Source: Papaver somniferum
Taxonomy: Eukaryota; Streptophyta; Magnoliopsida; Ranunculales; Papaveraceae
Assembly: GCF_003573695.1 (NCBI RefSeq)
Contig: NC_039360.1
Coordinates: forward strand, 125,140,336-125,204,335
Direction of reading: 5' to 3'
DNA: 64,000 nucleotides
Every line of letters begins with the position of its first letter. Positions within the stretch are counted from its first letter, which is position 1. The position numbers and the translations under genes were made by a program. The notes under the pieces were generated by a model. That model did not search any database. It saw only the letters and a program-made list of their open reading frames with translations, and had not been told where the DNA came from. Positions 1-64,000 of the stretch are shown here, piece by piece.

Positions 1-38
1 CTACTGGAAATTATATTTCTAACTTTTCATGTTCTACC

Positions 39-230
39 GTGTGTCTAGAAGCTTGCACAGCTATGGCATCAGAACCATCCTCTCTATTGACATGTTCTTA
101 TTGTACTCTCAAGGGTCATGATCTCTCAAATTGTTTCAAGTACAAACATAAGATAAGATATTTCAATAAACTTCAACGAAGAGCAAATTCAGTTAGCAAA
201 CAATCTCAAGTTTGTTCAGAAGTCGTCTAA
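39..230 (+). pseudogene. Retroelement gag zinc-knuckle fragment
   Basis: The open frame of 63 codons contains CSYCTLKGHDLSNC, a C-x2-C-x4-H-x4-C zinc knuckle followed by a basic stretch (KYKHKIRYFNKLQRR). That arrangement is typical of the nucleocapsid end of plant LTR-retrotransposon Gag, where it binds RNA. The frame begins at the window edge without a recognisable Gag N-terminus and no protease follows, so it is a fragment. Downstream to about 420 there are short lysine/serine-rich open stretches but nothing recognisable. Copia (Sirevirus-like) affiliation is only suggested by the copia LTR remains further on. Confidence 0.55.
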
Positions 231-588
231 GGTATATAATCTTATCTCTTCCCCGAAGAAGTTAATTTCCAAATAAAAAATTAGATCACTAGAGAAAAGA
301 ATGCGGTCTAAACAGTCTGTGAAACATGGTTCTAATAATTCCCTTCAAGAAAGTTATGGTGGACAGATTATTGTTCACCCGAGCACAACTTAAATGTGTT
401 GGTTGTGTATTTTGTCTCATATGCCTGATTCAAAAGTGACAAGGGTTTGCACACTTCAGGATTTAGGAAAAGAGAAAAGGGATTTTATTTTTTGTTTTTA
501 TTGTTATTGTTGTTGTTGTTGTTGTTTTGTTTCTTCTTTTTGGTTTTGTTTTCACTTTTTTTGAATTCTTCCATCCTTTCATATCTAA
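231..588. other. Non-coding stretch with a (TTG)n microsatellite
   Basis: There is no credible gene here. Positions about 499-527 hold a short TTG/GTT microsatellite followed by T-rich sequence. An open frame running from 447 through it gives a poly-Leu/Phe stretch, which is the translation of the repeat and not a protein. Confidence 0.6.
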
Positions 589-1077
589 GGCCTATTCCTA
601 TGCATATGGCAAACATCAGATTTTTCCATATATGCACCCACTATGGGTATGCCAAACTGCCTAACTCATATGCTTATATGTCAGAAATAACATATAGGCA
701 TATACGATGGAGTTTCCAGCGAGCGATAAAGACTCCGTCGCTCGATGGTCTCTTTGTCTCCAACGGTACTCTCTTTGTCTCCAGCGATAAAGACTTTATC
801 TTCGAGTAATTTTATACATATATAATCTTTCATTCTCTCCTACTTTTTCACTTTTCAATATGTTTTTATATTTAAAGGGTTCCACTGATTATATTATAAT
901 AGTAAACTTTTTATAAATACACCACCATACAAACACAAATATGTTTTTTATTCATTAGGGTCCCACCCAACACAATTAAATATATACTTTTAATCAAATT
1001 TGTCATATCTACCATAGTGGGGAAACTTATTTGGCATGCCAAACTCATTTTTTTGACATGTTGCATAGGAATAGGCC
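589..1077. mobile_element. Tourist-like (PIF/Harbinger) MITE
   Basis: The ends are perfect 16-bp terminal inverted repeats, GGCCTATTCCTATGCA at 589-604 and its reverse complement at 1062-1077. They are flanked by a TAA trinucleotide on each side (586-588 and 1078-1080), the 3-bp duplication expected of PIF/Harbinger elements. The 489-bp interior has no coding capacity. It holds further subterminal inverted similarity (TGGCAAAC-like and GGCATGCCAAAC-like words) and a small GC-rich duplicated block near 705-805. Confidence 0.75.
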
Positions 1078-1255
1078 TAATTGATATTGAAAGGGGTTTA
1101 CTCTGTTTGATTAATAAAAGACGATGAATATCAACAATTCTGCCTTCTTTAGGGTTGACAGTTGTGCGTACGTGAACCCTTTTTAGTGTATAAAGGTTCC
1201 ATAACCCTACATTCCTTTTTCCCTTCTCTGAAAACTCTTTTTATCACAAGATTGC
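1078..1255. promoter_or_regulatory. Candidate TATA box and leader before the 1256 reading frame
   Basis: TATAAAGG lies at 1189-1196, about 65 bp before the frame that begins at 1256 and 110 bp before the ATG at 1301. The spacing suits a plant promoter, but no expression evidence can be drawn from sequence. Confidence 0.3.
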
Positions 1256-1685
1256 TTGTTGAGTCTGATTTGTGAATTCCCTCCACAATCTCATACTTGT
1301 ATGGAGAATCCAAGCATCATGTCTTCTGATAGAAAAGATGTTAATATGATTGTTAAGCCATCAATCATGAATAAAAAAGAAAAATCTCATGTTCCATCAA
1401 CTTTGAAAAGAAAAAAAAGGAATGTGAGGAAACCAAGAGTTGTTCCTTCAAAAATTTAAGAAGTTTTATGGCGTTCTAGAAGAGTTGATTGAAACAAGAA
1501 AGGAGTTTCAGCAAATTAAGGATATTGCTCTGAGGATTCTCGAAATTCAGAAGGCCCTGGTTCGACATCAATTTAGAAGGTTTATTGGAATTGACTCATT
1601 TCTTCATGAACCTTATGTTCCAGTGGCTGTTGACGACAAGGAGTTCGAGGACGATAAAGAATTTTTTAGAGGTCTTGATGTCTAG
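1256..1685 (+). pseudogene. Unrecognised basic/coiled protein, frame-shifted
   Basis: Two overlapping frames read as one protein broken at about 1452. The first ends in a lysine/arginine-rich segment (KRKKRNVRKPRVVPS). The second continues with a helical segment (KKFYGVLEELIETRKEF) and an acidic C-terminus (DDKEFEDDKEFF). The in-frame ATG at 1301 (MENPSIMSSDRK) is the more natural start. The composition change from basic to acidic and the clean switch of frame at an A/T run suggest a single-base indel in a once continuous protein of about 125 residues. I do not recognise the family. The location among copia-type remnants suggests a retroelement accessory or leader ORF, but that is inference. 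Confidence 0.4.
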
Positions 1686-1936
1686 GAAACTTCTTATGAG
1701 AATTTATTCTTGTGTTTTAAGAAGGATAACTAGGGTTTGGAATAGCCATTATTGTGCGTACACATAGTTGTTTCCAACGATTTTCATCTTGCAATGTTTT
1801 TAGATTTATTTATTTAAATTCTAAAATTTATTTGGAAGATGATTTTGCAGTATTAACCTTTATGGTTTCATATATTGCAACTTGTTATGGGTTATGTGTG
1901 TTTGTGTCCGTGAACTATGATTGTCCCATATATGTC

Positions 1937-2185
1937 AAAAGTTAAGTCTTTCAGATGTCATTATGAAAATATAGATAAAAGATTGAATGAGATTTTGACA
2001 ACAAAAGTTAAGCCTATTATGTCATTATGTAAATATTGATGGAAGACAGGATGAACTTTTGTCTACAAAAGTTAAGCCTATTATGTCATTATGCAAATAT
2101 TGATGGAAGATAGGATGAACTTTTGTCTAAAAAGATTAAGTCTATTATATGTCTTTATGGATGGAAAATAGAATGAATCTTTGAA
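1937..2185. repeat. Tandem repeat, unit about 66 bp, nearly four copies
   Basis: A unit beginning AAAAGTTAAGCCTATTATG and including GATGGAAGACAGGATGAAC repeats from about 1937 to 2185. The two middle copies are almost identical and the outer ones are diverged or shortened. It starts about 250 bp after the frame-shifted ORF. No function can be read from it. Confidence 0.75.
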
Positions 2186-2838
2186 TATTCCGCAGTATTG
2201 GTCTTTCCCTGTGTTGATAGTGGTTTTTAGCTTAGGGAGAAAACTGTAAAGTCTGTCTACCTGATCCAGCATCAGAAGTAGTAGACCTTGATATGTCTGT
2301 ATTCCGCAAGGAATTTGAAGAATGTATCAAAATATGATGAGTGCCTATGACTCTCTTCATATTGTATTAAAACTCAAGCTTCCTAGATGAATTGTTCACT
2401 AATATAAAGCCTAATGAGTATTTGAAGCTCATGGCTGCATTATTCATTAATGCATGGTCTGCTGAGTATTTTCCCATGCTATGTTTCCCAGTTGAACTCT
2501 TAATACTGACATGACATGACAATTAATGTTCGCTCGCAGCGAAATAACATGAATTTCCGAAGTGTCAGGATTAAGATACGCATGAAGGTACCCAATCAGA
2601 AACACGCAAGTTGCGCTGCTCTTTGAGATAAAAATTAATGATTTTGTGCCAGCGCGCAAAATTCACTAGAAATTGATTAATTTTGTGTCTGCACGCAAAG
2701 TTCAATTTTCTAACCTAATCAATTTACAAAAATTAGGTCTTTTTTCGGCCTGCGCAATATCTCAAACCCTATTGGTCGAGACCAAACCTAGGCAAGTTGG
2801 GAAATTGATCCGTCATGGAATAGTAGAAGCAAAACCCT
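2186..2838. other. Unassigned intergenic sequence
   Basis: No gene, TIR or LTR boundary is visible. Around 2640-2720 two similar words (GCGCGCAAAATTCA and GCACGCAAAGTTCA) are repeated about 50 bp apart. Confidence 0.4.
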
Positions 2839-2944
2839 ATTGAGTCTGACTTTCTAGTTGATTCTCTTGAAAGTATATTGGAGTTAGTCCATACAGTTTG
2901 CTAAGCGAAATATTGGGTGTGGTTGTTAGACCCCCGTTTTTTCA
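2839..2944 (+). mobile_element. 3' terminal fragment of a Sirevirus-like copia LTR
   Basis: This 106-bp piece matches the last 104 bp of the LTR that ends at 8750, including the terminal CCCCCGTTTTTTCA. It is followed by the same host sequence (CATGCTACTTTTCAG). Because the flank is also shared, this is a duplicated locus and not the 5' LTR of the downstream element, which would be followed by a primer-binding site. Confidence 0.7.
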
Positions 2945-3525
2945 CATGCTACTTTTCAGAAATTGCACAAGAGTATCGAGACTCTATTTCACTATGAGAA
3001 CTACCAAACCGGCTTATTTAGTTGAGGCTCAAGTGATTTTTTGACAATCATTTATATGAGGTTATCGCTAGTGATGCCCCGAGTTTTAAGCCACTTCAAT
3101 AGAGGTTTTCTTCTCTTCTTATCAAGCATGGTGGCCTAGGGGTTTATGCTACGGACAATACTAAATAGTATTGCTATTTAGCCTCATATCCAACCGTGGA
3201 AAAAAGGATGTGCTTGCTTCCTGTAATTGTAGGGGCTTACCTTGACTTTAAGGGAGGAGATGAGCTAGCGGCCTAGCAGAAATTACTTGTTTCTCGAGAC
3301 CCCGTTATAAGTTCTATCCATATATGGGAAGTTATACTACCTACGCGCTGGTAAAACCAACTCGACCGGATCTACCGACCTTGGAAGAATTCCACCTGCT
3401 TTCCATAAAGAAGGGGAGATCTGCTACTTACTGCTCACAAAAGATTTTATTTGTCGTCATTCTCTTTCTTTGTGCATTGAGTTCAAAGAATATCTTACAA
3501 ACTAAGACCTTACAGGATACTGCTC
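2945..3525 (+). pseudogene. Fragment of RT-related plant gene family (copy 1)
   Basis: Positions 2945-3186 align with 8751-8975. They translate, with stops, into KPAYLVEAQ-, LLIKHGGLGVY- and YCYLAS-like segments. The LPI(K/R)xGGLG-(V/L)Y pattern is characteristic of plant proteins annotated as putative reverse transcriptases, C-terminal to the RT domain. Compared with copy 2 this copy carries about 305 extra bases (roughly 3187-3491) before the shared TTACAAACTAAGACCTTACA. The frame is broken by several stops. After about 3525 the sequence changes to GC-richer LTR-like DNA. Confidence 0.55.
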
Positions 3526-3739
3526 GGCCGACCGGTTTTCCTTAGCAGGCACTGCCTGTGGCTAGCCGGCCACGCCCCATGTTATTGCTTGCTGGCTCCT
3601 CTTTCTCGTCAACCAATCAAAACGCTTAAAATGCGCAGCACACACTTTTGATTAAAAGTGGAAGTTGGCTGGTCGCGCGCCTAATTCCTTAAGGAATTGA
3701 ACGTAGGCTGCCCATATCAGTCTCAAAACGATCACGACC

Positions 3740-4620
3740 ATACGTTTTGGCCAGCCAATTCGACGAGCCAGGCCTCCTCCCAGTGCATCCACACAAGATC
3801 CATGATACTCACTGGCGTGCCCATTTTATTCCGACCAATCAGAATCCCCATAGCGCGCCGGCAACAACCCTAACCACAAGCCAAATTAGGCCGGCTACGC
3901 GGATGAAAAAGGGCTCAAAGGAATTAAGACCGCATATGGCGGTCTCAAATCAATCATGGTCGTCCAACTTCGCCAGTCGAATTGACCGGCCTAGATTTAA
4001 TTCCAATAAACAGGCAAGGAGCGGACATACTCACCTGCAGCCCGGCTGTAATCCTGGTCGATCGAATTATTCCCTGCCCGCGGCTAACACCTAAAACCGT
4101 TAGCACAAAACAGGTTGGCCACACGGCCATAAAAACCTCATTACGACCAGCGGCATCACACTATTGTCGCAAAATAATCTCGGCCATCCAACTTCGCTAG
4201 CCGAATCGACCGGCCTAGGTCTAATTTTAGGCGACCAATAAGATGTTATCGCGATCACCGGCCACCCCTCTTCCATGAGGACTGATCGGCAAAGCGACGA
4301 CCTACTTGTATGGCTTCTGAACGGCTGCCCAAAGGTGGCTAGTCGCGCAGCCCACAAGGGTCTTAAATGAATTCAACGGCAGCCATCAACTGCCGCAAAT
4401 CATCTCAGCCACTCAATTTGGCTAGCCAATTTAACTGGTCTAGATTTAACTTGGGCCAACCAATAGGATGTCAAAATGGCTACCAGCCATCACTCTCATA
4501 TAAGGACCGACCAGTTCACCTTCGGCATGCACGAATAACTCCTGGCAGCTTTCTGAAGATGGTCGGTCATGCTCCTTTTAAGACATTAGGCTCCGCGACT
4601 AACTTAAACAAGCCTTACAC
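3740..4620. repeat. Imperfect tandem repeats of about 220 bp inside the LTR
   Basis: A block with the pattern CCAACTTCG-CAGTCGAATTGACCGG followed by CTAGATTTAA and CCAATA recurs near 3965, 4190 and 4410. A partial match occurs near 3745. The units differ by many substitutions, so the array is old. Confidence 0.55.
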
Positions 4621-4622
4621 AA

Positions 4623-4713
4623 CGATGCTTCATGAGCATCGATTATTTTAAGTCGCTTTCTTAAAAGCGATGCATTATATGCGTCGATTACGAACGATGT
4701 TTTATAAATATCG
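4623..4713. repeat. Cluster of four short hairpins
   Basis: Four consecutive inverted repeats lie within 91 bp: 4623-4641 (CGATGCT/AGCATCG, perfect 7-bp stem), 4653-4670 (TCGCTTT/AAAGCGA, perfect), 4668-4686 (CGATGCAT/ATGCGTCG, one mismatch) and 4695-4713 (CGATGTTT/AAATATCG, one mismatch). Three begin with CGATG. They lie between the tandem repeats and the promoter part of the LTR. Confidence 0.7.
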
Positions 4714-5153
4714 ATTTCACAAATAATTTAATTATTTGACCCAAAAGCATTACATGTTATTTCTTGCGGCAAGTCTCATGACTTGACTCCTAACATACCG
4801 TCCGCCGCCTAGCTTGCGCGTGATTGGTCAAATAGCTAGGTCTGACAAGCAAGATCCACTCAACAACTTGCTACATATTTTCCACGAAAATACTCGAGAC
4901 ATCACGTCACAAACTGGGGGATGTTTATCAGGGTATTGGTCTAGCGGTTTACAGCGTGTGGCGTGCAACACGCCCATTATAAGAAAGTGTCAGGAAAGGC
5001 GGATAGTTAGTGAAAGCAGAGAAGTAATGGGTGTACACCAACCCGTCTTCCGTCATTCAAAGACGTGGTTTTCAACATTTTCACACGATCCCACTTCTCC
5101 ATCACTCAACTACTCCCACTTCCTATGAGATTAGGGTGCGTTCAACTATAACT

Positions 5154-5164
5154 TATATAAATAG
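5154..5164 (+). promoter_or_regulatory. LTR TATA box
   Basis: TATATAAATAG lies about 350 bp from the inferred LTR end and is followed by a C/T- and A-rich leader. The complete LTR at 29900-33151 has ATATAAATAAG in the same relative position. Confidence 0.5.
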
Positions 5165-5503
5165 GTTTTCAACCAATTTCAACAAACAACGGTTATAAAC
5201 ACAAGTATCCATATTCTGATACAAGTCATAAAACAACCACACCTTCATAGTTAACCATTCTGATCTCTACACCTTCTTCGCTTTCCTTCCTAATATCAAT
5301 CCTTCTCCTTCATTTTGTGACCGAAACAAGACTGGAACGACAATTTCTTGGTTTAGGCCAGAATTGTACAAATTGATTTCTCGAATATAAAGTACTCCCA
5401 TGCAGTGCATTTGTTTAGGGTTTAGATTCGTTTCTCGGCGGCACACCCAAATTTACCATTTCCAGCAGAATCAGTTTTTACCCCAAAACACCCTGATCCA
5501 CAT

Positions 5504-6364
5504 CATTGTGTAAATACTGTGCGGCTCCGTAAGTTTTCTTATGTCGAGCATTTACGATTAAATTAATCATGGGTTCTCTTGTGGTTAATTTAATTGAGTA
5601 TTTTGGATACGAATTCATGTTTCATGTATTTTGTCCAAAGAAATCCTTCTTTTCTTGTGAAAGTAAGGTCGCTCTTGTTGTTCTTTCGGGAATGACATTT
5701 TATAAGGGAGAGTTCTTACTTGAACTTGTGCTTAATTTCCAAATCTTTGTGGGGAGTGTGGTTGTGGAATATTGCAGGAGTTTTCTTGTATCTTTATTAA
5801 CTCCTTGGTGAATGCATTTCGTTTCGGCTATATGATTGCATCTAAACAAAGTTGATATGTTCTATTTTGGTCATGAAGTATCTATATGGAAATTTCATTA
5901 GGATCCCACTAGTTTTCGTACCTTTGCCAATTTTATTGACAAAAAAGGGGAGATTTAATGTGTAGTTCACACTACAAATACATATGGTTTACGGATCATT
6001 ATGTAAGGGGGAGTGGTTTCCATGAGAGATGAAGTATTGACTAAGGGGGAGTGATATATATAACCATAGTATTGTTGTCAAATTTGTGATATAATCAGAC
6101 TTTAATGCTGTGTAATAATACTATGACACTGTATAATAATGATTGAGAGCTTTGGTTTACTGATTGTTATGGCTACGGATCTTCAACAACTATAATGCTG
6201 AGTTGAACACATTCATAATCACTGAAGTACTTTGAAGTGACGAAGATTTCGAGTAATGTTGAAGAATCAAGGAAAGGCATTTGGAATGAGAGCTGCAAAG
6301 TTTATTTATTTTGTATTCCATATGTATTGATAGTTTTGTCAGTAAAATTGACAAAGGGGGAGGT
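5504..6364 (+). mobile_element. 3' internal region of Sirevirus-like copia element with repeated polypurine tracts
   Basis: The sequence directly upstream of the LTR at 6365 contains a polypurine tract AAAGGGGGAGG (6353-6363). Three additional copies of the same kind lie at 5941-5953, 6005-6013 and 6043-6051. Multiple polypurine tracts between the last ORF and the 3' LTR are a known hallmark of the Sirevirus lineage of Ty1/copia. No integrase or reverse transcriptase coding remains in this stretch. Short open frames (5569-5811, 6237-6449) are not recognisable. The left boundary with the gypsy LTR fragment is approximate. Confidence 0.6.
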
Positions 6365-6984
6365 TGTTAAAGCACTTCTCGGTCGAACTCACAAGCGTTA
6401 CTATCTCGAGCTTGTTGTCAAGTTTAGTTTCCAAAACTACAAGTCTTGATTTCTAGTCTACTTATAGCTAAGTCTCGGATTAGGATAAAAAGTGTCGTTG
6501 AGCATTAGACTTCACGGCGTTCATCGATTGAAGACGAAGAACTACTAATGAGAGCTTGTGGAACTTCATCAACAAAAGGTATGTGGAGACTTGAACTCAT
6601 CTATCACTCAAAAGTCTATCTACTCTATCTCCTATTTGAGACAAAAGTCGTGTCGCTATAGACTTCAATTATACACATTTGATATTTTGAGTTGAGTTTA
6701 ACTCGCTTACATATTTCTCGAAATATGTGTTGGTAAGCTTTCGCTTTAACCAAGTTCATCTTACATTCTTGACGAAAGTCAAAAGATGATTATGTGAAAA
6801 TCGCCTAGTAACATCTTACATGATTTGTGTGAGACAGTCATTTGATGTAGACTCAAAATGTTTCGTATTGATCATTCAATCACTTGAAAATTGCTTTGAA
6901 GCTAATAGTTTGTGTGAGACAGTTATTCCCGTCTTCCGAGAATGTTTCAATGGTTGAAATGAGAGTTTAGAACAATTGGATATA

Positions 6985-7235
6985 AACACAGTATGCGTAC
7001 TTGAATATGTGTAATCCAAGTTCGGGAACCATGGTATGCATACCCGTGTGCATATTTTTTGTTTAAGTCAAGGTCCGGGAGATCAATACGCATACCGGTA
7101 CGCGTACTGGCGTGAGGTTCAAGTTCCGGGACTTTATTGAGTTTCATGGTATGCATACCAGTTCGCATACTGGAGAATCCGAACTCAGTACGACCACTAA
7201 GGTAAGTGTACCCGTTTGCATACTTGAGTGGATTA
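6985..7235. repeat. Palindromic GCATAC motifs in the copia LTR
   Basis: Several copies of a palindrome-like element built on GTATGCATAC and GCATACCGGTACGCGTAC occur at about 6990, 7030, 7090, 7150 and 7210. They lie about 0.5-0.7 kb upstream of the TATA box, where enhancer-like repeats are expected in an LTR. Confidence 0.6.
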
Positions 7236-7699
7236 TGTTCTAAAATCGGTTTGTTCATGAACTAATACATTTATATATTAAGGAATGCAATCTTTGCAAA
7301 CCGTGGCTATAATGTTCATGACTTGATTCGAGTGAATCAAAATCGATTTTTCTTCAATCGTGTCTTGTATACTTCTATGAGAATATAAACAATTGAACAA
7401 CTCTAAAACTAGTTTCACTTGAGTTATTTGAACTAGTTATGGTTAAGATGAATATGGTTGATATGAAAGTGTTCATATGGATAACTTCAGTTAACTATTG
7501 TTGAGCCAACAAAGGTGTACACGTTTAGGTACAATTACCCATATCTAAATGAAGTCACTTTTCATATGTGTGTAACAAGCTAAGTTCGATCTAACGGTTG
7601 AAAGATATTAGCTTGAGTCTAATAAGGTTTTCATCTAACGGTGAATATTGAATGCTTCGTTACCAAGGTAACATTGATTGCAAAACCTGATTTGAAGAC

Positions 7700-7709
7700 T
7701 ATATAAAGG
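7700..7709 (+). promoter_or_regulatory. Copia LTR TATA box
   Basis: TATATAAAGG is followed by an AACCTAATCCTGACACC-type leader. The related solo LTR has TATAAATAG at 46964-46972 in the matching place. Confidence 0.5.
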
Positions 7710-8750
7710 AGAACTCTTGCAACTGGGAAACCTAATCCTGACACCTCTTGTATGATACTAGTTTCGATTAGAGTCGATTCTCCTTTAACCTTAGGTTTTT
7801 CCAAAACCCTGTAGGTTAACGACTTAAAGACTTTACTGGGATTGTGAAGCCAGACCCAACTATTTTCTCTATAGTTGCATGTTCTGATCTTGCTATTTTT
7901 TATCGTGATTGAGTACTATCTTCTCTAAGATTAGCTCGAGATTTAAACTCCGATAAGCAAGATAAAAAAAAGTCACAAACATCTTCATCTCATCATTTGT
8001 GATTCCACAATATCTTTTTCGCTACCATACGATTAAGATTATTGTAAGGTGATTTATATTTCTAGGCTGTTCTTCGGAATATAAGTCCGGTATATCAATT
8101 GGTTCGTGTTCACCTTGATTTATCAAAAGACGGAACAAAAAATCATAGGTATATCTGTGGGAGACAGATTTATTTATACAATGGACTTTTCTGTGTGAGA
8201 CAGATTGGTTTATCAAGTCTTCAACTTTGGGTCGTAGTAACTGTTAGTTGTGGGTGAGATCAGCTAAGGGAATCAAGTGCGTAGAGTCCTGCTGGGATTC
8301 AGAGACGTAAGGAGCGCAACTGTACGTTGATCAGTGTGAGATTGGTTAGGGTTCAACTACATTCCAGTCTGAAGTTAACGTGGAGTAGGATAATGTCTGT
8401 AGCGGCTTAATACAGTGTGGTGTTCAAATCTGGACTAGGTCCCGGGGTTTTTCTACATTTGCGGTTTCCTCGTTAATAAAAATTCTGGTGTCCGTGTTAT
8501 TTCTTTTTCGCAGTTTATTTTTTTATATAATTGAAATATCACATGTTGTTTATTAGATTCAATTGGGAATGCAAATTCCTATTTGCTTGATTGCAGCTTG
8601 AATTGAGAAATAGAGATATAACTATTTGATATACTTTTCTTAAGATTGAGTCTGACTGTCTAGTTGATTCTCTTGAAAGTATATTGGAGTTAGTCTATAC
8701 AGATTGCTAAGCGAAATATTGGGTGTGGTTGCTAGACCCCCGCTTTTTCA

Positions 8751-10040
8751 CATGCTACTTTTCAGAAATTGCACAAGAGTATCGAGACTACCAAACCGGC
8801 TTATTTAGCTGAGGCTCAAGTGATTTTTTACAATAATTTATATGAGGTTATCGCTGGTGATGGCCCGGGTTTTGAGCTACTTCAATAGAGGTTTTCTTCT
8901 CTTCTTATCAAGCATGGTTGCCTAGGGGTTTATACTACGGAAGATACTAAATAGTACTGTTATTTAGCCTCATGTTTACAAACTAAGACCTTACAGACTA
9001 AGACCTTACATGATACCATCTTGAGGCATTTTGGCATCTCTGGTTTAAGCTCAGGTTTCGAACAGATTATTATACTTTACAGTCAGGTATGTGAAGTTGA
9101 AGTTTCCTCACTAGGTGTTGATGATATTTCCCCCCACTCCATGAGTTCATTGGAAATTTAATATTTTGATGTAGCGAAGAAAGATGTGTATGTTTTTTTA
9201 GAGATGTCGGAATGTGATATAGTTTTATGACAGTGCAACTAAACCAAACACGCACAAGACTATTTGTTGGCCATTCCTATAGATGGACTTAATAATAAAA
9301 TTGGGCCATTCCTATAGATGTGTATGTTTTTTTAGATATGTCGGAATGTGATATAGTTTTATGACAGTGCAACTAAACCAAACACGCACAAGACTATTTG
9401 TTGGCCATTCCTATAGATGGACTTGATAATAAAATTGGGCCTCCGCAATTCAGTGTCGTTCTTCGGTATAAGCTTCGGATCCCCTTATCTGAAGAAGGAG
9501 GCTTATGACCTTGTTGTGATAGGAAGATCGATACTTTTGGTGATCATTCACCGCATTGTGCTCATGAGGTCGGTCTTAAGTTCAAACATGACCTTGTTAG
9601 AGATACCATTGATGATATGTATTTTCAAGCAGGTGTTCTGGCAAGAAAGGAGGTGGCTTTGGTCTTTCTCTCTAGTGATGGTTCAGCTTTGAGACCGACA
9701 GATATCCTGGTTTATAATTGGGATAATGGACATGATTTGTGCATAGACATAACTGGCTTATCCCATTTTACAGGTGGCGGTGTCCGTGCTTTCAACCATG
9801 GTCAGGCAATCAATAGTTTTGTCGGTAGGAAATAAACTAAATATCTCGAGAAGTGTAAGGCTCAAGGATATAGTTTTGATACTCTTGCCTTTACTGCTTT
9901 GTATGAGCTTCACTGTGACATCGTTGACTTTGTGAAGAGATTGCGAAATTACATGACTTGCGCAATGTTAAAGCAACAAGTTTTTCATTCCACGGGATAG
10001 GGGTTGCTATTCATAAACGGGTTGGAGCGCGATAGCGAGA
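8751..10040 (+). pseudogene. RT-related plant gene family, degenerate C-terminal part (copy 2)
   Basis: The frames joined across stops give a consistent protein: KPAYLAEAQ, LLIKHGCLGVY, LRHFGISGLSSGFEQ, YLLAIPIDGLNNKIG, PPQFSVVLRYKLRIPL, FGDHSPHC with KFKHDLVRD, LARKEVAL, LRPTDILVYNWDNGHDLC(I)DITG, VRAFNHGQAI, KYLEKCKAQGY, FDTLAFTALYEL and KRVGA. This order matches the C-terminal region of a plant-specific family usually annotated as putative reverse transcriptases. Its GDHAxxC-H, LRPADxLxxxW and DLTG blocks may be nuclease-like, but that is inference. At least six stops or frame changes and an internal 134-bp duplication show that it is dead. Confidence 0.65.
9185..9452. repeat. Tandem duplication, 134-bp unit
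   Basis: A unit beginning TGTGTATGTTTTTTTAGA and containing AACCAAACACGCACAAGAC occurs at 9185-9318 and again at 9319-9452, with only a few differences. It repeats the YLLAIPIDG-coding part of the pseudogene, so it arose in the coding sequence after or during decay. Confidence 0.85.
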
Positions 10041-10998
10041 CTTCCAACCAATTTCACTTAATTTGATTATTTTTTATTTTTTTTTGAAATAATAATTATA
10101 TAATGGAAATCAATAATATAGAAAGAAAAAAATGATCAACAAAGAACTGTACGTGTCATATTGCGGACCATATTTCTATTGCATAGCAGGTCCCACTTTT
10201 CTAAACACTCATCGCCTCGTTTACCCCTCTCTTTGATGCTCGCAGTTTTTCTGTCTACTCTGCAACACAAAAACCCCAGTCAGTCTAAAGCCTTCTATCT
10301 CAACTCGTGTTATACATCAGTTGGTTATCCACACCGTCGTATTAACTAACTACCAGAATTCACTAAAAGCAATCTCATATAGTACATACCAAGTGATACA
10401 CAAAATACCCTCACAAAAAAAGAAGAAAAATCTCAACTTTTCTTTTTAATATATCCCTTTCATAGATTCTAACAAATAGGTATGTGGGAGATCTTGATTT
10501 CTTAATTGGTTTTGCAATTTGGGGTTAACTTATCTAAAAAATTTTCTCTTTTTTTTTTTTTTTATCATGACAATTGCTCTAGTTTGGTTTGACTTTTTAG
10601 AAAATTTCTGTTTAGTTTTTGTAATTTATGTATAGGCACTGCTTGATTTCTGTGATTTTTCATGTTTTTAGTGTATAATCTGATATGGGCTTTTCATTTT
10701 ATATCTCACCATATTATTTTTAGTCACTGGGTTGTGGAGAAATTTTCATGTTTGCAATAATATCTCATTTCTAGCTTGGGTTTTGCAGAAAATACATGGT
10801 TAAATTTAGTTCGTTTTTCTTGATTTGATCTATAATTTGGACAATATATCTTGGGTTTGATGAAGAATTTTGATTTTCTGACAGTAAATGATATTCCATT
10901 GCTGTTTGAAGTGAGGACATTCATGAATGGTCAGCAGTGAGTAATGCTTTTGGTTGAGGTATCTGTGACAATTTTATCACCAATGGTTATAGATTAAT
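10041..10998 (+). promoter_or_regulatory. Promoter and untranslated leader of the WD40 gene
   Basis: This stretch has no other gene. A likely 5' untranslated exon ends near 10479 at a donor-like AATAG|GTATGTGG. It is followed by a T-rich intron-like stretch with possible acceptors near 10788 and 10936, before the coding ATG at 10999. No clear TATA box is seen. Confidence 0.4.
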
Positions 10999-13900
10999 AT
11001 GTATGAAATAGATAGTGATACCGAATTCGATGAAATGGGTTATACAATGAGTAAACTAGAAATAGATTCGGAATTATGTGATGGTTCTATGAAGAATGGA
11101 AATGGAGCTTCCGGCAGTAGGAAACAGAAAGGAAAGTGTAATTCCCTGGATGGTGATGAATTTGCTCAGCTTACTAAGATGAGAACGGAACCGAATGAAC
11201 GTCTTAGTAAGATTGGTCCTGGCAAGCGTGAATTGCCTGTTTCGATGGTTAAGTTGTTGGCTGGGCGAGAAGGTAACTTTACAGGAAGAGGGAAATTTTC
11301 TTCGGCGGATTGTTGTCATGTTCTCAGTAGATATTTGCCTGTTAGTGGACCTTATAGAATTGATAAGATGGATAGCCGAGCTTATGTTTCTCAGTTTTCG
11401 GCTGATGGTTCGCTTTTTGTTGCTGGGTTTCAGGTATTGCATTGCTTTCTTCAAGTTTACTTTGTGTATACTTTACATAGAAATGTATGACCAGCTGAAT
11501 CTGAAAGTGTTGTTTACTGCAACTGACTAACTGGTTAACTTGAAATAGGGAAGTCACATTCGAATATATGATGTCGAGAATGGGTGGAGAGTTCATAAGG
11601 ATATCCATGCTAGAAGCTTGCGTTGGACTATCACTGATACATCCCTGTCACCGGATCAACAGTATCTTGTAAGTTCCTATTGATTGCTGACGGTACTGTG
11701 TATGTTATGGAACATGATGGGGTAGTCATTGTTATCTAGTAGTCTCATTTATCCATTTGTTACTTTGGTTGCAGGTTTATGCCAGTATGTCACCAATAGT
11801 CCATATTGTTAATATCAGATCTGGTGGGAAACAGTCGCGTGCAAATGTTACTGTAAGTGCTTCAACTAACACTAATTATCTGCGCATTTGGGGTGTGATC
11901 TATTATAAGACATGCAAGTAACATTTTATTGGATTTAGAAACTCCCATGGCTACGTGTTTGTGTGATCAATCAACTTATTAGATGAGGATAGAATATTAA
12001 GAGGAGCCGGGCACCCAATTTCGCAAGATTCCAAACTGAGAGACCAACTGGTTGGAGTGGTTCTAATTATGCAACAATGATCTCATTCTTATTCAATAAT
12101 CAACTTCTTTCTTCTCTCTTCCTTTTGGCGTGTCCGTAGTTTACTTACTTTAGAGGATTAGTGATTAGCTTCATAGTTCATTTCTTATAGCTGTCATGAA
12201 AATCACAGTGTTTATTTTGAAAGGATCGGGTTTATCTTTCTAAGTAATGTTTCACATGGAAGCTCTTCTTAATGCAGGATATTCACGAAGGTCTAGATTT
12301 CTCTGTTAACGATGACGGGGAAGAGGACTCTTTTGGGATATTCTCTGTCAAATTCTCCACTGATGGACGAGAATTAGTAGCTGGAAGTAGTGATGATTCG
12401 ATATACGTTTATGATCTTGAAAGGAAAAAGCTTTCTCTGAAAATTGAAGCACACACGGTATGAGAAGCTACCCTGTTCCCAGTTGAATTGAATCCTCTTT
12501 AGTAAAAGTCCTTTTGATATATTGACTTAAATTTATACGGGTCAAATTGCAGAAAACTTCTTGTAAGTGCTTGATGAGCGTTTTCTCTTTGACCAAATTC
12601 AAATGTTTCTTGTCTATATTCTTAGGGAATTTCGATTGTTGTTGATGTACATCATTTCAAAATCTTCAGTTACTCTGAAGTTAAGAGTGAAGTCCGCCTG
12701 GTAACCTGTGAAAGGCCAGTATAAATTTACTAAGATCTTCTTTTCTGCTGTAACAGTCTGATGTTAACACGGTATGTTTTGCTGATGAATCTGGTCATCT
12801 CATATATTCGGGGAGTGATGATAATCTTTGCAAGGTAACCGTTAGATTTCTCATACATATTTTGCCCTCCACGAAACAGACCAAGTTTTTATTCATGATT
12901 TCGGCAAGTTTTTTTTTGGGAAGTGAACTCTAAAACTTACAAAAATGCCAAAAAGAAAAGAATACATACATAGAAAAATTACCTAGAAGAAGTTGTTATT
13001 CTGTAATAGGGGATAACAAGTTAATGAGAAATAATAATTTCATTTTGTTGGTAAATTTCTGTTTTTCTTTAGGCGTGGGTGGGATAGGCATAATTTCTGA
13101 GAAAGATTCATTTCTTTTGTGTTGGTGAATTTATGTTTTCTTCAGGTGTGGGATAGACGTTGCTTCAAGGCAGAAGGAAAGGCAGCAGGTATCCTTGTGG
13201 GACATCTAGAAGGCATTACATTCCTCGACAGTCGTGGGGATGGACGCTATTTTATTTCAAATGGGAAAGATCAAACCATCAAACTTTGGGATATCAGAAA
13301 AATGTCCTCAAATGTTAATTGGTATGCATACTTCACCTGATTTGTCCATGTCACTCTCCTCACTTTATTTTCTTAAATCAAACGTATAAGTCATGATTAT
13401 CCGATTTTCACCTATTTCAATATCTTGCACTTGACTAAAGACTAATGGTGACCAAGCACTATTATAGGAAATAGGAATTACCTTAGGAGACTCGTTCTCT
13501 TAAATGGTGATTCTTTCACTGTTCTCCATTACTGACTGAGTAACAGATGTAGCTTTCTCGAACTTTTATCATGAGTGTGATTTGACCTTCGAACTATATG
13601 CTTATTTCCCTGGTTCAAGTATACACTAATGAAACATTTAAGGCATGCCACGGGCAGAAATGTTTTCCAAAATTACCGATTATTGGGTCAGGGGAATTGG
13701 TTTATACATTTCGTTTTCATTATCGAAGGGAAATTTATCTTCCTATGTTGCATGATTTAGTTATTCGACACGGTACCTTTTGTCAATTGTGTTGCCTATT
13801 TGTATATACATAGTTTTGGTCAAGGCTGCAGATATGGTCTGCTTATGTGTGCATGTCTTTCATGTATAGCTCGTATCGTTAATGATATTACTTTTAGTCA

Positions 13901-14849
13901 GCGTATTGGCTCATCTTTATTTGTAGTTGTTAATTTGTAATCAGCATGGTCGTGAAAATGCCGAGTTATGAACCATATGAACCTAACTCGACAGTTCCTT
14001 TGACCAGTGATTCGGGCCTGAGTTTTTCAAAGTAGGTTCTATTAAGGTTCATAGGTTTGTCAAGTGCCATCTGACTGTCGTTGCATCCTTCTATATATTT
14101 TCTTTCTTCAGCCACGGTAGATTGAAAAACTACGATTGGGATTACCGATGGATGGAATATCCAGCACGTGCAAGAAAATCAAGGCATCCATATGATCAGT
14201 CATTGTCTACATACAAGGGTCATTCGGTTTTGCGTACTCTTATCCGTTGCTACTTCTCTCCCGTTCACAGGTACACACTTTTATAACTCACAACTCCAGT
14301 GAACAATTTGACTCTCATTAAATACTGGAGTTCTATCCTAATCAACTTGGCTTGCTGAAATCACCCGAACTAGAAACCTGCTATGTACTGTGAAAACCTC
14401 TCAAAGTTTCTGGTAAAAGACTGTAATTTTCTTTAGTTAGTATGAATTTTGATGTTTGTCTTGTTGCAGCACTGGACAGAAGTACATATACACTGGATCT
14501 AATGACTCGTCTGTTTATATTTATGATGTGGTGAGCAACCAAGCTTTTTCAGTCACCACTATTTTGTTTTGTCATTCATGGTAGAAATTATGCTAGAGGA
14601 ATAACTACTGCTGCCGTGCTAATGTAAGAAAGTATTGATGGTGGTTCATGTCTATAGGTAAGTGGATCCCAAGTTGCGAAACTTCAAAATCATGCAACAA
14701 CAGTGAGAGATTGCAACTGGCATCCTTATTATCCAATGCTCGTCAGTTCCTCTTGGGATGGGGTCATTGCTAGAAGTGAATTCCCTGGGAATGCAGTAAA
14801 CCCAACACCGCTTCCGCGAAAAAGAAGCAGACTACTCCCAATATATTGA
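10999..14849 (+). CDS. LEC14B: LEC14B/DCAF11-like WD40 protein, nine coding exons
   Basis: Exons are 10999-11433, 11549-11668, 11775-11852, 12278-12457, 12757-12834, 13146-13321, 14112-14270, 14470-14530 and 14658-14849. All introns are GT-AG. The joined frame is 1479 nt, giving 492 residues with no internal stop. An acidic N-terminus (MYEIDSDTEFDEMGY) leads into seven-bladed WD40-type repeats: VSQFSADGSLFVAG, VKFSTDGRELVAGSSDDSIY, VCFADESGHLIYSGSDDNLC, a VWDRRCF linker, DGRYFISNGKDQTIKLWDIR, KYIYTGSNDSSVYIYDV and VRDCNWHPYYPMLVSSSWDG. The WDRR/WDIR ends fit DWD-box proteins. By family knowledge these are substrate receptors for CUL4-DDB1 ubiquitin ligases (DCAF11/WDR23; LEC14B was named from Lithospermum). 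The first ATG of the open frame was chosen because it gives the family N-terminus. Length is normal and the gene looks intact. The 3' end faces the coiled-coil gene. Confidence 0.92.
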
Positions 14850-15518
14850 GAAGATGTGATATAGCTGGTCCGTGTTGTTTAGGGTCAGATTAAAAGCGAC
14901 AATGTTACAAAGGATATATAAGGTTACTGAGATCGTAAGACGATTCTTTTTTTTTTCTTCCTTTCAACTCGTCTTTAAGAAGTTGAGCTCTTCATCAAAG
15001 AGCAACGAACATATGTTTGTATCTGCTGTATCCTATCTATCTCTCCATTCTGTATATAATCATCTTACTCTTGCAAGTTTTAAGTAATAAATGAGTGGAA
15101 TGCACTTCCTTGTAATTGAGTGTTGACATTCGCAAGTGTGTAGGCATTGTGCATGGTAGTTTTGGATGCTTCACTGTGCAAAGCACAATGAAATTAGCAT
15201 TGGACGAACTTTATCACTGCAGAGTATGTGAAAGCAAGATAAGAGAAAGTGGTTTCACATTTCTTCTCAATAATCTGAAACAGTTGTCTCCATAAAAATG
15301 GAGCTTCTTCGCATTATTTCTTATTTACATTAGCAGTTACTACATAACCTTCCAAAACGGAGAGCTGCTTGATCCAAAAAAAAATAATTCTTGCCAGTCG
15401 GGCAATGGTAGAACAGATAACGCTGTTAGTAAATTATAAATGACCACCTCCCATCACGCACAGAAATCATCCAAACGTACAGAGAACCAACCACCTCGCC
15501 CGATTCCCGGTTTACAGA
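14850..15518. other. 3' flank of the WD40 gene
   Basis: This should contain the 3' untranslated region. A possible polyadenylation signal is AGTAATAAATGAG near 15085-15097, about 240 bp after the stop codon. The rest, to about 15518, has no recognisable feature. Confidence 0.45.
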
Positions 15519-16300
15519 CTCTTTTTGCCATACCTTGAAACAAATTATAAAGAGAAATGAATTGAATAGTGAAATTAATGCAAATGAGATTAACACTAAA
15601 ATCATTCAGAGGAAAACAACTATAATAAGGGTTTCAAAAGAAAGATAACATTGTTAACAGTTAACTTCATAAGGATTTCAGTCGACATGAACTAACTTTT
15701 AGTGCATTTCTCTTTATGCAATACCTTGAAACTGATTATAGAGAAATGAAAGGAAGAGTGAAATCAATGCAAATTGGATTAACACCACATTTATTATGCA
15801 CAAAGAAACAGTAACTAATGCAAATTGGATTATCACTACATTCATTCACAGGGAAACAGTAGCTATTAGAGATTGACATCGTAAGTATTTCAGTTTGAGG
15901 ACTCTTTTTGCCATACAAATTATAGAGAGAAATGGATGGAAGAGTGATATTCATGCAAATGAGATTAACACTAAACTCGTTCACAGGAAAAAAACAAGTA
16001 GAGACTCAAAAGAAAGTTTCACACTGTTATTGAAGATAAAACAACACTTGCCATCCTAAGGATTTCAGTGTACGGACTCTTTTTGCCATACCTTTATACA
16101 AACTATAGAGAGAAAGGATTTCAGTGTACGGACTCTTTTTGCCATACCTTTATACAAATTATAGAGAGAATGGATGGTAGAATGATATTCATGCAATGAG
16201 ATTAACACTACATTCATTCACAGGAAAAACACAGCTAGTAAAGATTCAAAAAGAAAGATAACATTGTTATTGAAGATAAAATAACAGTTAACATCATAAG
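15519..16300. repeat. Degenerate tandem satellite between convergent genes
   Basis: A unit of roughly 170-190 bp recurs four to five times. It contains CTCTTTTTGCCATACC, AATTATAGAGAGAAATG, ATTCATGCAAATGAGATTAA, CATTCACAGGAAAAACA and AAGGATTTCAGT. Copies start near 15519, 15705, 15897, 16072 and 16129. The last two include a nearly exact 57-bp local duplication (16058 and 16115). Small open frames across it are repeat translations. Confidence 0.75.
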
Positions 16301-16433
16301 GATTTCAGTCAAAAGACAGACATCAACGTGAACTAACAAAATAAGCAAGACATAAGACAACAGATATTTGCTGTTATTGGTAGGAACATGCGTCACAACT
16401 GTTGCGCTAAACTTAGTAAACAAGATGAGCAAT

Positions 16434-19304
16434 TTACCGTCCTCTTGCAATGTAAGTCGCAGATGCTGCAGCAAAGATAGTGGTCGCAGAAGATACCAAT
16501 GCCCAAATGTTAGAACTCTTCGTAGCAGACTTCTTCAGGTTCTCAATCTGTTGAGTCATTTCTTCCAGTTTCTTATCCTTACTCTTGAAAGCCTTTCTGA
16601 TACTTTCCAACTCAGATGCAAATGGTCGGATATCTTTCTCGATTTTCTTCATATCAATATCAATATCAGATTCCACAGTTAATTCCCTCTCTTCATCTTC
16701 AGCCCCGCACATTACTTCCGCAGCATCCTTCAACATCAACAAAGCCTTCTCAGCATTCATTTGAGCAGACTTCATCTTTGAAGTCAAACTTTGGTTTCCC
16801 TTTTCAACTTCATCCAATTTCTTCTCTAGTAATGACTTCTCTTTAATCAACATTTCTGATCGAGTTTCCAACTTCTTCATTTCAACAGAAAGCGAACCCG
16901 TTCCTTTCTTTTGCTTCTCAATCTCCTTCGCTGTATCATCCATACTCCTTTGCAATTCCTTCGCTTTCAAACTCAAACTCGACTCTTCCTTTTTCTTCAA
17001 CTCAAGTTCCTTCACTGTATCATCCATACTCTTTTGCAATTCCTTCACTTTCAAACTCAATCTCGACTCTTCCTTTTTCTTCAACTCAAGTTCCTTCTGA
17101 ATTTCACTCTTCTCAGCAGCAACCTTATTGAGATTACCATTCAAGGACCCAACCTCTGACTTCAGATGCTTGTTAGCCTCCATTTGATCTTTGTAAGACT
17201 TCTCAAGCTGAGAAACTGACATTTCAAACGCACCCAATTCATTCCGAAGCTCTTCAACCTCACTTTCCATCTTCATCTTAGTTCTCTCAATTACATTTTT
17301 CTCTTCAACAATTTCCTTCACTTTCTTTCTTTCCGAATCCAATTCCACTTTCAACAGTTGTTGTTTCTCTAAAGCTTCAGTATAGCCTTTCTCCATTTCA
17401 TCAACCTTCTTTCGCAAAAGCGCATCGTTCTTATCCTTCGAAGCTATAGTAGCTCCAAGCTGCTCAACATACTTAGACATATCAGCTACTTTCAATAACT
17501 GATCGGCCCTGTTATTTTCAATCTTGTTCTTCTCCGCAACAATTTCTTCCTTCTCTCGCTTCAATTCCTCGACCATCTTCCCCGAATCAACCAATTTCTG
17601 CTCAATCAAACCTTTCTCACCCAATAAACCTTCAAATGCTTCATCCCTTTCCTTCTTTTCTTCTGAAGCTTTCTTTCTCAACATCTTATCATTCTTCTCC
17701 AACGAAGCAACAGTTGCAACAAGCTGCTCAACATACTTCTCCATATCAGCTACTTTCAGCAACTGATCCGCCCTGTTCTTCTCAATCTTATTCTTCTCTA
17801 CAGCAATTTCTTCCTTCTCTCGTTTCAATTCCTCGACCATCTTCCCTGAATCAACCAACTTCTGTTCAATCAAACCTTTCTCACCCAATAAACTTTCAAA
17901 TGCTTCGTCCCTTTCCCTCTTTTCTTCCGCGACTTTCTTTTTCAGCATCTTATCATTCTTCTCCAATGAAGCAATCGTTGCAACAAGCTCCTGAACATGT
18001 TTCTCCAAATCATTAATTTTCTCCAACTGGTAAACTCTGTTCTTCTCAATATTCTCTTTCTGCAATACAACCCCTTCCTTCTCTTGCTTCAAATCATCAC
18101 ACGCTTTCAAAGACTGGGCCAACTTCTTCTCAACCGAATTCTTCTCGCTTTTCACAGATTCTAGAGTTTTCTCAATATCTTTCTTTCCTTCAACAAGCTT
18201 TTCATTCGCCATTTCCACCTCACTGAGTTTCTTCTGAATCAACAGTTCCTTCTTCTCGAACTCGCTGATTTTGGCTTTCAGATTCTCGGACTCTTTAGCC
18301 TGAACGTCGAGTTTCTCCTGAAGCAACACTTCATTCTTCTCTGACTCGCTGATTTTCACTTTCAGATTGTTTGATTCTTTGTCCTGAACGTCGAGTTTCT
18401 TCTGAAGCGATAGTTCGTTCTTCTCTAAACCGCTGATTTTTGCTTTCAGATTATTCGATTCTTTGTCCTGAACGTCGAGTTTCTCCAGCAACAACACTTC
18501 GCTCTTCTCTAACTCGCTGATTTTTGATTTCAGATTGTTGGCTTCATTGTCCTGACCGTCGAGTTTCTTCTGCAGCAACAATTCGCTCTTCTCTAACTCG
18601 CCAATTTTCACTTTGAGATTCTTGGATTCTTTGTCCTGAACGTCGAGTTTCTTCTGAAGCAACACTTCATTCTTCTCCAACTCGCTGATTTTCCCATTCA
18701 GATACTTGGATTCCTTAACCTGAACGTCGAGTTTCTTCTGAATCGTTTCCAATTCAGAAACAACTTCTCTGTCACGAACAAGATCTCCATTAAGAAGATC
18801 CACAGATTTCTTCAACTTGTTGATTTCGTCTTGCAACTCAGATTTCTCTTGCACAACACCATTAAACTGCGATTTCAACCGTTCGATTTCATCCAGTTTT
18901 TCGTTCTCCAACTCTTTAATCTTCATCTTCAACTGATCGCCTTCTTTCACTTTCTCTTCCACTTCAAATTTAACCTTCTCTATTTCTTTCTCCATTTCAG
19001 ATTTCACCTCCACCACTTTACCTTCAAGCTCCTTCTTCTCTGTTTCGAACTTCTGAGTCTCAGTCTGAAACCGATTAATCTCAGATTCGAGTTCTACTTT
19101 CGATTTCTGCAATGAATTGATTTGCTCTCTGTTCTCAACTGTTTTTTTCACCAGCATTTCATTTAACGCTTTCAGATTCCTTAGCTTCTCAGCCGGATTT
19201 TCAATCTCTTCCATCGGGATTTTTTTAGGCTTTTCGATTTCTTGTGTCTGTGTTTCAGTTTCAGGATGGTTTTCCTGTTGCTGCGATTGTTTCTTCTTCG
19301 CCAT
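16434..19304 (-). CDS. Long coiled-coil protein with C-terminal membrane tail
   Basis: An uninterrupted 956-codon frame starts at MAKKKQSQQQENHPE and ends in IWALVSSATTIFAAASATYI followed by ARGR. That is a hydrophobic segment at about residues 933-952 with a tiny basic tail, as in tail-anchored proteins. Between lies almost continuous Lys/Glu/Leu heptad sequence with three internally repeated blocks. There are six 28-residue repeats (KLDVQDKESKNLK-ISELEK type, residues about 190-358), nearly three 88-residue repeats (NRADQLLKVADMEKYVEQL... type, about 422-677) and a pair of 28-residue repeats near 750-810 (ELELKKKEES-LSLK-KELQ). No enzymatic motif is present. I infer a tethering or scaffold protein with its rod in the cytosol, anchored in an intracellular membrane; the exact family is not recognised. 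No intron is needed. It is convergent with the WD40 gene. Confidence 0.88.
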   Translation of the reverse strand: MAKKKQSQQQENHPETETQTQEIEKPKKIPMEEIENPAEKLRNLKALNEMLVKKTVENREQINSLQKSKVELESEINRFQTETQKFETEKKELEGKVVEVKSEMEKEIEKVKFEVEEKVKEGDQLKMKIKELENEKLDEIERLKSQFNGVVQEKSELQDEINKLKKSVDLLNGDLVRDREVVSELETIQKKLDVQVKESKYLNGKISELEKNEVLLQKKLDVQDKESKNLKVKIGELEKSELLLQKKLDGQDNEANNLKSKISELEKSEVLLLEKLDVQDKESNNLKAKISGLEKNELSLQKKLDVQDKESNNLKVKISESEKNEVLLQEKLDVQAKESENLKAKISEFEKKELLIQKKLSEVEMANEKLVEGKKDIEKTLESVKSEKNSVEKKLAQSLKACDDLKQEKEGVVLQKENIEKNRVYQLEKINDLEKHVQELVATIASLEKNDKMLKKKVAEEKRERDEAFESLLGEKGLIEQKLVDSGKMVEELKREKEEIAVEKNKIEKNRADQLLKVADMEKYVEQLVATVASLEKNDKMLRKKASEEKKERDEAFEGLLGEKGLIEQKLVDSGKMVEELKREKEEIVAEKNKIENNRADQLLKVADMSKYVEQLGATIASKDKNDALLRKKVDEMEKGYTEALEKQQLLKVELDSERKKVKEIVEEKNVIERTKMKMESEVEELRNELGAFEMSVSQLEKSYKDQMEANKHLKSEVGSLNGNLNKVAAEKSEIQKELELKKKEESRLSLKVKELQKSMDDTVKELELKKKEESSLSLKAKELQRSMDDTAKEIEKQKKGTGSLSVEMKKLETRSEMLIKEKSLLEKKLDEVEKGNQSLTSKMKSAQMNAEKALLMLKDAAEVMCGAEDEERELTVESDIDIDMKKIEKDIRPFASELESIRKAFKSKDKKLEEMTQQIENLKKSATKSSNIWALVSSATTIFAAASATYIARGR

Positions 19305-19430
19305 TGATTTTTTGTTTTGTTTTAGGGTTCAAGATGAAGAGATTGGAGATAAGAGGTTAGGGTTTTTTGTCTAGGGTTTTGGGTGATAAGATTCTTTCCT
19401 ATAAATGAGAGGGAGAGAGAGAGAAAATAA
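19305..19430 (-). promoter_or_regulatory. Leader and core promoter candidate of the coiled-coil gene
   Basis: On the minus strand a CT-repeat (GA on the plus strand, about 19407-19424) precedes ATTTATAGG (19406-19398), about 95 bp before the ATG. Pyrimidine patches and TATA variants of this sort are common in plant core promoters. The leader contains two AACCCTA-type words, which resemble telo-box elements. Confidence 0.4.
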
Positions 19431-20727
19431 GGAAAGGAAATCGTTTTTCAAAATTCAAATTATTTTTGCACATTTTACGAGGATGTGATTTCTGATTTTT
19501 ATAGGGTTTTGAAAAGGTAGATCCGAGTTACTAGGGTACTGTTTGGGGATTTTACAGTTGTTTTGTTCTGCCTACGGTTTTTAAACGTGGGTGGAGATTA
19601 CTTACTCTTTGAGTGTTAATTTATTTGATGCTTTCATTTCAAATGATTAAACGTCGGCTTGTTTAGGTTTTGTGCACCTACTTCAATATAGTGGGTCGTG
19701 GGGTGTTTTTTTGTTTTTTAAGGTGTGAATCAAAAGAAGTGACTAGGACTTTCCTGTTCAAAATGAAATTGTACTCGTCGGTCAGAGCTGGTCAAAAGTT
19801 GGTGATCTGGAGTCCGGTCACGCAACTAATCTTCTTGGTATAAATTAATTATGAAAATCTGTACACGTTAAAAACATTAAGATGATAAAGAAAAAAAGTA
19901 ATCAGTGGAATGGGCCAAATCGCCAGTCAGATGTCGCCCAAACTAATGGTCATATGTTATGGGTTATAAGCGAGGAATGAACCAATATTGCAAGAAAATA
20001 TTCTAAATCCGGTAATGTAGCTTTTGGCAATGTTTTAATAAACATACAAAAATCATATCAGCTGAATATTATGTTCCAAAAGGAAAAATAAAGAAGAACA
20101 TCAATATAAACTCATGATTCATGAACCATTGTGATGCATGTAATAAAATGTCCAAATCCCTAAACCTAACGTTCAAATTCAATTTGGTGGTGCCTCGAAC
20201 ACTATTATATACCTTGAAGTGTCGTTAAACTATCTTATCCGTTACTTTTGTGTTCCATGGCGGAACCAGAGATAAATATTGACCAAAAATACAAAGAATT
20301 TTTGTAAACTTGTAGACTTTAGTAGACTAACTGTTACATTTTAATTTGGCTAAATAACAATTAAGATTTTCGTTAGTACAAAGGTTTTACGATTTAGTCT
20401 CCACTTAGATTATGAAAGAGAAAAATTATTTCTGGTGCAAATATCTTTTTATCGAGAGCTAACAGTCCTGTTGATTAGGAAAGTAACCATTACCTAGTAG
20501 GAAAAATAATATCGTTTTTTTTGTAAACTAAAAATATTATAAAATCTCTAATCCCTAAAATAATTTTTTTCCTACTATTTTTATTTTGCTACAATCACCT
20601 CTTAGAAACAAAGATCCCTCACCGCTATTGTTTCTTCTTCGAAATTGTAAAAGTAAGAAATCATATTTTCAGTGTTCGTCGAGTGAAAAACCAATTTTTC
20701 ACTAAGAGGTCAAGTGAAGCAACCCAG
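19431..20727. other. Intergenic sequence
   Basis: It is AT-rich with no gene, LTR end or clear inverted repeat that I can support. It separates the coiled-coil gene promoter from the LINE insertion. Confidence 0.45.
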
Positions 20728-21449
20728 CTTCTCGCTATATAGAATTCTCAAAAAAATACTCTTCTGGAAGGCTTTGGCGACTGAATCGGCGATTAACTCG
20801 GCGACCGAATCGGCCAATTGAGTTTCAATCTTCTTTGAATCTTTTCTCTTATCTATCAAATTCAATGCTTTACAATGTCCTAAAAAGAATTCATGTCTAG
20901 TCTATATCGCAATTTAAAGTGATGGCTCTTTAATTTTGTTGTTTTCCGTTTTAATTTGAATTGATTTTCACTGTTTTTCTTTTTCTCTTTTCAAGGTGTT
21001 GTTTGGTCATATGGTTAGCACTTAGCAGGTATTGCTAATTGACTACTGATCTTTCTCTATGATATAGATTCCCTTGTAAAGGTTGTTCCTGTCCAAAGGT
21101 TGTTCTCTTTTAAAGGTTGGCCTTTTCAAGGTGATAAGGATGCATTTGTTACATTCCGGCATGACAAAAGACAAAGCGCTTAGGAGACAGATTTTATGGT
21201 TCGACTTTACAAGCAGGATTTATCATTTTGTTTACAGAGATCGAAATCAACTCAACATGATGAATCATCAATTTATTTTTATGATAAGTGGCACTAGTTC
21301 TCTTCAATGCACAACACGTATTCGATCTAAGTCCTATAAGTTATATATAAATAGAGGAGGTTTTAAGTTTAAAGTATACCAGCTTTGGATTTACTACCTT
21401 CTCTTTTTCCTAATCTTCTTTTGTTCACCATGTAAACCAGAAAATCCAT

Positions 21450-22690
21450 AGGAGAAGTATCTGATCTCATAAAAAGAATCAAAAATACCAATTTAGGTGA
21501 AGATGATCACACTAGTAGAGTTATTAGATACCCTCATATCAAGTTACAACCAACTATCAGGAAATGGAGTGTTAGTCTTATGGGCAGAATAATCTGTGAA
21601 TTTCCTATGGGAGCCGATAAGGTGGAGTAGGAGCTTACAATGGCTTGGGGTCATGGTCATTTCAAATGAGAAGGCATGATATTAATATGTTTATCTTCAG
21701 GTTTTATGATTGGGATAGCTACAACAATGTGCTGAAGAGGGCCCTTGGACTGTAGATGGGTACTTGGCTATATTCAAAGAGTGGAATACATGCATCATCC
21801 CAGAAAATATTGATTTTTCAAATCAGCAATTTTGGATTGATATCAAAAAGCTGCCACCATAATTTCTTAATGTTGAAGTTGAAAACCAAATTGCAAGCAT
21901 CCTTGGTAATGCTCTCAAGCTTATTCTAGAAGATGGTAATCCTACTGATACAAATGTTGTAAGTGTTCTTATTGAGTTTAATATTTACAATCCTATATTA
22001 AGAGGAATAATGGCAGAGAATGCAGCAAAGGTAACCCAATGGATTCCCGTATATTTTCAAAGATAACCAAAAAAACTCTGTCCTGCATGTTTAATTTTAG
22101 TTCATGATGAAAATGAATGCTCAAATAAAGCAGAAAATGTGCAGACAATTGCTAGTTATATTTTCAAATTTGGAGAAGATTTTGGTGAGGTTATTGATCC
22201 AAGAGCTAATAATCCTAAGTATAAGCAGGGTGAACAGATCTGCATTTCTCCTAAGAAGTCTATAAGTAAAAAGAGATTGGAAAATAAACCATTTCAAATA
22301 CCATATGGATTTCATGTCTCCACAATTTATCTTGCATCAGATCAAGGGGTTGAATCTTCTACAGCAAGATGCTACAAGCGTTCTAGAGATGAATCAGTTG
22401 CAAGTAGCTATTCCAGTGCTCCAATTTATGCAAATCCAGATCAGGAACAAATTTCGAATGCATCTCAACAAGAGGAGAATATACAATTTGCTTACTATGG
22501 GAATGAACATCAAATGCATCCGATTATGTATAGACCAATTCCTCAGCAAGGCGAGTGGGACAACTTTACGGGACAATATTTTGGGAATCTTTCAACAGAG
22601 CAGGAAGATCAGGTTTTTCCAATCACTTATACACCTTATATTTTTCCTCACAGTTTTCAACCGATATTTTTTATTTATGTTTTTCCTACT
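21450..22690 (+). pseudogene. LINE ORF1 (DUF4283-like plus CCHC knuckle)
   Basis: Broken frames give DLIKRIKNTNLGEDDHTSR, RGPWTVDGYLAIFKEW, WIDIKKLPP and then CPACLILVHDENEC, a C-x2-C-x4-H-x4-C knuckle near 22081-22122. GPWTxDG and the knuckle are typical of the RNA-binding ORF1 part of plant L1-like elements. The stretch from 22139 remains open into the endonuclease start without a stop. Either this lineage uses one polyprotein or the ORF1 stop has been lost. Confidence 0.7.
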
Positions 22691-22717
22691 GTTAAATTTC
22701 CTCCTTGGTGCTTTAAA

Positions 22718-25700
22718 ATGCGCATACTAGCATGGAATGTCCAGGGTTTAGGGAATAAGAACACTAGATATCATCTACAAGACTGCATTCATCAGTATAG
22801 CCCTGAAATTATATTTCTTTCCGAAACTAAACAGCAAAATAAAAATGCACACTTCTTATTACAAAGCATGCATTATCCAAACATTTGGTGTCATAATACT
22901 AAGCTCAAGGCTGGAGGCCTTGCAGTTCTTTGGAAATATGGCCTCAAAGCATGCATTATCCAATTCGTGCATTTTACAGATTATATGGTCAATTTTATTC
23001 TACATAATGGTCCAGAAAATCAATAATGGGTGCTAACTTGTATGCATAGTTCTTGTTATCAAGCAGAAAGAAAACAACAATGGCAAACTATAGCTGATAT
23101 GGGAAGAATATGGATTTGCGTTGGATCATAATAGGAGATTTAAATGTCACTTTGTCCTGTCATGATCGAAACTCTTTTTCTACTCATACTCATTATATTA
23201 CAGAGATCATTCAGGATACTATTCATCAATGTGGTCTTCTAGAAATACCCTTTAATGGTCATCCATTTACTTGATCTAATAGACGTAAGAATGTTCAATT
23301 AGTCCAAACAAGATTAGATAGAGCTCTTGGATCCACCCATTGGTTTTTCATTATTTTCTGATGCCATCATAAATCATCTTATTCCCTTGGGCTCAGATCA
23401 TGCACCCATTTTGTTATCCACTAAACCTCAGTCCATCAGAACCTACAAACCCTTTCGATTGTATGAGACTTGGACTAAACATGAGACGTTTAAAGATCTC
23501 ATTCAGAAGGAATGGGGGAAGGATCAGTTTGGTTCATCGACTATGCAGTTTACAAAGAAACTTCAGTAGGTTCGAAGAGGTATCAGTAAATGGAAGAAGC
23601 ATCATTTTGGTAATATTGATGATCGTATTAAAGCAGTACAACAACAGATTAAAGAAGCTCAGGCTCATTCAAGCACTTCCCAAGCCAATGTGATAGACTT
23701 GCAAAAAGATTTTCAGTATTGGTACAATGTCAAAGCAGAGATCAGCTACCAACAGTCAAGAGATAAGCTGCTGCATAGTCAGGACAAAAATACAATTTTT
23801 TTTCATGCTCAAGCTAATTACAGAAGGAGACGGAACCAAATTGATTCAATCAGAGATGAGATGGGTAATTGGTATTCTTCAAGGAGAGACATTCAGAAGC
23901 TTCTCATAAACCATTTCAGTTTCATCACTGCCTCTTGTCATCCATCACAAGATTCAGATATATTTAATCTGCTCAGTCCTTGTATATCTCTGCAAGAAAA
24001 TGAATACCTCATACAGATTCCATCTAGAGAAGAAATAAGACAGGCTGTTAACCAGATTAATGCTTGGGCAGCTCCGGGTCCGGATGGCTTTCAAGCAGGA
24101 TTTTATAAGGTGTGCTGGGATGAAGTGGCAGATGGGTTAGTGGCCATGGTACAAGAGTTTTTCAACATGGTAAAATGCTTCCTCATATTAATTTCACTTA
24201 TCAAGTTTTAATCCCAAAGAAATTATGTGTATAAACTCCATCCGATTTTCGACCCATTAGTCTCTGCAACATTTCATATAAGATTATCTTGAAGATTTTG
24301 GCTAACAGATTAAAAAAGTTGCTTCCAAAGATTATTTCTCCATGGCAAGCTGCATATGTGCCAGGCCGAAACATTCTTGATAATACTATCATAGCTCATG
24401 AAACCATAGATTATATGAAAAGAACTAAAATTACTACATGAGCAATAGCGATTAAATTGGATATGGCAAAGGCTTTCGTTCGTATGGAGTGGGGTTTTAT
24501 CATTAAAATTATGCAATGTTTGGGATTTCATGAGAAGTGGTGTTCACTAATTTATCAATGTCTCGGCACTGCATCTATTTCAATTCTACTAAATGGGTCT
24601 CCTACTCCTCCTTTTACACCAACTAGAGGAATTTGTCAAGGTGATGCTCCTTCTCCGTATATTTTTATCATGTGCATGGAAGCTTTTAGTAGAATGTTGC
24701 AAGCATTTGGAACAACAGGGTTAATCCAACCATTGAAGTCAGCTTCAAAAGGTCCAAGTATTTCCCATCTTTTTTTCGCAGATGACTGCATTCTATTTTC
24801 CACAGCTTCAAACAGCTCAGTTAATAATATGATGCAGATTATTTCTCAATTCTGTAAGGTTTCAGGGCAGATGGTGAGTCTAAATAAATCCAGTATTCAC
24901 TTTAGCAATAACATGAGTGAATCAGATAAAGATTATATTTCATAAATGGTACAGATGCCAAGAATACCATTGACATAGAAATATTCGAGCATTCCTCTGT
25001 TTATTGGCCGTAACAAAAATGCACGTTTTGCAAAAACTGTGAATAAAATGGATAGCAGACTTCAAGCTTGGCAGGGTAAGTTAGTTAATCAAGCAGGTAG
25101 AAACACTCAGATTCAAGCTGTCACAAGAACCATGGCACAATATCAGATGAGCTGTATGCACATTCCAGATAAATCACTCAAAAAAATGGAGTCTTTGCAA
25201 CGTAATTACTGGTGGAATAAGCATTCTAAGAAAGGTGGATACTTCATTGGTTGGAATGAATTGAGTAAGCCTAAAAGACTTGGAGGGATAGGTTTTAAAA
25301 ACTTAAGATGTCTCAATAAAGCTCTGCTTACTAAGTTGGCTTGGCGACTGCTGACTGAAAAAGAAGCAATGGGTGCAACTTCTTCAAGCAAGATATTTTC
25401 ATAATGCTGATCCTCTGTATGGCAACATTAAGAAAAGAGGTACTTGGATTTGGCATGGAATTCTAAGAGGATTAAGTTGGATTAGAAGATATCATATTTA
25501 GGAGGTTGGATATGGGACACAAATTAATATACAAGGTCAATGGTTTGAGAGAATTTATGATAAGCACTATCATCATCAATCTATCAATGTTCCAAGCTCT
25601 CAAAGTACAGTGGCCGAGTATATTGATCATGCAACAAGAACTTGGAGAATTGATAAACTACAACCAATTTGTCTTCCTCATCAACTTCAGCACATTCAAA

Positions 25701-26834
25701 ATATTATCATCCCTCTGCAGCCAGCTTCAGATCATCTTAGATGGTCTCTCACAAGAAATGGTAGATTTTTAGTTAACTCAACTTATATGGCCATTCTTTT
25801 GCAGCAAAATAACCAAATGATCACATCTCAACAACAACAAATGTGGTTAATGACTTGGCATGTAAAAGTTCCTTATAAATGTCAAATTTTTATGGAAGTT
25901 GGCTAAGAATATTCGACAAGTGGCGGAAAGATTTCAAAAGAATTCTATATATGCTCAGTGCTTTCATGGAATTGAAACGACCCAACATCTTCTTTTTCAA
26001 TATTCTTTTGCTTCAGAGGTTTGGTCTGCTGTCTCAATTGAAATTATTCAAGATGCTGAAAAATATGGAGATATCAATCAGTGGCTCCAATCTTGGATGG
26101 ATGGAAGATCGCTACTTTCGTCGAAAAGAAGAAATTTTAGAAATCTGGCAGTGATAACAATGTGGTTCTTATGGAAACGCAGATGCTTGAAGATGTTTGA
26201 AGAAAAATCACAATCTCCTACAATCATTATTCACCAAATATTTTAATTATGCTACTCTCATGGCATATGCATTCATAATAGTTGTAGTTCACATAGTTAC
26301 GTTAGTAATCATATAACTATTAAACCTAGAAATACTTGGATACCACCTCCATCTGATTGGTTAAAACTCAATTTTGATGTTTCTATTCTCCCACATACTA
26401 ATTTTGCTGGCTTCTCTATTGTGTTACGAAATCCTCTAGGAGAATGCTTGGAAGTCGTGGCTTGGACAAGGAATGTAAGAGACGTTGATCAAGCAGAAGT
26501 GCTAGATGTGTTGAGAGTGATGCAGTGGATTAAGTTCAAAGGTTTATGTAAAATTCAAGTAGAAGGTGATAATAAATCAGTGATGGGGGCTATTAACAAG
26601 AATCGGAGTGAATCTATTAGATGGGAAGATCAATTTATGATGTACGAAAATTTCAGCCTTTATCAAGAATTAGTGGATGTTCAATTTAGGTTTGTTAATA
26701 GAGTTTGCAACAAAGCAGCTGATGCGTTAGCTAAGTTTGCTTGCTTAAATAACTGCAACAACAGTTGGGTTATGAATCCACCAGGATGCTTATTAAATTT
26801 AATTAAGCAGGAGGCTGCTTCTCAGGAGGATTAA
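22718..26834 (+). pseudogene. LINE ORF2: endonuclease, reverse transcriptase, RNase H
   Basis: The ATG at 22718 begins MRILAWNVQGLGN, the first block of the AP-like endonuclease, and SPEIIFLSETK follows. The RT domain shows WAAPGPDGFQAGFYK (about 24065-24110), LDMAKAFVRMEW (24450-24490), TRGICQGDAPSPYIF (24622-24666) and the catalytic FFADDCILF (24772-24800). In motif A the second aspartate (usually KAFDRMEW or KAYDR) is valine. RNase H sequence is visible from about 26365 (NFDVSI, IVLRNPLGE, QAEVLDVLR, VEGDNKSVMGAIN, NKAADALAKF) to the stop at 26834. In-frame stops occur near 23025, 23270, 24210, 24440, 24943 and 25402. It is therefore inactive. Confidence 0.85.
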
Positions 26835-27011
26835 AACCCAAACTAATCTTTCAGTTAATCTTGTAGTCCTTGTTTCTGCTTTTGAGTCTCATCGGATGTC
26901 AAGTTTGTTTGGTTTTTAGTTTGGTTTGTAGTCCTTGTCTGTAATCCAGTGTTTGGTGAACTATAAAGTCCTTTTTCAAAAAAAAAAAAAAAAAGAAACT
27001 TCTCGCTATAT

Positions 27012-27643
27012 TATATTGGTGAAAAAGAAAACTGACCTGCGACATTACCAGCAACAAATACAGAAAGATTGTGAAAAATTGCATCATCTATATATAAAGA
27101 TTGTGAAAATTTTCATCATATATATATATCAATGCTTATACAACAGTAGTGTTTGTTGTGTCACGGGACGGCCGGGATTCATTGGAATTTCTAACTACTG
27201 TCCAGGATCTTCCCTTTCGTCCTAGAATAACGTACTGATTTGGTTAATCCAATGGCTGGCCTTCCATCCCGTTCCAAGCTAGGTTAATAATCTAGCCTCT
27301 TAAACGACGAATGATAAATTGGGTTTTATATTTGTATGTAACGGAAGAGATGGGTGAATGATTTTGACGTTTCCATTCTCTCGTCATGTTCCTCGCTCTA
27401 TTTTGTGACGCCCAAAATAAATCCCCTATTTAGTATATCAGATTCAATCCCTAATTGCGATTCAATCTTTGTTCATTCAATTTCAGATTCAGTACTTCCA
27501 TCTTTTCATTATGATTTAATGGTCGGTCCAAATTCCCATTCAATTTCAGAATTTCTGAAATCAATAACGAGTCTAGGTTTGCCTTAATAATGAGATTTCT
27601 CAAATTCCCATTCAATTTCATCGATTCAATTGACTGCTGCTTC
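27012..27643. other. Intergenic sequence before the RPA-like gene
   Basis: After the LINE duplication there is AT-rich sequence with a short TA-rich run at about 27119-27130, then a C/T-rich region. No gene is supported. Confidence 0.4.
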
Positions 27644-27696
27644 TATAAATTGTCTCTGAAAATCGCAGAACATCATCATTCTCACCGGTTCGACAT
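27644..27696 (+). promoter_or_regulatory. TATA box and first untranslated exon of the RPA-like gene
   Basis: TATAAAT at 27644-27650 is followed by a leader ending at a donor-like CGACAT|GTAAG (27691-27701). The T-rich sequence after it runs to acceptor-like CAG at 28298-28300, just before the ATG at 28309. Confidence 0.4.
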
Positions 27697-29899
27697 GTAA
27701 GTTTTGCCTTCTCTCCTACTCCCGTTTACATCTCTCGATTTATTGTTTTGTTGCTGAACAGATTCACTATTCCCTTTTTTCATATGGTTTCGCTCATGTT
27801 TAGTTCTGTCGATTCACAGAATATGCTGATTTATATAACATGAATCAAAACTAATATACAAAAAAAAAAAAACGTTTTCGCTTATGTTTCCTAGAGGCGT
27901 TTTTAGTTTCCTTTTCGTTTTCGCTTTACTTTGATCTCTTAGGATTTAAATTTTAAAAATAGGAACTTGAATCGGGTTTTTCCTCAAAAAATTGAATCTT
28001 TAATTTGCCGATGATAGTTTAATTGGTACCTTTCTTGAAAATTCTAGGGTTTGTAATCTGGATTTTTTGAATGGTGTTGTTAATTTCAACAGTTGAATCA
28101 TGGGTTTTGTTAATTACATCATTTGAATCATGGGTTTTAACTTTTGTGTCTGACAATTGTAGGCCAGGGTAATATGTAAGTTAATGTCACTTGATTGTTT
28201 TAAACAGTTAATTATTCATGTAAAGTAATGCACATTTTTTTGGATTTTTCGATTTGAATCACCTGAAATTTGATTTAAATGCCTGTAGTTGCCCAAACAG
28301 AGAAAGCAATGGCATCACAGGTTACCTGCAAACTTCAAAAGGTGGGATCCTCAGCCACACATGACACAGTCAAGAGCTTACGATTGCTTGACGAAGAAAA
28401 AACAAGCATCATTACCGTCCGTGTTACCAGGAAATGGGAAGAGTTGGATTTCATGTCGACCAACGACGTTACCAGCGTTGATATGGTCATTGTTGACAAG
28501 CAGGTAACAATCAGGATTAAATGGACACCTAAATTTAAATACATGAATAAGTTTTTTTTATTGGCTTATAAAAAAAATGTAAATGTGAGTTTGATAATAA
28601 TGTCGTACAGGGAGAAGAGTTGCATGTCGTCATACCCAAAATTCTTATTTGGAAGTTTGATAAGCAGATTCGGGAGGGTGTCTGTGCTCTATGCAGAAAC
28701 TGTACTTGACCACTGCTAAACCCAAGTTCCGTCCTGCACACAATGAGAGGCGGGGCTTCTTCCGGTGCACCACCTTCGTCACCGCTTTGGATGCCTATTC
28801 TGTGGCCATTATTCCCCAGAAATTTTGTTTCACTAAGTTTGAAGACATAGAATCGAACCTTCAGAACATACATCTTACAGGTTATATGAAACTGAATACT
28901 ACCCGTATGTTGTTTCCTATGTTTTTACCATTTTGAACCTAATAACCATAATAGAAGTTCCAGACAGTATGATCACACAACCTGATTATCTTTGCCACCG
29001 ATAACATGCCAACTTTATAGATGCCTCCCAGATTCTTCTTCCAAATCAAAGTGCAACTTTACATTATTTGAACGAGTTATGATGTATTTTACGTGGCCCA
29101 AATTTTATATCACTTCTGTGTTGCATCCATTTTGGGTTTACTGACCTTTGCAACCTTTCTGATGCAGATGTGGTTGGTTTCCTAAAAACAGTCACCAACA
29201 TCCAGTTGCTTCGAAGGTCTGGTGGGCAATCAAGCCGAATGCGCGAGATCGCAATTGAAAATCTCAGGTGAATGCACATTAACTTTACCATCACTGAATC
29301 CGTCAGTGAATATGCCTAATCAAATTCTTTTTTCCTGCAACAGGGGCACAACTATGAAAATTGCTCTATGGGGATCTGCTGCCAACCAAGTAGGGAATGA
29401 CCCAATTGATTGCGACTCCATCCCCCATCCTGTGTTGGTTGTGGTGTGCTCCACTTTTGTTAAGAACTACCAAGGTATCCAAAGGGACATGTAAATTAGT
29501 TATTCAGTATTTTTTCCACATTTTTTACGTGCTGCAGCTTAACCAAAATCTCTAACTCTAAAGAATTTAATTCAGGGAGAATCACCCTATCTTCGACAAA
29601 TGCCACCAAAGTGTAAGCGGATGCAGACATACCCGAAGTTGTTGAAATGCGAGAAAGATTAGTAAATACCTTCTTAATGTCATCTTCGTTTTCTACCAAT
29701 CCTACTCTGTTTTCACTTAATATTGTTTGAGGCTCATTCAACCATCATTGGATGATATGCAGGTGCCCTTATGCTAGACCACCGCGCCATATTACAGTAC
29801 CTATTAAGAAAAGGAAAAGTACCTATACATATCGATCCTGACAACAGGAAAATAATATCTCATCTGCTAGGTTGTATTTCCATTCCCGGAATAACCGAG

Positions 29900-32800
29900 T
29901 GTAGATGGTGGATTTTCGACAAGGGATAAAATCATAAAACCATAATTATACATGCTCCTGATCCAGCAATCAGATGAGTATTGAGGCTCATGTCTCTCAT
30001 CGAAGCATGGAAGCTCATGCCGCAAGAACCTCTGACTGAGAATATTGTCTCTCAGAGTATATATAGATGTGTAGTCTCTCATCTGATGCAACGGCATATC
30101 TCATAAATACTGAGCAATTTCAGTAAATATTTCTATATAGAATCGAACGATTGGATGGCTCCTAGACAGCTTACCTGCTAGTATAGAGCAATAACGTCTT
30201 CAGGATGTAACAATATTTTCCCTGACTATATAGCAGAAATATGACGCTTCAACAAGCTCATATTACTCTACTCTCAGATAATTAATGCTCCTAGATAGCA
30301 TGCCTGTTAGTATAGAGCCATCAGTTAATTATCTCTAATCTTTAAATTCATTAACTGAATATTCGGAAATATTCTACGTTCTTCATAATATTTCATTATT
30401 TCAATTCGTGGTTTTTACCAGCAGAATCTTATGGGTTAGTGATAAATATTCAACGTACGGGCATCTGAGCCGCTATTGAGTAAGCCCTAACCAAAATAGT
30501 GCAAGTGTACTCAGCAATAATGCACTAACGAGCACCTGAATGCACGAACGAACACCTGAATGCACGAACGAGCATTCCAAAATACGAAGGAACAGTGAAC
30601 CTATACAAAATAGGAAGAAAAATAATAATAATAAAATATTAGCTAAGGCGCTAGGGGACTGCCCACCGGCCGGCCAATCACGCCGTGGCCAGTCCCATGC
30701 CTAATTCTCTATTTTATTATATTTTTATTATTTTTCCTTGATCTCATGAAAATCCCAACAAATATCCTTCATTTTAATGAAACTCCTCAGTTTCATGGTG
30801 TTTCCTCCGTATCAAGGAAATAATAAAAAAATTTGGAAAGGTGTCGCGCGACCAAGCTCACTAGCCGGCCGGTCATGCCCTAGTTGTGGCCGGTCCCACA
30901 CCTTGCGTTCCTTATTATTTTATTATTATTATTTCCTTCATCCCATGAAATTCATTGGTTTCATGATATTTCCTTCACATCAAGGAAAAGATATAAAATT
31001 AGGGAAGACTCACGGGGCCGGGCCCTAGCCGGCCAACCATGCCCTAGTCGTGGCCGGTCCCACACGTCCCTTATTTTATTATTATTAATTATCATTGTTT
31101 CCTTCATCTCATGGAAACTCCTTCACTTTAAGGAAAACTCCTTTATTTCAACAAACTCCTTGATTTCATGGTATTTCCCTAAAATCATGAAAAATAATAT
31201 AAAATTAGGAAAAGTGATATGGGACCGGGCTTATTGGCCGGCCGGCCATGCCTTGGCCATAGCCGGTCCCACACTTCATGACTCCTTATTTTATTATTAT
31301 TTCCATCATCTCATGGAAATTCCCTTAACCTTATGAAACTCCTCAATTTCATGGTATTTCCTTCACATCAAGGAAATTACATAAAATTACATAAAATTGG
31401 GAAAGGTGTCACGGGACCGGGCTTGCTAGCCGGCCGGCCATGCCTAGCGGTGGCCGGTCCCACACCTTGTAATCCCTTATTTTATTATTATTTCCATCAT
31501 CTCATGAAAATTCCTCAGTTTCAGCAAAAACTCTGAATTCTTCATATTTTCTCAAATGAATGCTCAAATGCACGCATAAAATATCAAAATTCTCAGGACT
31601 GAGACACGAACACTTTGGTGACATGAGCATATTACCTTGACCGACCAAGGTTGGCTCTTTGGCTTGCAAGAGGCCGGTCCCACACATTTTCATTATTTGA
31701 CCTAATTTGTTCACATTAGGTTCAAACTCTTCCAAACAATTTTAGAATTTCATAAAACGATCGTCAGTCGGTCCAGTGACCAACCAGGGCCGGTTTCATG
31801 ATCCCTTGGTCGGTCCTTCTTCTCTTCATAATTTATTAGGTTTTATCACCTAAGGTTCATACGAGCATTATTTTAATAAATGATTAAACCAACATTTGAT
31901 CATCTTTTCACCAACTGGTCTTCAAGAGACTTTGGTATTTTGCTCACTAGAGCATCTGGGCGCTACATGGTCGATCCATCATCCCATGTAGTCGGTCCCT
32001 CCTTCACTCCGTGGTTGATTTTCAATTCATCAACAATTGATCAAAATTAGGGTTTCGAATCCAAAGCTCTGAAAAACATAATTCTGAGCAGATTCAAACA
32101 CTAATAATTTTACGTTGATCCCGTGATCAACATTCTAATACTCGGTTCAGTTGCCAGTATTTTAAATTAATATTTTATTTGGTCTTGTTACCAATAATTC
32201 ATCAAACGAGCAACATTCGCTCAAATGAGCAATATTTGCTCAGACTAAGGAATATTGGTTCAACTATCAATATTCAACAATTCATCAAGTGAACAATATT
32301 TGTTCACCTTAACTATCAACATTTATTCGACAATTATACTTCTATCTCAACAGACACGTTCAATTCATGAGTCCCAGAACATTTGTTCGACTCAGCAATG
32401 CAAGGACTCATCGTCCCATGAAGTCAGCAATTGACTAACTAAATACATGTCTGCCTTACAGACCCACAATCACGAGACATCAATCGTGTTACATGAGGGG
32501 ATATTAACTAGGATTTTGGTCTGGCGGTCTACGGCACGTGTGTTCATACACACGATGAGAATGTGAGCAAGTCGTGCAATCAGTTGGAGGAGTTAACAGA
32601 GTAGTGGATGGAAAATCAACCAAGTCTCCGCACGATGAGCAACTGGTTTTAACACGATTCCCACTTCCCCACTTTTTGAATCCAACAACTGTCACACTTC
32701 ATGGGATCAAGGTGTTTACAATTATAGCAATATAAATAAGTCTCTGAATCATGATTGAAACAACAGGCAATTCTCGATAGGCAGTCTTTCTTCTACACAA

Positions 32801-33151
32801 ACTCATCGTCTTAGCAATTACTCTCAACTGAGTAAACTGAATCATTCAGAAATTATTTTCACGCAAAATACACAACACACCAACAATCCTTCATCACCAT
32901 TGATCTCACACATTTCTCAGCTTCCCTTCTACAGATCGACCCATCCTCTCCTGTGACCGAACTGACTCTGGAATGACCATTGTCTTGGTTTAGGCCGGAG
33001 TCCTACAGATTGATCTCTCGAACTTAAAGCACTCCCTTCTTGGAGTGTATCTGTGTGAGGTTAAACATTTCGCTCGGTTCAAAGGAGTCTCCTCCGCACG
33101 GTCGTCTCCTCAATTCCGTAAAAACCAGCAAATCGTTTTTTCCCATCTACA
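29900..33151 (+). mobile_element. Solo LTR of a gypsy-type family (3.25 kb)
   Basis: It starts TGTAGATGGTGGATTTTCGAC-like and ends TTTCCCATCTACA, so TGTAGATGG and CCATCTACA form inverted termini. The flanks are CCGAG (29895-29899) and CCAAG (33152-33156), a 5-bp duplication with one mismatch. Internal order is GCTCCTAGACAGCTT words, GGCCGGCC hairpin modules, an ATATAAATAAG TATA box near 32728, and GTGACCGAACTGACTCTGG leader. The same family makes the LTRs at 47797-51292 and 58474-63217. No internal domain remains, so it is a solo LTR made by recombination. Confidence 0.85.
30640..31690. repeat. GC-rich hairpin modules in the LTR
   Basis: About six units of 160-200 bp each pair an AT-rich segment (CTCATGAAA, TTTCATGGTATTTCC, ATAAAATTAGGAAA) with a GC-rich hairpin. 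In the best units the stem is GGGACCGG/CCGGTCCC around a GGCCGGCC core (31221-31270 and 31413-31461). The other modules are near 30663, 30849, 31012 and 31669. Confidence 0.8.
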
Positions 33152-33464
33152 CCAAGTTTAGACAAGTAAGCGAGATATTGAAAACAGTTTGAAATGTTTG
33201 AAAAACCTAATATCTATGTTGTTTTAATCATTTGTTTGCTACTGCTTTAGATTAGCAACATGTTATAAAAAATATATGTAACAGACCGCCTGCTCTGTCG
33301 TTTAAAACTTATAGTTTTATGTACTTTGCGGTTTCACAATATACTTGGTAGCTTTTAATATTTAAGTAAATGAAATTTGAATCTCCCAACTCATCGACCA
33401 ACACCACATACACATTGTGTATTGATTTGGTTTTACAAGGAAAGCTATATTCAGATGTGTGCAT

Positions 33465-35271
33465 TGATGGAATTTCAAAGTTGTTGTAGTAAATAAGATT
33501 CGAACTCTAAGACTTGTGAAGATTAAAATTAAAGATTTAATGAAATAATTAATTAAAGCGAGAGTTATTGGGTCTAGGATTACACCGAATTCATATCATA
33601 AGGTTCAATTATTTATTCTTCAGCAATTATAGCTCAATAAACAAAAATATGGACTCTTATTTTTGCCAAGGCAGATTCTCAAAATATTAGTTATAAATCG
33701 TAAGCATAGGACATCAAACATTTAAGCAAGCATGACCCATCAAATAAAATAATAACTAATTAAATTAAATCATAAATCAATTGAAATAAGTGCAATAGTC
33801 ATAAAAATAATAAAATAAATTCACCCATGTATGAAATTCGGATTCCTCCGTCGACCCAGTGTTGGGGTTTAGCTACTCATGATGTAGACACTCTCAAAAT
33901 ATTTTTTATATAGCTCAAATGGTGTTTACAATGAAAAAAGGAGAAAAATAAGATAAACCGGGAATTTGCAACGCTTAGTGGGTGTTACAAACTCACCGTT
34001 AAAATGTTCAAAGCAGTTGTTACAGAAACTATATTAGGAAACTGTCATAGAAAAACTGTCACTAAGCTGAGAACTGTGACAGTTGTAAAACGACAGACCT
34101 GTAGCGTCGTCTGTGTTCTTCGTCTTCTACCTCTCCGCAGCAGAGAAGTTTTTGCAACTTCTCCTTTTCGTCTGTATCCTCTCCAAACTCTCGATCCCCC
34201 TTATCTGAGTCATGTATCTCTTATTTAAACCCACAACAACATCAAATCTTCGAGTTAATTACCACATATTCTCCATTATACTTTTTTATTCCCCTCGATC
34301 TGTCACGGGAATAACTTCCCTTTTTATTCTCTTTCCATGTCTTCTGGTGGTGTACACGACCCAAACACGTTTGTTACACGACTCTTGGATGAGTTAAACT
34401 CTATTCAGCCATGCGCTACTTCCAAAAAATATCGCAACAGAATACCGAAAATATTTCTTACTCTGTTTTCCTTCAATCCACGTATACAACCCAAGTTTTT
34501 CCGATTCCGATGAACCTACCAGTCCTGTTTTCGTGTAATAGAACCAATCCAACCATTTCCCAACGAGAAAATCTTACCAAATCTTCTCGACTTTAATGAA
34601 GAATATCTTCCCTACACGTACTTTCTTGTTCTCTTCCATGCAAGATTGTAGCTAAAATTAATCGATTCTGTCGACATTATCAACCCTGTTTAGACAAAAC
34701 AAGATGATTCAAACAAATCCCATGAATTTCTCCCATGACTTCTTGCCGAAAATCTTTCCAGAAATCTTCGAGTTATATACACACTGCGCTTTCCTGTTTT
34801 ACGAGATCTTGTTTTTCTTTCCCTTTTTACGACTTCAACTTAACTACCTGCCCTGTTTGGATAAAACATGGTGTTTACAATCCAATCCCATGTCAAAATC
34901 CTAGAAAATCTCTCCCTAACTCAATCCAGAAAAGTACGCATGCACAAATTATTCTCCCGCCAAAACTGTTCTTCCCGTGGAGAAGAAAGGTGCCCCTTAA
35001 CCACTCCTGAGGTGCCGATAGCAGGTGGTTGTAAATAGTAAAGAGGTTGCCCCTTGTCAATTGAGGTACCCCTTAGTAATTCAGGTGCCCCTTATCCAAA
35101 ACGAGAGTCCGAATAACATGTGTCCTCTGGGTGCCTAAATCATCTTTTCGAGCCGAAATTTCCAAAAGAGCTTAATCTTCCAAAAACATCTAAAACAAGT
35201 TTATTAGTGATAAAATGAGTCCCAGCTAATGTATTTATGGGTCAAAATGCGTCACACTTTCGTGCTTATTA
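33465..35271 (-). repeat. 3' LTR of the non-autonomous element
   Basis: It is nearly identical to 36714-38524. The inner end reads TTATTA where the other copy reads TTATCA, a single substitution at the terminus. On the minus strand TTTAAATAAG (about 34225) is a possible weak TATA box. Confidence 0.85.
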
Positions 35272-35321
35272 AATTCCCCCATACTTACATTTTGCTAGTC
35301 CTCGAGCAAAACAAAAGAAGA

Positions 35322-35667
35322 CCCGCTACACAGCTGGTCAAATAATAAGAGAAAGAGACCCGCTAAACAACTGGTCATATCAGTTTTTTTTTTCTTGACC
35401 CGCTCAACAGCTGATCATAATATGCAAAAAAAAAAAAGACCCGCTACACAGCTGGTCATCACCCTAACAATCATAATAATAATAATTTTTTTAGACCCGC
35501 TACACAGCTAGTCATAATAAGAAAAAATACGTAAAAACAGACCCGCTACACAGCTGGTCATAACCCTAACAACAATTTTTTTTTATTATTTTTTTAAAGA
35601 TCCGCTACACAGCTGGTCATAATATAATATACCTACAATCCTACAATACCCGCTCAACAGCTGATCA
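35322..35667 (-). repeat. Array of eight 19-bp CCCGCTACACAGCTGGTCA repeats
   Basis: Copies start at 35322, 35359, 35399, 35440, 35496, 35542, 35601 and 35649, spaced 37-59 bp apart. The spacers are variable A/T-rich stretches, several with homopolymer runs. Two copies (35399 and 35649) share the variant CCCGCTCAACAGCTGATCA. The core CAGCTG is palindromic. The array lies between the short ORF and the polypurine tract of the element. Confidence 0.9.
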
Positions 35668-35968
35668 CGATTTGCAAGAAGATTCCTGAAAAAATAAAGT
35701 AAAAAGTTAACCACTCCCCCACACTTAAACATTACATTGTCCTCAATGTAATTGAGTCATCCAACGCAAAACTTAAGATGGGAAATTCATCAGATGCAAA
35801 AAGTAAACGAAAATATAAAAAATAAAATAAAAATACACCTTCTGGAATATACAAAAAGGATCCCCATAAACTAACAACCTGAAAATTTACAACATTTACA
35901 AATGACAGTTTCACACTTATGTTATAACGATGCGGAGACACTGAAACTATCAAAAACAGAGACTTACC

Positions 35969-36574
35969 TCAAAACCAAGTTTTTACAACACAAGGAAGTG
36001 CGTAAAGAACATAATATGGGGATACTACTGGGACTGTGGAAACATCAATTGGTTCATGCACGATTTCGGGAATAGGCAAATCCTCTGGGTATTTAGATGC
36101 AAAGTACTCCAACAAAATTTTAGAAGCACACAATTCTAACCCTAAATTAGGTAACTTTTGGAAGTTTAGGGGACTAGAAACAACCTCTAAGTTCGGTGAA
36201 TTATCTTGTGGGATAGATTCATCTATGGAATTAGGAAAATCATCTACACAATCATCCACATGGTCATCCACAAATTCTGTCTGGAACAGAGAGTCACTAC
36301 AAGACTGATCATCATCAGCACATAATCTTTGGCATTCCAGAATTCTCAATCTTTGTTTCAAACTAGGTGGTGTGTATTTGTAATACTTCTCATATATCAT
36401 TAGAGGAGATTCTTCACTTACCATTTGTGGAGCAAAAACTCAATATCGTTGCCTATGCTTATATTCACCAAGCGTCATCTCAGATGAGGTTACCTGATAA
36501 TTTGAATTTCTACGCTTATATTCCGCTAGCGTCATCTTAGGTGACGTCTCCTCAGAAAAAGTCATCATCCTCAT
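35969..36574 (-). pseudogene. Short acidic ORF of the non-autonomous element
   Basis: Reading from the ATG at 36574, the protein begins MRMMTFSEETSPKMTLAEYK. It has a single in-frame stop (TGA, 36442-36440) after the 44th codon and then stays open to 35969. The N-terminal part repeats a pattern three times: SPKMTLAEYKRR, SSEMTLGEYKHR and ESPLMIYEKYYK. A later segment is Asp-rich (FVDDHVDDCVDDF). The family is unknown to me and no enzyme motif is seen. Being the only coding capacity of the element, it may have a packaging or regulatory role, but that is a guess. Confidence 0.5.
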
Positions 36575-36690
36575 AAAGTCTCTGAAAAGAAATACAAAAA
36601 GAAACGCATAAAAAGGAAAAAAGAAAATCTAAAATTAAATTAAAAAACTGTACAAAATAAAAATAAACCTAAAAATTAATCTAAAAACAA

Positions 36691-36713
36691 GTCTGCGTCG
36701 GCGGGGCCAAAAA
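36691..36713 (-). other. Primer-binding site of the non-autonomous element
   Basis: Immediately inside the right LTR, the minus strand reads TTTTTGGCCCCGCCGACG and on. This resembles the TTGGCGCC-type primer sites common in plant Ty3/gypsy elements, with one G-to-C difference in the core. I did not assign the tRNA. Confidence 0.55.
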
Positions 36714-38524
36714 TTATGGAATTTCAAAGTTGTTGTAGTAAATAAGATTCGAACTCTAAGACTTGTGAAGATTAAAATTAAAGATTTAATGAAATAATTA
36801 GTTAAAGCGAGAGTTACTGGGTCTAGGATTACACCGAATTCATATCATAAGATTCAATTATTTATTCTTCAGCAATTATAGCTCAATAAACAAAAATATG
36901 GACTCTTATTTTTGCCAAGGTAGATTCTCAAAATATTAGTTATAAATCGTAAGCATGGGACATCAAACATTTAAGCAAGCATGACCCATCAAATAAAATA
37001 ATAACTAATTAAATTAAATCAAATCATAAATCAATTAAAATAAGTGCAATAGTCGTAAAAATAATAAAATAAATTCACCCATGTATGAAATTCAGATTCC
37101 TCCGTCAAGCCAGTGTTGGGGTTTAGCTATTCATGATGTAGACACTCTCAAAATATTTTTTTATATAGCTCAAATGGTGTTTACAATGAAGAAAAGGAGA
37201 AAAATAAGAGAAACCGGGAATTTGCGACGCTTAGTGGCCGTTACAAACTCACCGTTAAAATGTTCAAAGAAGCTGTTACAGAAACTATATTAGGAAAGTC
37301 GTAGAAAAACTGAAACTGCCACTAAGCCGAGAACTGTGACAGTTGTAAAACGACAGACCTGTAGCGTCGTCTGTGTTCTTCGTCTTCTACCTCTTTGCAG
37401 CAACAGAGAAGTTTCTGCAACTTCTCCTCATCGTCTGTATCCTCTCCCAACTCTCGATCCCCCTTCTCTGAGTCATGTAGCTCTTATTTAAACCCACAAC
37501 AACATCAAATCTTTGAGTTAATTACCACATATTCTCCATTATACTTTTTTATTCTCCTCGGTCTGTCACGGGAATAACTTCCCTTTTTATTCTCTTTCCA
37601 TGTCTTTTGGTGGTGTACACGACCCAAACACGTTTGTTACATGACTCTTGGATGAGTTAAACTCTATTCAGCCACGCGCTACTTCCAAAAAATACCGCAA
37701 CAGAATACCGAAAATATTTCTTACTCTGTTTTCCTTCAATCCACGTATACAACCCAAGTTTTTCCGATTCTGATGAACCTACCAATCTTGTTTTCGTGTA
37801 GTAGAAATAATCCAACCATTTCCCAACGAGAAAATCTTACGAAATCTTCTCGACTTTAATGAAGAATATCTTCCCTACACGTACTTTCTTGTTCTCTTCC
37901 ATGCAAGATTGTAGCTAAAATTAATCGATTCTGTCGAAATTATCAAACATGTCTAGACAAAACAAGATGATTCAAACAAATCCCATGAATTCTTGCTGAA
38001 AATATTTTCAGAAATCTTCGAGTTATATCACACACTGCACTTTCCTGTTTTACGAGATCTTGTTTTTCTTTCCCTTGTTTACGACTTCAACTTAACTACT
38101 AGCCATATTTGGATAAAACAGGGTATTTACAATCCAATGCCATGTCAAAATCCTAGAAAATCTCTCCCTAACTCAATCCAGAAAAGTACGCATGCACAGA
38201 TTATTCTCCCGCCAAAACTGTTCTTCCCGTGGAGAAGAAAGTTGCCCCTTAACCACTGCTGAGGTGCCGATAGCAGGTGGTTGTAAATAATAAAGAGGTT
38301 GGCCCTTGTCAATTGAGGCACCCCTTAGTAATTGAGGTGCCCCTTATCCAAAACCGAGAGTCCTAATAACATGTGTCCTCCGGGTGCCTAAACATCTTTT
38401 CGAGCCGAAATTTCCAAAAGAGCTTAATCTTCCAAAAACATCTAAACACAAGTTTATTAGTAATAAAATGAGTCCCAGCTAATGTATTTATGGGTGAAAA
38501 TGCGTCGCACTTTCGTGCTTATCA
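36714..38524 (-). repeat. 5' LTR of the non-autonomous element
   Basis: It matches 33465-35271 along its length. The outer end (TTATCA at 38519-38524) is intact and the inner end has TTATGG instead of TGATGG. Differences are scattered substitutions and short indels. Confidence 0.85.
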
Positions 38525-39398
38525 TGCATACTTATATAAACCAATACTTTATTTTTTATTTATGTTCATTATTTATATGCAGACCGCTAATGTCCTCATA
38601 TGTAGCGCCACCGCAACCCATGTACTGATTGAGAATGGGTGGCATTATCTTGCCTGCCCTCGGTGTAGCAAGAAGGTTATGGGTGATGATGGAGACCTTT
38701 GGTGCACTAAATGTGAATCCAAAGTTGAAATGCCCATCGCAAGGTAATCACCAAGAACATAGTTTTCAATCATTCCGACATGTCGAAAACTATCCACCAC
38801 TTAACCAATGCGCGGGTTGATGGTTCCTTTTTGTATCACAGGTTCATGGTCCGCTTAGAGGTGGAGGACCACACTGGCACCACGGTCTTTGTACTGGATA
38901 GTGAAGTCCAAAAATTGGTCAGTTCTACTGCAGCTGAGCTCATAGGGGCGTCATAGGTAAAGCGGCGAACTCTGTTTTCACAAAAAATGTAATTACGTCT
39001 TATTTTTTCCCGTTTATCTGTCAAACTAATGTTAAATTCAACTCTTAACATTGCAAGATAATGCAAAATCTGCGATAATATCTGGATTCTCACATATACT
39101 TCAGCAAGCTGTTGATTTCCAAATTACTCTCAATTCCTTCAACATGAAACGGAAAATACCGTCCAGCTTCACTGTTAACCACATTGACTCCCCTATCAAA
39201 GGTGTTTTTGCGAATGTGAAGGTTGAAGGGAATTCAAACATTGTTGATGGACCGCATGCAAAGAAACCTCGCCTTGACGAAACAACTGAAATGGCGGATG
39301 ATAAGGATGAAGTTGATGAATGAGTTCCGCCTCACCAACGGAATATAATTGAATAAGACATTACCTGAATATTTATTCAGTGTTGTTATTTATTTTGT

Positions 39399-41643
39399 GT
39401 TTTCATTCCAAGGATATCACTGACCCCATCTTCAGCGGACGTCTTAGTCAGGATGACAAGAAGGAAATTCCCAGTAAGGTTGGCATATGTGATGAGTGCT
39501 AAAAAGTGCATATTTCTATATATTTTTCTTGGCATTTAACTCATCTTTTGTGCATTAATTCTACATTTTATCCCATATTCTGTATTTTCTTTGTTTTCAA
39601 GAATAAATATTTTTATTAACTAATTTTGCATTTTTAGGTAATAAATAAAGTTTGGATGAATAGCGGAGCGAAAAGAGCAGAAAAGTAGTGAAAAGCCGGG
39701 AGGAATTACACAAGGAAGCCGCGAAGAATGTTGTGCACAAGACCAAAAGGCTAGAAGTGGGCTTGAAGAGGAAGAATTGTTCTTAAAGAAGATATGGGCT
39801 TGGCATATCCAAGGCCCAAAACCCTCACCCAAATCCATTTCATATATCCATACCCGTTTCCTTTTCTAGCCGTCAGATTGGATCATCTCAGCATCCTATG
39901 GTCGCAGCATCGCCAGTACATCAAAGTCTGAAGCTCCTGTTTAACACTACAGCACCTAACTCCATCTTGAGCCGTCAGTTTCGTTGTATCACGCATCCGA
40001 CGGTCGATACCAGCCTCTTCACTTGTAGCCGTTAGATTTATCTATCATTTCCGCATCCCACGGCTCAGCTTCGCTGGACATCGAATTGTCTACACCCGCT
40101 TCACACTGTAACAACCTACACCTATACCCATCGCCAAACACTCCCCTCATTCTTTCCATCGAACCCATCTTCTTCCTCCCACTCCCTCTGCAACTACTCC
40201 ACTGTCACCACCTTCTCCATCATCACCACCATTCCCTGACACCACCAAACCACTCTACTCCACCCTAAAAGCGAAACCCATCATTTCCCCCATCTTTCTA
40301 GCCGCCTACTTCATCAATCTCGCACCTTTCCTATCTCTGAAACCCTAGGTTAGAGATTGATGAATTAGGTGAAGCTAAAGAAGAAATTGAGGTGTGGGAA
40401 TGAAGCAGTGAAGTCAGAGGAAGATTGGGTCGACGTTGTGGGTAAGATTTGACCCATCAAATTAGGTGAAATCGAAACCCTAAATTCACTGTTTTGGGAT
40501 TTTTTTTGGATAAACCCTAATTTTGTAAATTAGGTATTTTTGAGAATTGGGTGTAACTATAAATAGAGTTGTGATGTGTGTGAAAGGGGGTATGCCTGGA
40601 CTAGCCAGTGTGTCACCCAAGAGCACTGGAATAGCCAGTGTCTCAAGGGTTGTAGTTCAATGCTCTGTTTATGTTCAATATTTGAATTCATGTTTCAATT
40701 ATCTTGTATGATGTATGTTTGTGTTAGCATGTTAGTCATGAGCTAAGTCTCACTAGCTGAGGCTCAGATGAAGCTTTAGTGGACTGTTAGGTAGTGGAAT
40801 GTTAGGTTAGAAGCCTTAGTTCACTGAATTGATTGAGCAATGGGAGAAATCAATGCTCACTAGTGCTTGTGATTGATTGTACTGTCAAAAGACAGTCAAT
40901 ACTAGGAGCACATCAGTTGAGCAAGCTGATTATCTTGCTATTCCCTTTTTGTATGCTTAGGATCTTAAGTTGGCCTTAACTGTCACTTAGTTCCATTAGG
41001 GATTCAACCTAAAACTACATTATTTGGCTCGGTCACAAGGGTGGATTCAAAGCCGTAGCTTAGCCCACAATTTGTTTTTACAGTCACTTGCAACTCTAAT
41101 TCTGTTATTCTTATTGCTCAGTTGAGTTTTCCTTGCTGTTTTATTTAGCTTTTGCACTTCACATCTTGCTGTGCACTGAAATCAGTGCACTGCCTTCCCT
41201 GCCCTTGGCTCATAGCCTTGGTTAGATGTTTTACCATCTCTGTTTCACTGTCACTGCAGCCTTGTGACCTTGCATTTAGTTTTGCATCAATTATCAGCAT
41301 AGTGTAACTTCATTGCACACTCCCAAGTCCCTGTGGAATGACCCTGTTCTTGCACACAAGCTACAACTGACCCTGTGCACTTGCAGGTATCACTGTAGGC
41401 ATTTATTCATCTTATTTCTTACATCTAATATAAGCCTACCAATATGCAATGACAATAAACAAATCTCAGGGACGGTATGTGAAATTTGTGGTAATCGATT
41501 TAAGAACGCCAGTGTTCAGTCATGGTTAGCTATACGTGGCTTTATCAAGATGCACGACGGATAGGCAGATGAGGTTGTTGATGCCAGAGAACGACAAAGG
41601 AACAACTACTGCGAATGTGGTCTACCCGGAAATTCTACTCTAA
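39399..41643 (+). pseudogene. Helitron/Pif1-type helicase C-terminus, interrupted by a solo LTR
   Basis: The left part (39399-39489) encodes [11 protein letters not shown] and [10 protein letters not shown]. The right part (from 41442) encodes [17 protein letters not shown] and LYVALSR, then NVVYPEILL and a stop at 41641-41643. These are the last conserved blocks of Helitron Rep/Hel and Pif1 helicases (ATP-dependent 5'-3' DNA unwinding). If the solo LTR and one ATATG copy are ignored, the reading frame is continuous through the insertion point. One extra in-frame TAG at 41527-41529 sits where the family usually has CAG (Gln). Everything upstream of the last ~100 residues is missing. It begins only about 75 bp after the stop of the RPA-like gene, in the same orientation. 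Confidence 0.82.
39490..41441 (+). mobile_element. Solo LTR (1.95 kb) of a second gypsy-type family
   Basis: It starts TGATGAGTGCTAAAAAGTGC and ends GCCTACCA. A perfect 5-bp target duplication, ATATG, flanks it at 39485-39489 and 41442-41446. TATAAATAG at 40558-40566 is a likely promoter. No internal domain is present. Reading frames inside or across its edges (for example 41313-41564) are chimeric and not genes. Confidence 0.92.
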
Positions 41644-43478
41644 ATAGCATGGATGAAATTTACTATTACTTCGTATGGGGGTGAGTATTTCTGAGTCTTG
41701 AACAAATACATGTGATTCTGCAGTTTGGGAAGGTAGAAGTTTAGACCTTTTTAGCTTATTTACATGACTAGATTTTTTTTTTTTTTTTGGATTCATAGGA
41801 CAAGACATATTTGGTTCTGTTGGTTATTAAGTTAATTTCAAAAAACAAAAAAAATTGAAACAGTTTCATATAATTGACGATGCGGTGGTGAGATCACTAA
41901 TTCAGATGGAATTAGAATTCGACAGTGCAGAGTATTAACAGGAATAACTCAATCTAATCAAGGTCTATCTGCAAAGTGTATTGTGTTCATATCATTAGTT
42001 GAAACTATTCAACAATCAAAGACGAAAAATATGGTCGAAACATACCTATTATACCAGAAAAATTAATGTATCGCCAATCAAATAACCGTTGTAGTCAATG
42101 AAAATACACAACGACAACTTATTAGAAGACACCGTCGACTAATTCGCGCTGAAACTACCCCAAACCTGCACGACAAAAATGTGTCAGAGGCTGACGTTCA
42201 AGATTTTCGGTTGTGAATGACTATGTTCGATGCTATAATTTTGAAACAACTAATCCAAGTCCTATGACCTTTTAAAAGATTCTAGAAGGAACATATATGA
42301 ATAATTCACATTGATAAAACATTGACTAGAACGTCACCATCAGATGAGAAACAAGAATCTAATATGGTTGGTTGAGCAATATTATGAAAAAGTCACTAAC
42401 TTACAAGTGCAAATCGTCCATGGACTTAGGTGATTTAAAGTCAGGGCGGATTAGTTATATGAGACAATGTCTGTTTCAATGAAATATTTAATATGTTTAC
42501 TAAATACCCATTTCTTGATTTGAAATAATTTAAAATCACCATGCATAAAATTAATCAATCAATTATCCACCCATTCAGACTTTTTCACAAACAGGGGGTG
42601 CGCTATAAAAGAACACAATAGAAAAACAATAATTTCATTGATTAACTCACATTCAAAGATATAAGAAACCAGAACCATAGCACAAAATATCATTGAACAA
42701 ATACCCAAATCAATATTGACTAGATATAATCAACTAGAAGTGTTACCATAGCTTTTTAAAGGATCTTTCATTATCTCTCCATCATTATCTCCTCTTATTG
42801 TTCACATCAAGAACGACGTTAGTAACACCATCAACTTCATTCTATATCGGAACTTCCAAGTTTTCTACCATCTAATTGAACACGGAATTTTTCATTAAAA
42901 AAAAACAAAACTGTGTGACTTGAGCGATAAAAACCAGAGGATAACATAAAGAAGAAGCCAGACGTGGTCCGACAGTAAAGCACCCCAGAATTAAACGGTG
43001 TGAAATCCGGCACGGTTCATTCCTCAGTATATATATATATATATATATATATATTAACAACGACAGAAATTGAAATTTAAGACAAGAATAACCAAACCGA
43101 AAATTTAAAGTCGATTTTTTAATGTAAAATCAAACAAAAAAAATGGGAATTTTAAAACACAAATCAGAACTAAAAAATGAATATTCACAAAATACAAATA
43201 AAAAGAAATATAGATTGGATGATTTAGTTTTGTTCTGTCAAACCAATTCATGAGATCTAATTTTGGAATTAACTGGTATATAATAGACTGAAAATCGGTT
43301 GATATATAATCGAGATAATCAATCGACAATTGAAAAGAACAAAGTATTAGACATAGAGACTTACTATTTATAAAAAATGGAATTAGTTGAGCACTAAGAG
43401 AGAAATAAACAACTTAGATCTCGAATGAATTGTTATATATCTGATTTATTTATATATTTATAAAACACGAGAGGGTGA
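41644..43478. other. Non-coding remainder of the Helitron-like locus
   Basis: It is AT-rich, with no credible protein. A (TA)n microsatellite lies at 43028-43054. A TATA-like GCTATAAAAG occurs near 42602. Nothing else is recognised. Confidence 0.4.
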
Positions 43479-43509
43479 GCCCAAGTCTAAGTCCTGGGCG
43501 ATACCCTAG
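43479..43509 (+). other. Candidate Helitron 3' terminus
   Basis: A GC-rich hairpin (GCCCA at 43479-43483, TGGGC at 43495-43499) is followed six bases later by CTAG (43506-43509) and then T. Helitrons end in CTRR preceded by a short hairpin and insert between A and T. The matching 5' TC end was not found, so the assignment is tentative. Confidence 0.4.
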
Positions 43510-44457
43510 TAATAATACAGGTTATATTTACCTATCATAAAAATATCAAACATGTAAATATTAGTAAAATACAAAACGTCGCACACATACCAATCCTCTA
43601 TATTGGGTTTTCAAGGATTGAGAAACTAATTAATTATTTGGTTTTCCAAAAAGTATCTAGGTTTTTTTCGTTGAATTTAACTTAGATTTAAGTTCATCAT
43701 ACGCTATATTTTAAATTATTTTTTTTTTGTAAATAAATAAAATTCTTACATCCTAATTGAATAAGTATTTAATTTACTCGCAAATTTTCGATTAGTCACG
43801 AACTTTTAACTACGTACCTTGAATTTGTTTCTAGAGACCAGATCCAAAAAGAATCCTGGCTTAGCAGGTTGGGGTGGTTAACACCACTTATAAATTTGCA
43901 TTGTGATTTTTTTTTTAATCTATCCAAAAAATTATGAGATAATAATAATATATAGGTTGATTGGATATGGATCAACTTTACAGATGTTAAAAGGTCTATT
44001 TGAATGGTAGTTGTCGGGTGATGGTTTGATTAAGCAATTATAATTTGTTTATTTGTGAAAAAAAGTAAAATGTGGGTACCATTAATGAAGATGCAAAATG
44101 TATTCATCATCTTCACATAAGATCAAATCTATTAGAAATCACATGAAAAATTTAAAGATTTACATATTTTTCATGGTTCAGTCATTAAAGAGACATGCAT
44201 CCATGGACCTTTGACTTTACTATCGGTTTTTGGTCAAAGAGATTGTTATAAAGCTGTTAAAGGCTTGAGGGAGGAGAACAAGATACCTCGCCAATCTACA
44301 TAAGTGTATATTTACATTAGTCAAAATTTATTTTTCTCCATAAGTCTTTTTCTTTTTCTTTTAGTGAACTTCAACTCAACATTATTTACAACTTATCCCT
44401 TCTCGAGCTTGACTGATCACTCCAGTTTCGAAAAATACGCAACTACAAAAATCTAGA
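43510..44457. other. Intergenic sequence
   Basis: It is AT-rich with homopolymer runs. No gene or repeat boundary is recognised. Confidence 0.4.
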
Positions 44458-44712
44458 TTGGTCTTTGTCAAATGCCTAGCAGAGGAAGGAGTACAACTTC
44501 ATCTTGTCAAGTTCGACTGGTTAGTTAAAGCGCACTTAGATCTTGAAAATACGAGGTGGGTGTATTTTGACATCAAACCTTTAAGCCATTTGTCTCCTTT
44601 GGATTGGGCTTCAGATGTCATTTCATATGCTTCTTATATATGTAATATGAATCATGTTGATGGTCAAGAGTGGTTTAGTTGGGTCATTAAGAGGTATTTT
44701 CTTTCTTTTTAG
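44458..44712 (+). pseudogene. Unrecognised short coding-like fragment
   Basis: An 84-codon frame is open upstream as well and reads LVFVKCLAEEGVQLHLVKFD, WLVKAHLDLENTRW and HVDGQEWFSWVIKRYF. Composition is protein-like, but no family is recognised. A second, broken version of the last block (VDGQKWAAWML, then GYFVKDLLDF) occurs at 45598-45660. That suggests two related exons or a duplicated fragment of an old gene or transposon. Confidence 0.3.
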
Positions 44713-45929
44713 CAGGATGCATAGGGTTTTACGTGGAAGAGGTAGGATTTCTGAGGAAGATATATCTTTCGTCCACATCGTGCCCGCTTGAAATGACTTG
44801 TCCCTGGTGCTCGTGCTCGCCTGGTCCTAAAAGATTGGCTGGCTTGTTCTACTGGAGACAGTCGTTCCTTGATGGACAATACGTGTTGGCGTATGAGTGT
44901 TGTTTGGTCTTTGGTGCTGGTTGGCCCCCGTCACGCGGCGACAACAAGTCCGACTACCTCTTCAGCTTCTTCCCTGAGTCGCCTTAGGAAAGACTCGTTT
45001 GGTCCCTGTGCTTATCTGTCGAAAAGTTATCGACTCTCGTCCCTTACAACGGTGAACATGTGAAATCATCCTAGCATATGTGAAGGGAAGGACTCACTCC
45101 TATGGATATGCAGGCAGCAGGATCGTGAAAGGGAGGACTCCTCCCTGTAGCCCTGCATGCCCTGGGCAGGGATAAAGTGGGTATGCTATTTTAACGGTCG
45201 CGAATGCGTAAACCCTACTATAATGGTGTGACCATCCCCTGTTCCACCCGCAACACGAAATGTGCCAAGGATTTACTACTGTCTCCGATAGGTTGCCCAG
45301 GAAGGTGACCCGGCGTAGAAACTTAACCATATTTTGGAGATAAGATCTTCACGAGATATTATCTCTGCCATACCTGGTACTTGCTACTGGAAAAGGGGCT
45401 TTGGTTATTGGTTATTGGCATGGGGTTTTATTTCACTGTGTTATTTCTTTCCAATATGTTTATTTCTTTGAGTACGTGGGATGTTATTGCACTTATGTTG
45501 GATACCCCTCGACATTAGACCTTTAAGTTAATTTACTCCTTCGGGTAGAGATTGGCAGTCAGAACATGTGTTTGTTACAGGTGTGGGGTGGAGCCTGTTG
45601 ATGGTCAGAAGTGGGCTGCTTGGATGCTTTAAGGGTATTTTGTTAAAGATCTTCTAGACTTCTTTATTGGTTGTTTTCTCTCTTATTATTGCAAGCTTTT
45701 ATTGGTACTTTCATCAACTTTTGGTAAGGGAGACTCTACTTATGTTTTTTATGTTCATGTGGAAGGTTCTCCACAACTGATTCTGTCTATATGGGCTTTT
45801 CGAAGTTTCAACATACATATCAATCTTCTTTTGGGGAGCTTGTCAGTGATCCCTTAAGCCTTTTAACTCCTCGGATATGTCTTTTCACTTTTCTTGTGGT
45901 ATACAAATCTCTGTTATCCTCAAGATTTA
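44713..45929. other. GC-richer unassigned stretch
   Basis: Between 44740 and 45340 the sequence is less AT-rich and holds overlapping open frames in three registers, none of which I recognise. From 45540 to 45929 broken coding-like sequence includes the VDGQKW block. No splice structure can be supported. Confidence 0.3.
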
Positions 45930-45934
45930 CGTTC

Positions 45935-47791
45935 TATTAGATCACCACTCGGTCAAACTTACAAGGTTTGGTATATATGTTAAGCTCGTTGTCAAATTTA
46001 GTTAATCAAAAATGTATCTTAATCCATAGTCTACTAAAATCAGTCTCGAACTAGGACAAGAGCATTAGTAGTTGAGTATTATAATTTCCCGATGGACATT
46101 TGAAGACTGAAGAACAGATGAAAACATCTACCAGGACTTCATCAATAAAGGTATGTGAAGAGTGACTATCCTATTTGTTCATTAACTCTACCGTTATATC
46201 TACTCGGACAATGTCGTATGAATTTGGAATTACGATGAAAATTGCAAAAAAAATTTTTTGAGTTCAAGCTAGTACTTGACAGATATCAAAATATAAATTC
46301 AAGCAATGGAAGTTCTAAAGGACTTATCACACAATAGGTTGAGAATAATTTATTTTCCGATAAATCATAACTGGGAAAGAAGTCCTAGGAGACATCAAGT
46401 TACATACATTTTGACGAATTGACTTGGTCAGTACACGACTTTGAATTTTTTGATAATATACTTGATGCATAAAATATCTTATTAAATCACATACTCTAAC
46501 TAATTTAGTCAGTTCACGTACTGGTTTATTTTAAGATGTTCCTGGAAACTTTTGGATCCTCAAGTTTACAAACTGATTTGGTCAATACATGAACCGACTG
46601 ATTTTAAGTGATTCGTGAACACTTTTTTATAATTAGCACACACGAACAAAATTGGATAGTTCGCGAACTTGTAGATATAAAAATTTCATGAACTCCGAGA
46701 TGAAAATACTGTTTACAAATTGTTTGACCAGTTCATGAACTGATTTTGTCTTATATAGTAATCAAACTTTATTATTTCTTGATGATCCATGGGAAACTTC
46801 ACCATTATTCTTGGGCTAACTTTTTGTGCACGAAGCTTATATTAATAAATATGCGGGTGCACATCTCCTTTGTAACTCAAGGCAAACTTATCACATGCTT
46901 ACATGAATGAATATATATTGATAAGTGTATTTTATTTGATATCAACTTTGACTTGTTCATCATTATAAATAGAGGACCCTCTGCATACTAGAATCTCAAT
47001 ACCAACACGTTGTGTCTAAGTTACAACAAGATTCCCATAAAGACCTAGGTTTCCTCGAGAAACATACTTAGGTTAGGGGTCTTGAAGTTTTCACTAAGGG
47101 ATTCGTGAAGACCGGTCATAATATTTTTTTACCTGATAGTTTTTGATATCCGGAATCTTATGTTGGTCATCGTAGTTCTTGTCTATTCTAAGGTTTGTCT
47201 TTTCTTCTATACGGCCATTGAAGAACTATAGATCAGGGAATAAAATTGATAAAAATTACAAACTCAGACTTTGTAATTCCACAAGATTTAAATCTGGTAT
47301 AAATTAATCTGGTGAGGTATAATTGATTCGGCCTCAACTACATTCCAGTTTGAAATTTGATTGTAGGTTAGTGTTTATAGCGGTTCAATACAATGTGGTG
47401 CTAAAGTTGGACGAGGCCACGAGGTTGTTCTATAAGGTTTTCATTTTCTCGTTAACAAAATTTCTGGTATTTTGTGTTATTTCTTTTCAACACTTCATCG
47501 TCTACCTTTATAATTGAAATATCACAAGAAGTTCGTTAACAAACTAGATAGTTTTTTAGCTCAACTGTAAAGAACCTACTTGTGAATTCGCCTTTAAATA
47601 CAAATTAAAAAACTTGATATTATTGGAATTTGGTTCGTGTACAGTTCGTTTAAATACTAGGTTGACCTTATTTTACGATCAGGTACAAAGATGTTTTTTG
47701 TTGATCTATGCTAATTGATTGTACAAGGATTTTCCATACAGGTTACAAACCAAAAAGTTGACGGTGTACTAGGTATACACTCTCCTTTTCA
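45935..47791 (+). mobile_element. Solo LTR of the Sirevirus-like copia family
   Basis: It aligns in order with the LTR at 6365-8750: CACTCGGTCAAAC near the start, GACTTCATCAATAAAGGTATGTG, a TATA box (TATAAATAG, 46964-46972), CTACATTCCAG, CAATGTGGTG and TAATTGAAATATCACA. It begins TATTAGATCACC (the TG end mutated) and ends CCTTTTCA. A perfect 5-bp duplication, CGTTC, flanks it at 45930-45934 and 47792-47796. No internal region is present. Confidence 0.8.
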
Positions 47792-48265
47792 CGTTCTGTA
47801 GATGGTAGATTTTCGACAATGAATAAAATCATAAACTCATAATTATACGAAGCTCTGATCCAGCAATCAGACGTGAGTATTGAGACACGGGTCTCTCATC
47901 AAATTCTCAACGGAGAGTACTTTCTCTCAGAGTACATGTAGATATGTAGTCTCACGACTGGACAACGGCATATCTCATGAATACTGAACACTTTCAGTGA
48001 TTATTTATATATAGTATCACGATATGGACGGCTCCTAGACAGCTTGCTCTGCTAGTATAGAGCGATAACGTCTTTAGGAACAAAAAACGAGTTTACCCTG
48101 ACTATATAAAAGATATGACTTACCGACAAGCTCATATCGGGATAATTAATGCTCCTAGACAGCTTGCTCTGATAGTATAGATCCACAAAGTTAATTATTC
48201 CTAATTAAGATTAATTCTGCCGTGACATTCACTACTGAATTCCCAGAATAATCTATTATTGCTCA

Positions 48266-48600
48266 TATTCCATGGTCGAATCCACGACTGGTCCCATGGA
48301 ATGGCAATAACAATTGCTCCTATTCCATGGTCGAATCCACGACTGGTCCCATGGAATGGCAATAAACAATTATTCTGATTCTATGATCGAATCCACGGCT
48401 TGATCTCATAGAATAGCAATAACTATATTATCTCATTACTCCGATTTCATGATCGAATCCACAACTAGTCTCATAAATGGTAATAGATAAATCTTAATTA
48501 CTCCGATTCTATGGTCGAATCTACGATCCCATGGAATGGTAATGCTCACTTTATTATTCTGAATTCGTAGTCGAATCCTCAGCTGATCCTATGAATTAAT
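48266..48600. repeat. Tandem CCATGG hairpin units (about 56-60 bp) in the LTR
   Basis: Each unit contains ATTCCATGG, CGAATCCACGACTGG and CCATGGAAT, the outer words forming a perfect 9-bp stem in the best copies (48266-48301 and 48322-48357). About six or seven units follow with increasing divergence. Equivalent arrays lie at 50520-50830 and 62470-62760. The solo LTR at 29900-33151 lacks a clear array. Confidence 0.8.
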
Positions 48601-49465
48601 AATAAACATCTTATTACTCAGTTTTGTGAATTATTCTCCACGGAATTCCACAATTAGTAATAAATAATCAACAACCGGAGCTACGTCTAAGTAAGCCCCA
48701 ATTCAAATGGTGAAGGTGTATTCAACGACGATACACTAAAAATCACCACAAGAACGAGTATTTCAAAAATATAACGAAACGATGAACCTATGCAAAATAG
48801 AGAAGAAAATAATAAATAATTAAAAATATTGACCAGGGTACTGGGAGCATGGACACACGACCGACCGACTGTCTCGTGGTCAATCCCACGCCAGTTTTAT
48901 ATTTTTAATGCATTTTTATTATTTTCCATGATTTGATGAAAATTCTCTCATTTTATCAAATCTCCTTCGTCTCGAGGAAACTCCTCGGTTTCATGGTACT
49001 TCCATAAATCCATAAAAAATAATATAAAATTAAGGAAAGGAGTGTGGGGCGTGACCATTGGCCAACCGGCCCCACACCCCACGGTTCCTTATTATTTTAT
49101 TATTATTATTTCTCTAATTTCATGAAAAAACTCCTTGATTTCATGGTATTTTTGCACAAATCATCAAATAATAATAAAATAAAATAAATTATGAAAACTT
49201 GTGGGACCGGGCCTTGGCCGGCCGGCCATGCCCTAGCCGGCCCCACACGCCCCTTTGTGTTATTATATTTATTATTAGTTTTCCTTGAATTCATCAAATT
49301 CCTTGATTTCATGGTATTTCTCTCAAATTAGGAAAAATTCCCTCAATTCATCAAAAATACATAAAAATTAGGGAAACTCGTGGGACCGGCCCAAGCCGTC
49401 CGACCATGCCTTCCACGGTCCCACACGCCCTTGTTTTTATTATTTTAATATTTTAATAAAATTAT

Positions 49466-51292
49466 TAAGGTTGGAATCTGGAATGATGATCCTTGGATTC
49501 AGAAACCCTAATTTGATCAATTGATGATCAATTCATGGTTCGTCAGGATTTCAACCACGGGACGAAGGAGTTTTCATGAGTTCAAGGAACCAAAAACTAT
49601 TAAAATAATAAAAACAAGGGCGTGTGGGACCGTGGAAGGCATGGCCTACCGACTTGGGACGGTCCCACTAGATTCCCTAATTTTTATGTATTTTTTATGT
49701 ATTTTTGATGAATTGAGGGAATTTTTCCTAATTTGAGAGAAATACCATGAAATCAAGGAATTTGATGAATTCAAGGAAAACTAATAATAAAATAATAACA
49801 CAAAGGGGCGTGTGGGACCGGCTAGGGCATGGACGGCCGTCCAAGGCCCGGTCCCACAAGTTTTCATAATTTATTTTATTTTATTATTATTTGATGATTT
49901 GTGCAAAAATACCATGAAATAAAGGAGTTTTTTCATGAAATTAGAGAAATAATAATAATAATAAAATAATAAGGAACCGTGGGGTGTGGGGCCGGTTGGG
50001 ACCAAGGCATGGCCGGTTGGCCAATGGTCACGCCCCACACTCCTTTCCTTAATTTTATATTATTTTTTATGGATTTATGGAAGTACCATGAAACCGAGGA
50101 GTTTCCTCGAGACGAAGGAGATTTGATAAAATGAGAGAATTTTCATCAAATCATGGAAAATAATAAAAATGCATTAAAAATATAAAACTGGCGTGGGATT
50201 GACCATGACACGGTCGGTCGGTCGTGTGTCCGTGCTCCCAACACCCTGGTCAATATTTTTAATTATTTATTATTTTCTCCTCTATTTTGCATAGGTTCAT
50301 CGTTTCGTTGTATTTTTGAAATACTCGTTAGTGCAGTGACTGTTAGTGTATCGTCGTTGAATACACCTTTACCATTTGAATCAGGGCTTACTTAGAGGTA
50401 GCTCAGACGCCCAGTTGTTGATTATTTATTACTAATTGTGGAACTCGGTGGAGAATAATTCACAAAACTGAGTAATAAGATGTTTATTATTAATTCATAA
50501 GATCAGCTGAGGATTCGACTACGAATTCAGAATAATAAAGTGAGCATTACCATTCCATGGGATCGTAGATTCGATCATAGAATCGGAGTAATTAATATTT
50601 ATCTATTACCATTTATGAGACCAGTTGTGGATTCGATCATGAAATCGGAGTAATGAGATAATATAGTTATTGCTATTCTATGAGATCAAGCCGTGGATTC
50701 GATCATAGAATCAGAACAATTGTTTATTGCCATTCCATGGGACCAGTCATGGATTCGACCATGGAATAGGAGCAATTGTTATTGCCATTCCATGGGACCA
50801 GTTGTGGATTCGACCATGGAATAGGAGAAATAATATATTATTCTGGGAATTCAGTAGTGAATGTCACGGCAGAATTAATCTTAATTAGGAATAATTAACT
50901 TTGTGGCTCTATACTAGCAGAGCAAGCTGTCTAGGAGCATTAATTATCCCGATATGAGCTTGTCGTTAAGTCATATCCTTTATATAGTTAGGGTAAACTT
51001 GTTGTTTGTTCCTGAAGACGTTATCGCTCTATACTAGCAGAGCAAGCTGTCTAGGAGCCGTCCATCTCGTAATGCTATATAGAAATAATCACTGAAAGTA
51101 TTCAGTATTCATGAGATATGCCGTTGTCCAGTCGTGAGACTACATATCTACATGTACTCTGAGAGAAAGTACTCTCCGTTGAGAATTCGATGAGAGACCC
51201 GTGTCTCGATACTCACGTCTGATTGCTGAATCATAGCTTCGTATAATTATGATTTTATGAATTTATCCTTTGTCGAAAATCCACCATCTACA
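49466..51292 (-). mobile_element. Truncated 3' LTR of the PMD-carrying gypsy element
   Basis: Read on the minus strand it begins TGTAGATGGTGGATTTTCG right after a polypurine tract and stops at about 49466. The second half of the LTR, with promoter and terminal CATCTACA, is missing. Compared with the 5' LTR, about 700 bp (60794-61490 in that copy) is also deleted at about 49572. Confidence 0.75.
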
Positions 51293-51312
51293 TTAAGTCC
51301 CCTTCTTACTGA
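51293..51312 (-). other. Polypurine tract of the PMD-carrying element
   Basis: On the minus strand, CAGTAAGAAGGGGACTTAA directly precedes the LTR start at 51292, the expected position for plus-strand priming. From here to the TATA box at 51596 there is no other feature. Confidence 0.6.
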
Positions 51313-51595
51313 GGAAAGCTGTGTTCCTCGGTCAGCATTAAATGGTGATTTTCCGGCCATAAATAATAATACCAGTAATTGAACTTAGTCGCAAGTTGAG
51401 ACATTACCGGATTTAGAGAGCATGAGCAAACCACGACTTTATGAAGGTTTCAATGTCATGATTGGAGCGTCGTTTGATGAGCATAAATTTGTGTTGAACC
51501 GCTGGTTTGGACGACGAGTCCGTGGTCGGTTAGGATTCGTGGGTCGGGCCCAATAAGGAAATCCTTAGAAAATTAGGTTTTGGAAATAAAATTGA

Positions 51596-51747
51596 TATAA
51601 AAGGGATTAATCCTCTTTTTTTTTCCCCACGACCAGCTCTCCACCATCTAAGCACCTTCACGCCAGCAGCAGGAGAAGACCGCCGGGATCCAGCGCCGCC
51701 GCTGCCAGTCGCCGTCCGTTGCCGCCGGCCAAATTCCGGCCGACCAG
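51596..51747 (+). promoter_or_regulatory. TATA box and GC-rich first leader exon of the PMD gene
   Basis: TATAAAAG at 51596-51603 is followed by a C-rich leader with GCCGCC repeats, ending at a donor CGACCAG|GTACGTG (51747/51748). Acceptor-like TTTTTTGCAG near 52560-52569 and TTTGCAG just before the ATG indicate one or two further untranslated exons. The promoter points opposite to the LTR retroelement that contains it. Confidence 0.55.
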
Positions 51748-52746
51748 GTACGTGTATTTTTTTATTTTTTTTGTTTGATGTTGATGTTTATGATCCTCAT
51801 GAGTTTTTCATGTTTTGATCATGATGAAATTATATACATGTGTGTATATTAGTGTGAGTTTTATGAAAAAACCCTCGTTTTTGAAAACGTACGTTCGTTC
51901 GATCATTAGTTTTGAAAACTAACTATAATCCCTGATTTAGGAGAGATTTTTTTTTTTAAATATGAACCTAGGTCCAGTGATAAAACTTAGTGTATGAGCT
52001 TTCATGTATACGAAGGTTTCATCATAAAAGAAGTGAACTTTCATGAAATTGGAATAATCCTTCGCTTTAAAGACAAATAATGATGACACGAAGGAAAATA
52101 TGTATGATGAACTTGTATCCAGTGATAAAATTTTGCCTATGAGCTTTCATGTAAATACAAAACTTTATCATATGTATGAGATGTGAGCTTTCACAATATT
52201 TTTGAAATAAACCTTCGTTTTAAAGACAAATAACGACGATATGAAGGAAAAATAATTTTAATTTTTTATATATATATGAAGCCGTGACATATATTGTGTA
52301 AAATATGATGATATATTTCATTTGCATGAATCAGATAAAATTCTTGAGAATTTATGTAAGCAATGTTGCATTAATTGTTGTTTTTTCGAAAAATCAGAAA
52401 CGTGGGTTTTGAGGAACCTTCGAAGATAGACAATATATTTATGATGAAATATTTTATTGTTGTAAACTTCATAGGTCATTTGTATGAATGTTCACATTAT
52501 CAAAATCGTGTCCGTGATTTTATGAAAAGTCAGTTTCGAAATTAATAAAGTTTCGTTCGTTTTTTGCAGTTTTCGAAGAGACGAACGATTTTGAGGCGTT
52601 ACCTCTACCGTTAATATCACTATTGTTAGTGGAAGTACAAAAGGTAAGAGTCAAGAGTTACCATTTTTTGCCGTATTTCCTTGATTCGTGTCTGGACAGC
52701 ATACTGAAGTAGAATGTAATGTGGACTTTGCAGTTGTTTTAGCAAA

Positions 52747-55425
52747 ATGACCAATTCCTCAGCCGACGATACTTCAAGGGACGAATCGCATTCTGATGAT
52801 GACATCTCCAGGGATGATGCACGCATGGACGAGACCTCCATTGGTGAAGAAGAGGAGGATGCCACTGGCGTGAAGAACATTCCTAATATAGACTACGCAT
52901 TCTTTGAAGGGGATCCAAAAGGAGATGAAGCATATCTCAAGTCCCCAATATATAGTCTTCTGATCAACCCTAGGACTGTGACTCAGAAGAAATTGGTGAC
53001 CCCGAAGATGGTAATACGGCTTTGTCTCGAACGAGGTATTTTCCTTGCATCGACCATAGAGTTTAAGCTTTATCGACGCCCTTTGGAAAAAATTTCTGGA
53101 TGGGCAAGGCATATGTTGGGTTTCCCTCATGTCAGGGCTATGCTCAACCAGGCGCAAGTGACGAGAGCTATTCAAGCTTCTGGAGACTTGTCTATTAATC
53201 ATGATGTGAAAAGTATCGTGGCTTTGCTGGACCATTGGTGTGTTCCCACTCATACCTTCATATGTAGATGGGGAGAATATACTGTTACCTTAGAAGATGT
53301 GGCTGCTTTGATGCATCTCCCGATTACAGGTAATTTCTCTGGAGGTCTTTCGGATGAGGAAAAAGTGGTTTTTGACACTCTGACAGCTGCGATAAAAGAA
53401 GTGAACAAGGCGTCTGGTAGTAAAGGTTGTTATGCCCATTGGTTGACACGTTGGTGGCCAAGAGATGAAGTTTCTGATAGTCCCATCACCGGTATGTTAC
53501 CTATTTCCGCTTTCTTATACTTATGGTTATCCAGAGACATATTTGAAGACAGTGGACATTTGTTGAAGCCTTTCGTAATCCCTTTTGCTATTAAGATGGC
53601 TCAAGGTGAGCAACTCCCAATAGGTAGCTTATTCTTGGGTTCCTTGTATTCTAACTTAGACTCCTTGGTGTTAGATTCCAGCGTGTGGAATGGCTTCATG
53701 AAGATTGAGTGTTATGTTAACACGATATTTCTTCAAGCTTTGATGTGGGAGCACTTCAAGAATTATGCGCCTATCCCACGTAACATCCTGCAAGGACCAA
53801 ATACTGATGCCCGTCACATCTTCGCCGAGAAAGATAATGCCCGAATCATGCGTTGGTCTACAAAGCAGCCTCGGTCTAAAGCACGCCTCATTGATGTGTT
53901 GGATGAAGAATCGGAGTTCGACTTTCGTCCGTGGGTGTCGATTCCTGATTATGTTTCTCAACCAACGACTTTCAATACTGGAGAGAGCACGACTATGAAA
54001 TCTGGTGCTAACCCGAATGATGGTGAGAGATCCTTCATGTTGAGCTGTACTCCTGGTCACTTGTTATCCGTTATGTATGGAGAGTGGGCAGTAGAAGAAT
54101 ACAACATTGATAGGGCGGCTCGACAAATGGGTATGGATCAATGTGTTCCAACTACCCGGAGAAGGAAACCATCAGTTTGTAAGCTTGCGTCTCGTTTAGA
54201 TCACACTCACGTGGAAGGGAGTAGTTACTGGTTTCCTGGTTCTGATAGACTTGCATATGTAACCCCAGGTTATATAGAATTATGGCATCAACAATTTGAG
54301 AGGTTGCATGAATTCGTGACAGTTAGTCAACTTCCAGTGAAGATTCCTCCGTCTGCTGAGATGATCTCTGGTCGACCAAGACTGAAGTACCTTTCTGGTG
54401 ATAAACGAAAATTATCTCCAGGATGTTCTCAAGTAAGATTCTCCACATGTCTTATATGAAACCACAGTAACTGTATTCTGATCATGTTATTGAATTCTTT
54501 ACAGGACGGTCGTAGCGTAAGACCTCGAATCCATGCAGATTTTTCAGATATTGGAGAAGTCGTTCACGGCGGAGAAGGAAGGAACAAAAGTTATAAGCTG
54601 TTACCTAATACCATGAAGTCCCCAGTTCGTTCTTTGGTGAGTTCCCAATATTTCTCACTGTGAATTTCATTGCTATTAACATTAGAATCATGAAGCCAAT
54701 GTTATTAATTTTATTGCAGAATTTTACTCCATCAAGTCTTGAAGGTATTCAATTTTCTGCTACTGAACAAGCAATCGCTGATTTGAGTAACGAAGAAACT
54801 GTAAGTATTTCTTCACATGTTCAAATGTGGTGCTTCATAGATGAAAATATTGATTATAAAGGACGTGTACAGGAGGATGTCGTCATGGAGATGGAGAATT
54901 CTGGAACTCAATCATCCTCTGGGAATGGAGGTAATTCCCAAGATTCGGAGTCGGATGAAAGTGTGATGTTCCTCTTGTCGTTGATGTGGACAACTCCAAC
55001 CCCTTGGACACTTTGGAGACTCCTCAAGTAAGTATATATCCTGTATATTCTTCATATAAGTATAAAAGTGCTGACTTGTGAATGAATGAATGAGAACCCA
55101 TGTGAATATATGAAAACTTAGTCGAATTTCGTCGTCAGAAAATTCAGAACCCAGCTTTTTAATAGAAACGCTGTAGAATCTTCGTCCGGAGTCGGATGAG
55201 AATTCAGAAAGACTTGGCCTTAACGTGAAATGGCTTCGTAAGCAAATAAAGATTATCAAGGATTCATGTGAGAAGAACATACCATTTCCCAATGATGCTG
55301 TGAAGGAGAAGGAGGACAAGATTGCCAAGTTGACCGAGGAGTTGAACAAGGAGAGGGCGGCTTACCAAATCTTGAAGGATGCTGATGAGCGAAAGCCTTT
55401 TCTTGCTGATCTCTTGAACTTCTGA
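52747..55425 (+). pseudogene. Plant mobile domain (PMD, MAIN/MAIL-like) gene inside a retrotransposon
   Basis: Coding exons are 52747-54432, 54505-54636, 54720-54800, 54873-55027 and 55177-55425, with GT-AG introns all in phase 0. The N-terminus is acidic/serine-rich (residues 1-45). The PMD follows from about residue 140: LLDHWCVPTHTFICRWGEYT, LEDVAALMHLPITG, HWLTRWWPRDE and ALMWEHFKNYAPIPRN. The C-terminal exon is coiled-coil (EKEDKIAKLTEELNKERAAY). PMD proteins of the MAIN/MAIL1 type act in the nucleus in silencing and gene control; related PMDs are known from plant transposons. One single-base loss near 54964 breaks the fourth exon, otherwise the frame is open. It lies antisense to gag-protease. 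Confidence 0.82.
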
Positions 55426-55685
55426 GAGATGTGAGGTTTATACTTGGGTTTTGATATTTAGATGGTTTTGGATTGACTGATGGTTAAGGATTTTCTTGTA
55501 GATTTGATAGATATTTTCTTTTACGAAACATGAACTGAATTTTGATAAATTGCTGAATTCAAATACTGATTGCAAGTATTGCAATGTTTTGGAGGAATTG
55601 AAATACAAATGAAAGAAAATCCTAAATGTTAAATCCCAACGCCATGAGTGCTTCAAACGCCCAATACCTTAAATGTCCAATAATT
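55426..55685. other. Gap between the PMD gene and the gag-pro region
   Basis: About 260 bp of AT-rich sequence separates the two tail-to-tail reading frames. It would hold the PMD 3' end; no motif is clear. Confidence 0.4.
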
Positions 55686-57119
55686 TCAGATAAACGCCTT
55701 GAGCCAATTTTCGTGAATTACTGGTAGGGTTCTGCCATCTGTGTTGGTCAATTTGTAGTATCCTCCGGCCACGAACTCAGCAACCATGAATGGTCCTTCC
55801 CAATTGGAGTTCCTTGTAGAATGAAGACCGCGCTGAACTGCTTTGAGAACCAGGTCCCCTTCATTAAACTTGTTAGGCTTGGTCGATCGTGCCTTGAATA
55901 TCTTTCGCTGATTCAAAATTCCCTGTTTGATGGAATTCCAAGATTGTGGCCCATATGGACACTCGCGCGAAAGAGAGTATCCAGCATAATGTTGATCATG
56001 CTTAGTCAAGTCTTTAGCAATAAACCTCTCCATGAAGTGACCGATTTGAAGAAGTTCTGAACCCAACCATTGAGTGTAATATTGCTGAGGTGAAGTTACC
56101 CACTCGTAGCTTTTGATGACTGCTAAATTTTTCATGGGGAGAAGTCCTTGGACCATAGTAGCGTATTTGAATATTGGTAATATTGGAGCATGAGTAGGAA
56201 TAAGACTTGTCTGAGATCGAAACCTTCTGACAAAGGTGTGCGGATTTTCTCCAAGTTCCTGCGTAAATCCCATCAGAGTTGTTGCTTCTTCCTGATGGTC
56301 AAACGGTGTTGCGTCCTCTGCTTCGTCTTCCGACTCGGAATCCTCGTCGATGACAGGATGTGTTGAAGGCATCGTTATCCTTCCGGCATGAATCCAAGTT
56401 CTTCCAAGGACTATGTTGTACCCAGGGTCTTCCCGGATTATGAAAAACTTGGCCTCATTGCAGATCAATCTCTCCGTAACTTTGAGAGTGATGAAGTCGT
56501 CTGCGTCTCTGGAGATTCCTTCTTGGTCCCTAATTGCGATGGGAGCATGGGTGGCTTCCTGTCGAGTAATACCGACAGCTCTGAGAGTTTTCAAAGGGAT
56601 GATGTTGACAGCGGTACCAACATCGACGAACGCTCTCTTGAACTCATTTCCTTTAATGTGCACTGTGGTGAGAAGTCCCCAGTCATACATTTCTTTGTCG
56701 GTGGCTGACGGTTCGTTGGTGGTTTCTTGGATCAACAGACGTTTTCCAGACACGATGTGGTTCAGCGCAGCAAACATGTCTTTCCTTTGAGCTTTCGAAA
56801 GATACAACAACTCGCAGACATGTTCGATCAGAGATTGGACCGTTTCCTTGACAGGAGGTTCAGAGATGGTAAAAGTTCTGACTGGGAAGGGGTTTTTGTG
56901 CACGCCCTCAGTCCCCAGGTTGAGCTCTCCTGATTCGACATTTTCTTTGAATATGCGCTTCAAAATTTTGCAATCACTCGTGGGATGGATGACGTATCTA
57001 TGGAAGAGATAATACCGAGGATTTTCCATGGCCTCTTCAGTTGGTTCCTTCTTGACATAAGGCAATTTGATTGCGCCGTCTTGAATCCAGGCATCGAGTA
57101 GTTCATTAACTTCTTCCAT
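55686..57119 (-). pseudogene. Gypsy protease region fused to the integrase C-terminal tail
   Basis: The 477-codon frame begins within Gag-like sequence (YLFHRYVIHPTSDCKILKRI, a degenerate knuckle). It continues into a retropepsin-like domain at about residues 150-255: TTVHIKGNEF, FVDVGTAVNIIPLKTL and YNIVLGRTWIH. The active site reads D-V-G-T instead of D-S/T-G. The last 80 residues (FKARSTKPNKFNEGDLVLK, NWEGPFMVAEF, GGYYKLTNTDG) are the C-terminal domain of a gypsy integrase. Reverse transcriptase, RNase H and the integrase core, normally about 1000 residues, are absent, yet the frame stays open across the junction. The element therefore could not replicate itself. The missing DNA is not found elsewhere in the window. 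Confidence 0.75.
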
Positions 57120-57543
57120 TGAACAGGGAAAATCAGGTGCTTCTGGATCTTTCGTATGCTAAGGAGGGATTTTCGAATTCTCCTTCTTGTGTGTCTTTGA
57201 AGGGGTGGAGGAAGTCTGCTTATGTTGTGGTTCTTCTTTTCGCTTACTCCCTTCCGCGATAACATTTTTTGAAGGTTGAAGGTTGTACTGCTTGTTGATC
57301 AAACGCCTGCTTCCTCGAGTGTCTTTTGAATCTTCAGTTTTGTAGACTTTGCTCTTTCCAAAAGAGCGGGTGCAGTGGTTTCCGACCTCTTCGCAGCTTC
57401 GTGAAGCTCTAAGAAAGTCTGGAATCGAAGGTTTTATAGCAAGGCCCTGTAGACCGGGAGTATGCCATTGATGCACAAGTCCACCAGTTGTTGCTCCGTG
57501 ACGTTTGGGTCATGACAATCCAGGGCTTGGACTCTGAATCTTT
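57120..57543 (-). pseudogene. Broken Gag linker region
   Basis: Between the two larger frames the protein continues in shifted registers. One register reads VSENPNDYVKRFRVQALDC, typical of Gag, and ends in a stop near 57440. Another gives a basic, Ser/Lys-rich stretch (57159-57476). At least two frameshifts and a stop separate gag from protease. Confidence 0.55.
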
Positions 57544-58416
57544 TCACATAATCATTGGGATTTTCACTGACCCTCTGAAACATTCTTCCAAGTCGGAGAG
57601 GGTGACTTGTTCTGACACGAAGAAATATTTCCTGTAGAATGCGTTAACCATTTCTCCCCAATTGTTGATAGTCTCTGGTGCAATGTTGTTATACCAGGTG
57701 TATGCTCTGCCTTTCAGAGATTTTGAGAATTCCTTGAGACGAACAACATGATTATGTTCATGTTCTCCCAGGGCTTCGAGAAAACGAGAGACATGTTCCC
57801 GAGCATTTCCAGTTCCATCATATAAGGTGAAGGTTGGAGAAACGTAACCTTTGGGGAGTGGAATCCTCTGCGTAGCGGAAGGATAAGGAGGTTGATGACG
57901 ATGGTCATGCGATGTTTTGTCTTTTCCACGGTTCTCCAAGAGGTGCTCCAGATCCTCGCGAGTGATGAAATTCAATGATCCCTTCGCTGATGAGTTGTCT
58001 GCGGCAGTTTTGTGGACTTCGTCGTCTTCTACTGTATGGATTGGAATTACTTCAGGGTCGTCGTCTAAGGATTTCTCCTTCTCCTTTCCCTTCTCTTGAG
58101 TCTTCTCTGACATCTTGTCAGTAAGAGTTTTGAGATAATTACACAGCTCATTCTGTATAACAGCCATGTTAGTCTGGTTCTTTGCAATAGTCTCCTGCGC
58201 TTTGATAAGATCAGCAATGGTATGCGGTGGATCTCCTATGACTTCTTCAGGGTGTCGTCCGGACAGTGGATGACCTTCGGCGTGAGGAGGAGTAGTGTCG
58301 CCACCATCAGTGTTGGAGGTCGGAATTGTCTCCGGGATATTCTGATTGTTATTGTTGCTAGTGCTAGCACGGTTTGTGTTAGGATTTGTAACTGAACCTG
58401 ACCTGATATCAACCAT
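57544..58416 (-). pseudogene. Gypsy Gag N-terminal and central part
   Basis: The frame of 290 codons starts MVDIRSGSVTNPNTNRAST 58 bp inside the LTR end. It has an Asn/Thr-rich N-terminus, a helical middle (IADLIKAQETIAKNQTNMAV) and the Retrotrans_gag core: FTLYDGTGNAREHVSRFLEA, FSKSLKGRAYTWYNN, INNWGEMVNAFYRKYF. Gag packages the element RNA into virus-like particles. The frame is shifted by one base near 57590, after SDLEECF, so full-length Gag cannot be made. Confidence 0.8.
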
Positions 58417-58452
58417 CTTGTGAAATTGTTAGATTGCAACCGAGAGAATGAT

Positions 58453-58473
58453 CTCCCACTGTGGTCGCCAATC
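58453..58473 (-). other. Primer-binding site of the PMD-carrying element
   Basis: On the minus strand the LTR end ATCTACA is followed by GAT and TGGCGACCACAGTGGGAG. TGG three bases after the LTR is the normal form of a primer-binding site. I did not assign the tRNA. Confidence 0.6.
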
Positions 58474-61400
58474 TGTAGATAGGGAAAAACGATTTGCTGG
58501 TTTTTAAGGAATTGAGGAGACGACCGTATGGAGGAGACTCCTCGAACCGAGCGAAATTTTAAACCTCACACAGATGCACCGCTGCAAAGGGGGTGCTTTA
58601 GATTCGAGAGATCAATCTGTAGTACTCTGGCCTAAATCAAGACAATGACCGTTCCAGAGTAAATTCGGTCACAAGAGAGGATGGGTTGATCTGTAGGAGG
58701 GAAGCTGGGAATGTGTGGAATCAATGGTAATCAAAGATTGTGGGTGTGTGAATTCCGAATACAATAAGCTTTGAGTGATTGAAATTTCTCAATTGAGAGT
58801 AGTTGCTCAATTGATGAGTTGATGATCTCGTGTTGTCGATGAGACGTGAGATTGATGATACTGATGATGCTGATGATTCAATCATGATTCAGAGACTTAT
58901 TTATATTGCTGGAATTTTAGACAACGTGATTCCATGAAGTGTGACAGTTGATGGAATCAAGGAGTGGGGAAGTGGAGATCGTGTTTGAAACCAGTTGCTC
59001 AACGTGTGAAGACTTGGTCGATTTTCCACCCCCTACCTCGTGAATTCCTTCAACTAATTGCACGACTTGCTCACATTCCATCGTGTGTTTGAACACACGT
59101 GTCGTAGACCGCCAGAACAAAACCCTAAGTGATATCCCCCCAAGTGACACGATTGACGTCTCGTGGTTTGTTAGTCAATTGATGACTTTTTGGTTTGATG
59201 GGACGATGATTCCATGTAGTCGTTGAGTTGAACATGATGTTCTGAAACTCATGAATTGAACATGTCATGAGACAGAGGTATAGTTCTTACGATGAAGTGA
59301 TCAAGTATTGCTCATTCGATGGATCATTGAATATTGATTGTTGAACCAATATTGAGCAAATATTCCTCATCTGAGAAAGTTCTGCTCATGTGATGAATTG
59401 TTGAATATTTGATCATCTGAGCATGTGTTGCTCACCCTCCTCCGTCGTCCTAGTGTTGGGTTTAGCTCATCATGATAAAAACACGCTCAAAATATTTATT
59501 TATTGCTCAAATGGTGTTTACAATGAAGAGAAGAAGAGAAAATGGTGTAAACAACTAATGTGCGACCCACAAGAAGCGTCACAAAAGAACGATAAAAGAG
59601 AAGTGCTATTGTCGCTGTGGTTCTAAGACCCACACCTACGACCCACGCTTATGAGTCTGTTTCACTGTTGATAAACGACTGTCCCTGCGAGTCTGTTCTT
59701 CGTGTTCTTGGTGTTCTTCATCATCAGCAGGAGCAGAAACAGTGTTTCATCAACTCTTGATTTCTCGCTCCTGAGCTCTCCTATCGACCCCAAACTCTCG
59801 ACACCCTTCCTTGTACCTGGAGAAACTTATTTATACTCAACAGGGCCCTCGAATCTCTCCATATCTTCAAAATATTTCCCATGACTCGGCAGTAAAGAAA
59901 AAATATTCTCGGATTGTTTTCTTTCCTTTCTTACCTACTTACGCTGTCAACCAGTGTTTACACGCTCCAAACATGCTCCCAGATCATCAAGGAATGTGTC
60001 AAGACGTTGCAAACGCATGCCATCTTCCATACAACATCGACACAATTCCGAGTATCTTTTCTCAACCACGTATTCCCTGATTTCTTTAAACCGAGAATCA
60101 AGCCCAACTGGATCGATTCCAACAACCAAAATAGCTTCCCATATCCATATCACGTCTACCCAACAAGAATCAGAGGTTTAGTCTACCTCTAACCCCTCCA
60201 AATATCAGGTTGAAATCTGCCAGGGAAGAAAAAAATTTTCCCGCCAAAACTGAAATTTGAATTTGAGAAGAAGGACACCCCTTATCTAGTGGTCGCCCCT
60301 TATCCGTTGTTGGAGTCCGAATAACACATGTCCCTTTGGGTGTCTTTAGTAATTTTTCTGGGGTGTTTCCAACATTTTTTCTGGGTTCCTCCGGTGCATT
60401 TCTGGGGTGCTTCCGGTGCATTTCTGCGGTGCCTTTAGTACTTTGTCTTGGGGTGTAAAACACTACTTTTCGAGCCCATTTCGTCGCAAGGACTTATTTC
60501 TCTAAAATTTCCTACAAAGACATAAAATAACACAAAAAATACAAAATCGAGCACTAACAATACATACAAATGAGACATATTAGACACATAAATGCGTCTA
60601 TCACGTACCAAAAATATTAATTAGAAAACTGCTCGTTGAACCGAGCATAATTAATAAAATTAATGACCATGAGGCCGTCGTAAAATTATTAAGGTTGGAA
60701 TATGGAATGATGATCCTTGGATTCAGAAACCCTAATTTGATCAATTGATGATCAATTCATAGTTCGTCAGAATTTCAACCACGGGACGAAGGAGGGAGCG
60801 ACTACATGGACCGTGGGTCAACCATGTAGTGTCCATATGCTCACGTGAGCAAATACAAAGAAATCATGAAGAGTTGACGATTTGTTGGTGAAAGAATGAT
60901 CAAATGCTGATTTAATCATTTATTCGAAATGCTCGTCTGAGCTTTAAGTGAGAAAACCTAATTAATTATGACGAGGCAAGGGACCGACCATGAAGTCATG
61001 AAACCGGCCCTGGGTTGTCACGTGACCACCTGACGATCACTTCATGAAAATACAAAGTGTTTGGAAGAGTTTTGGACCTAATACGAGCAATTGTGCAAAT
61101 TAGGTCAAAACTGTGAAAATTGATGGGACCGGCTTCCGTGAGCCAAAGAGCCAATCTTGGTCAGTCAAGATAGCGTGCTCGTGTCCCCAAGGCGTCTGCG
61201 TCTCAATCTGAGAATTTTGATATTTTCTGGCGTGCAATTGAGCATCCATTCGAGAAAATATGCTAAAATTAGGGTTTCGACGAAACTGAGGAAAACACCA
61301 TGAGATGATGAAAAATAATTATAAAATAAGGAATGAGGAGGCGTGGGACCGCCGTGGTCGAGGCATGGTCGTCCGGTCATGACCACGGTCCCGTGGTGCC

Positions 61401-63217
61401 TTTTTCTTAATTTTATAATATTTTGATGATTTTATGAAAAATTCATGAATTTTGAGAAATTTGATGAATTTAGGGAGTTTCCACGAATTGAAGGAGTTTC
61501 TTGAGTTCAAGGAAGCAAAAAATATTAAAATAATAAAAACAAGGGCTTGTGGGACCGTAGAAGGCATGGCCGGCCGGCTTGGGCTCGGTCCCACGAGTTT
61601 CCCTAATTTTTATGTATTTTTTATGTATTTTTGATGAATTGAGGGAATTTTTCCTAATTTGAGAGAAATACCATGAAATCAAGGAATTTGATGAATTCAA
61701 GTAAAACTAATAATAAAATAATAAAACAAAGGGGCGTGTGGGACCGGCTAGGGCATGGCCGGCCGGCCAAGGCCCGGTCGCACAAGTTTTTATAATTTAT
61801 TTTATTTTATTATTATTTGATGATTTGTGCAAAAATACCATGAAATCAAGGAGTTTTTTCATGAAATTAGAGAAATAATAATACTAATAATAAAATAATA
61901 AGGAACCGTGGGGTGTGGGGCCGGTTGGGACCAACGGCCGGTTGGCCAATGGTCACGCCCCACACTCCTTTCCTTAATTTTATACTATTTTTTATGGATT
62001 TATTGAAGTACCATGAAACCGAGGAGTTTCCTCGAGACGAAGGAGATTTGATAAAATGAGAGAATTTTCATCAAATCATGGAAAATAATAAAAATGCATT
62101 AAAAATATAAAACTGGCGTGGGATTGACCACGACACGGTCGGTCGGTCGTGTGTCCGTGCTCCCAACACCCTGGTCAATATTTTTAATTATTTATTATTT
62201 TCTCCTCTATTTTGTATAGGTTCATCGTTTTGTTGTATTTTTGAAATACTCGTTTGTGCGGTGACTTTTAAAGTATCGTCGTTGAATACACCTTCACCAT
62301 TTGAATCGGGGCTTACTTAGAGGTAGCTCAGACGCCCAGTTGTTGATTATTTATTACTAATTGTGGAATTCGGTGGAGAATAATTAACAAAACTGAGTAA
62401 TAAGATGTTTATTATTAATTCATAAGATCAGCTGAGGATTCGACTTCGAATTCAGAATAATAAAGTGAGCATTACCATTCCATGGGATCGTAGATTCGAC
62501 CATAGAATCAGACTAATTAAGATTTATCTATTACCATTTATGAGACCAGTTGTGGATTCGATCATGAAATCGGAGTAATGAGATAATATAGTTATTGTTA
62601 TTCTATGAGATCAAGCCGTTGATTCGATCATAGAATCAGAATAATTGTTTATTTCCATTCAATGGGACCAGTCGTGGATTCGACCATGGAATAGGAGCAA
62701 TTGTTATTGCCATTCCATGGGACCAGTCGTGGATTCGACCATGGAATATGAGCAATAATAGATTATTCTGGGAGTTCAGTAGTGAATGTCACGGCAGAAT
62801 TAATCTTAATTAGGAATAATTAACTTTGTGGCTCTATACTAGCAGACCAAGTTGTCTAGGAGCATTAATTATCCCGATATGAGCTTGTCGGTAAGTCATA
62901 TCCTTTATATAGTCAGGGTAAACTTGTTGTTTGAAACTGAAGACGTTATCGCTCTATACTAGCAGAGCAAGCTGTCTAGGAGCCGTCCATCTCGTAATGC
63001 TATATGGAAATAATCACTGAAAGTATTCAGTATTCATGAGATATGCCGTTGTCCAGTCGTGAGACTACATATCTACATGTACTCTGAGAGAAAGTACTCT
63101 CCGTTGAGAATTCGATGAGAGACCCGTGTCTCGATACTCATGTCTGATTGCTGAATCAGAGCTTCGTATAATTATGAGTTTACGAATTTAGCCTTTGTCG
63201 AAAATCCACCATCTACA
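58474..63217 (-). mobile_element. 5' LTR of the PMD-carrying gypsy element, with a nested LTR
   Basis: The outer end (minus start) is TGTAGATGGTGG at 63217 and the inner end is CCCTATCTACA at 58474. Its order matches the solo LTR 29900-33151: CTAGACAGCTTGCTCTG words, CCATGG array (62470-62760), GGCCGG modules (61340-62170), a TATA-bearing block (ATATAAATAAG near 58905), and the TTTAGGCCAGAGTACTACAG leader. Without the nested insertion (about 1.17 kb) it is about 3.6 kb, against 3.25 kb for the solo LTR. Confidence 0.85.
59434..60603 (-). mobile_element. Nested, 3'-truncated LTR related to the 33465-38524 family
   Basis: The minus-strand start TGATAGACGCATTTATGTG is at 60603, and the segment ends at about 59434. 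Its lower part matches 33840-34200 (CCTCCGTCG-CC-AGTGTTGGG, CTCAAATGGTGTTTACAATG). About 375 bp of LTR terminus is missing on that side and no target duplication can be found, consistent with deletion. It interrupts the gypsy LTR between GGTACGTG and GGTGAGCAAC. Confidence 0.65.
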
Positions 63218-64000
63218 GAGGAATTTCAAACTTTGACGAGGTTTAAGCAAGAACTTGCAAAAGATGCATAGACATTCATCAAGAGGTTCCGCACTCAGGC
63301 AAGTCGCATTCCATGTCTATGACATTTATTTCCTCACATGCTATCCTAGCATGGGGACTTAATTATGCTAGCAACTCTACAAGGCGTTATGAATGGTAGC
63401 TTCACCACATTAGTATATTACCAAGTGGTTGAATCTGACGTTTCTCCTAATCAACCACTAAAACATTCATTTATGAGATTATGTCCAAACACGGTAAAAA
63501 ATACTTTGGGCATTTCTCCTGCAAGTCCATGTGTTCCACAAAATCAGAAAGCTCTGATGTCTGTACAAGTTTCGAATCCCACTACTGCAACAAAAGAGAT
63601 GCTGAATCAACATAAGATACTCCAGGTCCGAGATGATCAAACCTCTAAGACGTTCGACGCTTAAGGAATATACGCTTCAACGCTCAAGCATCTAAGAAGC
63701 CTTCAAATTGTACTCCCAATCAAAGAGTACACCTTCGATAGTGGCGCGTCTGGGTTCAGCACAAATATCTCGACGATGAAACATTGATTCAACATCAGCA
63801 CGATCAAAGTGTAACTAAATTACAATCGATAAGTCTTGCAACATCATTCATACATGAAGGGAACTAACTCCTTCAATATACACTGGGCAACCTGAGGTGA
63901 TTCCGCGAAACTTCATCAACGGGATTTCTCTACATCACAAGCCCCTGCATAATTGAGGAACTTTCTCTCTTCACCAATCACATCCAGTATGAAAAATGCT
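63218..64000 (+). pseudogene. Gag-like degenerate fragment beyond the LTR
   Basis: After the LTR end the sequence reads, with stops, EEFQTLTRFKQELAKDA and TFIKRFRTQASRIP, a pattern like the helical core of Gag. A 99-codon open frame follows (63365-63664, LATLQGVMNGSFTTLVYYQ and on), which I cannot assign. It may be the remains of the element into which the gypsy copy inserted. No complete domain is present and the window ends here. Confidence 0.3.

What the first reader, a model, noticed from the sequence alone, without database searches (positions are those of the whole stretch)
51293..58473. Gypsy-type retrotransposon carrying an intron-containing PMD gene in antisense
Seen: between an intact LTR/primer site (58474) and a polypurine tract/LTR (51293), a plus-strand unit with TATA box, spliced leader and five phase-0 exons encodes a plant mobile domain protein, while gag-protease reads on the minus strand. 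Known: PMD proteins of the MAIN/MAIL1 group act in silencing and gene control, and PMDs occur in some plant transposons. Inferred: antisense orientation would preserve the introns during retrotransposition, because they are not spliceable in the element RNA, so a whole host-type gene with its own promoter could be carried. A silencing-pathway gene on a retroelement is a plausible anti-silencing device.
Basis: partly seen in the sequence, partly recalled or inferred. Interest (0 to 1): 0.88.

Follow-up and report, generated by a model that had tools for sequence, protein, structure and literature searches.

The report
Retrotransposon carrying a backward, intron-bearing gene
A very abundant retrotransposon family in what is likely the opium poppy genome carries, on the strand opposite to its own genes, a plant mobile domain gene that still has its introns and whose main exon bears the mark of selection for protein function, although the copies examined show no reverse transcriptase of their own; the protein would likely help the element against host silencing.

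Summary
Window 51293-58473 is the internal part of a Ty3/Gypsy-type LTR element on the minus strand with a plant mobile domain (PMD, PF10536, E 1.6e-40) gene on the plus strand. In the host genome (2.7 Gb; nearest proteins Papaver somniferum) 15 of 20 PMD loci that I fetched have this antisense layout; of 20 unselected LTR/primer-site junctions (of 8,538), 10 carry PMD-gene sequence, antisense in 10 of 10. Introns persist: 1,341 unspliced exon 3/intron 3 boundaries against 0 spliced junctions genome-wide. No RT, RNase H or integrase core was found in the window or fits in the 15 copies, so the family looks non-autonomous. The PMD main exon shows purifying selection between subtypes (dN/dS 0.09-0.14). 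A 2 kb PMD cassette (52597-54631) exists in two versions (dS 0.91) on one backbone (dS about 0.1), which points to cassette exchange. PMD on Gypsy elements, antisense extra ORFs and the counter-silencing idea are in print; new, as far as searched, are the RT-less carrier, the genome-wide intron retention and the swapped cassette. Function is untested; the window copy itself is broken.

The parts
58474..63217 (-). 5' LTR of the element (reads leftward); holds an extra stretch of about 1.1 kb around 59.4-60.6 kb compared with the older LTR copy at 29900-33151
   Evidence: self-BLAST and ends TGTAG...CTACA
58453..58470 (-). primer binding site TGGCGACCACAGTGGGAG; fits the 3' end of a tRNA-Arg (tRNA recalled, not tested)
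   Evidence: sequence; junction found 8,538 times in the genome
57544..58416 (-). gag ORF, 290 aa; the frame runs on to 574 aa in relative L020, so broken here
55686..57119 (-). ORF of 477 aa: protease-like part (D-V-G motif) joined to an integrase C-terminal-like part (label from resemblance, recalled; no Pfam support), without RT, RNase H or integrase core
   Evidence: dN/dS B-C 0.13
51293..51311 (-). purine-rich tract next to the 3' LTR
   Evidence: sequence, conserved in other copies
49457..51292 (-). 3' LTR, truncated
   Evidence: self-BLAST
47797..49454 (+). inverted LTR piece joined tail to tail to the truncated 3' LTR
51596..51603 (+). TATA box of the PMD gene (predicted promoter)
   Evidence: TATAAAAG in 15 of 16 rows; stretch 51561-51605 is 91% identical even in C-type copies, its upstream neighbour 75%
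51630..52733 (+). predicted 5' UTR with two introns (51748-52569 and 52644-52733)
   Evidence: splice motifs, partly conserved; no RNA data
52747..54432 (+). PMD main coding exon (exon 3)
   Evidence: PF10536 E 1.6e-40; dN/dS 0.09-0.14 between subtypes; frame control
54505..54636 (+). PMD exon 4, 132 nt, phase 0
54720..54800 (+). PMD exon 5, 81 nt, phase 0
54873..55027 (+). PMD exon 6, 155 nt, out of phase in this copy
55198..55425 (+). remnant of the last PMD exon (250-252 codons open in L013, L018 and L016); acceptor and first part lost by a deletion of about 1 kb at 55197/55198
52597..54631 (+). exchangeable PMD cassette: holds 316 of 318 differences fixed between A-type and B-type copies

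Best explanation
The stretch is the internal part of an LTR retrotransposon family with no recognisable reverse transcriptase that carries, antisense to gag, an intron-bearing plant mobile domain gene; the gene is predicted to be expressed from its own promoter after integration, and its protein would likely interfere with host silencing of the family. Shown: layout, high copy number, retained introns, purifying selection between subtypes on the PMD main exon and on the gag and protease-integrase-end ORFs, and a sharp PMD cassette in two versions on one backbone. Inferred: the element RNA is read leftward from the right-hand LTR, the PMD introns lie backwards in it and cannot be spliced, so they return with each new DNA copy; RT, integrase and probably protease come from a helper element in trans; the cassettes were exchanged by template switching between co-packaged RNAs. 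Least certain is the protein's task: competition with, or titration of, host PMD proteins of the MAIN/MAIL1-PP7L silencing complex is my choice at about 0.35, while the layout and dependence on a helper stand at about 0.9.
For: Same antisense layout in 15 of 20 PMD loci; PMD-gene sequence in 10 of 20 unselected junctions, antisense in 10 of 10; 8,538 LTR/primer-site junctions, control 0. Introns: 1,341 unspliced against 0 spliced; 103 of 105 splice boundaries intact. dN/dS of PMD exon 3: A-B 0.14, A-C 0.09, B-C 0.10, 1.3-1.5 in the wrong frames. No RT, RNase H or integrase Pfam hit in 7 window ORFs; the protease-to-integrase-end span is 1291-1401 nt in 15 of 15 copies, leaving no room for them. 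Cassette: 316 of 318 fixed differences in 52597-54631, edges confirmed with 6 A-type and 11 B-type copies. Literature for the function: MAIN/MAIL1 silence TEs (PMC5418596, PMC7156037, passages seen).
Against: No expression or protein data. Within subtypes dN/dS is 0.51 (B), 0.55 (A, one pair) and 0.93 (C, 3 pairs), so recent copies show weak or no constraint; the low between-subtype ratio could in part date from before a cassette joined this backbone. My 20 PMD loci were all chosen from matches without stops in the PMD stretch, which favours intact domains. Related elements lack the PMD gene, so it is not needed by every member. No helper was found. The spliced-junction count covers one intron and A/B-type sequence only. 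The window copy is itself broken.
Confidence: 0.6

Rival explanations
1. The PMD protein serves the element's own cycle, for example nuclear or chromatin targeting of the new copy or matching to its helper, rather than countering host silencing.
For: Constraint on the PMD exon and on the gag and fused ORFs is of similar strength; other antisense extra ORFs are discussed as regulators of transposition (PMC7264820, passages seen).
Against: PMD-less relatives with similar LTR ends exist; host PMD proteins known from the literature act in silencing.
Confidence: 0.3
2. The PMD gene is passive cargo: its low dN/dS reflects selection in earlier carriers or host genes, and A, B and C cassettes were acquired from such donors.
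For: Within-subtype ratios of 0.51-0.93; cassette exchange shows that PMD sequences came from outside this backbone at least once.
Against: Intron positions and promoter are shared by A, B and C types, also outside the cassette; genic PMD loci of this genome are distant (long branches); the B-type within-group ratio is still below 1.
Confidence: 0.25
3. The antisense transcript, not the protein, matters: it pairs with element RNA and regulates it.
For: Such a role is discussed for antisense extra ORFs in PMC7264820 (passages seen).
Against: Codon-level constraint in the one correct frame only and conserved splice sites.
Confidence: 0.08
4. The PMD gene is a single nested insertion into this one copy.
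For: Nothing beyond the single window.
Against: Many copies with the same junctions.
Confidence: 0.01

Closest known systems
Ogre elements (Tat lineage, Ty3/Gypsy) with PMD extra ORFs
   Same: Gypsy element with a PMD extra ORF (57% of Ogre elements in PMC6317226, section 13 seen); long LTR; primer site of tRNA-Arg type (recalled)
   Different: no RT, RNase H or integrase core here, so lineage by RT cannot be tested; orientation and introns of PMD ORFs are not stated in the parts of that paper that I saw
Retand elements with antisense TRP28 ORFs; maize Grande with gene23
   Same: antisense accessory gene between the pol end and the 3' LTR, some with their own promoter (PMC11963269, PMC7264820, passages seen)
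   Different: PMD instead of TRP28; several conserved introns; RT-less carrier; cassette exchange
Gypsy-encoded PMD-A clades of Ikeda et al. 2017
   Same: PMD encoded by Gypsy elements
   Different: clade membership of this PMD not tested, no reference sequences at hand
Non-autonomous Retand sublineages of Papaver (LTR_Stream study, PMC12582370)
   Same: same plant genus; non-autonomous sublineages lacking domains, one with GAG only and a sister with GAG plus PROT (section 7 seen)
   Different: 'mobile domain' has 0 hits in its main text; whether this family is one of its sublineages is unknown

Membership tests
LTR retrotransposon | two LTRs with TG...CA ends, primer site, purine tract, gag | tested here: met
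   left LTR truncated in this copy, other copies read
LTR retrotransposon | target site duplication | tested here: inconclusive
   flanks of 47797 and 63217 differ, but the left end is rearranged
Autonomous Tat/Ogre element | RT, RNase H and integrase | tested here: not met
Tat/Ogre or Retand lineage | place in the RT tree, second RNase H | not testable with these tools
   the domains are absent from the element
Tat/Ogre or Retand lineage | primer site of tRNA-Arg type | tested here: inconclusive
   sequence read; the tRNA is recalled, and no tRNA gene was found in the window
PMD protein family (PF10536) | Pfam score over the curated cut-off | tested here: met
   139.8 bits against 34.9
PMD-A clade (Gypsy-encoded) | place in a PMD tree with reference sequences | not tested
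   references not obtained
MAIN/MAIL1 silencing genes (PMD-C) | groups with MAIN/MAIL1 | tested here: inconclusive
   no MAIN/MAIL1 sequence; distant from three genic PMD loci (long branches)
Antisense extra ORF between pol and 3' LTR | position and orientation | tested here: met
Antisense extra ORF between pol and 3' LTR | transcribed from its own promoter | not testable with these tools
   conserved TATA region only; no RNA data

The most novel reading that the evidence does not exclude
A retrotransposon family without enzymes of its own whose two assets are a gag-type polyprotein and an exchangeable nuclear gene: the PMD gene sits backwards so that its introns survive every RNA passage and protein can be made only from integrated DNA, and whole PMD alleles are swapped between elements like weapons in an arms race with host PMD-based silencing, while the carrying backbone stays the same.
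Probability: 0.3. Interest if true: 0.85.

Novelty: new variant of a known kind. Interest (0 to 1): 0.6.

Why it matters
The host PMD proteins MAIN and MAIL1 silence transposons, and many PMDs are themselves carried by transposons; why elements keep them is open. This family makes the question testable: over a thousand copies, two alternative PMD cassettes on one backbone, PMD-less relatives as natural controls, and a gene that should be expressible only from integrated DNA. The genome-wide 1,341 to 0 ratio of unspliced to spliced boundaries is also an unusually clear natural case of antisense placement letting an RNA-copied element carry introns.

Tried and rejected
Rejected: single nested insertion. 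Rejected: chance ORF (frame control). Not supported: recent capture of a host silencing gene (PMC5418596). Led nowhere: structure prediction of the PMD exon (mean pLDDT 44.8; no fold search made); solved-structure search (one weak hit, E 0.0056, residues 11-81, outside the PMD domain); profile search for MAIN/MAIL1 relatives (24 proteins, those with a named source all Papaver, no MAIN); viral contigs (no relative); tRNA scan of the window (none). No helper with RT was found: three PMD-less elements read in full hold gag-like and protease-like DNA, and their 6 ORFs of 120 aa or more give one Pfam hit, gag. Never obtained because the genome search stayed busy: counts of the purine-tract junction, of the promoter (62, 116, 118, 121) and of the exon 5-6 junction, spliced (120, 123, 126) and unspliced (124).

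Dropped rows and biases: 5 of 20 PMD loci (L009, L010, L011, L015, L028) match none of the element parts by BLASTN and were left out of the dN/dS work. All 20 were my choice among the 149 Pfam matches, all without stops in the matched stretch. L012 was left out of the B group because its divergent block runs further 3', and put back. Codons with stops or gaps were dropped in all dN/dS counts; many copies have frameshifts in gag (at least one in 13 of the 13 other copies counted) and in the fused ORF. The 20 junctions were the first 20 of the 100 listed on contig C1, all exact matches. Only 8 of the 149 Pfam matches and none of the 40 DNA matches came back as loci from the searches themselves.

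Full report
What is there. The window lies in a genome of 2,715,436,153 bases at C3:125140336-125204335. The nearest named proteins are from Papaver somniferum, so the host is likely opium poppy. The element runs leftward on the minus strand: right LTR 58474-63217, primer site 58453-58470, gag 58416-57544, a second ORF 57119-55686, then purine tract and left LTR from 51292. LTR divergence is K = 0.040 over 1,724 sites, about 1.5 My at 1.3e-8 or 2.9 My at 7e-9 per site per year (both rates recalled). The plus strand between holds a PMD gene: TATA box at 51596, two predicted 5'-UTR introns, main exon 52747-54432 (PF10536, 139.8 bits against a cut-off of 34.9), exons 54505-54636, 54720-54800 and 54873-55027, and a remnant of the last exon that ends at 55425.

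This copy is broken. Exon 6 is 155 nt, while 9 of 15 other copies have 159; the other 6 are out of phase too. A span of 400 nt at 55040-55440 measures 1374-1453 nt in 15 of 15 others; comparison with L013 shows that the acceptor of intron 6 and most of the last exon are gone. The left LTR is cut and joined tail to tail to an inverted LTR piece. No target duplication was seen.

The layout is a family trait. I fetched 20 of the 149 PF10536 matches, all without stops in the matched stretch, as pieces of about 10 kb. BLASTN with 14 parts of the element found LTR start, leader, PMD, integrase end and protease-like part in one order, with PMD antisense to the gag-protease side, in 15 of 20; 13 of these 15 also reach primer site and LTR end (L024 and L027 do not within the piece); 5 of 20 match nothing. 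The PMD exon has 4,445 first-look candidates; 40 were scored, all 96-100% identical, the window included. With the whole internal region as query, 33 of 34 rows other than the window begin or end at window base 55197/55198, the site of this copy's deletion; in the two places where both sides were listed, about 0.7 kb lies between them.

A sample not selected for PMD. The joint of LTR end and primer site occurs 8,538 times with up to 3 mismatches (4,234 + 4,304; reversed control 0). For the first 20 of the 100 listed I read 1 kb at 5-6 kb inside the element. Protein comparison finds PMD-gene sequence in 10 of 20 (L033, L034, L036, L037, L040, L042, L043, L044, L045, L049), on the strand opposite to the element in 10 of 10. 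In L036 and L042 only the last exon matches, at 30-35% identity. Four others (L035, L041, L046, L051) share LTR start or leader, but similarity stops at about window 51564, just before the PMD promoter. Three of these four, read in full, have gag and protease-like DNA at 65-85% identity and no PMD match. The remaining 6 of 20 are uninformative.

Introns. Over exons 3-6 in 15 copies, 103 of 105 GT/AG boundaries are intact, including the C-type copies, whose PMD exon is only 71-73% identical to the window's. A pattern for the exon 3-intron 3 boundary of A and B types occurs 1,341 times (661 + 680; up to 2 mismatches; control 0). The pattern for the spliced exon 3-exon 4 junction of the same types occurs 0 times (control 0). 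In element RNA these introns lie backwards, so retention over many rounds is what antisense placement predicts (inference). Only this junction was counted; another was asked for and not answered. Papaver RefSeq protein P0010 (isoform X2) joins exon 3 to exon 4 at the same place and exon 6 to the last exon (my reading of the sequence); I saw the protein, not the reads behind it.

Selection. Nei-Gojobori dN/dS for PMD exon 3 is A-B 0.14, A-C 0.09 and B-C 0.10, with dS 0.9-2.0 (one search agrees). Read one or two bases out of frame, the same alignments give 1.3-1.5 and more than 30 stops. Within subtypes it is 0.51 (B, 55 pairs), 0.55 (A, one pair) and 0.93 (C, 3 pairs), so recent copies show weak or no constraint. 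gag (14 copies) gives B-C 0.19 and the fused protease-integrase-end ORF (16 copies) B-C 0.13. The A, B and C types share the same short protease-to-integrase-end span (1291-1401 nt in 15 of 15), so RT was most simply lost before they parted, and the ORF was still constrained afterwards (inference). A protein of another collection, 86% identical, has the same RT-less join (P0017). The protease-like part reads D-V-G where active retropepsins read D-T-G or D-S-G (recalled), in 14 of 14 copies where the motif could be read, of 16 PMD-bearing copies examined, window included. The element thus likely brings no working enzyme of its own.

Cassette. Against the window, B-type copies are mostly 90-98% identical along the backbone but 75-86% between 52.65 and 54.65 kb; lower values also occur in the repeat-rich LTR part 50.4-50.9 kb and in the leader at 51.65 kb. 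Of 318 differences fixed between two A-type copies (window, L013) and ten B-type copies, 316 lie in 52597-54631. With four further A-type copies at both edges (6 against 11), fixed differences run from 52608 to 54631 and none lies in 52350-52607 or 54632-54955. dS between A and B is 0.91 in the PMD exon, 0.11 in gag and 0.10 in the fused ORF. Of the 100 boundary sites listed, all on C1, I count by eye 30 with the A-type form and 70 with B-like forms, so both are common. L012 carries a longer divergent block, a further breakpoint. Template switching between co-packaged RNAs is the likely route (inference).

Relation to other PMDs. In a tree of 28 rows, A and B group together (96/95), and C lies with other Papaver PMDs of this kind; three candidate genic PMD loci and two other PMD families of the genome are far away, with a long-branch warning. 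MAIN and MAIL1 sequences were not obtained.

Literature. PMD in 57% of Ogre elements (PMC6317226, section 13 and passages). PMD-A clades encoded only by Gypsy elements (PMC5418596, outline and passages). PMD the most frequent extra domain in a survey of plant Gypsy elements (PMC9289625, passages). Antisense extra ORFs, in Grande with its own promoter (PMC7264820 and PMC11963269, passages). TE-borne PMD as a counter-silencing strategy (PMC8616336, passages). MAIN-MAIL1-PP7L complex (PMC7156037, passages). Non-autonomous Retand in Papaver (PMC12582370, passages and section 7). PMC11152179 was seen in passages only and adds nothing. Steinbauerova et al. 2011 is not held. In eight answered searches I saw no description of an intron-bearing antisense PMD gene on an RT-less element, nor of PMD cassette exchange; most subscription papers are not in that library.

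Verdict. Carriage of PMD by Gypsy elements and the anti-silencing idea are known; the RT-less carrier, the genome-wide intron retention and the exchangeable cassette make it a new variant. Function remains inference.

Noticed in passing
window 47797-51292: Two LTR pieces joined tail to tail, a palindrome of about 3.5 kb; the inverted piece differs from both LTRs of the element by K 0.041-0.042.
   Followed up: partly
window 29900-33151: Older LTR copy of the same family, apparently without internal region, flanked by CCGAG and CCAAG; K 0.20 against the end of the 5' LTR.
   Followed up: partly
window 33463-38522: Direct repeats of 1.8 kb, 94% identical, around 1.4 kb: perhaps a small LTR element; a fragment of it is similar to 59438-59543 inside the 5' LTR.
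   Followed up: no
window 16901-18742: Tandem units of 84 bases (and 264 bases), multiples of three, perhaps coding for a coiled coil.
   Followed up: no
L032 and similar places: Another PMD family, with an intron or break inside the PMD domain at about profile position 180 and many similar copies in the genome.
   Followed up: partly
L009, L010, L011, L015, L028: A third PMD family, best Pfam score of the genome search (160 bits), repeated and 85-96% identical over several kb, not on this element backbone.
   Followed up: partly
window 56371-57119 and 13 relatives: Protease-like motif D-V-G in place of the usual D-T/S-G (recalled), conserved over subtypes under purifying selection.
   Followed up: partly
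L053, L054, L055: PMD-less relatives share LTR start, purine tract and the first 270 bases of the leader at 89-95%, but gag and protease-like DNA only at 65-85%: the LTR-to-leader end also seems to move between backbones.
   Followed up: partly
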